Shown in pieces: positions 1 to 64,000 of a DNA stretch of 64,000 nucleotides; the stretch's first letter is position 1, and each line of letters opens with the position of its first letter. Both the position numbers and the translations under genes were made by a program. A model generated the notes under the pieces. That model saw nothing but the letters and a program-made list of their open reading frames with translations, made no database searches and was not told where the DNA came from. The stretch spans positions 29,252,527 through 29,316,526 of the forward strand of contig NC_030384.2 in NCBI RefSeq assembly GCF_001625215.2, given 5' to 3'. This DNA comes from Daucus carota subsp. sativus. Lineage: Eukaryota; Streptophyta; Magnoliopsida; Apiales; Apiaceae.

Positions 1-1140
1 ATAAACTCCAAACTCCGATCACAATAATACCAATAACTTAAACAATATCCAGGGTTATAGTAGCACAAACTCTGATCACAATAATGTAAGTCTCAATAAT
101 ACAAGTCATAATGTAAGTCTCAATAATACAAGTCACTTAAATATTTGGAGGAGATCATTGTTACATTGTCGTCATCATATTTAAATGTGACAACCGGGCC
201 ATCCAATATATATCCCAAAATTTGTAAAATCGTGTTTAGATTATTATTTGTACTAGCCTTTAACCCGTGCGAAGCACGGGCGGATATAAAATTCGTAATT
301 TATTAATTATAATTTAAATTTTAACATCATTTTAATAGTATTTTAGAATTGTTGAATTGGATTTTAACTAAAATTCGTAATTTATTAATTATAATTTAAA
401 TTTTAACATCATTTTAATAGTATTTTAGAATTGATGAATTGGATTTTAACCCGATTATATTTACCAACTGATTATATTTTTTGGATGACTAAAAATTATA
501 CCAATGTCGATTTATTATAATGTAGTATATAAATTATATTTAAAAGAATAATAGTGATGTTTTTATCCTCTACTACATCTCAAGTGTTTGTAATTTAAAT
601 GGTATAAAATTCTTTAATGTTGTAAGAGCAAGAGAAGTTTACATGTGATAGACTTGTAGTTACAACAGAGATGACCAAACCAAAATTTTGTACGACTACA
701 AATTAAACCTATGTTGGCTTATTATAGTATAGTATAGATTGGTCACAGTAGTATAAATCAAATGTGACGACCGGACCATCCAATATATATCCAAAAATTT
801 GTAAAACCGCGTTTAGATTATCATTTGTATTGGTCACAGTATTATAAATCACGTGTGACTACTGAGCCATCTAATATATATCCAAAAAGTTGTAAAATCC
901 GAATTCAAATTATAAATTGTATTGAATACCGATCACTCTATTACAGATCACAGGTTATAATAGCACAAACTCCTATCACAACAATACAAATCATTTAGAT
1001 AAATATTTAAGAAATCTTCGGGCTATCAGAAGAAAAACTGGCATCTTCATGCTATTCTGATATTAAAATTTGATAGAAGTAAAATTGGAACAAGTTAACC
1101 GGAATGTCACCGGGCCATCCAAGGTAAAGTTCCGTTACAA
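1..1140. repeat. Diverged tandem repeats surrounding the Helitron
   Basis: The block containing ccgggccatccaatatatatcc and ttgtaaaatcgtgtttagat is seen near 195-250, 775-835, 860-920 and partly near 1105. The block ttatagtagcacaaactc is seen near 54 and 955. It looks like an old non-coding tandem array of about 85-bp and longer units. No gene was recognised. Confidence 0.55.
253..738 (-). mobile_element. Short non-autonomous Helitron with both ends resolved
   Basis: In minus sense the element begins TCTATACTATACTATAATAA and ends in a hairpin (cccgtgc ttc gcacggg) followed 7 nt later by CTAG. These are the TC start, 3' hairpin and CTRR end of Helitrons. It sits between A and T with no target-site duplication. 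A diverged copy of the host sequence at about 790-860 reads straight through the same point (tttgtattggtcacagta), so it acts as an empty site. Inside, about 82 bp is repeated in tandem (291-372 and 373-454). At 486 bp it has no coding capacity. Confidence 0.85.
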
Positions 1141-1468
1141 GTTCCCAATATTCACTTTATTCGCATTTTATTTGAGCAAATACACGTTATAAAGACATAA
1201 ATTTATAATCAAAGTAACACATACTCCATATGTATTATAGTCCTTATTCCTTGTATAACTAAAGATTCATGAAAAACCAACTAGATACAACAAAAGCCCG
1301 TGAGAGATAACAGGCTACTCCACTAAGAAGTAAGAACATTTCAATACCATTATTTTAATCTTTTCCGAAACAAAAAAAGAAAGGACAAAATCAATCAACT
1401 TATGTAACACTTTACAATCCGAGGGGAGGACACAACGATACTTGCACATGATACTAACACCGGGCAGC

Positions 1469-4142
1469 TCATGAATTCAAAATAGTAGCCATCTTCTTCT
1501 GCAGCTCCGGCTTGTTAGCCCCGACAAGTTTGTCAAATTGCTGCCCATCTCTAAGGAAGAAGAAAGTTGGAGTGGCTTTGATATCCCACTGTGTACTAAA
1601 TTCCTGCACAACCGAAGATATCTTCATCAATAAATTTAGCTAAACCTAACATGTAACATTGTAACAGATCCATAAGCATCTTCACCACAGAGTATAACTT
1701 TTGCACTAGACAGGCAGCACCATCAAGCATTCAGATGAGATGGATTCCCTAGGGAGTAAATGTAGTCGCAATTAAGAACATGAAGACAAGTTCATAACCG
1801 TGTTGCATTACTTACAGTGAGTTCATCAACATCAATGGCTAAAAACATAATAGATGGGTGAGTCTCAGATAGCTCCCGGTAGTACGGCGCAATCATTCTA
1901 CAAGGACCACACCATGATGCACTAAAGTTTGCAATTACCTGTTTAACAAGAACCAACAATAGATGAGTACTATAACTGGGGTAATAACTGTCTATGGTAA
2001 ACCATGAATCATGCTTAAACCCTATAAACCATCTAGAAAATATCTGGAATTACAAATGAAGCGCTTTACTGTCAACTGTCAAGATTCTACAGCTTAACCC
2101 CTGAAGCTTCATAACTTAAAATTCTTACCCCGAAAAATAAAAACCATGTGTTACCCTCACATGCTCTCAAGTTTCTTTGTCTAAAATAGCAAAACTTGAA
2201 TGTTTCATGTGCATCAAAAGATTGTCTTCACCTAAGAAGCAAGAATACTGGCGTGGGGGTGCGAGCATGTAGTATTGGGATACAAGGATTTGACTAACAT
2301 GATAATATGGGGATTCAACACCTATAAAATAATACAAATATATATATTGATGTTGTAGTACATATGTATCCAATAACTTATAGTATATTGTTTATCAATG
2401 TAAGATTATTTTAATTACTTACTGATTATTCGTTAGTCAATCTTATATTATCATGAGTATTGTAGTCTGTATAGCTATAAACTCATAATTATGTAAATAG
2501 TTAAATTCACTTGTAGTAGGGAATAAAACTTCATAAACTGAGTTTGACTAGTAATAGTCTGGGCTCATACAAGTATAAGTTCAATCATTATTCTTAATTT
2601 TTTTCCAATTTCTTATAAATTACTGAATTAACTTAATTGTAAGGTAGAAGTCTCCATTTTATCTCTTTTTGAATCTAAACCCCCCATATATATATATTGC
2701 TAAATTAAAAATTCCATATTTCTGTTCATTATCTAAATATAGATTATAGCCTCCACAGTAACATCACCAGCCTATCGTGTGCTTGAAAGATTAGATCTAT
2801 ACATCACGGGCTATATTATTGCTTTTTTAACCACTTAGCTTTAGGTTTGCGTACTTGGAAATATATATATCTATATTCACATGAACACAGTGTTTCGAAT
2901 AACTAAATATTATGTGGCCCATCAATGTTCATGCTTGCCGACAGTACAAAACATAAATGATTTTTCTGATTGTTTTCTAAACGATGCTTAACTGATTCCA
3001 ATGCAGAACCAAACACTGCAAAAAAGGAGAAGACAGCTCATACTCTTGGCCTGGGCAATAAAAACTTACAATTTTGCCATCTCTCTTTGCTTCAGCTATC
3101 TTCTCGTCCCACATATCTTTGCCAGTGATAAGTTGAATATTACCACCGGCAAAATCAACATGATGATTGGAATCATCTCCGTCATTTTTATCCTACAAGA
3201 AAAAAAGGTTGCTTTAACTAATTTGCAAGTACAAAAGTACAAAACAAGGAAAGCACAATATATCAAAATAATAAGGGTACATTTGAGTTTTAATAACCAC
3301 GTATACATGGGTCAAATGCCATTTCCATCGATTCTAAACAGATCTATAATCAATTATGCAAAGCTGTAAAAAAAAAAACCAATACGCTAATCACTAATAC
3401 CATAACAATTCCTCCATACTTTGCCACAAGTTATAGGTTTTCTTACAACCAATATTTGCCTTGAAAAACAGCTAAGACAAGGCACAATGGCAGATAAACA
3501 GTGACCATCTGATCTGTGGAAACTGTTTAGTGCGTTACCAGATATATGGATTGACCTATGTACCATTCACCACTCAGTGGAATGATCTGTCTATGTGAGC
3601 TATGCATGCCTACTGACAAGTTATACATAGAGATATTCACACGTGCAAAATTCAGAAATTTTCAACAATTATTTCATGTATAACTCTAAATCTTACAGCA
3701 GAATGTAACATACTATTGCAAAATAATTGAGAAGCAGTGACAAGATTTCTTCAAGGCCCAGATCCTTACTTTCAGGGGCCAAACTACCATCCTCAAGGGT
3801 TATTTTATAGACTAATGCCTAACCTCTTCAATTTGTTAATGAGAAAATCAATGTGGACATGCTCTTCCAATATAATTTTCTGCAGCATCCAATGCTTGAT
3901 TTTCATATCGGAAATTAATTTCCATTGTAGGACCAGGCATTTGGTAAAATTCCAAACCAAGGGTTCATAAACTAAAAATATCACACAGGCAACTAGGCAA
4001 GACTTAAATAATAATAGCAACCAACTACACCTAGATGCTTATGTATAAACTAGAATGAAGATGGAAGTATAACAATCTGCTTTTTCGCGTATTTACCATT
4101 ACTCCACTACTTTACCTTTGAGAAACAAGAGCAGAATCCCAT
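1469..4142 (-). CDS. TRXH: Thioredoxin h-type, N-terminally acylated (h9-like)
   Basis: A cytosolic or membrane-bound disulfide reductase. Four coding exons on the minus strand with GT-AG junctions: 4116..4142, 3070..3192, 1816..1938 and 1469..1603. Together they give 135 aa. The active site WCGPC is at residues 59-63 and the cis-proline is in KATPT (Pro103). The C-terminal half (TPTFFFLRDGQQ, LVGANKPEL) is typical of plant h-type thioredoxins. The first exon encodes only MGFCSCFSK: Gly2 fits N-myristoylation and Cys4/Cys6 fit palmitoylation, as known for the h9-type subgroup, so plasma-membrane attachment is inferred. All exon phases are 0. Upstream, a splice donor at about 4669 and a TATA-like stretch near 4780 suggest an intron-containing 5' leader. 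The assignment to the h family is firm; the subgroup (h9 or h2) is less so. Confidence 0.93.
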
Positions 4143-4800
4143 TGTTTGAGTATTAAAACAAAAGCGGTGAGTTGCACAAGCTGCACCTTGCAATCATATT
4201 GAATAGATAAAGTCATCAATCTAAGAACTTGTGATGATTTCAAAATAAATGATCAAGCTAATACAAGTATTATAAATACAGAAAGAAAATATATTTTCGG
4301 AGAATAAGCAATAAAACACAGGAAACAAAATAATTCCAGTAGCTTTAAATGATTGTGATTTGAGGGTCATGGGAGATAAAAAGTAGCTAAAAGCAAGACA
4401 AAATTGATACTAGAAACAAGTAAAGATCTGATAAAAACAAGCACAACTACAAAATCACAAAAACTGGTGGATACCCATTAAAATTCTCCTTAAGAACAAG
4501 ATAAAGTTATCATCTTTAACCAAAATTACATCGATATCAACTAAAAAGACTGAATAATCAAGAAAATCAAGAAAGTTACAAGCAGGCAAACCCTAAATTG
4601 GCATCAATTACAGCAAGTAAACAAAAGGGCAAGTAAATAAAGATGAAATCAAGAAAGTTCAAACCTTGTCGAGGAGATGAGGGGAAATTTCTGAATGGAT
4701 GGAGAAGCTTTGCTGTTCTTTTAAGGTCTACAAATGAGTACTAATTTTCTTCTTTATTTCTGTATTATTTCTGTATGTATATTATATAGACATGTGTGTT
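4143..4800 (-). promoter_or_regulatory. 5' leader with likely UTR intron and promoter of the thioredoxin gene
   Basis: On the minus strand a CAAG|GTTTGA donor lies at about 4669 and a plausible acceptor (GTGCAG) lies just upstream of the ATG at 4142. A TATA-like stretch (tctatataatatac in minus sense) lies near 4770-4790. Placement is by eye. Confidence 0.4.
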
Positions 4801-5828
4801 ATTGTATAGCCTGGGTACAATTATAAAAAGGTCAACTAATTTAGATCCCTTTCTTCCTAATCATGATTAGCGGGTCAAGGTTAGAAGAATAATAAGAGAA
4901 TTAATTGAATGAATTATAAATTAAGCTACTAGATTGTTGTTTAGCTGACGGCAGAGGAAAGAAGCTTCTCGTGAACTTGTAAAGATTCTTCTTTTTATAT
5001 TTCATTTCATCTTTCCTTCTCTCAACTTGATTTTACGCATGAATGTAATGGTCCTGATCGATATGGACATTATAGTACGAACAAAGTAATGGACCAGTGG
5101 ATGTAACTGTGACTAATTTTTATCAGAAATTATAGTGTATCAAGTTATTTAGAACATCGTGGGTATTTGGCCGATTAGAAACACTTGTTCAAATCGTTCC
5201 GGTAAAATATCAAGAAATACTTATAAGAGGAGAGAATACTAACTTTTGTTTATTGATTTTTACTTCTTTTCCAAATATTCAATCACTTATAAATATTAAA
5301 TTACTTCTAATTTTTAATTCACTTCTTTACTTTAATCAGAAAAATAACTTTAACTATACCTGCAAGAGAGTTAATGCCTCAAGAAAAAACAGTGCAAGTA
5401 CAACCATATTTTTAGGCTTAAATTGCGTGTGGTTATAGTATTAAAAAAAAAAAAAAAAAAAGGCCTTTTGTTCCATAAAATACACATTTAGCACCTGGTA
5501 CACAATTGTAATGCAAGATCAGTTGTTTACGTAATGTTCATGCTTAGATGTGCAATTTTTCTCCAATCTACTGCTGAAGTTGGTTATAATTGCATCCAAA
5601 CATTCATGCAACTATCTGGAAGCTCTCCTGCCGCAGTTCTCCTTTTTTGCACAAACTGAAGGAAGGTGTGTCCAATTCAAATACTTTATAAACACAGACA
5701 ATCAAGAGGTAACAAGACACCCCTTGCAGTACAGTAGAATGCAATTTTGTAATTCTCTATATACGAGCCAAGTCGCTTGTGAGGATTTAAAGAAACAAAG
5801 AAGGAAATAACAAGCACGAATAACAAGG
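4800..5828. other. Intergenic spacer with no gene seen
   Basis: AT-rich sequence between the divergent promoter side of the thioredoxin gene and the 3' end of the BPP-like gene. It holds a run of about 18 A at 5443-5460. The open frames here are short and resemble no family I know. The last few hundred bases probably include the 3' UTR of the neighbouring minus-strand gene. Confidence 0.5.
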
Positions 5829-8800
5829 TTACAAGGGGCCAAAAGGTTCTGGCAATTGTTCAAACCCGTTGTCAAATATGGGTCCTTGATCAAATTTGTC
5901 ATCACCATTGTGCAGCCAATTTGTGTCTTTTGGATCCTCTTTAAGCAAAATTGCATCATATCGCGAACTCTCGTATATGTCCACGTCACTCACTCTTGAA
6001 GAAACTGGATATTTGTTTTCTGAGTTCACATTTTCAGGATACCTGTTTACATAATGTCCATTTTCCGAGAAGACGCTGTTATTGTTAACAGGCATACTTC
6101 GATCTACTGCTGCTGGAACACTTGTAGACCGACCAGGCTGGCCTCTGGAATTTGCAGACCTTATACTTTGTGGGAAGAGGGTTGAGCCCATAACTGGACG
6201 TGTTCCATTGGTCCCATTCCTGATATCCTGAAAACAGGAGAAATGTGTTTAAGATTTAATTGAATATACTAACATAACTTATCTTATCCAACATTTGTTA
6301 CTGCTCTCATCTAAAACAAACGAGTCTCATCGATTCAGAATTCTGTTCTACGAAGAGAAAAAAGAATCTGTATATAATATACTCAATTTTGATATCAGAA
6401 TTTACAATAGCAGTGTCACACCAGAACTCCAATGGTCAAAATTCCTAATCTTAAAGGAAACAAGAACCAGAAAAAAGGAGTTTCATTGGGCAACTTAAGT
6501 ATGCAAGCTCGATTAATATGACCATTATGACAGCAAACTATTACTTTCAGAAAACTTACATGTTCTCTTTTAAAGTACTTATACCATGATAACTCTATAA
6601 ATACAGGTGTTGTTCTATAATAACTGGTAACATAATTCAACAGTATGACAAACAATTGTACTGGGAAGAGGTATGCCATAATATCTATGACAATGACAGT
6701 AATATTGATTACAAAAGAGATACTGCAAAGACTTAGCATTGACACTGTTGATCTTGTAACACAGGCAAAAGATGAAGATGGATGCACTTGACCTATTCAC
6801 ATTTGCTGTATTTAAAGTCTACGAATAAATTAACCCATTCTTTTTTCTTTTTTTTTATTTACGAACAATATTTTCATATTTCATTACTAAACTATAGACA
6901 CATCCTAAGTGACATTATCTGGATCCATTTCCCGACCTGCATAACTCGAAAGAAAAAAGAATCGAATTTGTAAGCGTACCATATGTCTAATAGCCATATC
7001 CAATGATTTTTTGGATATTGTCCTCCCTAATCCTGTGGTGTCTGGAGATGCCTTTCCAAGTTTCCTTGTTGATGCTTCTAGGACATGTGAAGGTCTATGC
7101 GACTCCACTGTATCAACAACCTGACCATTGGCATGCATGCGGCCCCTTCCATGAGGCTCTGAGAGCCTTCCATTAGGCTCCGAGTGCCTTCCCCTAGTGA
7201 CACTTGGTGATGATGGCCTTCTGAGTGTTGCATGGCTTTGAGTCTCGACATTTCCCTTTACAGGGAGGGTGGATCCTGGCCTGGATCTGCCAGCAGAAAG
7301 TGGCCGGTCCGGCAAAGTTGTTCGTAGATTAGGTGGAGTATCAAGTGGAAAATCATGCAGCACAAGTGGCTGAGGTGGGGGCCGAACTCTGGGACTAGGA
7401 CTGCTTGGCCGAGATCCTGGTGCTGCCCGGCTCCCATTTGAAATGGTGCGAACTGGGGTTGAAGGTCCAGTTGATTGAGATAAAGATGGTGCCGAATTCC
7501 GACGCGTTGGAGTAGATGGCCTAGAAACTGTTCGAGTGATTGGGGTGTTCAAGTTTGCCGGTATTTGAGGCCTAGATGTAGGAGTTGAAGGTCTAGAATT
7601 TGTGGATGGTCTTGATCTGTCAGCAGATGAGCTTGGTGGCGATGGACGCACTCTTGAAGGAGTTGAGGACCGTGATGGAGTCGAACGGCTTGTTGGGGTG
7701 GAAGGTCTTGAATTGGTTGAAGATCGAGTGGTGGGGGTGGAGGGTCTAATATAAGATGAAACTGAAGCAGAGCTTGTGTTAAGAATAGAGGAGGATTTAT
7801 TTGAAAAGGTGCTATACTGACTACTAGATACAGCAGGGCGAGTAACCGAACTGCTTCGGGCTGGTCTTGAAGGATGGATGTTCTCGGATTCAGAGACCGA
7901 AAACTGAATATGACACAAGCACAAATATTAAGTGATATGCAACTGATCATGAAAGACATCCTACAAAAAATAATAGAAAATAGGAAACATATAGAGGCAG
8001 TATAAATCAGAGACCCGTATATACTTTACATTTTTATGTGAACAAAGTCAATTAATGGTTTCTTGCTACAATGGAGTCAAATTAAAATATACTCCATATG
8101 TTTTTTTACAGAATCCATTAGCAGAGTTAATGGCGTACTCATACAAGGTCATTTCCACTTAATTCATTGACCCACTAAAACACTACACTGAAGTTGAGAA
8201 TTGAATTAGAGAGTTTAACTTAGTACATGACATCTTCTTCAATTTTTGATATAGTTCAGCTCAGATATACTTGGTGAAAAAGCTGCTATTTATTATGCAA
8301 GTTTCAGCCTTAATAGGAAATGTTCTTCATCATCAGGCTTCAAAAGATCTACAAACAGTTTTGATTTTGAAAGGCACAAACAGTTACTTTAACAGCAAGG
8401 AGGTGTATTATGTACATGAATATTAGGAAGTAGGAACCACAGTGAAAAATCAAATTTTTTGACTTTGTTGTATATGCTCACAACATAGAAGGAGATTTTG
8501 TTGAAATCATATAGAATTAGCTCACTTTTATTCTTTATGTGTTCTAACTGCCACAGAATAGATACGAACCGATAAATCTTATTGTTTGATTAACGGTTAA
8601 GATTATATAATAATAGAAAATATTTATATATAACATTTAAATATAAATATAATTAATAATTTCTATGTTCTAAACATAATAGGAGGTTTTGTTAAAATCA
8701 AATAGAAATAATTTTTGAATCAGAATATGAATCCTATTCTTTTTATGTTTAAAACCAAATAATAAGAGGTTTTGTAATTAGAATATGATTTTTATTATAA

Positions 8801-11147
8801 AATTCTATTCTAATTAAAATTTAATTGTTAAATCATCACTAAATCTTTTTATTTCACTGAAATGAAAATCACTTTAATCGTCTATAAATTGGCGTATAAA
8901 ATATTAGTAGCATGATTCATAAAGTAAATCAATTAATAATATATTATATTATTTTAATACAAATTTATTTTTTTAAAAACAACCGCAAATCATACGAATT
9001 TTTAGAATAAACATATATTTTTAAAAAATATCCGTGCATGGCACGGGTTATAAGCTAGTATTAAGTAGTATTGCATTTTAAACTACAAAATACATGGTGC
9101 ACTTCATATGCAACCATTAGTGACGTATGTCTGCTGCTAATTAGTTAAAAAATCTTTAAGTTTTTGTCACATTCTCATCTGTCCATATCTAGAGGAATGA
9201 AAAAGGGTATTGGCCCACTATTGCACCACAATTGCTTGTATATCAGGCAGACCCAGACTCAAAGTAAATATTAGGTATTAATTAAATGTTAGTTATACTA
9301 ATACACACCCTCGAAGCCTTAGTTGTTGAAACAGATCTGGTACTTCTTTTTGGAGCAAATGTTGCAGGTTGCGATTCGCTCCCATCTGACGAGGGGAACA
9401 GAGGAGTTCCAGGAGGAGTAAGAAGCCTGTTAACAATAGATGCAATAAGTATTATGGAATGCCAGTTAACTAAACTAATTAGTAATCCTTGTTACTCAAG
9501 GTCCTAATATACTAGAAATCATCCCAAAAACAGTATAACTACCAGAGTGCCAAAAACATGCCATGACAACATCAACAAGAAAAGGAACACATGTAATTCA
9601 AACAGATAAACAAGAAGATAACAATCAGCAAAAGTTATACCTGGAGTCCCCAGATGCTCACAAGTTAAGCCACAGGAACATATTACAAATTAAATAAACA
9701 TGTAGCTTCCATCATTCATAATATCATAAGTTAAATCAGAACATATAACTAACAACATATAACTAGTGGAAGTTCACACAACTGAAAAGAGATCTCCATA
9801 AAAAGAGAGATATTCTGTAAACTCTATTTCTCGTACTTTCTTTTCAGTAATAAATTTGAAAGCTGACTAAAGTCGATCTAAGCATACTTCATTCATAAAA
9901 AAGAATTCATATCTTAATTCTTTCTGATTGTCATTAATGCTAATCCGCTAATAATCTTACATGCTTTCTTTTGTATACTCCTATATTTTAAACATAATAA
10001 AATTATATATATTACACTACATCAGTTTAACTAACTTAATTAAACCACAAAGATACAAAAACTTAGTATCATTTCGGATAACACTCAATCAACCATTTTA
10101 TAAGGGCAAGGGAACTTAAACTTCTCACAGAATATCTAACTTACGCTGGAAAAGCCTACATAAATGCATGTAGTAGATAATCTAGTTGTCTTCCATCACA
10201 GAGTTTTTGGTTGTTCTATGTTTGTAAATGTAAGAGTTTCAGAGTATAACGGGGATTTGGAAGGAAGATTCCCCAATGTGTGTGTGTTTGCACACCTTAT
10301 GAGGAAGTAAAAAGATGCTCACATCCGTAAGTAATAACTATATAGAATCTAATATTTTTTGCAAGAAGTGAAACTAATTTAATTAGTTCTACATAATGAG
10401 TATACATATCTACTTATAATGAGTATACATAGTTGCAACATGATTAAATTAAACACATAACCAGAGCAAGAGTAAAATGCACTAATATGCGATAGTTCAG
10501 ATCCATACTTAGTCACTACGAAGCCTACTAATGCAACAGAGAATCTCTACGAGCAACGGAATCAAGCACACGAAATATATGATTTGTATAAAATCAACAG
10601 ATTACAAGCAAAGAAGTAAGCGATTATTTATATCTGACACACTCCCTTGCATAAAACACAGTGTAATGACAATAGATCTGAATTCATACATGACAAATAA
10701 ACAAAAAAGTTAGAATAATCACCAATCGTAATCATTCTTTCCTCCGGCATCAACAGACGACAAAAGATCATCAAATCCAGGTTTCGGATTCTGCTTAACC
10801 GCTGATCCAAGCGAGAGCCTCCCTAATTTCACTAAAATCAACAAACAACAACACTTACCTCAATAAGCAACAATATCAACAACATCATCACATACAACAA
10901 ACACATTCACAATCATCACATCACTGTAAATGCGTAATTAACAGAACCGCAGCTCATATAATCAAATAAACATGTGTTTATACAGAAATGTACCGTCGGA
11001 AGAGGCATCATTGCGTCGATTGCGAGAGAAGAGATCGAGCATAGCTAAATGATCTTCGGCGACGGTTGAATTAGTGAGCGAGTGACGCCGTTGATGAGCT
11101 CCGGCGGTTGATCTAGCGCCACCGCTAACCGAAGATGTACGGCTCAT
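5829..11147 (-). CDS. Basic proline/serine/arginine-rich protein (BPP-like, putative microtubule-associated)
   Basis: Five exons on the minus strand: 10994..11147, 10723..10831, 9309..9426, 6980..7903 and 5829..6227. Phases match throughout and give 567 aa. The N terminus (MSRTSSVSGG, then LAMLDLFSRNRR, GFDDLLSSVD and LLTPPGTPLFPS) and the junction KASR|FSVSESEN match the layout of plant basic proline-rich proteins. The large fourth exon is a low-complexity region of repeated RPSTPT, SRPSTP and RSSTPSR motifs, strongly basic and rich in possible Ser/Thr-Pro phosphorylation sites. The last exon is more acidic and ends EPFGPL. Arabidopsis BPP proteins bind cortical microtubules and affect cell shape; that role is inferred by family. 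No enzymatic domain is visible. Intron 3 carries a Helitron 3' end. Confidence 0.85.
8590..9058 (+). mobile_element. Helitron 3' end inside an intron of the BPP-like gene
   Basis: The sequence ccgtgcatggcacgg forms a hairpin and is followed by gttataagCTAG, ending at 9058 before a T. It matches the 3' terminus of the Helitrons at 253-738 and 29521-30465. The 5' end could not be fixed, so the start is approximate. The interior is AT-rich and non-coding, with short internal repeats. Confidence 0.6.
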
Positions 11148-11278
11148 TATTGTATATAATATACTATAACAGTGTGTTTATGTATGTATAGGTTAGTGTA
11201 ACTAGCAGAAAAACAGATTCACAAATCCCAACGCATCTCGAGGAAGAGGGGAAGGGGCGCTAATGTGGGAGCATGTGG

Positions 11279-11311
11279 AGCGAGAGAGATTGAGAGAGAG
11301 AGAGAGAGAGT
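11279..11311. repeat. (GA)n microsatellite in the 5' leader or promoter of the BPP-like gene
   Basis: A GA-rich run (CT-rich on the coding strand) lies 130-165 bp upstream of the BPP-like start codon. Such runs are common in plant 5' leaders, where BBR/BPC factors can bind them. Confidence 0.7.
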
Positions 11312-11725
11312 AGATGTGAAGGGAGACACGGAACGTGCCTCTTTTTTGGTCTAGTCTTTACGTTAGATGTTATAAAAGAGACTATCGGTATTGCTAATTG
11401 TAATTTAAGTTTTATTTTAGGCTGTAATGTTGGTTGTAATAGTGTAGATTTATTAGTATTAAATTAAGTTAGATCTAGTGAACAAGCGTGGTAGGGTTTG
11501 TGAATTGTGATGGTTAGCTTCTTGTTGATATTCTTTTTCCGGCAAAAGTTGACACTTTTGTGATGGTTAGTTTGTTTCTAAGCATATAAATATAAAACAT
11601 ATTTCTTACTTTCCGTTTATATGCTTTATTATTTTCTACACATACTTTAGAACATATATAAAATAAAAATGTAAATAGAATATATAAATATTTATATTCT
11701 TTTAGTGAATTTTTTTACGCATTAT

Positions 11726-12588
11726 TAAGTTACTTGTAGACCACATCTTTATTGTAGTATTGTAGACCAATATCTTAACCATTTATTATATTTAATCTAA
11801 CGGTCCTTATTATTCTCTTTTTATTATTTTTTAAATTATGTTTAGTGAGGGAATGTTAGATATATAGTATAAAATACAGATCACCAGCTATAAGCATGGG
11901 CATCAGTTATGATTTTGTATTTTATGTGATCTGTGTACTATGCAATAGTTTTGCACATCTATGTAATTGTTTGTCCATTTCGTTCATTATCGATTATCGT
12001 TTTCCATCTCCATCTTGAAATCAACAACCTCCATCGTGTTACATCCTTATTGGATTTGGTTAATTTTTGTTCTTAAACATGGTTGAGGAAGATGATGACA
12101 ATTATAATGGATTGTTCTGCACCCGTTGCATATTATACATATGCATATAATGAAAATGCAAGACGATGCATTGTCTTGCAGAACAATCCGTTGTAGTTGC
12201 AAAACAATCTATTTTAATTGTCATCATCCTTTTCAACTATGTTTAAAAACAAAAATTAACCAATAGAGGTGCAGCACGATGAGGGGTGTTGACTTCAAGA
12301 TGGAGGAAAAAACCGATAATCGATTATGAACAAATTGGGCGAACAATTACACTGATGTGCAGAACTATTGCATAGTATGGAGAAGTACATAAAACACAGA
12401 ATCATAATTGATGCCCATGATTATAGCTGAGGGTCCGTATTTTATATAATATATCAAACATTCACCCATTAAACAGAATTTAAAAAGTAACAAAAGGAGA
12501 ATAATAAGGATCATTAGATTAGAAATAAAGAATGGTTAAAATGCTGGGCTACGATACTACAACGAAAATATGGTCTACAAAGAACTTT
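11726..12588. mobile_element. Foldback element: long imperfect inverted repeat (about 860 bp)
   Basis: The left arm (about 11726-12155) and right arm (about 12165-12588) are imperfect reverse complements. Matched pairs include ttgtagaccacat with atatggtctacaaa, cagctataagcatgggcat with atgcccatgattatagctg, tgcacatctatgtaattgtt with aacaattacactgatgtgca, and atgatgacaatta with taattgtcatcat. The arms nearly meet at about 12160. There is no coding capacity, and I could not see a convincing target-site duplication. Superfamily is undetermined; Mutator-type foldback elements are one possibility. Confidence 0.75.
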
Positions 12589-12599
12589 ACTCTTCTTAT

Positions 12600-15500
12600 A
12601 TAATATAATACATAGAGTTAAATATGCCTAAATCGAATTGAAAAATGTTTAATAAGCAATGTCTAAAATATTTGATATTTGATATTATTTATAAATAACT
12701 TTTTTTGTAGTTTTCACTGTTGATTTTTTGCGGACATAATATATATAACCCAGTATACCAGTATTTCTTAAAGTTTAAACATCCAATTACTTACAAAATA
12801 TATATATATATAAAAATATATAATCATAATATATATTAAATTTAAGATATATAATTCGTCTTATCAGTACACACGTTTTGCCTCGAATAAGCTATATTTT
12901 TATTATCTAACATTCTCAACAAAACAGACTGTATTATTTACTTAACTTATTTTATAATATTATTAGAAAATTCATATATTTTGAGAACTCGGTGCAACTT
13001 AAGTAACTTATCACTAATTTTTGAAAAATGCTAGCTACTCAAAAAATGATCCCAATTTTTTTTTTAAATCTAGTTAACAATATACGATTGGTTTAAATCA
13101 CACTAATAATAACGAAGACTCATGTATACATATTAACCACCCAACTAAAGTTAGTCGTCGCCACATTATTTGGAAATAATATTTGAGATACGTAAGCACT
13201 ACTTCTGATTTTTTTTACCCGTTGGCTTCTAGACTTGACGTTGGGGAGTTTTTCCTCTTTGTGACCTTGTGCAGATTTATTATTGATTTCTACTAAAAGA
13301 AGTTTTTCCTTTTGTGATCTTGTTCTCAGATTTATTGTTGGCTTCTACTAAACGATCAATCTCTGTACATTTTAAGATATATCAATAAATCAGTTATTTA
13401 TTATGTGAATATAAATAACATATAATATTCAGATATATATAACATGTATTTATTTATAATCGATAATTGATGTGTATATTATTCTATCAATTAGAATTTT
13501 CTTTTACAAAAAATTGAAATTTATAAAAACAAGGATTATTATCAAATATACTCCTTTTTAATATTTAAATTGTAATATACTATCTTCTCCCAAAAATTGC
13601 GTATTTACATTCTTTATTTAAAAATTTACACTTAATTTGCATATTTACGTTTTGTTGCTTCTCCCTCTCCCTCTTGATTTCTCTTTGGTTGCACTCTTTC
13701 CTGCTAACTCTTTGTCTCATTCTCTCCATCTCCTGCCTCTATCTCCTCGCTCTCTAATCTTTATGTCTTTCTTTATCCACGCTCTCTTCTCTTCTCTTCT
13801 CAGACTTTCATCTGATGAGATGAATTTTTTATTAGAGTTTCAAATTTTGGAGAAATTGATGAGAGATTGATTGCTGGTTGCGGTGGTTATTGATTTTGGA
13901 TTTCGTAGTTTCTAAGACGAAGGAGGCAGATATGGAATTGAAGAAAGAGAGAGTTATACCGTAAGTCTTGACTTGTTGCTTTGAGTCGTTTTCTAATTTG
14001 TTTTAGTTGATTGTTTTTGTATTGATTTCTAGTTTGTTATTTTAGTTGATTTTTTGATTGCAATGCGCGTTGATCTTGTTTTTGTGTTTGTTTTTATAAA
14101 AATTAGCCTTTAACCCGTGCAGAGTACGGGCGATTATATAGTTCATAATTTATTATTTAAAATTTAAATTTTAACATTATTCTATTAGTATTTTAATATT
14201 GATGAATTGATAATTAAATTATATTAACCAACGGATTATATTTTCTCACAAAAATTTCGCTTTTAAAATTTATTATCTATTTATTGATATTTTTCTATTA
14301 TTAATATGTGATAATTTATTATTCAATTAATTTTAAATCAGATTTTTCATTTCGTATATCTTTATATGTATGAAAAAAGATTTTTGTCTTGTAACATATT
14401 AAAGTTAGAAAATGTTACGTAATGATTCGTGTTTGTATTGAAATAAAACATGTTAGAGTTAAAACGACTTATATGAAGGTTCTTGTTAAAAAAAGATATT
14501 CAAAATTATATATTTATAATTTTATTTTTAGCATATTATAATTTTTTATGAAATATTATATGATCATGTATTATCACGAGTGTTTTTAGTATTTAAAACT
14601 GTTTAAAAATATAATAGTAACAGACTTAGACTTGTTTAAAAATGAGTGGGTGTAATGATAAAAAAAACTTACTATTTATAATAACGTAAAAAAATGAGAG
14701 AGACATCCCAAAATAGTAACTCTAAAGAATTGAGTGGGACAGAGGGAGTATATTTTTAAAAATTCAATAGAATAAATAACACCATCAGAAATTCAATCGA
14801 AACTCAGAAAACGAGGCTGGAACTAGAACATGGGTTTGGTTATTCCAATAATTCAGTCAGTGTCCAAGTCACGGTGTAACTGAGCATGTGCATCAATAGT
14901 GTACATACTCATGTAGATGACCGAAGATATTTTGGTATCACAGTACGGTATGTTTTCTGAAAGTGAACGTACAGATTGGTTTCGGATCAACGCCAAAAAG
15001 GAGAAGACTACACCGGAAAATGGAAATTGGACTTCGGGATAGGATTAGCCATTAACAGCATAATCTGGAGAGTAATAAATGTTAATTAGATATATAAAAA
15101 TATATTGAAATAATATAATTAGAGTAAAATTTTGTGAAATCCCAATTTCATTGTGGTTTTGGAGTTCACATATGTTCTGCTCTTAAAATATTATAGAACA
15201 TATTATATTTTTCGAATGATGTTCTACAAACATCATTGTTTCATTAAAAATATTGCGGATCTCATGCATTTTACAATTGAAACATTGTATATTATATTAT
15301 TTTATATAACATATATAGTTGACTGAGCATATTTATTCGGTTGCATAACATACATATTGTACTTGTAAATTCATAAGATTTGTAAGATTTTATTGAAGCA
15401 ATGATATTTGTGAAACATGTTTTACAAGATAACACGTTTTACAAGATATTTTAATTATAAAATTTTCTTTTTCTGAATTAAAATATGAGACGTATATTTT

Positions 15501-17480
15501 TATTCTAAACTTTTTTTCTAAAAAAACAATTTTAAATAAGTGATCAAAATATTTAAAATTATTTGCAAAAAGTCCAAATAACTTATAAAAAGGATAAGAG
15601 GGTGTATAAAATATAAAAACGCATTGCACTTAAGTCTTCAAGGGTGCAAATTCACCTGTCCCTACCGGCCAAATTTAATACAGTCAACAGGTCAAGCCAT
15701 GCATGCACCGATCTTAGATCTCACATAATAAAAGCGTGCTAGTCTGCTAGACCAAACTCCAAATATTTACTCCCTCGGTCCTTTTTAACATGTCTATTTT
15801 GATTTCTGATTTGATTATTTTTTTATTAAAATTTACATGTATCATATAATTGAAAAAAATAATAAAAACTATATCATTCGAAAGTATGTTTAATCTATTT
15901 TAATATGCAACTTTCAGATTTTAATAATAATGAATATATAATTCGTAATGTTTAATCAAAAATTGGTTAATTTAAAGGTATTGAAGGATGGTATGTGCCT
16001 TTTCTTATAATGATATTTGCACTAAATTTAAAGTGTAAAAAGTATATTTAAAGATGTGATTTTTCATCGTAATAATATAAACATGGGTTTGTCTAGTGTG
16101 TGCTCATGAGCAGATGCTAAACATGAAATTTTATATGTTTAATAGATGGTGATGAGTGTGATGGTTGTATATGAAGGGAGTCTACCATTATTAAGACATA
16201 ATAATTAATAAAAATGAGTCAAACATATTTCGTGTGGAAACGCACCATCATGTTTTAATACACAAAATGGGTGTATATTCGTTCATGATGTTTGAAGATT
16301 TTTAATGAATTTTTAAATTTGATTATGAAATTTAGATATTAATAATTTATTAAAATTTAATAATATTCAAAGATAATATTAAAATTTAAAATTTAAGATA
16401 TTTGGATCAAAATTTTAAATTATTCATACAAAATTATTCAGTTACTGTATAATTTCATACCTAAATTTATTTTATAATCCCATAACAACAGCAACAAGTG
16501 TGTAGTATTGAATTGAGATTCTATATAATGCTACAAAATATGATAATATTCAATCACGATTTTAAATTTGAATTTAAAATTTGATCATATTCAAATAGTA
16601 TTTTTTTTTAATGAAAAATGCTACATACAGTAAAATATATTTTCAACTTTTTTTTCTCCAAAATCTAGTTGAACATGTATGATTTGTTCTAATCACACTA
16701 ATAACACTTCGATCTCTTGCATGAAAAATCCAAATTCTATATAATCGATTTTCACACATGAATTTTTTTTTAAAAATCTCAAATCAATACACGCTCTTAT
16801 CCTCAAAAACCTAGATCGAAATACAATTTTTTATCGTAAATTAACTATATGTCGAATATAAAGTTTTGCAATTTTTTTATATGATTGCGAAACAAGAAAA
16901 GAATGTTGGGATAATAGAGATGAATGGGCCAACACAGGATATAACACCACACCTTTTCAAATTTGGAATGCTCTACCAATGGGATGAGACAGACTCGTGG
17001 AAAGAAACACGATTCATGGAACTAAGAACATGGGTGCATTCTCAACCACATTTATACTTGAGTATAGATAGGGATGGCTCACAAGCATGGTCGATCTGCT
17101 CCTATTCTTCACCCTCATATCTCATTCTCTACATGTTTTTTCTTCCCCTCCCTTTTATAATATTTACTAAGTATAATGTAGCTGTCACTATTTGGTTACA
17201 CATGCACGTCAATTATCTCGCAACTCATTTTCCAAGTTCCGGGTCGTTTTTATTAGTACTAAATTTAAATCTGTACAGTACAGATGAAATTAAATTTGGA
17301 CCACAAAAGATCGATTTTAATGAATACTCCTGGTTCTCGCACCGTATTTTTGATTTTAAACTGAATTTTTTTTTCACGAATTTCTTCACCGTCAGGCCTT
17401 GGTGCGAGTTTATCGTGGTCTACTATTTATTTATGCTTGTAGTTGTGAACCGCCAACTTTGACCATCTAGATAATTAGAA
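12600..17480. other. Intergenic region with MITE remnants, no convincing gene
   Basis: AT-rich DNA. A weak Helitron-like 3' end in minus sense lies at 14103-14130 (ttag ccttta acccgtgcagagtacggg). Stowaway-like terminal motifs occur at about 14726-14751 (gtgggacagagggagta) and 15769-15785 (tactccctcggtcc). Two related copies of a short repeat lie at about 13020-13130 and 16613-16715 (gaaaaatgcta, then aaatctagtt and taatcacactaataa). The 198-codon open frame at 16866-17462 resembles no family I know and lacks gene structure. Confidence 0.5.
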
Positions 17481-17481
17481 A

Positions 17482-17675
17482 CGATTTTTCTATGGTGTGT
17501 CCAAGGGTACACACTAAACACTAATTTTTATGAGTTTGGTGCATTCTTATTGATCATGTAATCATAAATATGGATGGCCCCCTTGCATTTACACCAACTT
17601 CACCAATCAAAATCCACTAAACTCATCAAATTTAGTGCTTAATGCGTGCCTTTGGGCACACACTAGAAAGACCCG
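17482..17675. mobile_element. MITE of 194 bp with 8-bp target-site duplication
   Basis: ATTAGAAA occurs at 17474-17481 and again at 17676-17683. The left end (CGATTTTTCTATGGTGTGTC) and the reverse complement of the right end (CGGGTCTTTCTAGTGTGTGC) form an imperfect terminal inverted repeat that continues inward (actaaacactaat against gcactaaatttg). An 8-bp duplication suggests a hAT-type MITE, though a Mutator type is not excluded. Confidence 0.65.
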
Positions 17676-17699
17676 ATTAGAAATGTCGAGTTCGAAGAA

Positions 17700-19330
17700 A
17701 ATGTTTGTAACTGGATCATCAGGGAATGCACAAGATTGTAATTGACATTGGGCCGCCAGGCCCACTATATTTTAAGCCACATTCGATTATATGATAAATA
17801 CTGTACTGGTCTAACAAAACCAAATCAAATACTCTACCGTTTTTTAGTAGACGCATTTTTTGTTAGAAATTTTTAGTTCGTGACGGAATCAGAATTTCAA
17901 AAATACTCAAAACTTGTTTAAAGCAGAGAAGTACAACCATTCTTGCTGCAGCAATTTTTTCCTCTAATTCGGTTCATGCAAGGAGCCAAGTATCTGCAAC
18001 ACTTAGAAATCTTGAATGACTGAATCATATATTATAATTTGTTTTTGCAGGTAAAAGCTGCCGACTAGAATTATGTAAAATAATGAATTTATGTAGTGGA
18101 TGGTGAATTTATATATTCCTATATATAGTGCCTATACATGTACACAAAGTATACATTTAGTAATGGAGTGAGGTAGGTTTGGTGGACTATGAGTTCATGA
18201 TGGAGGAATCTTAGAATACACAATATTTAACTTACTATTGGTTCGACACCTATTTTGATAACCCAATGTGCACTTTTTTCTACTCTAATTATGGATAAGC
18301 TAGGGTCTTTATTGGATTTTGACCTTCTTTCATCAACCTCAAACTTGGAACAACATTGGTGGATCACTATATGTTATTTTTACTCATTATTCAACTAGGT
18401 TTGACATTTCATCATAGCTTCTTTTTTTGTTTCAACTGCAATGGAATTTGAGATCCCTACCACCACTAATTCATAGGTCATGAGCCCAGGTCCCTGATCT
18501 ATGATAATTATATGCTATTTGTGAGCATTGGCTGATTTTATAATTTTCTGATGATCCATTACCGATTTTGAGCAATCATATATGACTCGGGTGGCAGACG
18601 ACTGATGCAACATATTTATCTTTTTTTTTTTTGTATATGATAAGTTAAAACGCTAAAATTATAATGCTAAAACCGTCGATATTTTGATACATGGAGAAAG
18701 AATTAAACGCGAATCGAACCTGGTCCTTGGAGGAGTTATACTATGATCTATACCACTTTGGTCTACTTATCGATTATATATAATATACAACAAATAGTTA
18801 CAGAAATTTCAGAGGGCCAGGCAGGTCCTGCCTGCAATTGACTCCGCCCCTGACGGGATCTAGTTACTTAACATAGTATCCGAGTCTGTTTATGGAAACT
18901 ACTTGAATGGATTGGTTTACTGGTCATTCAAGAACATGCTGATAATGATAAAAGACCTTCACCTGATGCTGACCATGATGCACTGAACTTGTGTTTTCAT
19001 CACAATCTGGATGCATGCATAAAAATACTGTGTATACAAACATCTATGTTGCTCCACTTAAGTATAAATAGTCCAAGAACTCTAACTCCTTACATTTGAA
19101 ATATATGGATCCTTCTCCAGGATTCCCTTACTTTGGTGGTGGATGACTCTGAATTCTCTACACCGACCATGCTACATAGCCATATAGCACATAATGTTAC
19201 ACAGGCATTATACATTTTCTTTGTATTCCACTATTGACAGTGTCTATTGTTTTCCTTCTGCTTCGAAATGTCGGTTTTATTTCCTAAAATATTATTCCAA
19301 CTGACCAAGTGGGAGAGAGTGGAGGGAAAC
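17700..19330. other. Intergenic sequence upstream of the acid phosphatase gene
   Basis: Apart from the SINE-like piece at 18610-18770 I see no gene or recognisable element. The final few hundred bases are presumably the promoter of the acid phosphatase gene. Confidence 0.4.
18610..18770 (-). mobile_element. tRNA-derived SINE-like sequence
   Basis: In minus sense an A-box-like stretch (ccaaagtggtatagat) is followed by a B-box-like ggttcgattcg, with an AT-rich tail toward 18620. Spacing fits a Pol III internal promoter. No clean target-site duplication was established. Confidence 0.45.
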
Positions 19331-19334
19331 CATG

Positions 19335-19343
19335 TTTATATAA
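19335..19343 (+). promoter_or_regulatory. TATA box of the acid phosphatase gene
   Basis: The sequence tttatataaa lies about 150 bp upstream of the start codon at 19493, a normal distance for a plant promoter with a leader of about 120 nt. Confidence 0.55.
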
Positions 19344-19492
19344 AGGAGTTCTTACTACCTAAATGTTCCCCAGATAATACAACATTCTCTCCCTCTGTTC
19401 TACCTGTCTGAGTACTGCATAATTACGTAATTATAGTTAAGTTGTAGCTGCCATTCTTTTAATTTTTCGTGATAGGGCCTAAGGGGCGAGGA

Positions 19493-20461
19493 ATGAAGGT
19501 AATAAGAGGAGTTGTAGTGATATTTATGGTAGCTGTGTTAGCGGAAGTAGGAGAGGCTGCAAGGTCCCTGAGTTCAAACTGGAAGCCTAGATTAGAGGGG
19601 GGTAACTATGATTACAGTTATAGCTATTGCTTGAGCTGGAGGCTTGCCGCAGAGACTAATGATATTAGGGGATGGCGAACAGTTCCTTCTGAGTGCCTAC
19701 GCCATGTCCAGTCCTACATGCTCCTTGGACAGTATAACCTTGACCTCAACTTGATCATATTTGAACACATTTTTCCTTACATCAACTCAATTCCTCTGTC
19801 TAATGATGGATACGACGCTTGGATTCTGGATATTGATGATACTTGTCTGTCCAATATTGTCTACTACAAACTAAGGCAATTTGGGTATGTTTTACAATTA
19901 CATTTATTATGTCAGCAATATATATTTTGATATAACAGTAATGGTTCCTTAATCATTTTTTTCATATGTGCATAGGTGTGAGCCATACGATCCACAAGGT
20001 TTTAAGATGTGGGCGTCGAGAGGAGGCTGCCCAGCAGTTCCAGCCACTCTAAGATTGTTCAACAAGTTGGTGGAGACCGGACTCAAGGTCTTTCTTGTGA
20101 GTGGTAGAGATGAAGAAACACTTTATCAGGCCACAGCTGATAATTTGCATAATCAAGAATTCATTGGCTACGAACGTTTGATTTTAAGGTAACACATATA
20201 ATAATGTATGCACAGGTCTGTAGATAAATGAAATCTTAATTTGCAGACTGTTTTTTTATTAATGCATGTGCAAGCTTATGCAGGAGTGCAGCGAATAGGG
20301 GACAAGGCGGAGTAGTATTTAAATCTGAGAAGAGAAAGCAACTAGTGGAGGAAGGATACAGAATTTGGGGAAATGTGGGAGACCAGTGGAGTGATCTTCA
20401 GGGAGACTTTACTGGCAACCGGACTTTCAAACTTCCTAATCCTATGTACTTTGTACCTTAA
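19493..20461 (+). CDS. HAD-superfamily acid phosphatase / vegetative storage protein-like
   Basis: Three exons (19493..19884, 19976..20188, 20284..20461) give 260 aa, the usual length for plant acid phosphatase-1/VSP proteins. The start chosen is the ATG at 19493, which opens a hydrophobic signal peptide (MKVIRGVVVIFMVAVLAEVG), so secretion or vacuolar delivery is inferred. The HAD motif DxDxT is present as DIDDT (residues 113-117), with the nucleophile Asp113 and the acid/base Asp115 both kept, so the protein may be catalytically active rather than storage only. Further family blocks are visible: CLSWRLAAETND, VPSECLRHVQSYM, FLVSGRDEETL (motif II Ser), GYRIWGNVGDQWSDLQG (motif IV region) and the C-terminal FKLPNPMYFVP. 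The physiological substrate is unknown. Confidence 0.92.
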
Positions 20462-21209
20462 TAATACATTTCTAAGCGTGTAGATTACCAAATCCTTCTT
20501 CTAGAACTCTATGGCCGCACAAGGTTACAAGCTGGTCTCAGTGGGAGCAAGCTAATTATACTACACTTTCGTAATACAGTACATTCATTCTGATACTCAT
20601 TGTAAACAATAGTCTGATTTGCAGTTTGTTCACATTGGTAGATGGATGGCTTGATGCCTTGATATACAATTGACCTCCTCTCGGCCAAGGCAGTTTGCTC
20701 TACTTCCACTCTCCATCTCCTCAAGAAGGCTTAGACATTTACCATTTTGCTAGCTTAGGTTTTGCTTAATAATACATATATAAAAACTATAAAAAGACAA
20801 GTCCTTTGTGATCTAAGGAAAATATTAAATATAATGATAATGGCATATTGTCATAAGTGTAGATCATTTGACTAAGAAGTTTAAACAAAAAGTGCATGAC
20901 ATGGTCATGCACATGTACCCACAGACACTGAACATACTTCAAGTAGTTGACAATGTCTGATCATACTTCCACTTAGGGTGAATGGAATTCTAAAGTGTTT
21001 ATAACTTTAGTATTGTTATCTATAGACTTCCTTTATTTACTATGACATGATTAGTGGTATCAGAATTCAGAACCAGTCGACAAGATATACCACGACATAG
21101 AAAAGCTATCCAAACATATAATTGAATTGCATTAAGCAGCAATAGATTGAATCATTTACACTGGATGGATTTCTTCTCATAAATTGAATGTCGTAGTTTG
21201 AATGACAGA
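20462..21209. other. Spacer between convergent genes
   Basis: Holds the 3' UTR of the acid phosphatase gene (plus) and of the NPH3-like gene (minus). I see no further gene. Confidence 0.5.
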
Positions 21210-23850
21210 CTAAGAAAGAGAATACCTCTTACTTCTGCGTGTTTTTCCATCTGTTACTTTGGACTTCCTTGCAGACTTCTTTTGTTTTCCTCCTGGAGGG
21301 CCACTAAATATAGCAATCCTGCCAATCCCTTTGGATAATGACGTTAAGAAAGTTCTTCCATTGCCGGACTTATCCATCATGCCTTGTTTCATGCAGACCT
21401 GCTCCTTCTCCAGATCACTCAGCCTTACTCGCATCCTGGAAATCTCCTGTTTTAGTTCTCGGTTCTCCCTCCTCAAAGATGAATAGGTATCACGAGGAGA
21501 CATGGCTGCACTAGGTACTCCACTGCTGATCTTTTGTGACAGAAATAAATCTCCAGAACTTCCAGAAAGAGAATTTTTCAAGCGAAGTTGCTCAAAATAG
21601 AGAACTCTGACAGCCATCTGGACTGGAAGCCTATCATTCTGTGCAGCGTGATTGGAGGCTTCTTGAGAGAGCTTTTCGCAGTCAATTAACTTGCAGAGCT
21701 TCTTACGCTCCTGCTCACTCAGCATTGGATGGGCCTGATACATCAAAATAGAATGTAATTTGTTTTTTTGGGTGCAAATATAAAAGAATTAAAACCAGTG
21801 ACACATATGCCTAAACTCTGAACATTCATGTATATATGATATATGATATCTCTATAGTAAATTTCCATAATTCACCAATCGCATTCTGTCCCTGCCAAAA
21901 GTAATAAATATTTGACAGAAGGGGGAAAATTCCAAATGTGTATTAAGTATAGACTTTGCACGTACGACTGATTAAAATTTACATGGAATATGAAAGTAGT
22001 TTTTGAATTTTTTTCGTCAGGTGTAGGATCAATGCTTTCGGAACAGAAATTTACCTTTATATATATGTCAATAGCTCTGTAAATCCCATCATCAATGACA
22101 CGAGAATAATCAGGCAGAACTTCAATGATATCGATGAATTTTGTTAGACAGAGATAAGGGTCAGGGGCAATTTCTGCTAGATATGCATCAATAAGTCGTC
22201 CAACCTTCAGGACGGAGCCATGACTAGGTGAACCAATCCCTTCTGATTCATACCCACAATCATCATTCTCCTCTTCATTAACGCATTGCAGGAAATGTAC
22301 CAGTATTCGATGAACAGTTTCAACATCAAATAAAGAATCACCAGTTTGCGCACTTGGTATAAGCAGATCATCAAGTGAAACCAGATCCATACGTAATGCA
22401 ATCCTTCTTTCAAGCTCAAGCCTGCTGGCAAGGTCTGCATCAACCATTATTGCCATTCTTAACATCCCGAATAGAAAATTTAACGGAATAAGACAGCTCT
22501 TCTCTGTTGGTAGTAAACTGACAAGAGTTTCCACAATCACTCTCTGACAGACTATCATCGAGCCATTATCTGGTCTAGCTGGATTCCAAATCTGTTGTTT
22601 ACCAATGCCCTTCAAAGATGATTGTGCATAGTGCATCAGAGATGCAGTGATGCTATCTACACGGACACCACAGTTTGCCATAGCAGAGATCACTCGTCGG
22701 TAAAAGTTAATACTCAGTATTGATAGATCTTCAATCCACCACTCAAGACACTTATCCTTAAGCTCTGTAGAATCACCATCAAATTGTAAACGTGATAGGC
22801 CTGATGCTAATTGCTCCTTGCAAGCATTCCGAGATATAGCATCTACACATTTCTTGGTGATTCCCACCTCCTCTGCTGTAGGAAGTAGCAACTCACAAGC
22901 TGATAGTGCTTCCAACGAGTTTTCTAGACTCTGACACACTACTTCATTCAGATAGATTTCAGTGCGTGCTATTAGGTTTTCTTCATAATAAGCCTCACTC
23001 ATTTCTAGGTATTCTGAAGCACATCGTAGAGAAGCTACATTTGCAGTGGTGATCTCAAAGTTCATGCCATAACAGTATTTAATTATAAGCTCAAACGTCT
23101 CCGAACCACCTGGGAAATTGGTAAGCTCCAACTTAGAGAGACCATGATCCTTTAAATTTCCTGCCATTTTTCTTATTTTACCACTCCGAGATACCAGGGG
23201 AAACTTTTTGAAACATAGAAATAAGAAAGAACATCTTGATCAGATTCGCGAATTTCACTATTCACCAACATATAATTATCAAATCCAGAGAAAATCAAAA
23301 GATACTAAACATTTTTGGAGTATTTTCAATTGCACAAATTTAAATATGCACACAACCATGCATCCACTAAGGTAGCCTTATAAATTTTAACCGCTCCTAA
23401 TCTATACACTCGAGGGTATCCAGTATCCACTAGGCTACGATGCTAGGAATGAAGACATTCAAATCAAGAAACGTTCATTTCAAAGTCGAGGAGCTAATCG
23501 CAGAATAATTTACCTTATGCAGCAGATAGGAATCTCCATCAACAACTAATGTAATGTCCCCGGCAACATCTGAAAATATACTGTGCACAGGTAAACAAGT
23601 CAAGAAAATGGCACTTACTTAAATTATAGAATAGGTTAAATAATTTCAATTAAGAAAGAATTAGTGATTAATAACATTCAATTAAGCTAAACTACCCACA
23701 TACAAGATCTAAAGAAAACAAACCCTATAACACATTAAAAGCATGTACTAAAATCAAAGTAATCATAGTAAAATACCGGTTAGCAAAGGAATTGCAGAAT
23801 CTAGGAGAAGAACGAAGAGGAGAGAGTGAGCTGCTATCTGAAGAGACCAT
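21210..23850 (-). CDS. NPH3/RPT2-like BTB-domain protein (putative CUL3 adaptor)
   Basis: Four exons on the minus strand: 23777..23850, 23514..23580, 22055..23203 and 21210..21734, 604 aa. Exon 2 must use the CACAG acceptor at 23581 rather than the inner one at 23570 to keep frame; it then reads IFSDVAGDITLVVDG. The BTB domain covers about residues 27-130 (LLHKFPLVSRSGKIRK, CYGMNFEITTANVASLRC). The NPH3 domain covers about 190-440, with the signature LPDYSRVIDDGIYRAIDIYIK followed by AHP. A coiled coil lies at about 517-541 (LRRENRELKQEISRMRVRL). The protein ends RRSKRYSLS, resembling the C-terminal phospho-serine motif that binds 14-3-3 in NPH3. It is most like the Arabidopsis At1g03010-type members. 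Family members act as substrate adaptors in light and auxin-transport signalling; the partner here is unknown. Confidence 0.9.
23400..23450 (-). mobile_element. SINE-like fragment in the first large intron of the NPH3-like gene
   Basis: In minus sense it reads cgtagcctagtggatac then ggataccctcgag, an A-box-like and a weak B-box-like motif. A related stretch occurs at about 56670-56735. It lies in the intron between exons 2 and 3 (23204-23513). Confidence 0.3.
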
Positions 23851-24930
23851 TTGATTTCACAGCATCTGCAAAAGGAGGAACATGTATAAAAATACCAAAT
23901 CCGCATCCACTTATTTGTACATAAAAAAAATCGTACTCAGTGCACTGAACTCCCGCATCAGTAAGGTGATACGCCGCCTCACCTTTACGAAAGCATGTGA
24001 AATGAACAAGAATCCCCCCAACTCCTCAGTGTTTACAGCTGCCTAAAAATGCTTTTGTTGGCTACCACCAAATTGTTTCTCCTTTTCATCGTCCTCTTCT
24101 TCTTGTACTCTTTCCCCTCACTAATGTACATGTCCAACTCTACTTTACATTATTTTCTTTTCAAACCAATTCAAAATTATATTGTTATGACTAATCAAAC
24201 ATAATTATTTGCTCACTTATTATGCTTCAGTTTCAAATGCATGCAAAATTCGAAACCAAACTGACATTAATGTCCTAGACATGCGTTACATGTAGAGTTT
24301 AACATTATTATAATTAATGTGGTAGATAAATTTAAATAACATGGTAGAATAGTTTAGTAGGGAAGATAAAAGAGAAAGCTGCATGGAGTGTCGGGGCAGG
24401 AGCTAAGACATGTAAAGCAGCCAAGAATAAAGAATAAAGGAACCATCTTGTACTGTCTTTTTTTCTTTATCAGGTATCTTTTGTATATTTCTTGCATCCG
24501 GTGCATAAATTTTTGTTAAACATAATTCATGTGGGTTGTGTTGCTCTTTTAATATGTTTAATTTTGGTTGCAGAAATCGGGAATCGAAAAAAATCGATTG
24601 ATCTCCTGATACGAGATTTATTAGAAATTGATCGGGTTTTAGTCAAATCGGAGTGTAATAAGTAAATCGATGAAATATTTTTTTAAAATTGCTCGAAATT
24701 TATTAAATAAATCAGAAATATTTAGAACACGGACTTAGTATTAAAAATATTTAGGGATTTGAAAAGATTTATATGAATGATAAAATTATTTATACTATTA
24801 TTCTAAAATACATTTATTTCACAACTACATACATTAAGTTTATTCATCTTTTATTACTTTTTTTGTAAAAGCATATTAATTATTGATATTTTTGTATAAA
24901 AGAAAGGTATAGTATATTATCGGAATCAAT
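23851..24930. other. Upstream region of the NPH3-like gene
   Basis: Contains the probable 5' leader: a TTTTGCAG acceptor at 23866 precedes an exon carrying a minimal upstream frame (ATG CTG TGA at 23865) before the main ATG at 23850. Nothing else recognisable was seen up to the transposon at 24932. Confidence 0.4.
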
Positions 24931-24931
24931 G

Positions 24932-25768
24932 AGGTCGTTTGGTTGACAGGAAGTTCTTGGGGTATTTTAAATGACTGGGAAATGACAATCTATCAGGTTG
25001 TTTGGTTTACCAAAAACACAGGAAGTCTAACTAGCTGGGAAGTTGTAATACCTGTGAAACCTAGGAAGTTACTTACCCACTACCCTCTCGGTCACTCACA
25101 CTTCCACCAGATTTAACTTTAATGTATACATGTGAAAATATATAACAATTCTAAAATTGATACATATAATAGTAAAAAAGTTAAATATTAAATTTTTTAG
25201 AGATTATTATTATTTATTTATTATTATTATATGTAACTCAAACTTATATTGTTGAATTATATTTATTCATTAAAAATATAGAATATGTTCTTTTAATTTA
25301 AAAAAATAAAAAAAACGGTAACATATTAATAATACTATTTTGTCAAAAATTTATAAAATATAATCCAATCTAGAGTCAGGAATAAGTTTGAATAATTAAT
25401 TTGTTTATAACTTTATATACAAATTTTATATAAAATAAAAAATACAATTAATTAATTTTAATTTTTTGTGTAATTATTAGTATGGACTATTGCTAAATAA
25501 TTTGGAGTAATTTTTAAAAGTCGTATAAATTTTGTATGATTATTATTATTATCAAAAAATGATATTTATCATTTAATTATAATAAAAGACATTATGATTA
25601 TGAAAATATATTATCCAAAAAAATAAAAAATAAAAACAAATAATATGCAGGAAGTAAAATATCCAACATGTCAACCAAACACGTTTGTGTTACTTCCCTG
25701 ATATTTAATGTAGATAGGAAGTAGAAGTTACCATAGGAAATAACTTCCATCATGATACCAAACAAGCA
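24932..25768. mobile_element. Non-autonomous DNA transposon of about 840 bp
   Basis: Ends are inverted: left AGGTCGTTTGGTTGACAGG, right (reverse complement) TGCTTGTTTGGTATCATGAT. The left end continues with aagttcttgg and the reversed right end with ggaagttatttcc. A possible 5-bp duplication CAATG flanks it (24927-24931 and 25769-25773). The interior is very AT-rich without coding sequence. The TCGTTTGGT-type end recalls Harbinger-like elements, but the duplication is not TTA, so the superfamily is left open. Confidence 0.55.
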
Positions 25769-25773
25769 CAATG

Positions 25774-26738
25774 TAATGCATAATCTTTTAAAGCAGCATT
25801 ATCTGTTTTCTAATATCTGGGTCACTGGGTGTTAGACAGAAAACTGGAGAGCTGAAAAGAGGGCATGCGCAGAAAAAGCAAAATTTAAAAACGAATTTTA
25901 TGTACCGATTTCTCCGCTTGTTTGACCACTAACAGTAGCTTGATGTGTTTTTTTAATTATTGTCCTCTGTGCAAGATGTTTATTATTGGTAGAAATTAGT
26001 GAGCAGTGGGATCGTATTCACTCAGGTTTCTTGAATTTTAATCTGAATAATATAAATTGTTTTCGGATTAAAAACGAATATTGAGGATTTTTATTTCACT
26101 AAATAATTATGTTTTAAAATCAATTAACTAAAAGTGTAAGACAATAGACTTCACTCCTCTGACTTTTACACCCTGCTCCCGAGTTTTAAACAGGGAGGAA
26201 AGTAAGTGAATTTCACTCCTATTCATGCTCCCGAATTTCTTAAAGGGACGAAAGCAAGTGAAAGTGAGTGCAAATATAACATAGTTTCACTTGATTTCTC
26301 TCCTAAAAAAACTCGGGAGCAAGGCTTTAAACTGAGATAAAAAGAATTGGTCACGTAACTCGAACATGTCAAACTCTGTGAGTAAACACTCTGGAACATG
26401 ATAACATAATTAATAATGATTAACAATTGAATTGATTAAGTAATCAGAACGTGTAGATACGAACAGCCTACTCATGAACCTGGAAGGGAAACTGATTAAT
26501 AAAATCAGCAGTTATTTGATGATTTTACAGTAATAACATAAGAGTAGGTTAGAAACTTAGAAGAAGAAGGATATGTAGAATATTATTTCCAGAATCATGT
26601 CACAAAAGAGAGGAGAGAAAGACCATATATACATTTTCTATCCAACTTCCAGCCAGTATTCTATTAACCAGCACTCAAGTTGGACTGGGAGGTGACCAGG
26701 AAACCAGGCCAAGCATGGAGGAAATAAAAGCATGTTGT
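25774..26738. other. Intergenic DNA with a small palindromic repeat
   Basis: At about 26165-26325 two inverted arms (ccctgctcccgagttttaaa and aaactcgggagcaaggc, each next to a cacttgNtttc stretch) form a roughly 160-bp MITE-like palindrome. Half of the same motif recurs at about 34700-34750 and 45660-45705, next to the HAKAI-like genes. No gene was seen. Confidence 0.45.
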
Positions 26739-27300
26739 TCAGCACCCAAGGGCCAAGGCCTTTGTGGGAACATCAGCTAGTTGCAAAACAGACTTGACAT
26801 GTAGAATGTTAATGGAATTATCCACCACAAATCTCTGATAAAATGGAAATCCACATGAAGATTGCTTCGTCCGTTCTTGAAACACATAATTTGCAGCTAT
26901 ATATTTTGCAGACGAATTATCACAAAACAAATCAATAGGAGTAGGAATTGAAACCAGAAAATCGTCAAACAAACCATGTAACCATATGAGAACCTAGTGG
27001 CTAGTGGTATAACTCATAATGCGATACTCAGCTTGTTTTGTGTTTCTTTGTTTTCCATGAAATTAATGAATTGCCAAGAAAAACTGCAAAACACTGAGAG
27101 ATTTATCCATGGCTTCAATCCATCTTGGATCAGTTCTAGCTTGAGAAAATGAAGATGGTTGTAGACATAACACATTCGCTGAACCAGCTAAAGAAGATTC
27201 ATCAAGATGAGATAAAGAAGGTTCTGCAAACACATTAAATGCAGAAGAAGTAGAGGATCCTCAGACATGATCACCGAAGGAACTGCTCCCATTCTGAATA
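26739..27300 (-). mobile_element. Ty1/copia fossil, RNase H part
   Basis: A short broken remnant of a copia polyprotein on the minus strand. The RNase H end is recognisable (DNSSAKYIAANYVFQERTK, then LADVPTKAL). No LTRs, gag or integrase were seen. The left edge of the segmental duplication falls inside it at about 26,865. A sister piece lies at 35646-36600. Confidence 0.75.
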
Positions 27301-27693
27301 AAAATGATGCTATGTAGGTATGGTTATAATAGAAAAGTTAGAGTGTAATAGCATCGTACACATGAATTTCGGAACAGAAAGTGAATGCAACAGAGCAACA
27401 AAATTTGGTTCTGTAAGATTTATGAATATACAGAGACTGCTAGTATAGCTACCCATTGAAGCATCAATTTTTAATCCAATTCACCACAATTAAAAAAGAG
27501 AAGTAAAAGTCAAGAAGATTGTAATCATGCAGAAGCACAAAACGTGAAAAAACATGTTAAAGCCTAGAATTTGAAAAGCTCAGAAAAGACCAGATTTTGC
27601 CTGCACAGAGTAAATTCTATATCTAAAACAAGATGCTATCTGCCTATCTAGATATCTGAAAAAAGACGTAGCAACCTAACTAAGTAATTCGAT

Positions 27694-28671
27694 TCAAATC
27701 GCAATGTTGAAGTAGTCATGATCAAGGTGATGTAATCGCACATAACCATCTTCACCTCCACTCGCGAAACTTTTTCCATCAGGGTTAAATGCCAATGCAT
27801 TTATTGGACCAAAGTGTCCTTTCACAGATCCAATTTCTTCTCCAAGGACCTTGTGATAAAATTTGGCCTCAAACTTGCCAGCACGAGGATCGTTTGTGAC
27901 ATGCGATGCATCCTGACCACCTCCAAGCACGACATGATCAAGTAGCGGAGAGAGTGTGACTGCATTAACCGGTGCTTCAGCCTTATATGTCCTGACAAGT
28001 CTCATTGATCTGATGTCCCAAAGCTTAGCTGACTGATCGATGGAACCAGTAAGTAAACATGAACCGTCTCTTGATTTTGTAAGTGATGTAACCGCCTTCT
28101 GATGACCAGTCTCCTTATCCGACTCATAAATCACTTTCTTCGTCTCAACATCCCAAACATGAACAACACCTTCTTCACCACCACTTATTATCGTCCTATT
28201 CAACGGTCCCCAAACAGCTCTATTACTTCTCCCTCCAAGCTGTGCCAATTCAATCACAGTATCACCGCACTGCTCACTAGGCTCTCCCGCAATTTCTTTC
28301 ACATGAATCGCAGAAGACATTTCACCAAAGGAGTCTGTTGCAATAACAGCAAGCTTATCTCCAACACTAAATTCAACTGATTTCACAGTAGACCTAAATT
28401 CAAACGTAAACAGCTCAGACCCCGTTTGAACATCCCATAGCTTCGCTGTTCGATCCGCACTTGCGGTTATCAAAAGTTTCGAATCCCGACTAACATCACA
28501 ACCCCAGACAGCCCCATTGTGGCCACGGTAAGTGCCTAAAAGCTCTCCATTATCCGCATACCAAACAGCGGGGTTTCTGTCTAATGCGCAGGAGAAGAGG
28601 AGATCACCCTCCTTGTTATACTTCAAATACGTTAATGGCCTTTCGTGCCCTTTCATCAAGATCGGCCTCAT
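27694..28671 (-). CDS. EIF3I: Eukaryotic translation initiation factor 3 subunit i (copy A)
   Basis: A single coding exon of 325 aa starting MRPILMKGHERPLTYLKYN. It is a seven-bladed WD40 propeller: GH...WD-type repeats are visible (GHNGAVWGCDVSRDSKLLITASADRTAKLWD; GHQKAVTSL...LLTGSIDQSAKLWD; GHFGPINALAFNPDGKSFASGGEDGYVRLHHLD when read in pieces). eIF3i is a peripheral subunit of eIF3, bound with eIF3b and eIF3g, and supports scanning and initiation on the 40S ribosome; plant orthologues are known as TRIP-1. An acceptor just upstream of the ATG (ttatcag|at) and a donor near 28983 suggest a 5' UTR intron. The frame is fully open. It differs from copy B at about ten residues (for example HVWD/RVWD, DQSAK/DESAK, FNIAI/FHIAI). 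Confidence 0.95.
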   Translation of the reverse strand: MRPILMKGHERPLTYLKYNKEGDLLFSCALDRNPAVWYADNGELLGTYRGHNGAVWGCDVSRDSKLLITASADRTAKLWDVQTGSELFTFEFRSTVKSVEFSVGDKLAVIATDSFGEMSSAIHVKEIAGEPSEQCGDTVIELAQLGGRSNRAVWGPLNRTIISGGEEGVVHVWDVETKKVIYESDKETGHQKAVTSLTKSRDGSCLLTGSIDQSAKLWDIRSMRLVRTYKAEAPVNAVTLSPLLDHVVLGGGQDASHVTNDPRAGKFEAKFYHKVLGEEIGSVKGHFGPINALAFNPDGKSFASGGEDGYVRLHHLDHDYFNIAI

Positions 28672-29058
28672 ATCTGATAATCGAAGTAGCAGAATTTTAA
28701 TTATACACAAATTAATAGCTAAAATTTGAAGAACAAATCAACATAAACTACAAAAAATTCGCGTAATTTCAACTGTCGCTAATTTAGACGCATTCCGTCA
28801 AATTTAAAATTTGTAAAAAGTATTATGTCGAAATTAACAGTTTTTCTAATAGTAATAATTCTCAATTACACTATCTATATCAATTTTAACGCGAACAAGT
28901 GCACTCCGAAAATTAAAGTTGGAACTAATTAATCATATAAAAGTGCTTGTGTGTGTACGTGTAATTGGGTGTAGAATAAACCTTAAGAAGAAGCTGCTGT
29001 CTGGCAATAACCCGAGAGAAGAAGAAAAGCTGTTTTGTTGTGTATGTAATCGACAAAA

Positions 29059-29068
29059 TATATATAAG
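29059..29068 (-). promoter_or_regulatory. TATA box of eIF3i copy A
   Basis: In minus sense the sequence reads cttatatata. It lies about 390 bp upstream of the ATG. A leader exon of about 45 nt (near 28984-29030) ends in a CTTAAG|GTTT donor, followed by an intron to the ATG-proximal acceptor. Confidence 0.55.
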
Positions 29069-29520
29069 TTGCTTTGGGTTGCAAGTTCAATCACTTTTAT
29101 CGTTTGACATGTCGCACTGTTCATAACACAACACAAATTACAAACCCTAATTTATAATATCAAATATACTATATTGTTGAATTTGTATTTATGAGTATTT
29201 TAATACAATTAAATTTTTATATTTATCATTAATATAAAATTAAAGATATTAACGATTAAAATTGTACGTTGGCAAACGTGCTAAAGAGAAAAAGGAAAAG
29301 TATTACGGGACGGAGGCAGTCTTGTTTAGTCCGCATGAAATATTAAATTTTATTTAAAGAATAAAATGTAAATATCTAAAAACAATAATAATAAATTAAA
29401 AAATCTATTATGCTTGACACATATTTTAAATATATATAAAATTAATTTCATAAATCGTCTCTGAATTATCTTAAATAATTTATATCAATTTTACGATAAA
29501 AATTAAAATAATTTAAACTA

Positions 29521-30465
29521 TTATATACTTATATATAATAAGCGTAAGGGAGATAATTTGGTCGCATGGTCCTATTGTCCAAAAGCTTATTATCCGTTGG
29601 ATCGTATATTGAACAAATAATCACCGTTAGATTAGAACAAAATTAAATCCTGTTCTATAAAGAAACTAACATCTACTTGCATGTTTGTAATTCCTTTTTT
29701 AATCCAAAACAAATTCTGTCTTTCATGTGTTTTTGTTTTTTTTAATCCAAAATACATACTTCCTACAAATTTTAATTGTAGAATCTTATAAATCACATCG
29801 TCACAAAATTATTTTTATCACATTGGATCGCATATTGAACAAATAAGCACCGTTAGATTAGAATAAAATTAACTTCTGTTCCATAATACAACTGATATTT
29901 ACTTGCATGTTTATAATTCCTTTTCTGAATCCAAAACAAATTCTGTATTTCATGTGTTTATGATTTTTTTTAATCCAAAATAAATATTTTCTACCAATTT
30001 TATTTGTAGAATCATATAAATCGCACCGTCACAAAATTATTTTTATCTAATATATTTTAAAATTAATAAGCCCGATTTATGTGAGGAACGAATACAAATT
30101 TTTTTTATTAATCCAAAACAAATTCTACCATCTTATTGCATGTTTATGATTCATGTTCTTAATTCAAAACAAATTGTGTTTCAATTTTAATCTCGAACCA
30201 TTAAAAATTTTAGAAAAATATTTAAATCACATTATAATAATTCTAATATAAAATACATTTATAAATATAATCTAATAGGAGTTGGTATCACATATTCTAC
30301 TTAAAATAATTTCAAATTTGATAGAAAGAATTTAATAGTTTGGCATGATACATATAATATTAATTTATTATTTATAAATTAAATTTTTGCACACCATTTA
30401 AAATATATTTAAAAAATTTATAAATAATTAAAAAGCTCCCGTGTCTTGCACGGGCTATAAGCTAG
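29521..30465 (+). mobile_element. Helitron present only in unit A
   Basis: The 3' end is a hairpin (cccgtg tctt gcacggg) followed by ctataagCTAG ending at 30465 before T. The 5' side (ttatatacttatatataata then agcg) resembles the start of the 253-738 Helitron. Unit B lacks it: there the flanks join around 40095-41030 apart from a hAT insertion. Inside are two tandem copies of about 226 bp (29597-29822 and 29823-30050), each containing ggatcg-atattgaacaaataa and tgcatgttt-taattcc. It has no coding capacity. The 5' end is accurate to a few bases. Confidence 0.75.
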
Positions 30466-30650
30466 TATTTTATAAAACTTGCAATCATTACGTCAGATTA
30501 ATTATTATATTGTTTGTGTATCGGATCAAAATTATCTAGATTATAAGCTACACCATTCCTTCAATTAACAATCTTTACACTACGGCACATGGTTAATTAA
30601 ATTTTTTTATCAAATCTTGACAGCCCATATTCCAAATTCAGCTCATTTTC

Positions 30651-30804
30651 ATGGTTATGCTCGGCCCAACTGTGTCTTTGTCGGTTTTAATCCGCGAAAA
30701 TTTTGGAAGTTGCCGGAGAATTGGAATACCGGCGATGAGAGAACTTCCGGTCGTTGGCGTAGGCACAGCTTTGATGAAGACAAGCAGGGCTGTTGTTATT
30801 TTGG
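30651..30804 (+). other. Conserved open segment of unknown function (unit A copy)
   Basis: A 51-codon open stretch (MVMLGPTVSLSVLIREN...) ending at a good donor-like site (ttttg|gtgagc). The unit B counterpart is at 41637-41790. Most differences between copies are silent in this frame, with two replacements (Val/Leu and Ile/Phe). The opposite strand is also open over the same bases (LRQLPKFSRIK) with mostly silent changes, so the coding strand is unclear. No family was recognised. It could be the first exon of an undetected gene, a last exon on the minus strand, or a transcribed leader. Confidence 0.25.
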
Positions 30805-30869
30805 TGAGCAAAGATTTTAAATGTCAATTTTTTTTTCATGATAAACTTGAGAAGCTGTATGCATTATAA

Positions 30870-32900
30870 TTCTTTGTGTAATTCTTGTGTAATCTTGAAA
30901 CCCATTTTGAGTGGACTTGATTATGTAATAAGTTAAGGGGTAAAAGATTAATTCTTTTTATCGATAAAAGTAAGATGTCTTACGAATTAGTATCTGTTCT
31001 AATAAATCCCGGCTAGTATCCGTTTGAATGAATTAAATCTTGAGATGAGCAAGAATGAACATATGACCTGGGCCGACAGGGAATAAGCCTTGACATGCTA
31101 CAAGTCATCATTCTGAGAAACAAAAGGGATGACATTAAGATTACTCGTTAGGTTTTCATTTTAGTTGTAACATTTGATTTGACGAGCGTATTTTATAGCT
31201 GTTTAGTCAGGGTGCCGAGAAACTGCGTGTTCGTATATGTATACTTTAAACCATTTGCCAGCCTATATAAACATAGTTCGATTTATGCACTTTAAGGACC
31301 TGAACTGATGTCATAAACATTGCGCAAGAATACTGGCTAAATATATTTTACCTTCAGGTATGATGCGTAACTGACTGACTTGTATCTCTGTAGAAAGTAG
31401 TGTTATGATTTTGGGTTCTGGGATGCATCGGATGATTTAGGGTTTAGGTGTGTGTCAGGATTTGAGATGTGTTGCTTTTGAGGCTTTTGGTATCATCAAT
31501 AATGATATAAGACTTGATGTTCTTATATGAGCAATATCATAACCAAAGGACTCTTATAGTGTAAGAAATCCTTGAACAACTTGAATCCACTAATAAGTAT
31601 TTCTGAATCCACCGGAAAATGAAGGGAAAACTCTTAAAGGTTTTATTTTAATAAAAGATTGTCTTAAAAGATTACTCCCTCCGTCCCGTCCAATTCTTAT
31701 CGTTTGAAATGGAGGGCTCGACACGCATTTTAAGACTCATATAAAATATAGTTCTATAACTTATTTTTATAATTTTCTTTTTCTGAATAAAAGTTTAAAC
31801 ATTGAATTTGTTCTGAATATAGTTCTATAGCTAATATCTAAATTTATCTAGGAACCTATCAAAATCCCAATCTGAATATATAAGTATATATAAACCAAAT
31901 TCATCTAGATAATTAAAACCTTAGCGCTTATAATGTTGATCCTTCTTAGCTCATGCATCGCATTTGGTTCCTAAATAGTTATGGTCTGTACTACTCTATA
32001 GTTGCATCTTTATTTTATCTTTTGTAACGTGTGTTACATTGTTAGCTTTACTTGATTGTTGCTGTGTATCATGTGTGCCTCCATGTTGGTCGGGTTTTAT
32101 TTAAACTTATGCTTTCATTTATTTGGTTTTTCAAGTTTTAAGTTTGCTTTGAAATCAATGGTTGTGTTTTGTTCCATACTTATAGTATGTTTTTATAAGC
32201 ATAACGGGTGCTTCGTAAACTGAAATTTCACTAACGGTGTTCTGTATTGTGTTAGAACTATGATTTGTAACGAGCTGATGTTTGAGAGAGTTCATATATT
32301 TAAATTTTTTATGAATGGTGAAATATGTGTCTGCACTTCTTACCAAACATATATTTAGCATTCAACCACCAGAGGTTGGAAAGATTTATTATATATTAAC
32401 AACAATTAATTAAGTTTTAATTGAACTAGAAATATTTAATTTAGAATAATAGAGTATGACTATATAACGTACAACATGATTGATGGTTCAAGTGAATTTC
32501 GCAGTTGCAGTTCAGAATCCTCTTTAGATTTAGGCTGTTATATGGAGAAGAATTAAAATATCAGAAACTATTTTATGCCTTTTCAGGGATTGGAGATTCT
32601 GCAGATAAATTTAAATGTCATTTTCTTTATTTTATTTCAAAATGAGGCCATTCTAATTTTATTTGTTTTAATAAATAAAGGACGCAGAAAATCGGTCCCC
32701 TAAATTGCCTCTAAATACAGGCTCCAAGCGAGTTCACTCTTGCACGTCCCATTAGCCGGGCCTGGGCGTGTTGCATTTGATGCTGCAACAGCTTCCTGGT
32801 GAGCTAAAGTTGCCATCTTTACTGTCTTTGGAACTATACCCTAAAATGCTCTCTACGGTTTTGGAGTTTAGCAGTTAAATGGTACGAGAAAACCGACTAC
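30870..32900. other. Upstream region of the HAKAI-like gene, copy A
   Basis: No gene was recognised. A Stowaway-like end (ttactccctccgtcccgtcc, 31674-31693) begins a piece of about 130 bp in A that is absent from the matching position in B (near 42695). The rest aligns with 41850-43860. Confidence 0.45.
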
Positions 32901-33294
32901 CCGGCCCCCTGTTTTCATAAATACGGGAGTTTCTCTTTGATACGTGGCATTGTTATATTGGGCACATTACGTGTCCCTGGTATATTAGTCTTCATATGAG
33001 TTCCAGAGAGTTCATCCATAGAGTTATTAGAGAAGGCACCGAAGAAGAAGAGAATAAATTTGTGAGCAAGTGATAAGGGCGAATCATCATAACAAATCAA
33101 GTAAGTGTTGTGATTATGTTTCTATCTTGGAAGTGATGTTTTGTTGATGAAAATTTTCTGTTAAGTTTGATTGGATTACTGATCTGTTTGTTGTTGCAAT
33201 TATAGATTCCGTAATTCAATCTTGGTACACAATTTCGATTTAATTTTTAATGCTCATTAATTACTCTTTCCAATTATGTGATTGTATTATTAGA

Positions 33295-34403
33295 ATGAAG
33301 CCCGGGCCACTTAAGATCATCCTTTCAAAGAAGGGTTCGTCCTCTGAATGTGCAGGGGAGAAAATTCCTGGGACAGGGGAAAATGTCAGAGCAGCATGTC
33401 CCAGCCACCTCATCATATCTGATCTGTCGGTGGCGAAAGGCATTGGACATGCGTATGCTGCTGCACCTGTAAAGAAAGTTAAAGCCACTGTTCGCAGTGG
33501 TAACAAAGAAGGAGATAAAGTTCATATTTGTTTTAAATGCAACATACCGATTGCAATTTATGGTCGCCTGGTATAATTCCTTCCAACACTCCTTGTCTTC
33601 CTTTATTTGTTGCAAGCTCATTAATTTCCTGGAGTTTTATCCTTAGTACTCAAGATGTGAGTGTATAAATATATTATCCAATCAGGATAACACTTGGTCT
33701 GTTTATTTTGTATCTCACGACAAGTTTTTTTATAGATAGAACAATTAGCTTACCTTTGCCCAAAGGCTATAAACTCGAGTTCACTTCTCTACTTTTATCT
33801 CCCTACTAAATATTTTCATGCCATCTCTTTTTTGCATTTTAAATCTTCTTAAATCAATTCATATAGTGGGTTTTGATTTAGTTTCAGTCAATGTAAACCT
33901 GCAGATCTTTTGTCACTTGATATTGTTCAATCTGAACTTTTGATAGCAAACTACCATCCATTTTATTTGTATATGTTGCAGAGCCCCTGTGAACATGCTT
34001 TCTGCATGGACTGCGCCTTGGAAAGCAATTCTGAGTGCTACATGTAAGTTCAAATTAATGCACACATCTGTCATCTTGTACTGTATTTTGTTGCCTGAGT
34101 AGATCAATACATCTTATTAACAATGGAGATTATAGTTGTATAAACATCATAATTTTAGTATCAAAAAGTATGTTTTTCTGTTGTTACCCTGATAAAATCA
34201 TAAAGTTGAGCTATTTTTTTTGTTTGCTTAGTTGTGAAGCGCCGGTCAACAAAATCCAGAAGATTCATATGGGGAAAGGAAAGATGTTCATATGTGGCTG
34301 GATGAACTGCCTCAAGTCATTCTGCGAGTTCGATGCATTTAAGAGCCATACCGATGAAGTCCATGGTGGTAGTTCGAGCTCCGTCAAGAATGGTGGTAAC
34401 TGA
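33295..34403 (+). CDS. Short HAKAI-like RING/C2H2 E3 ubiquitin ligase (copy A)
   Basis: Three exons (33295..33570, 33982..34043, 34232..34403) give 169 aa. The N-terminal block ACPSHLIISDLSVAKGIG matches plant HAKAI. The RING is complete: C79-x2-C82, C95-x-H97, C100-x2-C103 and C111-x2-C114, around the HAKAI-specific IPIAIYGRL and PCEHAFC. A C2H2 finger follows at once (C134-x4-C139-x12-H152-x4-H157, ending DEVHG). This RING plus finger pair is the HYB fold of HAKAI, an E3 ligase and a member of the m6A RNA methyltransferase complex. Canonical plant HAKAI is about 360 aa with a long Pro/Gln-rich tail; this protein ends 12 residues after the finger. A non-coding first exon ends at 33100 (gtaagt donor), and the start is the ATG just after the acceptor. 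It differs from copy B by one residue. Confidence 0.88.
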
Positions 34404-34911
34404 GATCTGCATCTCTACAACCCATAAACAGACCCCTACCCAGGCCGACTGCAATTGAAAACGTTGCTGCTCTTTTCAGTTATCATGTTTTCTTTCTTGG
34501 ATTGTGTTTCTTTCCTTCTTTTGCGTTTCAGGCAAGACAATCGGATTTCTTGTTATTATGTTTCCAAATAATTACCGGATTTCCTTTTGAGTTATAATAC
34601 TCTTTGAAGACTGTTTTAGTCCTGGTGGATTATGTATGTTGGTAATAGATGTATGTGTGTAATATACTTTCAATCCATTTTGGAGATGAAAGTACTTTAC
34701 TTACTTTTCACTTGCTTTCCTCTCCTTTTAAAACCTCGGGAGCAGGGTAAGCGCCCTTCGTGTTTCAGATCTAGTATGAAGCAACTCTAGAATACAGACT
34801 ATTTAGTAGCGAAGCTGGTGCCTGTGCTAGAAAATTGTCGGGATTACATTTCCGGGCTAGGCAGATTACAGTGGAATGATTATTACAGTGTAGAATACAA
34901 ATGTATAATAG
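34404..34911. other. Spacer between the convergent HAKAI-like gene and GRAS pseudogene, unit A
   Basis: Contains the HAKAI-like 3' UTR. A MITE half-motif (tcacttgctttcctctcc, then cctcgggagcagggt) lies at about 34708-34750. Confidence 0.45.
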
Positions 34912-35642
34912 TCATTGTTGGACAGGTTTCCACAAGGAGAGAGCATAGATAACTCTTCCATTCCATCCCTGCAACATCCAATTGTTGTCTTCACGAACGA
35001 GAAACTTTTTGTTGTATTGCAGCCTAACCTTTCTTTGTACTTCAGCCAGGATCTCTCTTGGCAAAGGTGTCTGCATAAAACCAGCCTTCGTGATTCGGGA
35101 TGTCAACCGCTGGTAGCCTCGTACTTCTCAGGCCTCTCGACCCTGGCTGTTCCTTCGCAGGCTATTACGGTTATCGTGTCTTTTGCCAGCATCATCTGTT
35201 CTATAACCAATCTGCTTTTATCTTCATGGGGTAAAGTAGCCTCAAACATGTCTGAGACTCTGAGGTTGGAGAAATGAGCTAAAGCATCTCAGAACCGCGC
35301 TTTAAAGAAGGCAGAATTGTAACTGCCGTTGAGTACTCCAAGGACCAGTAGCTCAGGATTTATTCTCTTGATTAATTAGTTTCAATACCACGTCTTGTGG
35401 ACCGCTTTCTAGGGCTGTCTCATCAGGCACTTGCCTTGGCTTGTACAAACAATTGACAACCAGCCTTTCACCTTCGACGATCTTTAAATCTTCTAGCTGA
35501 ATGGAATCCCATTTCTTAGCAATGCAGTTGTACTCGAATGGGATGTTGAATCTCTTGCAATAGTCACTTAAACAAGTCCCTGTCTTTGCCACCCTCTTTG
35601 ATGGCAGAAAACCAGGTTCTGGAAAATCAATTCCTGTGATGC
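34912..35642 (-). pseudogene. GRAS (LISCL-type) pseudogene, 5'-truncated, unit A
   Basis: Homologous to the last 240 or so codons of the intact GRAS gene at 45867-49100. Recognisable parts are ITGIDFPEPGFLPSKRVAKT, FEYNCIAKKWDSIQLEDLK and the C-terminal GWNGRVIYALSLWKP. The 5' part is missing because the duplication junction falls at 35642. Compared with the intact copy it has a 4-nt insertion near 35371 (gattaattag) and an extra 8 nt near 35110-35125, both shifting the frame, plus small changes near 35230-35275. It is therefore not expected to make a GRAS protein. Confidence 0.88.
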
Positions 35643-35645
35643 TTA

Positions 35646-36600
35646 GTCCGTTCTTGAAACACATGATTTTCAGCTATATATTTTGCAGACAGAATATCAC
35701 AAAACAAATCAATAGGAGTAGGAATTGAAACCAGTAAATCGTCAAACAAACCATGTAACCATATGACTATATGAGAACCTAGAGGAATAACTCATAATGT
35801 GATACTCAGCTTCGCAAGTACTATTTGACGTTTTTTGTTTCTTTGTTTTCCATGAAATTAACGAATTGCCAAGAAAAACTGCATAACCACTAAGAGATTT
35901 AGCTGTAAAACTCTTCCCCCGTCCATGTCACAGTAGCCCTTCAAAATGTGATCATTATCAGCGGAATAAAAAAGACCTTAGTTGATGGTACCACTGAGAT
36001 ATCAGAGAACATGTTGAGCAGCTTCCAGATAAAATTGTGCAGGAGATCGTAGAAATTGACTAAGTTGTTGGACAGAGTATGATATCAGGCCTTGTCATAT
36101 TCAAGTAAAGCAACTTTCCAACAAGTCTCCTATAGATTTCTGGGTTGGGATAGATTTTGGGGAAAGGGGGAAGAAGTCACCGTGCAATCTTGTACAGATG
36201 TATCTTTTAAAAGATTAATGATATATTTTCTTTGGTTTGGTAATATACCAGAAGAGTTCCTCCAAACTTCAATACCCAGAAAGTATTTTAATGGTCCAAG
36301 ATCCTTGATCGTAAAAATTGTACTAATAAAATGTTTGACAGCTCCAATGCTTGATAAGGAATTACCTGCAACCAGAAAATCATCAACATAAGCCGAGACC
36401 ACTGTAAAAGTACCATAAGGATCAGCTTTAGTGAACATAGAATAATCTTGCTTGGATTGCACAAAACCAAGGTGAAGTATATGTTTAGTCAGCTCTTTAT
36501 TCCACTGTCTAGCTGCTACACCCTAGCAGCTTGTCTCAGACCATATATTGATCTTTTCAGTTTATACATTAAACCAGGTTGAGCTTTACTATATCAAGGA
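35646..36600 (-). mobile_element. Ty1/copia fossil at the duplication junction (RT and RNase H parts)
   Basis: A broken copia remnant on the minus strand. The reverse transcriptase part is recognisable at 36130-36462 (AYVDDFLVAGNS, LGPLKYFLGIEV), and an RNase H piece shared with 26865-27000 lies next to the junction. It retains a stretch lost from the sister remnant in unit A. No LTRs were found. Confidence 0.75.
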
Positions 36601-37529
36601 GGAGGAAGCATGTAAATATCTTCATCAATAAAGCCATGCAAGAAGGCATTATTGATATCTAACTGGTGCAATTCCCAGTTCTTTGCTGCAGACACATGAA
36701 TTTCGGAACAGAAAGTGAATGCAACAGAACAACAAAATTTGGCTCTGTAAGATTTATGAATATACAGAGACTGCTAGTATAGCTACCCAGTGAAGCATCA
36801 GTTTTTAATCCAATTCAACACAATTAAATAAGAGAAATAAAGTCAAAAAAATTGTAATCACACAGAAGAACAAAACACTATAATCAGAAATTACTAATAA
36901 ACACTCTAAAGTTGTTGATTGTGTGAGATACCTGAGGAAAGAAAGCAGATCCGTTAGGGAACAACTAAGAAATGTCCTTGTGGCTGATACCAAAGAAAGT
37001 GGTCTTCTTCCAGATTTATTCATTAGTACTGCTCCAATCATAGTTATCAGAATGTGTTACAGTTTTTGTAGAATAATTGCTTTGACACAATAAGATTGGC
37101 CTGATATTATATTTGTAACAAGTGTCTGATCCCGGAACTAATATCAGACAAGAATATCGTGACAAACACAACTATCTACAAGGATATAATGCCCAGATTA
37201 AATGTTGCATCTAAAACTGTAATTTATTTATGTATCACGTTCATATCATATCTACCCAGTGTTCCAAGATTACCTGATGAATATTTTTAATATTAGCATT
37301 TAGTATATAGGTATTATAGTTAACATTTAACATTCAGTATATATTCAGGATCTCATAGCATTTACTTTGATTAAACTACATGAAAAGATAAAAACCTATG
37401 TAAATAGTTTTAAAATGCAACCACACTTTTGTTTATAACAAGGAACATAACGTCAACATATAAACCAGAAAATAACTCGACTAAAACCGGAAAAAAAAAA
37501 GACGTAGCAACCTAACTAAGTAACTCGAT
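36601..37529. other. Spacer downstream of eIF3i copy B
   Basis: Partly shared with 27360-27690 (tgaatttcggaacagaaagtgaatg in pieces). Mostly AT-rich and without a gene. A few bases at the left belong to the copia remnant. Confidence 0.4.
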
Positions 37530-38507
37530 TCAAATTGCTATGTGGAAGTAGTCATGATCAAGGTGATGTAATCGCACATAACCATCTTCACCTCCACTTG
37601 CGAAACTTTTTCCATCAGGGTTGAAAGCCAATGCATTTATCGGACCAAAGTGTCCTTTCACAGATCCAATTTCTTCTCCAAGGACCTTATGATAAAATTT
37701 GGCCTCAAACTTGCCAGCACGAGGATCATTTGTAACACTCGATGCATCCTGACCACCTCCAAGCACGACATGATCAAGTAGTGGAGAGAGTGTGACTGCA
37801 TTAACCGGGGTTTCAGCCTTATATGTCCTGACAAGTCTCATTGATCTGATATCCCAAAGCTTAGCTGATTCGTCGATGGAACCAGTAAGTAAACATGAAC
37901 CATCTATTGATTTTGTAAGTGATGTAACAGCCTTCTGATGACCAGTCTCCTTATCCGACTCATAAATCACTTTCTTCGTCTCAACGTCCCACACACGAAC
38001 AACACCTTCTTCACCACCACTTATTATCGTCCTATTCAACGGCCCCCAAACAGCTCTATTACTTCTCCCTCCAAGCTGTGCCAATTCAATCACAGAATCA
38101 CCGCACTGCTCACTAGGCTCTCCCACAATTTCTTTCACATGAATCGCAGAAGACATTTCACCAAAGGAGTCTGTTGCAATAACAGCAAGCTTATCTCCAA
38201 CACTAAATTCAACTGATTTCACAGTAGACCTAAATTCAAACGTAAACAGCTCAGACCCCGTTTGAACATCCCATAGCTTCGCTGTTCGATCCGCACTTGC
38301 GGTTATCAAAAGTTTCGAATCCCGACTAACATCACAACCCCAGACAGCCCCATTGTGGCCACGGTAAGTGCCTAAAAGCTCTCCATTATCCGCATACCAA
38401 ACAGCGGGGTTTCTGTCTAATGCGCAGGAGAAGAGGAGATCACCCTCCTTGTTATACTTCAAATACGTTAATGGCCTTTCGTGCCCTTTCATCAAGATCG
38501 GCCTCAT
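37530..38507 (-). CDS. EIF3I: Eukaryotic translation initiation factor 3 subunit i (copy B)
   Basis: A single coding exon, 325 aa, same start and length as copy A, seven WD40 blades, no interruption. Replacements relative to A are scattered and mostly conservative or on loops: AGEP/VGEP, CGDT/CGDS, VVHVWD/VVRVWD, KSRDG/KSIDG, DQSAK/DESAK, EAPV/ETPV, SHVTN/SSVTN and YFNIAI/YFHIAI. None hits an obvious blade-defining WD. Both copies therefore look functional at protein level. The promoter side differs sharply: a hAT element separates the TATA box from the rest of the leader (see 38895-39712). Confidence 0.94.
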   Translation of the reverse strand: MRPILMKGHERPLTYLKYNKEGDLLFSCALDRNPAVWYADNGELLGTYRGHNGAVWGCDVSRDSKLLITASADRTAKLWDVQTGSELFTFEFRSTVKSVEFSVGDKLAVIATDSFGEMSSAIHVKEIVGEPSEQCGDSVIELAQLGGRSNRAVWGPLNRTIISGGEEGVVRVWDVETKKVIYESDKETGHQKAVTSLTKSIDGSCLLTGSIDESAKLWDIRSMRLVRTYKAETPVNAVTLSPLLDHVVLGGGQDASSVTNDPRAGKFEAKFYHKVLGEEIGSVKGHFGPINALAFNPDGKSFASGGEDGYVRLHHLDHDYFHIAI

Positions 38508-38894
38508 ATTTCCTGACAATCGATATAGCAGAATTTTGATTATACACAAATTAATAGCTAAAATTTGAAGAACAAATCAACATGCACTACAAAGAACTCA
38601 GCGTAATTTCAACTTTTCAATAGTCACTAATTTCAACAGTATTCCATCGAATTTAACTTCTGCCAAAAATATTCTTTCAAAATTAACGATTTTTCTAGCA
38701 GTGATGATCATCAATCACAATATCTACATCAAATTTAAACAAGAACAAAGTGCACTCGAAAATTAACGTTTTTAATATTCGAAAATCGAACCTGATAAAA
38801 TCGAATTAATTAACCATATAAAAGTACCTGTGTGTACGTTTGATTGAGTGTAGAATAAACCTTAATTGAAGAAGAAGCTGCACTGTGTGATAAC

Positions 38895-39712
38895 TAGGGG
38901 TGTGCACGGGTCGGTTCGGTTCGGTTTTTAGCTAAAACCGTTACCGAACCGTACATATCGATTCGGTTCGGTTTCTATCTTAAAACCGTTACCGAACCGT
39001 CTCAAACGGTTTTTTTCGGTTCGGTTAACCGTCGATTTTTTCGGTTAACCGTCGGTTATTTTTGTGAGCAAGAGACAAAAATAAGGTATAATCACTAATT
39101 AAATATTATTCATTAGTACGTATTTTACCAAAATAAATAAAAAAGAAAATATTTAAAATATAAATACTTATTAATATAATCGAAATGAAGTACATGAGCA
39201 CTATTACGGTATGTAAAGATGATCTAGAAATGTAAAGTATGAATCAGCCCAGTGTTTTTTTTTTTTAAGGAAACGAACTTGCATTACTTAGAAATTATCA
39301 GAATTCAGTACAAGGCTTAGTTACACAGTATCTCTTTATGAAAATGATATTAATTAGTAACTACTCTACTACTCTCTCTCTACTTAAATATAACAAACTG
39401 CTGTAACTTGCTGACTTGTAACTATAGTTGAGGTGGATAGTTCCTTACTTAGCAGATAATATATCAATAATACCAATGTAATAATTTATTTTATATAAAA
39501 TATATAATATATAATAAATTATATAATATTATATAAGCGGTTCGGTTTTTCGGTTCGGTTTTAGGTGTAAAACCGTAACCGTTGGTTCGGTTAACCGTCG
39601 GTTCGGTTGAGCTACGGTTTTTTTCGGTTTTTGTCGGTTTCGGTTTTTTTCGGTGTGGTTTTTCGGTTTTTCGGCTCGGTTTCGGTTTTTCGGTTTTTTT
39701 TGCTCACCCCTA
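38895..39712. mobile_element. Non-autonomous hAT element in the 5' leader of eIF3i copy B
   Basis: An exact 8-bp duplication GTGATAAC flanks it (38887-38894 and 39713-39720). Terminal inverted repeats are TAGGGGTG and CACCCCTA, continuing imperfectly as tgca. Both ends are packed with cggttcggtt-type subterminal repeats, probable transposase-binding sites. The centre is AT-rich without coding sequence. Unit A has an empty site at 29005-29015 (ggcaataacc). Confidence 0.88.
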
Positions 39713-39760
39713 GTGATAACCCTAGAGAAGAAACTGTTTTGTTGTGTATTTAATCGTCAA

Positions 39761-39770
39761 TATATATAAG
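39761..39770 (-). promoter_or_regulatory. Original TATA box of eIF3i copy B, displaced by a transposon
   Basis: The stretch cttatatata (minus sense) matches the TATA box at 29059-29068 in unit A. It is now about 1.25 kb from the start codon because of the hAT insertion. Confidence 0.5.
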
Positions 39771-40109
39771 TTAGCTTTCGATTACTAGTCTAATTAGGTT
39801 AATGATAATATTTGCAAATTCAAATCCCGTTCTGTTTGTAAATTCAGATGTCACTAAATTTTATGGAAACCCTAAATTAAAATCTCTTCGAAATATAAAA
39901 TTTTTATTTAATTGAAAAAATAAAATATTTAATAATAAATATGACAAAATTAAAAAAATTATTATATTTAACACATATTTTAATTATATATAGTGTATAA
40001 TTTTATAACTCAGGTCTAAATTATCCTAAAAAACTTTTAAAAGTTAAGTAATTTTTATAAGAAAAAATTTAAATAATCTATTTGAATTATACTTTGCAAG
40101 GCTTGCAAC

Positions 40110-40998
40110 TAGGGGAGAATATGGGCCGGTTCGGCTCGGTTTCCGGGTGAAACCGGAACCGCAACCATATATCTTCGGTTTTTAAAATCGAAAACCGCAA
40201 CCATGGGTATGGATTCGATTTCGGTTTCGGTTTAATAAACCCCGGTTCGGTTGTAATCGGCTCGGTTTCGGTTATAAAATCGATAAATAAAAGAATAAAA
40301 AACAATATACAAACGAGACAAACTAATGCGTGTAATCTAGACATAATAATAAATACAACTTGAACATGGTCAAAGAAAAATAGTGCAATGAATTTCATGC
40401 TGATAGTAGAACTCTTTCGAAGCAGATAATAGATATCCTTTTCTTTTCCAAATGTTTTAACACTTCTTTACCTTCCAAAGGAAGGAGTTGCTTAAAATCA
40501 ATTAAAACTTCAGAAAGCAGGTGTCTGTAACTACTTAATAACAAATGGCAGCAACAGATTAGCTCACTATACCAAGTATTTTGAAGAAAAAAAAGGGCAG
40601 CATTAACGGTATATTGGAACCAGCAGAAAGCATTGAATATCCTGCTTGGTTTCAACTTTAAGTTCATCTGTAAATCAAACAGGTCACATTGACAGCAGCC
40701 AGAATATGTTTTTCTTAAATTCTAACATTAATATAACTATCAACACAATGAAAATAGTTATTTCTTTCTCTGGAATTATTTTTAAATTCATATAAATATA
40801 TATTATATTTATTTATTAAAATAATCGGTTCGGTTCAGATTTTTCCGGTTCGGTTTTAATCAATAACCAGAACCGAACCCATAACACCGGTTCGGTTTTT
40901 CATTTTTCGGTTTCGGTTTCGGATCGATTTTTTTCGGCTTGGTTTTCACCGGTTTCGGTTCGTTTACGGTTTTTTTTTTGTTTTTTTGCTCAGCCCTG
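40110..40998. mobile_element. Second non-autonomous hAT element, unit B only
   Basis: An exact 8-bp duplication CTTGCAAC flanks it (40102-40109 and 40999-41006). The ends are TAGGGGAGAATA and, reversed, CAGGGCTGAGCA, related to the element at 38895-39712 but more diverged. It carries the same ggttcggtt subterminal repeats. A central 90-codon frame on the minus strand (40395-40667) resembles nothing I know. The matching empty site in A is at about 30478 (aacttgcaatc). Confidence 0.85.
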
Positions 40999-41080
40999 CT
41001 TGCAACCATACAATCATTTACGTCAGATTAATTATTAACTATTATAATATTTCTATGTATCGGATCCAAATATTATTTTA

Positions 41081-41525
41081 GGGGTCGTTTGATTGGAGGG
41101 GAGTATGGGGTTTAAATGAGGAATCGACTTGAGGTGGTATGAGATTGATGTATCATTTTTAATATCATGTGTTTTGTTAAGTGCTGGAATGAATATATCT
41201 AATATAAATATTTTTAAGTGATTAATTATAATTAATTTAAAAATATTCTTGAAATAATTTTTTTATATATCTTTGAGTCATCAACTTAATTTGGTAATAT
41301 CATTTTGAATTTGATGACATAAATAAAAATAAAAAATAAGACAATCAAAATTGATTTCTCAAATCTATGTTTCATACCCACCTCCTCCTCTGAGTATGAA
41401 AATCTCATACATTGTAGGTTTGAGGCATGGATTTGAAGGGAAAAAAAATCTAACCAAACATTAGGTATGCGTATGTAATGAACGAAAATCATAGCTGATA
41501 CCAGACCCGTGAACCGAACGACCTG
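41081..41525. mobile_element. PIF/Harbinger-type MITE, unit B only
   Basis: It is flanked by TTA at 41078-41080 and 41526-41528. The ends are GGGGTCGTTTGATTGG and, reversed, CAGGTCGTTCGGTTCA. A 3-bp TTA duplication with GGTCGTTTG-like ends fits Harbinger elements. It is 445 bp long, non-coding, and absent from the matching point in unit A near 30535. Confidence 0.75.
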
Positions 41526-41636
41526 TTAGAACTCTATCAAAAAAAAAATAAATTATCTGTTAGAAGCTCCACCATTTCTTCAATTAACAACTTTGACAAA
41601 TATAAAGTTAATCAAATTTTGATACAGCTCATTTTC

Positions 41637-41790
41637 ATGGTTATGCTCGGCCCAACTGTGTCTTTGTCGCTTTTAATTCGCGAGAATTTCGGAAGTTGCC
41701 GGAGGTTTGGAATACCGGCGATGAGAGAACTTCCGGTCGTCGGCGTAGGCACAGCTTTAATGAAGACAAGCAGGGCTGTTGTTATTTTGG
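41637..41790 (+). other. Conserved open segment of unknown function (unit B copy)
   Basis: Counterpart of 30651-30804 (MVMLGPTVSLSLLIREN...), ending at the same donor-like ttttg|gtgagc. The same uncertainty over strand and function applies. Confidence 0.25.
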
Positions 41791-41829
41791 TGAGCAAAGA
41801 TTTTAAATATCAATTTTCTTTTTCATGAT

Positions 41830-43860
41830 ACTCATGAGTAGCTGTATGCATTATAATTCTTTGTGTAATTCTTGTGTAATCTTGAAACCCATTTTGAGTG
41901 GACTTGATTATGTAATAAGGTAAAAGATTAATTTTTCTTTATCAATATGAGTAAGATGTCTTACGAATTAGTATATGTTCTAATAAATCTCGGCTATTAT
42001 GTGTTTGAATGAATTAAATCCCGGGATGAGCAAGAGTGAACAAATGACTTGGGACGACAGGGGATAAGCCTTGCGATGTTACAAGTCATTCATTGTGATA
42101 AACAAAACCGAGGACATTAAGATTCCCCGTTAGGTTTTCATTTTACTTAGTACTTTTGTGCCTGTAACATTTGATTTAACGAGCGTATTGTATAGCTGTT
42201 TAGTCAGGGTGCCGAGAAACTGCATGCTCTTATATGTATACAGCCATACAGGGTGCCGAGAAAGTGCATGTTCTTATATGTATATGTTATTCGTACAGAG
42301 GTTACTTAAATCATTTGCCAACCTATATAAACATAGTCCGGTTTATGCTCTTTAAGGACCTGAACTGATGTCATAACCATTGCGCAAGAATACTGGCTAT
42401 ATATATTTTACCTATAGGTACTATGCATAACTGACTGAATTGTATCTCTGTAGAAAGTAGTGTTATGATTTTGGGTTTTGGGATGCGTCGGGATGATTTA
42501 GGGTTTAGGTGTGTTTCAGGATTTGAGATGTGTTGCTTTTAAGGCTTTTGGTGTTATCAATAATGATATAAGAGTTGATGTTCTTATACGAGAAAATATC
42601 ATAGCCAAAGGACTAATAAGTATTTTTGAATCCACCAGAAAATGAAGGGAAAACTCTGAAAGGTTTTATTTTAATAAAAGATTGTCTTATAAGATTTCAA
42701 GATATGAGTATTTATAGACTAGGGAAATAGTCTAAACTCAAGAGGAATCTGAAAGAAATTCAGGACCAACTAGAATAGAAAATTAGCTAATATCTAAACC
42801 CATCTAGGAACCTATCGAAACCCCAATCTGATAATTAAAACCTTTTACCGCTTATAATGTTGATAATTCTTAGCTCATGCATCACATTTGGTTCCTAAAT
42901 AGTTATGGTCTGTACTACTCTATAGTTGCATCTTTATTTTATCTTTTGTAAATACTTGCCTCTTTTTACTTGTGCCCTACATGTGTTACATTGTTAGCTT
43001 TACTTGATTGTTGCTGTGTATCATGTGTGCCTCCGTGCTGGTCGGGCTTTATTTAAACTTATGCTTTCATTTATTTGGTTTTTCGAGTTTTAAGTTTGCT
43101 TTGAAAACAATGATTGTGTTTTGTTCCATACTTCAAGTATGTTTCTATAAGCATAACGGGTGCTTCCTAATCTGAAAATTCACTAATGGTGTTCTGTATT
43201 GTGTTAGAACTATAATTTGTAACGAGCTGATGTTTGAGAGAGTTCATATATTTAAATTTTTTATGAACGGTGAAATATGTGTCTGCACTTCTTACCAAAC
43301 ATATATTTAGCATTCAACCACCAGAGGTTGGAAAGATTTATTATATATTAACAGCAATTAATTAAGTTTTAATTGAACTAGAAATATTTAATTTAGAATA
43401 AATAGAGTATGACTATATAACGTACAACATGATTAATGGTTCAAGTGAATTTCGCAGTTGCAGTTCAGAATCCTCTTTAGATTTAGGCTGTTATATGGAG
43501 AAGAATTAAAATATTAGAAACTATTTTATGCCTTTTCAGGGATCGGAGATTCTGCAGATAAATTTAAATGTCATTTTCTTTATTTTATTTCAAAATGAGG
43601 CCATTCTAATTTTCTTTGTTTTAATAAATAAAGGACGCAGAAAATCAGTCCCCTAAATTGCCTCTAAATACGGGCTCCAAGCGAGTTCACTCTTGCACGT
43701 CCCGTTAGCCGGGCCTGGGCGTGTTGCATTTGATGCTGCAACAGCTTCCTGGTGAGCTAAAGTTGCCATCTTTACTGTCTTTGGAACTATACCCTAAAAT
43801 GCTCTCTACGGTTTTGGAGTTTAGCAGTTAAATGGTACGAGAAAACCGACTACCCGGCCC
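41830..43860. other. Upstream region of the HAKAI-like gene, copy B
   Basis: Aligns with 30870-32900. A local duplication near 42200-42285 repeats agggtgccgagaaa-tgcatg. No gene was recognised. Confidence 0.4.
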
Positions 43861-44247
43861 CCTGTTTTCATAAATACGGGAGTTTCTCTTTGTTACGTGG
43901 CATTGTTATATTGGGCACATTACGTGTCACTGGTATATTAGTCTTCATATGAGTTCCAGAGAGTTCGTCCATAGAGTTATTAGAGAAGGCACCGAAGAAG
44001 AAGAGAATAAATTTGTGAGCAAGTGATAAGGGCGAATCATCATAACAAATCAAGTAAGTGTTGTGATTATGTTTCTATCTTGGAAGTGATGTTTTGTTGA
44101 TGAAAATATTCTGTTAAGTTTGATTGGATTACTGATCTGTTTGTTGTTGCAATTATAGATTCCGTAATTCAATCTTGGTACACAATTTCGATTTAATTTT
44201 TAATGCTCATTAATTACTCTTTCCAATTATGTGATTGTATTATTAGA

Positions 44248-45355
44248 ATGAAGCCGGGGCCACTTAAGATCATCCTTTCAAAGAAGGGTTCGTCCTCTGA
44301 ATGTGCAGGGGAGAAAATTCCTGGGACAGGGGAAAATGTCAGAGCAGCATGTCCCAGCCACCTCATCATATCTGATCTGTCGGTGGCGAAAGGCATTGGA
44401 CATGCGTATGCTGCTGCACCTGTAAAGAAAGTTAAAGCCACTGTTCGCAGTGGTAACAAAGAAGGAGATAAAGTTCATATTTGTTTTAAATGCAACATAC
44501 CGATTGCAATTTATGGTCGCCTGGTATAATTCCTTCCAACACTCCTTGTCTTCCTTTATTTGTTGCAAGCTCATTAATTTCCTGGAGTTTTATCCTTAGT
44601 ACTCAAGATGTGAGTGTATAAATATATTATCCAATCAGGATAACACTTGGTCTGTTTATTTTGTATCTCATGACAAGTTTTTTTATAGATAGAACAATTA
44701 GCTTATCTTTGCCTAAAGGCTATAACTCGAGTTCACTTCTCTACTTTTATCTCCCCACTAAATATTTTCATGCCATCTGTTTTTTGCGTTTTAAATCTTC
44801 TTAAATCAATTCATATAGTGGGTTTTGATTTAGTTTCAGTCAATGTAAACCTTCAGATCTTTTGTCACTTAATATTGATCAATCTGAACTTTTGATAGCA
44901 AACTACCATCCATTTTATTTGTATTTGTTGCAGAGCCCCTGTGAACATGCTTTCTGCATGGACTGCGCCTTGGAAAGCAATTCTGAGTGCTACATGTAAG
45001 CTCAAATTAATGCACACATCTGTCATCTTGTACTGTATTTTGTTGCCTGAGTAGATCAATACATCTTATTAACAATGGAGATTATAGTTGTATAAACATC
45101 ATAATTTTAGTATCAAAAAGTATGTTCTTCTGTTGTTACCCTGATAAAATCATAAAGATAAGCTATTTTTTTTGTTTGCTTAGTTGTGAAGCGCCGGTCA
45201 ACAAAATCCAGAAGATTCATATGGGGAAAGGAAAGATGTTCATATGTGGCTGGATGAACTGCCTCAAGTCATTCTGCGAGTTTGATGCATTTAAGAGCCA
45301 TACCGATGAAGTCCATGGTGGTAGTTCGAGCTCTGTCAGGAATGGCGGTAACTGA
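44248..45355 (+). CDS. Short HAKAI-like RING/C2H2 E3 ubiquitin ligase (copy B)
   Basis: Three exons (44248..44523, 44934..44995, 45184..45355), 169 aa, same splice sites as copy A. The complete RING (Cys79 to Cys114) and C2H2 finger (Cys134 to His157) are kept. The only protein difference from A is Lys165 to Arg in the tail (SSSVRNGGN). The first coding exon differs by one silent base, and the upstream leader exon and intron are almost identical, much closer than flanking DNA, pointing to selection or gene conversion. Like copy A it lacks the long Pro/Gln-rich C-terminal tail of canonical HAKAI. It converges on the intact GRAS gene 512 bp away. Confidence 0.88.
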
Positions 45356-45866
45356 GATCTGCATCTCTACAACCCATAAACAGACCCCTATCCAGGCCGA
45401 CTGCAAATGAAAACGTTGCTGCTCTTTTCAGTTATCATGTTTTCTTTTCTTCCTTGGATTTGTGTTTCTTTCCTTCTATTGCGTTTCAGGCAAGACGATC
45501 GGATTTCTTGTTATTATGTTTCCAAATAATTACTGGATTTCCTTTTGAGTTATAATACTCTTTGAAGACTGTTTTAGTCCTGGTGGATTATGTGTGTTGG
45601 TAATAATGTATGTGTGTAATATACTTTCACTCCATTTTGGAGGTGAAAGTACTTTACTTACTTTTCACTAGCTTTCCTCTCATTTTAAACTCGTGAGCTG
45701 GGTGTAAGCGCCCTTTGTGTTTCAGATCTAGTACGAAGCAACTCTAGAATACAGACTATATAGTAGCGAAGCTGGTGCCTGTGCTAGAAAAACGTCGGGA
45801 TTACATTTCCGGGCTAGGCAGATTACAGTGGAATGATTATTACATTGTAAAATACAAATGTAATGG
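45356..45866. other. Spacer between the convergent HAKAI-like gene and GRAS gene, unit B
   Basis: 3' UTRs of both genes. A MITE half-motif (tcactagctttcctctca, then ctcgtgagctggg) lies at about 45665-45705. Confidence 0.4.
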
Positions 45867-48800
45867 TCATTGTTGGACAGGTTTCCACAAGGAGAGAGCA
45901 TAGATAACTCTTCCATTCCATCCCTGCAACATCCAATTGTTGTCTTCACGAACGAGAAACTTTTTGTTGTATTGCAGCCTAACCTTTCCTTGTACTTCAG
46001 CCAGGATCTCTCTTGGCAAAGGTGTCTGCATAAAACCAGCCTTCATGATCCTGGATGTCCACCGCTCGTACTTCTCCGGCCTCTCTACCCTTGCTGTTCC
46101 TTCGCAGGCTATGACGTTTATCGCGTCTTTTGCCAGCATTATCTGTTCTATAATCAATCTGCTTTTATCTTCATGAGCTAAAGTAGCCTCAAACATGTCC
46201 GAGAGGTTTGAGAAATGAGCTAAAGCATCTCGGAACCGTGCTTTAAAGAAGGCAGAATTGTAACTGCCGTTAAGTACCCCAAGGACCAGCAGCTCAGGAT
46301 TTATTCTCTTGATTAGTTTCAATACCACGTTTCGTGGACCACTTTCTAGAGCTGTCTCATCAGGCACTTGCCTTAACTTGTACAGACAATTGACGACCAG
46401 CCTTTCACCTTCGACGATCTTTAAATCTTCTAGCTGAATGGAATCCCATTTCTTCGCAATGCAGTTATACTCGAATGGGATGTTGAATCTCTTGCAATAG
46501 TCACTTAAACAAGTCCCTGTCTTTGCCACCCTCTTTGATGGCAGAAAACCAGGTTCTGGAAAATCAATTCCTGTGATGCGAAGATAAGGTGACCCGCCTG
46601 GTCTTACTGAAAATGCCTGGATGATACATGGCCATTGAAATCCATATGAAATGCCGAAATCAATAATGTGAAGCTTTGTTGCTCCCATGGTCTGTCTGTA
46701 GATAGCCTTGTTGGCGAATATGTTTGACATTCTCTGAAACGGGACTGCAGTAAAATACGACTGATAAGCTTTTAGCGTATCAGCAAATGATATTCCCATC
46801 ATACAACTATCTGCATATAGTGTTGTCCCGGTTCCATGTATTCGTGCCTCAATAGCAGTAGCAATGTAGTGTGCCAATCTCTGTGTTCCATCTCCGTGTG
46901 GTGAAGACTGGCTTCGAATTGTGCCAAGAGTTTGTTCAGCAGCCAAAATATCGCCATTTGATGCTGATGATGCACATTGAGTTAGAAGCCTTTTTAAGTC
47001 CACCAGTTGCCTTCTCTTGTCTTGAGGCTTCCTGCCTCTTGATACTTGCAGCACAGACTCCTTGGTTTGCCAAGTAGTATTGTAATCAGGGCAAAGTGAG
47101 ACCTTGTCTAACATGTCTGACAGGTCATCAATTTCTTCTTCAGAGGTTCTTGCCAATTGCTTGTTACTCTGTGTTTCTGGAAGGCAGTCATTAGTAGTAC
47201 TTAATTCTTCATGATGATGCTTCTTCCCCTTTGAAGCATTGTTGCTTGATGAGGCTGAAGAGGGTGAACTAGGGGGTACAAAATTATTCAAATAACATGA
47301 ATTAGTGGGAGAGGATTGTGGTTCACCTGGATTATGTATCTGATTGGATTCCGCCACATTTTCCAATGCAACAGTTGTGGTACTGTTAATGCAATTTTTA
47401 TGATAAGTACCGAGAGGATCATCAGTATTGACGTTTTGTTCCAGATTTTCATTCAAGGACTTCTCGGGAGCCTGGAATACTGACTCCTGCAACATGGACA
47501 CAAATTGATCATCTTCCATGAGCATTTGGATCAGATGATCAATATTGTTGCTTGAAGAGGCTGATGAGTGTGGATTAGGAGGAACAAAATCATTTGAATG
47601 ATGTGAATTAGTGGGAGAGGTTTGTGGTTCACCTGGATTTGGTATTTGATTGGATTCTATCACATTTTCTAATGCAGCTATAGAGGTGCTGTTAATGAAT
47701 TCTTCATGGTAAGTACCAATAGGATCATCAGAACTGACGTTTTGTTCCAGAATTTCAGAGGACTTCTCGGGAGCCTGGATAGCTGACTCATGGAACGTGG
47801 GCACATCTGGATCATCGTCCATGAGCATTGGGACAAGCGGATCAACATTGTTGCTTAAAGAGGCTGATGAGTGTGGATTAGGTAGAGTAAAATCATTTAA
47901 ATGATGTGAATTAGTGAGAGAGGTTTGTGGTTCACCTGGATTGGGTATATGACTGGATTCCATCATATTTTCGAATGCAACAGTAGTATTACTGTTAATG
48001 CACTTCTTTTGGTAAGTATAAATAGGATCATCAGAATTGATGTTTTGTACCAGAATTTCAGACAAGAACTTCTCGGGAGCCTGGATAGCTGATTCTTGGA
48101 ACATGGACACATTTTGATAATCTTTCATGAGCATTTGGACAAGAAGATCAACATTGTTGCTTGATGAGGCTGATGATTGTGGAATAGATGGAACAAAATC
48201 ATTTAAATGATCTGAATTAGTGGGAGAGGTTTGCGGTTCACCTGGATTTGGTATTTGACTGGATTCCACCACATTTTCTGGTGCAACTGTTGAAGTACTG
48301 TTAATGAATTCCTCATTGTAAGTACCCATAGTATCATCAGAACTGGCGTTTTGCTCATACAAGGACTTCTCGGGAGCCTGGATAGCTGACTCAGGGAGCT
48401 CGGGCACGTATTGTTCATCTTCCATGAGCATTTGGACAAGAGAATCAACATTGTTGCTTGAAGAGGCTGATGAGTGTGGGTTAGGTGGAGCAAAATCATT
48501 TAAATGATGTGAATTAATGAGGGAGGTTTGTGGTCCACCTGGACCTGGTATTTGACTGGATTCCACCATGTTTTCCAACTCAACAGTAGTAGTACTGTTA
48601 AGGCACTTTTTATGGTAAGTACAAAAAGGATCATCAGAACGGACCTTATCTTCATACAAGGACTTCTCGGGGACCTGGATAGCTGACTCATGGAACACAG
48701 ACAAATATTGATCATCTTCCATGGGCATTTGGACAAGACGATCAATATTGTTGCTTGAAGAGGCTGATGAGTGTGGAATAGATGGAACAAAATCATTTAA

Positions 48801-49100
48801 ATGATCTGAATCAGTGGGAGAGGTTTGCGTTTTACCTGGATTTGGTATTTGACTGGATTCCACCACATTTTCTGGTGCAACTCTTGAAGTACTGTTGATG
48901 AACTCTTCATGGCAAGTACCAACAGGATCATTATGTGGAGAATCACGGGAAGGGACCTTTCCATCTAGGACTTCATAAAAGGACTTCTCGGTAGCCTGGA
49001 TAGCAGACTCAGGGAACATGGGCACCTCTTGATTCTCTTCCATGAGAATTTGGTATATGTACATATGAACACTTTGAAAGTAGTCCCCTTCCAGCGACAT
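45867..49100 (-). CDS. GRAS transcription regulator, LISCL/SCL14-type, with six-fold repeated N terminus
   Basis: A single open frame of 1,077 aa, much longer than usual LISCL proteins (about 650-800 aa). The GRAS domain covers about residues 700-1077: leucine heptad I (VDLKRLLTQCASSAS), VHIID-type LHIIDFGISYGFQWP, the PFYRE region (LVVNCLY, FFKARFRDALAHFSNLSDMFE) and the SAW end (GWNGRVIYALSLWKP). GRAS-LISCL proteins are nuclear co-activators; SCL14 works with TGA factors in detoxification responses. Residues 20-621 are six repeats of about 100 aa, each opening with a form of M-E-D-D-Q...F-x-E-S-A-I-Q-A-P-E-K-S-L-Y-E. In other LISCL proteins this motif occurs once, in the activation region. 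The ATG at 49100 is chosen because the frame is open from it, with a TATA-like tatatata at about 49266-49275. Its 3' part is duplicated at 34912-35642. Confidence 0.93.
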   Translation of the reverse strand: MSLEGDYFQSVHMYIYQILMEENQEVPMFPESAIQATEKSFYEVLDGKVPSRDSPHNDPVGTCHEEFINSTSRVAPENVVESSQIPNPGKTQTSPTDSDHLNDFVPSIPHSSASSSNNIDRLVQMPMEDDQYLSVFHESAIQVPEKSLYEDKVRSDDPFCTYHKKCLNSTTTVELENMVESSQIPGPGGPQTSLINSHHLNDFAPPNPHSSASSSNNVDSLVQMLMEDEQYVPELPESAIQAPEKSLYEQNASSDDTMGTYNEEFINSTSTVAPENVVESSQIPNPGEPQTSPTNSDHLNDFVPSIPQSSASSSNNVDLLVQMLMKDYQNVSMFQESAIQAPEKFLSEILVQNINSDDPIYTYQKKCINSNTTVAFENMMESSHIPNPGEPQTSLTNSHHLNDFTLPNPHSSASLSNNVDPLVPMLMDDDPDVPTFHESAIQAPEKSSEILEQNVSSDDPIGTYHEEFINSTSIAALENVIESNQIPNPGEPQTSPTNSHHSNDFVPPNPHSSASSSNNIDHLIQMLMEDDQFVSMLQESVFQAPEKSLNENLEQNVNTDDPLGTYHKNCINSTTTVALENVAESNQIHNPGEPQSSPTNSCYLNNFVPPSSPSSASSSNNASKGKKHHHEELSTTNDCLPETQSNKQLARTSEEEIDDLSDMLDKVSLCPDYNTTWQTKESVLQVSRGRKPQDKRRQLVDLKRLLTQCASSASNGDILAAEQTLGTIRSQSSPHGDGTQRLAHYIATAIEARIHGTGTTLYADSCMMGISFADTLKAYQSYFTAVPFQRMSNIFANKAIYRQTMGATKLHIIDFGISYGFQWPCIIQAFSVRPGGSPYLRITGIDFPEPGFLPSKRVAKTGTCLSDYCKRFNIPFEYNCIAKKWDSIQLEDLKIVEGERLVVNCLYKLRQVPDETALESGPRNVVLKLIKRINPELLVLGVLNGSYNSAFFKARFRDALAHFSNLSDMFEATLAHEDKSRLIIEQIMLAKDAINVIACEGTARVERPEKYERWTSRIMKAGFMQTPLPREILAEVQGKVRLQYNKKFLVREDNNWMLQGWNGRVIYALSLWKPVQQ
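47238..49043 (-). repeat. Six in-frame coding repeats with a two-unit higher-order pattern
   Basis: Repeats start at 49043, 48722, 48425, 48128, 47822 and 47519 (residues 20, 127, 226, 325, 427, 528), with lengths 107, 99, 99, 102, 101 and about 94 aa. Repeats 1, 3 and 5 carry EEFINSTS. Repeats 2, 4 and 6 carry K(K/N)C(I/L)NSxTTV. This alternation implies that a dimer of about 200 aa was amplified after an initial duplication. Confidence 0.9.
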
Positions 49101-49265
49101 TTCCCTTGGTTTTTTAGGCTAATCTTTGCAGTCTCTTTGATCTCGAAGCTGTAATATTGATTGCAGGGTCTTTTTATTTTTTTGCCCTAATTATGATGGC
49201 AGGGGTTGAAATTTTTTTAGGTTGTGTACTGGTTTAGGTGTAATGAAGTGAGTCCATGGTAGACA

Positions 49266-49275
49266 CTATATATAA
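49266..49275 (-). promoter_or_regulatory. TATA box of the intact GRAS gene
   Basis: In minus sense gcttatatatagtg lies about 165 bp upstream of the ATG at 49100. There is no equivalent in unit A, because that copy lacks its 5' end. Confidence 0.5.
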
Positions 49276-51708
49276 GCAAACAATGTATAGGTCAAGAAAT
49301 TTGCTAATAAAATAAAATATTTTATTACTGATATTTTACTCTCAGCTACATGTAATAAGGTCTAGATTCACTGCACAAGATGAATCTGTCATTTCTGCCA
49401 GATGCATGTGTGGGGCAAATTAGCTTACCATGTTGACCGGAACGAAAATCACAATGGTCCTGGATAATGAGAATTGTTCACTGTGTATTTACCGAAAGTT
49501 CATGTGATCTTATTACAGAGTGCAGACAGCAAAACAAATTTTGGGAGGATGTGAATATTATATGATAAACCAAAAAAATATCCTCTCGGATACTGATATG
49601 AAGGTAGTTTTGATGGGGTTCGTGTCCTTATACGGAGTCTTAGTGTTGAAGAACTTATGATAGGAACAGGCATGTAGCTGCTGAATAGGTTTATATTATT
49701 TTAGTTTCGAATTGCAGCAAAAAAAATAATTGGAGATATGCTTTCCAGTAATTATGTACCTACTGTTAGGATTCTGATGAAGAAATACTGTTTACTTATC
49801 CTATTAATGACGGATAATTTGCTTAAGAATTATATTTGCCACTGGTGAGAAGTTATTTTGTGTAAATGTATATGTAAAGATATGTCCTTGCAGAGTGATA
49901 TATTGTTTTTCAGTATATACATATAATAGTGCAAATTCTGGTTCCCGTCTGCAATGGTTTTTGCATTTTTAGTAGTCCCGAATGTTATAATTTCAATTAG
50001 TCCTTATCAAAGTAGCCGTGTCCCTGTGTCAATACCCTAGATAACTCTGACCTCATAAATGTCACAGTTTGTTTAATTGAAGCAGTGATGTAGATGTGTA
50101 GCTTTTGATGAAATCTTGTACTAATATTCTGTGTTAGGTTAAGCATGAAAAGCGAAACCACATAACAATACCAGGTGGTATAGATATATGCACTTTGTGT
50201 GTTACTCTCAGCTGCAAGTAACGAGGCAGGCGGTTTCATCAGGTTTTAGACTTTTAGTTGTCTTCTGCTGATCAGAGACTGAAAAGACCTTGTATTTGCA
50301 TGATCACTCCGTATATGAATGTCTCTGTATGTACTATTTTTGGTGGCTAGCAGACAGGCATGTGCCTGCGATATGTAAACTGAAGACAGATGATGAAATT
50401 TATGGTTGTCGTCGATCCTTATTCATTGTAGTACAGTAGTACTCTAAGTTGAAGGCAAAGACCACAGTGATTCTATCCTTTGTTTTAGGACTTGAAGGAT
50501 TATTTTGAGTGAAATGTATGGGGACTAACTTTGAAATTTGTTCATAACAGCTATTACTGTCAGCTACAAGTAACAAGGTCTGGATTATCAGAAAAAACAG
50601 AATTTGTCATTTCTGCAAAATGCATAGGTGGGAATGAGAAAATAAATCTACTTGCTTGCCATCTTGATCAATCCATGAAAATATTAATTATGCAGTCAAG
50701 AAAAATCTCTCTGACAGTAATATCAAGGAGATGAAAGTAGTGCTGGATTTGTGTCCTTAGAGTTTTAACATCAAAGAAATTACATTAGAATTACAAGCAA
50801 GCATGATGTAGGAGAATTCTTAGTGTGTATTGAGGATTAACGCTTGCCTTTTATTTGCTTCCATATGACGTCAGAGTAGCTGGTGATTAGGTTTTTATTT
50901 AATTTCACAATATTGCAGCAAAGTATAATGAAAAACATACCTGCATGAAAAACAGCCCAAGGTATCTTTGTGCTCATATGACATTTAGTTATTCAGTTGT
51001 TTAGGGTCAGATTCTGATATTATTGTGATTAGATTAAGCATGAAAAGTGAAACAAGGGTAGTAAAATAGCACATGATATCTGCAGGTACATGAAAATTCA
51101 TATTTGTTTGTTACTTTCAGATACTAGTAACGAGCAGAACTAATTGATCGATAAATCTTTTGGTGGCTGCCTGTGAAGACCTCTTATATTGTCGATGCTC
51201 ATCCTTTGTACTAGACTACGAGTACTTTCGAGTCCAGGAGAAGACAAGAAATGACAGGGCATGAAATTCATGGTTGTCGATGTTATCCATTATAGTACTC
51301 GTCAAGTCGAATGAAAACAACAGCAAACAGGCGCGTAGTCTGAGAAAAAAAACCAGTAGTCATTTTAAAATGCACTATTATCCACCTTGTGCAGTGTATA
51401 AAACCAGACCACAATAATTCTGTGCTTAGTTTTAGGACTTAATGGATCATTTTGAGTGCAATGTGTAGGACTCATTTTGAAGAATCTTGCAGTACAGCTG
51501 TTTCTGTCAGCTAAGAGTTGAGAGAGCAGAATTTGTCATTTTTGTTTTGAAGAAAAATCCTCTCTGACAGAATCCTCTACTGAGTCTTAGCGTCGAAGAA
51601 ACTATAATAGAAGTACAGGCATGTAGCTGGTGAATACGTCTGTCATTTAAAATTTTACTTTGAACAGTAAACATTCTTAGAATTAGAATAGCTTACATCC
51701 TTGTCAAA

Positions 51709-51955
51709 GTATCTGTAATCCGATGTTAGGAATAAAATACAACGTTCCCTTCTAATTAATGCAGATGATCACACTCAAAATATATAAAACGCTGAAATCT
51801 ACGAGGAATTCACTCAAGGACACCATTAATATATCTGTATTCCGATGTTAGGAATAAAACACATAACCTTCTAACACAGATGATCACACTCAAAAAAAAT
51901 ATATAATGTTGAAATTAAATTCACTAGAAATTCACTTAAGGACACCATCAAAGTA
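51709..51955. repeat. Two tandem copies of about 125 bp
   Basis: Both copies contain ccgatgttaggaataaaa, cagatgatcacactcaaaa and ttcactNaaggacaccat. They lie inside the third unit of the larger block. Confidence 0.65.
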
Positions 51956-51989
51956 TATGCATCGTGATTTCTTCGGACATTTAGTGTTG

Positions 51990-52440
51990 TAGGGTTTGAA
52001 AGCTTAAACCATAGCTACATAACACAGGATTCGATTCGAAACGGGGAACGAAATCAGATACGCGGAACATTAGTATTAGTGAATCCGGTACGACGGAACG
52101 TATGTGTACGATTAATCCTTCTAAAAAGAATTCTATAATCATATATGTTCCATTATAATATACAATTTTAGTTGATAATTTATACATTTATAATTTTTTT
52201 AAGGAAAAAGATATTGAATAACAAATAGAAGTACACATTTATTGATAAAATAAACTACTTATCATATGACATAGACATGGATTTATTGTTCAGAACAAGA
52301 ATGAAGTGTGTTCTTGCTGGTCGTCACTTCCGGCGATTTGGGTTGTGACCCCGAACGTTTCCGTTCGCGTTCGCTCCCGTATCGGATACGAATAATCTGG
52401 ATAGCGGTACATGGCACCTTATAACTATGGCTTAAACAGT
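51990..52440. mobile_element. MITE-like element with short inverted ends
   Basis: The left end (cttaaaccatagctacataa) and the reversed right end (gtttaagccatagttataag) match imperfectly, and inward ggatacgaataatc and attcgattcg also echo each other. No certain target-site duplication was seen. Confidence 0.4.
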
Positions 52441-52775
52441 GTACTAGCTGGATTAAGCATGAAAAAGTGGTACCAGGGTGGTAAACTAAAATAGCACTAG
52501 TACTCTATTAGCACACAATAATGTCTGCTGCAGGTTGCATTTTGTTTGTTACTGTGAGCTACAAGTAACGAGGTCAGGGGGAATCAAATAAGATTATAGA
52601 TCCTTTTGTTTTCTTCTGGTGACCGCCTGATCAAAAGACCTGCAGAATCATGCATGCGTTTATACATTAGAGTGTGTGTTGTGGCGGTTGCATAACACTT
52701 AGACCTCCAGGCTTCAATACTTACAATGATACTTACAATGATCATGAAATTTAGACTTTTCCATCCTTATTCTTT

Positions 52776-52884
52776 TTTATACATAGTTTTAATTGAATTC
52801 GAGTAATTCGAAACAGAGAGTAGTATAAAGTTTATACTACTCTCTGTTTCAAATTACTCGAATTCAATTAAAACTATGTATAAA
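52776..52884. repeat. Near-perfect 109-bp palindrome
   Basis: Arms 52776-52829 and 52831-52884 are reverse complements with about one mismatch (ttcgaaacagag against ctctgtttcaaa) and a single-base spacer. The centre (actactctctgtttc) resembles Stowaway-type ends placed head to head. Its transcript would form a long hairpin. Confidence 0.8.
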
Positions 52885-53538
52885 AGTCAAAAATATAGTA
52901 TTCTTTCTTTTGCCAAAGTACACGCTTTTTGAGTCGAGGAGAACACCAAAAAAAAAAAAAAAACAGAAAACCTCAATAATTTGACTTTTTCTTTGCCACA
53001 ATAATTTGACATGTTTAGAATAATTAATTTATAAATCTATCATCATTAAATTAACCTATATTTTCTGATGGATTTCATTTACTTATAGCTTCATGTGTAG
53101 ATTTTGAAAAAGAAAACCTAAAAGTAGGAGTTACTAAAATTTAAGGTTTGTTAAAATTTATTGATTTAGTAAAATCTAAATAATACACTTAAAATGTAAA
53201 TACTAATTAATTAATAGTATCTCTTTATATCTCATTTTCATCAAAAATTATAGCTATTAATATTAAATGTAATATCTTATTTAAATTTAAGTTCTCAAAT
53301 ATCAAGTTAAAATTCTGGGTCTAATTTTGATATCATAAACTAAAAGATGAATACTAGTTTTTAAAAAATTAATTTTGTAGTTGTGATTATATAAATAAAT
53401 AAATTTTAAAAAAATTATTGCAAAATGAGAGCAATTTTTTAATATGACTGTGACCCTCACAAAAAAATATTTGATCATCTGTATATTTCGCTAGCAGTAA
53501 AAGTAATAAGAGATATGCTCTTGACGGTGATAATACTT

Positions 53539-53965
53539 TTAATAAAAAGAATGTTTGATAAGACTTGACAGAAAGAATGTTTGATAAAGACATAGGGTAC
53601 GTTGCACGCTGATTTATAAAAAAGAATGTTTAGGGTTGCAGGCTAACAGAAATAATGTTCAGAGTTATTAGTTGATGGAAAGAATGTATAAGGTTGCAGT
53701 TGAAGGAAAGAATGTATAAGGTTGCAGCTGACACAAAGATAAAGAGATATGTTGCACGCTGATTCATAAAAGAGAATGTTTAGGGTTGCAGGCTAACAGA
53801 AAAAATGTCCAGGGTTATTCACTGATGGAAAGAATGTATAAAGTTGCGGCAGAAAGAATGTTCAGGGTTATTGGAAGGAATGTACATGTTTGCAGCTGAT
53901 CCTGAAAGAAAAAATGTTTGATAAGGATATAGGGTTGCAGACTGATAAAACAGAATGTTCTCAAG
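53539..53965. repeat. Minisatellite with GAATGT...GGTTGCAG units
   Basis: About 14 imperfect units of roughly 27-30 bp built on gaatgtNtagggttgcagNtgata. A longer unit of about 165 bp is itself repeated (from 53590 and from 53752, both with gttgcacgctgatt-ataaaa). Confidence 0.7.
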
Positions 53966-53984
53966 GATCTTTAATAGCAAATAC

Positions 53985-54360
53985 CTGATACAAAGAAGTC
54001 TTAATCATCACCTGCTAAATCATTTACAGAAGTAACCATAGCCGTAAAAACACCATCACTTCATAAATAGAGAATAGTCTTGAGTAGAATCTTGAAAATC
54101 TAATTCAACAAGATGTTTACTCATGAATATATTGTCCAGCTGCTCCTCTCAGACCATAAATAGACCTGGTTGGCTTACAAACATAACTATGAGCATTATA
54201 TCCTGCTCATATCCATGAGGAAACATATACGATTCTTTCAATATATCAGGCAGAAAAGTATTATTGATATCTAGATGCTTAACAGACCAGTCATCAATAA
54301 ATCTGATAAAAATATTATTGATATCTAGATGTTAAATAGACCCCTCATCAATAAATCTGA
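53985..54360 (-). mobile_element. Ty1/copia fossil, reverse-transcriptase part
   Basis: A short, heavily decayed copia remnant on the minus strand, recognised by WSVKHLDINNTFLPD in the reverse-transcriptase region. It is broken many times over, has no LTRs, and is probably old. A short local repeat (attattgatatctagatg) lies at its upper-coordinate edge. Confidence 0.6.
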
Positions 54361-56230
54361 TATCATTTATTATACTTTGTAAAGATCTTAAAAATAAAGT
54401 TTTAAAAATAGAGTCGCAGACTTATGGAAAGATGTTTTATCCCACTACTCCATAAGTGCACATGGCAACCCCAACACAGTAGCACAAGATGGTGTTGCAT
54501 AAACTAGTACACAAGGCCTTACAGATTACAGACGTAAGACAACACTTACAAATTACTCAACACTTTGTAGTTTGTACAAATTACTCAACACTAACCTAAG
54601 ACATATAAAGACAACACTTTGTACAAATTACTCAACACTTTTTACAAAATTACAAAATACTCACTGACAGAAAAAGTTTAACTCATAAATGTTTCATCAT
54701 TTATTTTTGTCAGCTAGGTAGCTACATACATGTAAACCACCTAAAATAAAAATATGTTTCTAAGCTCAAGAAAGTTGATCATATAATTTCTTCCACTTTC
54801 AAAAAATTTAGTTTTCAAATTTTAAAATTACTTGTTTCTATGAGAAGGAATACCCAATTTTATTAAAAATAATTATCTTAAGAAAATACTAATATCTAAA
54901 AAAAATAGAAAATATCAAAATAACCATAATTCTCTAGAGAGTAATAACAAAAAAAACTAAACTTACTAGAAAATATATTTTTTTCATTAAAAATAACGCA
55001 AAAAATATCCTTATATAATAATTAATATATAAAAATAATAAATGCTTAGCAAAATTAAAGTGCTAAAAAGAGGACAAAGAGGTTATTCTGAATGTTGTTA
55101 AAAGAAAGTGAAGATTCTTATTTATTGATTAAATTATATTTAACTCAGTGTTTATTAAATATTTATAATGAATTCTCAATTGTTACAAAATATATATATT
55201 TATTCTTGCATTCAAATTAATTTAAGGGGAATTATCTGCACACAATCCTGCCTATTCCCCTGTTTTTTAAAATAATTTTTCCCGTTAATTGGTAAACTTT
55301 TTTTAAAATCTGACTTCACCATATTTTTCTATATTTCTTAACGATCAATTTGCATACCATATTTGATATGTTTCCACGAAATTTTACAAAAAAAATATTT
55401 AGTTTTTAGTTTGTATTTTAAGAGTGGTTTGTAGTGGGGTAATATTATATATATGGATATATATATATGGATTCCAAAGATGAGGTTGAAAATGACATTT
55501 GAAAATTAGAACTTTGAAATCAGGATTTGTAGTTGCATATATGTTGCATATTCAATCACAGTATTTTTGAAAATATTTTAGAGAAGATAGTATTTTTGAA
55601 AATAAGATTGGAGAAGGTAGTATTTTTTAAAATAAGATTGAAAACGTGATTATGGATAAAAAAAGCCCTTAATTTAATCTAATCAGATTCAACTGTTACA
55701 ATATATATAATATATATTCAAACAATAATGATTTTAAATTTAATTTTCAAATTTAAATAACATAATTAATTAATTTAATAAATTTAATAAATAAATAATA
55801 AAACATTCGCCTATCACACTTCAACCCGCACAAGTGTCAGATACACAACAACACTATATACCCTCCTCCACATTTACTCATTCCAAACTATTTCATGTTC
55901 CCCATAGTTTCTCTATAAATTACACTAAAATAAATTTTTATATCCAAAAGGGATAATTTGAGTTCTAATTATAATGAACAATTAATCTCCTATCATCAGA
56001 ATTCATAAATTATATCAAGAGTATAATATAATTATAATCTAAAATCTTAATTTCTCCAACATATATTATACATGAGTATTTTTTATTTTTTTTAGCATAT
56101 GTTGAAAATGCTAAAATTCTGATACTTATAAAAATCTTACAAACTTTCTGTTACTAAATGACCTATCTTGTTTGATTGGTTAAAAATCAATTATATAGAA
56201 ATATTACAAGGGATTATTAATATTTCACCG
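54361..56230. other. AT-rich intergenic DNA with small tandem repeats
   Basis: Direct repeats of about 22 bp (ttgtacaaattactcaacac) lie at 54550-54650, and three copies of about 37 bp (gtatttttgaaaataagatt) at 55558-55645. No gene was seen. The end of this stretch is the promoter side of the RNFT-like gene. Confidence 0.45.
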
Positions 56231-57046
56231 ATTCATGAAAACCCCTCGAATACAAAACAAAAAAAATATTATCTCCGTCTCCCGCTCTGTGTCTAGCTTT
56301 GGGGCCAGAAAGGGGGTGCTGACGAATAAGGTCCTTCATCTACGTCTCATCTCCGTCTCCCTTCACCTCTCCATTTTTTCAACGTATTTTTTCTACACTT
56401 TGCTTCCTCAATACCCCCATTTTCTTTTTCTTAATTTCTTCTCATTCATATACATATTTTGTGCATGCATGAAATCTTGTACCGTGTAGGCCTCGTATTT
56501 CATAATGATGTTTTGTTGTTTTTTTATCTGTATATATGATGAAAAACAACAAACGGTTAAGGTATTAATATCGAAATGTCTGAATAATTAGACATGTTCT
56601 TTGATGTTGACTATATTTTGTGCATGTCAAATATTTTCATAGCCCGTATGTTTATGTATTGATTATCGAATAAGACTTCAACTCTCGACCCAAAAATGAA
56701 AATGGATATTCACCAGGCTACGATGTTAGGATAACGAGGAATAATGTTTATAGCTATGCACAATACCATACTTTAACAAATGTATATGATTTTTCTGCAT
56801 TATTCTGTTTCCATCGAAAAATTTGATGCCTGGTTGTTACTGACTAGTTCATAATATTGCTAACATGAATGCTTGCAGATTTTGAAGAAGAAGAAGATAA
56901 ATAGGTATTGAATGAAAACAGTTGATAACAGCAGCTTCCTTATTCTAACAATGCTTGCTGCTGTGAAACAGTTTGTTCTGTTACTCTCTTAATCTAGGCT
57001 GACTTGAATATAGCTGAAATTTTTGGAGATTAGGCTTTGTTTGAGA
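56231..57046 (+). promoter_or_regulatory. 5' leader and UTR intron of the RNFT-like gene
   Basis: A pyrimidine-rich stretch at about 56260-56480 looks like a plant 5' UTR exon. A good acceptor (gcttgcag) at 56879 precedes an exon running into the ATG at 57047. A SINE-like piece in minus sense (about 56670-56735) lies in the presumed intron. Leader boundaries are tentative. Confidence 0.4.
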
Positions 57047-60000
57047 ATGGAAGCATCTGGTCATAGTTCAGACGCCCCTCCTTCCCCTTCTTCTGCTAGT
57101 TCTAGTCCAGGAAGCACCTTCCGCTTTACTGCTTCCAACTTTTTTCGATCCCCCATGTCCTCATTCTTGGAATACTCTGGTGTTCTGCACAATTACCCTC
57201 ATTATAATTCTATTAGTGCACCCGCTCCACGCCTGGAAGAATCTGTTCCGGTGGTGTCTCCAACACTCAGCAATGCAAGCCGTAGCAGCAATGGGGAAGT
57301 TTCAATTAGGATTATCAGTGCAGGTGAGCAAGAGGAGAATCAGACAATTCAAAGTGCCTCGCCTTCACCAGTCGTTCACCATGTTGCCTCAACGACAGCA
57401 GCCTCTGCCAGTGATCAAGAACTGGATCATTCAATTGCAACAGCAGCTTCTGTTGCGTCTTTGGCCTCAGCAGCTTTGAATGTTCATACAAATTCTGCGA
57501 CTGATCCCTCACCCACTGAGCGTGATCCTGTGAATGCAAATCCCAATGCACAACCAACGGATGCTGCTGCCCTTAATCATACTACAGATTCTTCTTACCA
57601 GAGATATGATATACATCAGGCTGCTAGATGGATTGAACAAGCTCTTCCATTCTCTATGCTTTTGTTACTCGTTTTCATTCGCCAGCATTTGCAAGGTATT
57701 GTTTTCAATGACCTATTTGATAACGTTTCAAGTAATTATTAGCTTAGTTTTATGCTTGGTCTCTTATGCCATTTTGTTGACTTAAATGTTCTCAGAATTG
57801 TGCCACTGAGTTTCACATATTTCCTACAAAAGCCAGTGTTGTAAAATAGAATCTGTTTGCATATTTACATAATCTTCTAATAATCTATTGGTTACGCCAT
57901 TATTAAAATGGCTTGCAGGCTTCCTTCTTACAATCTGGGTGGCTGCCTTTATGTTCAAGTCTAATGATATTCTACGAAAGCAGACAGCTCTAAAGGTGTA
58001 TTAGTTACCCGTATTCCTTTACAAGCAAGTTTGTTTATATAAACTTTTTAAGTGTCAACAAACTGAAACAATAATCTTAGATGTAACTACTGTCTGCAGG
58101 GAGAGAGGAGATATTCAACTTTATTTGGCATCTCTTTTGTGTTCATCCTACATGTGACAATCGTATATTGGTGGTATTGGACTGACCTTTGGTATTCGTT
58201 AGCTATGATTCCCCCAAAAGCTAATCCACCCTTTTGGAATGCTATTTTCATCATTATGGTGAATGGTGAGTTCTTGTTATTATCTATGTCACAATCAGGA
58301 ACTGTGGATTTACAATCATTACATAGTAAAGGAGCAAAAGACCTCTTAAATAAGTAGGTCTAAGCACTAATGATAACAGTGATTACTATTTGAGAGCCTT
58401 CTCAATCTATAACTGCATCCCATTGTTCTTTATGATTAACCCTTGTTAAGCTTTACTTGCTTTTGGCCGCCACCAACGTTCTAAAGACATCAACTTCAGT
58501 TTGAATCTAGTGGACCTTCTTCGTCGAATGTTTGAGACAATAGTAGAAATGCAACAGCATTTGTACTTGCATTTCATCATCATAACTTTGACTCTACATA
58601 CCCGTAGACATATCTGATTGGTGGTTTCTTACCGCGATGAGACTATAAGTGAGTACTAATGATGCATTAAATGTGGTCCAAACAATATGGGTGCTATGTT
58701 TCTTTGCAAAATAAGAGGCTTTTTCTTTCAACACATCAAACATGTTCCCAGTTTCTCCCAGGACGGGTGAAATTTGTATATTCGCAACTCAATAGATGAT
58801 ATGATCATAAAATTTGTTTTCTTTTCCCCTCAGATGCATTGGTTCGTCAGGCAGCAATGGTTATCAAGTGCATTATACTGATGTGCTATAAAAATAGCAA
58901 GGGTAGAACATACCGGAAGCAGGTGAGGCAATATAAACTAAGTTCAAAGAAACAAAAAGTAATTATGTTATCATCACCCAAACTAAGAGTAAAATATCAT
59001 AAAAAAATAATCCTGCACAAATTTTACCTCTTCATAGTTTCTATTCCTTTTCTAACTGTAAACTGATATTTAAGGGGCAAATGTTGACTCTGGTCGAGTA
59101 TCTTGTACTGCTGTACCGTGCTTTGCTTCCGGCTCCAGTTTGGTATCGTTTCTTTTCAAACAAGGAATATGGAAGCCTCTTTTCATCTATAATAGCTGGG
59201 CTGTATTTGACTTTTAAGCTCATATCTATTGTCGAGAAGGTATGATTCTCCATTGTTTAATTTGATATATATAGAGTGATCTTTGTCTTATATATTTTTG
59301 CTCTTGATTAATTATATCTGTTCTGGAAATACAAAAAGTTAGGTAGCTAATGTCAAATAATTTCTACTATATCCTTCTATGAGTTTTTTCAGGTTCAATA
59401 TCTCTTTGCTTCTTTGAGGGCTTTGTCTCGCACAGAGATTCAGTATGGAACTTATGCTACATCTGAGCAGGTGTGCTACTGTCTTCTGTCGGATAAGACC
59501 ACTTATGTTCTGTTCCCCAAATTAGTTGCTATTTCATTATCTAATTCAATATGATACTAAAATTCTCTATACGGTATCAATCTGCTGATGGTAGAAAATA
59601 GGAGCTAAGAACACTATAGTACAAAGCAGTATTTAATTTCTTTACATTTACTAGTTAACAGAACTTGGAGGATCTAATATAGTATTCAGATTGCTGGAGA
59701 AAATTATAATATCAATTTTCTGGCGACAATGGCCATTGATCCCTACTTGTGTATGTCGTCGAAGTATTACTTCCCTTATGCTATCACTTGATACAGGTCA
59801 GTGAATCTGGAGATTTGTGTGCTATCTGCCAGGAAAAGATGCACTCCCCAGTCTTGCTACGTTGTAAACACATATTTTGCGAAGACTGTGTCTCTGAGTG
59901 GTTAGTTATAAAGCTTTTTACCTGTATTTAGATCTCTGTTACATGTGCCTTTAATAGTTAAGTACATCTTCAGAAGACCTAATGCTTGGTTCTCTAGAAT

Positions 60001-60239
60001 GTCTACACAATAAAGAAGAATTGATCACATCACCAGCATTGTTTCTTTTGGATTGTGTGAAAAATGGACCATAATTATCTCATGCTTATATAAACTTTAT
60101 TAAATATAGTGACGGATTGTTTTGAAATTTCAGGTTCGAGAGAGAAAGAACGTGTCCCCTATGCAGGGCTTTGGTGAAACCTGCAGAACTAAGATCATTT
60201 GCCGATGGATCAACGAGTCTATTCTTTCAACTATCCTGA
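57047..60239 (+). CDS. RNFT1/2-like multi-pass membrane RING-finger protein
   Basis: Eight exons: 57047..57695, 57919..57995, 58100..58265, 58834..58922, 59075..59239, 59393..59470, 59797..59900 and 60134..60239. All phases join, giving 477 aa. The start is the ATG at 57047. Residues 1-190 are Ser/Ala/Thr-rich and disordered. Several hydrophobic segments follow ([78 protein letters not shown]), then a C-terminal C3HC4 RING: C416-x2-C419, C431-x-H433, C436-x2-C439, C450-x2-C453. This matches RNFT-type E3 ligases; mammalian RNFT1 acts in ER-associated degradation, so an ER membrane ligase is inferred. The orthology call is by architecture. Confidence 0.9.
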
Positions 60240-61567
60240 AATTGCTCCGGATCTCAGAAAAATGTTACATGTGAGGACTTCCTCTGAATTACACTTCTCT
60301 TGAACATCACATCATGTAGTAACCTGAAGTGATGTACAACTTTTGTTGGTTTAAACAATAGTCAAGTGTAAATTGATTTGTATATTGCACTATATCTGTG
60401 CTATAAGTAAATGTTCATCCTTGTATCTTTGATGATTAAAAAGGATAAGTTTGTGTATTACTATTTATAAATTGTATTTATGTTAGTTTCTTTAATTTGT
60501 TTTGAATCCGATGATACTAGGTGCATTAAACTTTGAGAATTACTTCACTGTCTTCTGATTGTCGATGCTGCAATTTCTTTGTATTCGATTATCTGTGGAT
60601 TCATAAATTGCTACTGTACTTTTAAGAAAATGGAGGTTTGTTTCTGGATAGTACACTGTTAAAACCTGTTATTAGATCGAAAGTTTGAATGAAAAAATGT
60701 ATTAATAATTAGTATCGGTTTAGTGGTATCTCTCTCGCTCTCTTTACGGGATGTCAAGGGTTCGAACCTTGTCTAAGACAAGCCGTGAGTATGTCTGTCT
60801 TAAGTTATTAAAAAGAAAAAAAGTATCTAAATCTCTTGCATCTATGTAGTCTAGAGTCTATTGCTCCACAATTGCCCTGGCAAACACTTTATTTATGATT
60901 TATAAAGGGGTTTTAACTCTTTGATCCCTTAACTATGTCTATTTTGACACATGAACCCTTAAAATAAAAACTCATACTTCCTTATCCTTTATGTTTGTTC
61001 TTTGTACAACTCAACCCTTTATGTTTATACTTTTGTACAGTCTGACCCTTTTATGATTTGTGATTGAAGAGTCATTTTGTTTAAAAAAATTGAGAAATTC
61101 ATCGATTTCGTCCAAATTCAACCAGAGGCACTAGGCGCAAAATTGAAATAAATTTAAGATAAAAAGTTGAAATGCACAGCGAGTACAATTAACTACTTAA
61201 GGGGGACAGATTTATGCTAACTATTATTTAGGGTTTATGTGTTCATTTGAAAAAGAACCAGATGTTTCAAGTCATCGGATCAGTGTAGGTTGATTTAAAG
61301 TGTTTAGATAATGTAATCCAAGTGGCCTGGAACTCTCTACCAGGACTTTGATATGATGAGTTTGCCAAAATTGAGGGTCAACAATCAAATTCCTTCGGAG
61401 AAAGAGCAGCTCTTCTTTTACTTCAAGAATTGACCAGAAGGTTAACAAACAATCATGCACAGAATTTGCTAAAAGGAAGGTAAATACCAGTGCAACTGTC
61501 AAGCATGCTCCATCCCTAAGAAATAAACTAAACTATATAACTCGTAATACTACAAGGATAATTAAAA
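60240..61567. other. Spacer between convergent genes, with a SINE-like insertion
   Basis: Contains both 3' UTRs. The only recognisable element is the SINE-like sequence at 60713-60830. The open frame at 61272-61502 (minus) resembles no family and may lie in the 3' UTR of the coiled-coil gene. Confidence 0.45.
60713..60830 (+). mobile_element. tRNA-derived SINE-like sequence
   Basis: An A-box (ggtttagtggta) and a B-box (gggttcgaacctt) lie about 35 bp apart, followed by an A-rich tail (attaaaaagaaaaaaag). A possible short duplication AGTATC lies on both sides. It is not a tRNA, because no cloverleaf can be drawn. Confidence 0.55.
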
Positions 61568-64000
61568 TTAGGTAGAATAAGTATTTGGTTTTGCTGTTGC
61601 AGTTTCTGGAGAAGAAACTGGACTAGTGGAATCTAGAGGGGCTTCATTCCCTACTACTTCTGTTACTGCTTGCAACTGTAAAGGACCAAGGGAGCTTTTA
61701 TTGGAAACCATAGAGGTTCTGGATGGTGATCTCTCAGGTGTTGGGGATCGATGTGATGGTGGGGAAAGAGAAGGCCTTCTAGAGATACCAGGTACGGGGT
61801 AAACCTCTTCAACGCCTTCATCCAGATACACAAAATCCTGCATTGTTAGTTGGTGAAATTCAACAACTTCCCTCAAGAAGCGATTCTCACGAGCATAAAG
61901 AGAATTTTCATGGGCCAGACGAGCCTTTTCTGCCAAAAGTGTCTCAAGTTGAAGACGAATCTGAGATCACAACACATACCATGTTCAATATTATTTATTA
62001 GCCTATGGCATATTACCTAGAAGCTCATATAACAAGAAAGTTAAAGCATTCAAGATTCATCTTTTGAGTTAGAGTGCCGATAATTAGCCAGATCTAAGAT
62101 AAATAATCATAACTACATTCTCCGTATGTTAAGAAAAAAACACGAACTCTAAAGCATGTACATATATACCATGTCATCGTCAGCAGGGTGATCACCCTTG
62201 TCAAAAGCCTCTCTTAGCATTTTATTTTCTTCTTCTAGTTGAGCACACCGTTGCTTAGAGAAAGCTAGATCTGATTTGACATTTTTCAGCTCCCTAAGTA
62301 GTAGTTTTGCCTTTGCAGCTGTTGCCATTGCCACCTATAAAACCAAAATAAATTCTATTATCGTGTTTTCCTAGCAAAGGAGAAATAAGCTGGTGGTGCT
62401 CAAGATAAATTACTAAATAGCTGCATCTGATAGGCCTACGAGTAAACTTGACAGAAGGACCTGATCTATCCTAAATTAGAGACTCTAATCGTGCTTCCTT
62501 AAGCATCTAAGCACTAGATCCACATAGATCTGGCCATTGCATTTAAGTGCAAATTTTACTACAGAACGCCCCGAATAACATTGCTGATGGTTTCCATTTA
62601 CTTGGTTAAAATCTGCTCTGGACTCTAAAATTGTGGAGGCAAAAAGCGTAATTTCACATTAGAAAATCTTACATCGCGAGATGCCTTGATTTGAGTTTGT
62701 TGATTTGACTGCACCCGTGGTTGTGCAGAGTTTATCAGTGGTTCCTGCTTAGGTATGCCTGATGCCTGACTATTTCCCTCTAAATCGCTTCCTTTTCTCC
62801 TAATTTGCATACTCCGTGATTGTTGAAGAATATCTGGAGACTTCTTTTCCACCTTACTTCGACCTTCCTGAAAAGGAAGACATATGTGCAAGATTGTTTA
62901 TGTTTCTAGACTTCAGAAACTATTTGGAGTTTGATCTGTACATCATTGAAAGAATTAATATATGACAAGACTCTAATAAATAACAGCTCAAGAAAATTGA
63001 TTGGTCTATCTTCTGAGATTCAAATGTTTACCTCCAAGGCATTTCCAGTGGTACCACTAAATTGATTAAATGAGGATGTCAGTGCATCTAAGCCTTTCCG
63101 AAGAGAAGGATTGTCCACTGGTTTCGACCTCTCATTTGATAGACGTGAATGATAATACTGATATCCCAAAAGAAAAGACGGGGCATTAAATTTAAAATGA
63201 AATACATGTTCCCAAACGCAATCTAATAGAAATCTTACGCATTAGTGAATGAACTAATGATCATGATCAGTTGTTAACATTTTGTTAACAAAATCATAGT
63301 CAGAAACACAGAAGTATTCACCTGGTCATTTGTCAAGTAAGTAGAGTTATATGCCATCTGATTAGGCCTCGAATAGTGTCTAGGACTGGTATCTTCTTCA
63401 AGAACTGATTTAGCTGTCCTTGCAAGAACATTCCAGAACCCTCCTGCTTGATCATTTGTAGTTTTTAATGATCTATAATCATAGGTAGGCCCCTATCATT
63501 TACATATCAGAAGATAAAGGAGTGATTAAAACAGCTTCAAAACTGATATTTAGCCAGAAATTCATAAGCTTTGTAAGTAAACAACCATAATTCTTGTTCT
63601 TTTCCTTGAAACCTGTCATGTAGATTTAAACCAAAACTCAATCCCACAAAACCTTATTTTTTTCGTGATTCTTTATCTTTCGTTAAGGTCAGTGACAGAA
63701 ATTTAAATACTCAAGCACAGAGACCTCTCTTGCATCCTTTCTTTCACTTCATTCAACATTCCATTCATTCTAACCAAATGCAAATGAGAATCTAAGGCCT
63801 TGATTGTCGAATATTACAACTTCATAATTTCCTAATTAAAAAAAAATGACAGCAAAAAAACAACGCGCACATTTAAAGAAAAATTACTAGTAAAGACAAG
63901 AAATGAACACCTGAGGTGATCGAGGAGAATAAGAAGAATCAGAGCGAGCCGCTATGAAGGCCTGAGCCGCGAGAGATGAGGAGGAGGAGGAAGAGGAGGT
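61568..64000 (-). CDS. Plant coiled-coil protein of unknown function (5' end outside window)
   Basis: Six exons are visible on the minus strand: 63911..64000 (cut by the window edge), 63322..63492, 63032..63157, 62673..62867, 62170..62334 and 61568..61960. All are in phase 0 and together give 379 aa. The N-terminal part seen is Ser-rich, then [20 protein letters not shown], followed by [18 protein letters not shown]. Two coiled-coil segments follow ([19 protein letters not shown]...[10 protein letters not shown] and [31 protein letters not shown]). The C-terminal 90 residues are Ser/Pro-rich and probably disordered. The layout recalls a plant-specific coiled-coil family, but I cannot name it and infer no activity. 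The start codon lies beyond 64000. Confidence 0.8.

Follow-up and report, generated by a model that had tools for sequence, protein, structure and literature searches.

The stretch of carrot DNA analysed here, called the window in what follows, is 64,000 nucleotides long and carries on its minus strand a GRAS gene (45867-49100), a single ORF of 1077 codons that encodes 1077 amino acids without an internal stop. A TATA-like stretch begins 174 bases upstream of the ATG. The C-terminal residues 702-1073 (45882-46997, minus strand) form the complete GRAS domain that the first-pass annotation had placed behind a repeat array: they match PF03514 over its whole length (model 1-374 of 374, E-value of 1e-104), with a score of 350.9 bits against the Pfam cut-off of 27, which makes the protein a member of the GRAS family. 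The signature sequences LHIID, RVER and ALSLW are found at positions 810, 1004 and 1068, respectively, and, with a threshold of E ≤ 0.001, the domain has matches to 15 distinct sequences of solved structures, named as a rice GRAS protein (PDB ID 5hyz), DELLA, SCL3, SCARECROW, SHORT-ROOT, NSP1, and NSP2. As the quoted size of GRAS proteins is 360-850 amino acids (PMC5332381), the 1077-residue protein is unusually long. To note, a Pfam DUF384 match at residues 216-230 lies below its cut-off (20.9 vs 24.6 bits) and was disregarded.

N-terminal to the GRAS domain, residues 15-621 are made of six head-to-tail, in-frame units of 99 to 107 amino acids, close to the residues 20-621 between which a six-fold, in-frame repetition of the motif block had been announced. 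Unit 1 (48738-49058; residues 15-121, 107 amino acids) is the longest and the nearest to published motifs. It is followed, always on the minus strand, by units 2 (48441-48737; residues 122-220, 99 amino acids), 3 (48144-48440; 221-319, 99 amino acids), 4 (47838-48143; 320-421, 102 amino acids), 5 (47535-47837; 422-522, 101 amino acids), and 6 (47238-47534; 523-621, 99 amino acids). The repeated block of ~100 residues comprises one LISCL motif and an acidic linker of ~70-80 residues, rich in Ser, Pro and Asn, and each unit is net acidic (charge -7 to -16). Tandem Repeats Finder returns a period of 297, 5.6 copies, 81% matches and a score of 2113, and the anchor [AVF][IF]Q[AV][TP]EK occurs six times in frame in the ORF. 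The repeat alignment that had been proposed as a check gives a nucleotide identity of 75.4-87.4% and a protein identity of 55-75% over all 15 unit pairs; in the four pairs compared with 300 shuffles each, the alignment score stands at Z = 24-33. The gaps between units in a frame-blind DNA alignment are of 3, 9 and 15 bases, all multiples of three, and the start-to-start spacings (297-321) are all divisible by three. Two short ORFs (48203-48499 and 48500-48796) fall within the array, in a different frame of the coding strand, and were taken as shadows of the repeats. The motif quoted by the first-pass annotation, with MEE and FYE, is exact in unit 1 and in no other; its fuller pattern A-I-Q-A...E-K-S-F-Y-E presumably agrees with LISCL proteins. 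The EEFINSTS ascribed to the odd repeats is found unchanged in all three of them (units 1, 3, and 5), while the KKCINSTTTV ascribed to the even ones is found unchanged in none, being represented by the near-forms KKCLNSTTTV (unit 2), KKCINSNTTV (unit 4), and KNCINSTTTV (unit 6).

The N-terminal motifs published for LISCL proteins are YISRMLM, FDKVLL, LMEED, FFYQYP, and ANKFLP (PMC6683515). A YISRMLM counterpart, YIYQILM, opens unit 1 (residues 14-20; 49041-49061, minus strand), with a score of 20/34 and a best-in-unit shuffle P of 0.0005. The next best is HLIQMLM in unit 6 (P 0.0065), followed by units 3 and 4 (P 0.05 each), 5 (P 0.16), and 2 (P 0.66): clearest in unit 1, this motif is mostly lost in five of the six units. 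The LMEED site occupies the same place in the units and reads LMEEN, PMEDD, LMEDE, LMKDY, LMDDD, and LMEDD from unit 1 to unit 6. Its single-site P is below 0.001 in five units and 0.014 in the degenerate unit 4, with best-in-unit P values of 0.001, 0.0525, 0.0165, 0.26, 0.0045, and 0.0005 in the same order. Over YISRMLM and LMEED together, unit 1 is the best fit to the published motifs; for LMEED alone, it is unit 6. The FDKVLL counterpart, LDKVSL (residues 664-669; 47094-47111, minus strand), is outside the repeated block and occurs once, after the array (score 17/29, shuffle P of 0.0048 in residues 622-701). The weak ANKFLP/KFLP counterparts at unit ends, SNDFVP, LNDFVP, and LNNFVP (P 0.016-0.04), are a lead only.

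Other subfamily motifs gave no match. FFYQYP was not found in residues 1-701 (best score 11/38, P 0.87), and PMC6683515 does not claim it for every LISCL member. Of the motifs from PMC6448559, the 28-residue KFLP motif 13 is unmatched in the protein (P 0.34 and 0.20) and motif 15, from Brassica juncea, was not found by ungapped comparison (best 21/100, P 0.18). The DELLA motif (motif 14 of the same source) reaches at best 19/135 (P 0.24). Relatives were sought in non-plant collections only: two pattern matches to the GRAS domain in viral contigs and 46 in genome contigs yielded no confirmed relative, the array had no match in viral contigs, and the whole protein had none in plasmids by tblastn. 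By its N-terminal motifs the gene lies near LISCL; membership of this subfamily is likely, not proven, since FFYQYP, motif 13 and motif 15 were not found and the comparison was with non-plant sequences.

The first-pass annotation held that a dimer had been amplified, a view that stands in part. Among the 105 topologies, the best one has the odd/even split (lnL -1181.5), and units 2, 4, and 6 group with a bootstrap of 97% in the full-length unit tree. However, the best topology without the split (lnL -1190.3) is not rejected by the AU test (p 0.147), and 12 of the 105 topologies survive at 0.05, seven of which carry the split. Moreover, the signal is limited to about 14 codons. Six of the 26 two-state informative sites favour 1,3,5 against 2,4,6, and five of these six are confined to 27 bases; five other sites favour 1,3 against the rest, four favour 2,4 against the rest, and 11 favour other splits. 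When codon columns 50-63 are removed, the preference is gone (lnL of -988.64 with the split and -988.68 without), and the second part of the units pairs as 1-3, 2-4, and 5-6 (bootstraps of 75, 93, and 70), the first part giving no resolved grouping. A 9-base gap common to units 2 and 3 also conflicts with the odd/even split. With a local signal and a contradictory gap, dimer amplification is unproven as the entire account. Taken together, these results suggest that a two-unit exchange probably made units 1-2 and 3-4 alike, the remaining history being a mosaic.

A tandem segmental duplication covers 26863-46579, its left half (~26863-35642) resembling its right half (35640-46579). At the junction (35640-35642) the GRAS gene is cut, which leaves a 3' remnant, a truncated copy from about codon 840 onward (34915-35642, minus strand) that is devoid of any part of the array and has indels of 4, 6, and 8 bases. 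Over 710 aligned bases, this remnant shows 32 differences from the gene (4.5%), and the adjoining 3' DNA shows 83 over 3004 (2.8%); in the seven aligned pieces of the duplication together, 327 of 6970 columns are mismatched (4.7%), a few pieces being far more diverged (32/151). Taking this divergence as a yardstick, the synonymous distances between units, 0.145-0.396, suggest that the array is probably older than the segmental duplication and has escaped homogenisation. Each half of the duplication also holds an eIF3i gene on the minus strand (27694-28737 and 37530-38576), with Pfam EIF3I E-values of 2e-120 and 2e-119 and uninterrupted ORFs of ~347 codons each; the pair possibly stems from an old retrocopy. 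On the 5' side of the GRAS gene, 49336-52622 contains diverged direct repeats (62-121 bp, 69-82% identity, offsets of ~0.9-2.3 kb), as if this region had been duplicated too. These repeats have no significant similarity to the coding sequence that would identify them as decayed extra units.

The dN/dS comparison between repeats, proposed with the original claim, was run as pN/pS and gave 0.79 (codon bootstrap 0.59-1.11, summed over 15 non-independent pairs), pointing to near-neutral drift of the peptide. As this interval takes in 1, positive selection on the repeats is unsupported. The ratio is 1.13 in the LMEED part and 1.91 in a 19-codon variable linker, the latter value resting on few synonymous changes. 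The array contains no stop codon, against ~5.2 expected under drift when 164 terminal-branch substitutions are placed randomly in 5000 runs (P 0.0044). A second simulation of drift (95 gap-free columns, 2000 simulations) yields 130.9 ± 5.3 amino-acid changes against the 121 observed, which are thus slightly few (P 0.044). Simulated drift also gives a less negative net charge per unit (-8.0 ± 1.1) than the -10.3 observed (P 0.013), and more hydrophobic residues outside the motif, 15.0 ± 0.7 instead of 12.7, a value as low being reached in none of the 2000 simulations. The motif part fits drift in its number of changes (39 observed, 39.8 simulated; P 0.49), its charge (P 0.17) and its hydrophobics (P 0.32), and the replacements score no better than random ones on BLOSUM (mean of -0.41 in both, P 0.49). 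Since the simulation starts from the majority codon and excludes stops, and since several statistics were examined, P values near 0.01 are suggestive only. These deviations suggest that selection may hold an acidic, soluble and disordered composition rather than a peptide sequence.

What the array does was approached by analogy with LISCL activators. In rice OsGRAS23, a LISCL protein, the first conserved N-terminal motif, NI, strongly trans-activates in yeast, while the second, NII, is not the main activator and the GRAS domain has no obvious activity, a pattern said to resemble that of LlSCL (PMC4465154). NI would be the equivalent of LMEED. Work on Brachypodium ties YISRMLM to activation through acidic and hydrophobic residues (PMC6683515), and SCL14 is an interaction partner of TGA2 and TGA5 (cited in PMC6053526). 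Because OsGRAS23 trans-activation maps to the first N-terminal motif, an activation role of the repeated block is plausible. An AlphaFold2 prediction of units 3 and 4 returned no fold (pLDDT 43.6), which, with five alignment rows, is weak evidence of disorder. By this analogy, the array is probably an acidic, disordered arm of ~600 residues, a multiplied activation region. Taken as a whole, we give an even chance to the reading in which a LISCL-type regulator, similar to SCL14/SCL9, had its N-terminal region multiplied six-fold by in-frame unequal exchange and thereby gained a disordered, multivalent activation arm. An acidic-hydrophobic LMEED motif with its polar linker would have grown to six copies through successive exchanges of this kind. 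The arm would present several weak activation motifs together to the transcription machinery and, by analogy, may contact co-activators in a multivalent manner, while the GRAS domain would attach to partners that are themselves bound to DNA, in the way that SCL14 attaches to TGA factors. A further step, in which the arm is modular, its unit number shifts by unequal exchange between the ~300-bp units and so sets the strength of the regulator, with selection acting on composition instead of sequence, is doubtful.

The alternative with the best standing is that unit 1 alone is active, the other five being a disordered linker grown by slippage and unequal exchange; we consider this a serious possibility, though not the favoured one. 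Under this view, the linker would be retained only for being open, soluble and acidic, and would matter little to activity. The pN/pS interval, the neutral rate of change in the motif part and the randomness of the replacements all fit such a spacer, as does the position of unit 1 as the closest to YISRMLM and LMEED combined, and nothing indicates that units 2-6 were retained as activation motifs (P 0.49 for motif changes, pN/pS 1.13). It is this lack of conservation of the motif copies beyond drift that keeps the spacer not far behind the activation arm. Against it, acidity and low hydrophobicity are maintained beyond drift, and an LMEED-like sequence is recognisable in most units, the best being in unit 6. 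It is improbable that the locus is heading to a pseudogene with the array as drifting debris. The near-neutral pN/pS and the truncated, frameshifted copy nearby would fit such a decay; however, all 1077 codons are open, the GRAS domain is complete and the array lacks the stops that drift predicts. Furthermore, only gaps of 3, 9 and 15 bases occur in the array at 13-25% divergence, against indels of 4, 6 and 8 bases in the partial copy, which is 4.5% diverged. Finally, copy-number errors are known in tandem arrays, but an assembly artefact in which mis-joined reads inflated the repeat number is very improbable here, as every unit pair differs at 12.6-24.6% of aligned bases and no two units can thus be one sequence assembled twice.

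The activation arm, the reading that we prefer, can be set beside known systems. The LISCL activators rice OsGRAS23, lily LlSCL, and Arabidopsis SCL14/SCL9 resemble the carrot protein by their C-terminal GRAS domain preceded by YISRMLM/LMEED and FDKVLL counterparts. To our knowledge, the LISCL motif block is usually present once per protein, whereas it is six-fold here; the carrot gene also differs in that neither FFYQYP nor the long KFLP motif was found. In rice OsGRAS43 and OsGRAS53, too, one GRAS domain is accompanied by internal repeats, but with two RPT1 each according to SMART instead of six units, their place and sequence being absent from the main text of the source (PMC8660974). In the same source, rice OsGRAS39 and pseudogenes are GRAS proteins similarly enlarged by internal duplication, yet it is the GRAS domain that is doubled in them, while the N-terminal block alone is multiplied in carrot. 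A literature search covering titles and abstract openings, with sequence databases and most subscription papers outside its scope, revealed neither an amplification of the LISCL motif in any GRAS protein nor a six-fold block. Internal repeats in single-domain GRAS proteins are therefore already known from OsGRAS43/53, while the six-fold block appears to be new.

VP64 is a synthetic, multimerised acidic activator. With several tandem acidic activation motifs in one regulator, it offers a possible working parallel, in principle only, as it is unrelated in sequence. If strength does follow repeat number, the carrot gene would be a natural counterpart of such engineered activators. If the array activates, it would provide a natural series for the scaling of activation with the number of acidic motifs per protein, and would raise the question of whether, in a disordered activation region, selection targets composition and not sequence. 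It would also mean that the GRAS N-terminal region, usually considered merely variable, is able to grow by units.

Several other features were observed in the window. A near-perfect palindrome of 111 bp (97%) at 52775-52885 is perhaps a foldback element, and an inverted repeat at 11727-12587 aligns to its reverse complement at 77% across 876 columns. Low-complexity tandem repeats, TATAT and CGGTTTT-rich, lie at 39491-39698, within the right half of the segmental duplication. An acid phosphatase exon (Pfam Acid_phosphat_B) is located at 19463-19930 on the plus strand, and a gene of the NPH3 family at 21210-23239 on the minus strand.
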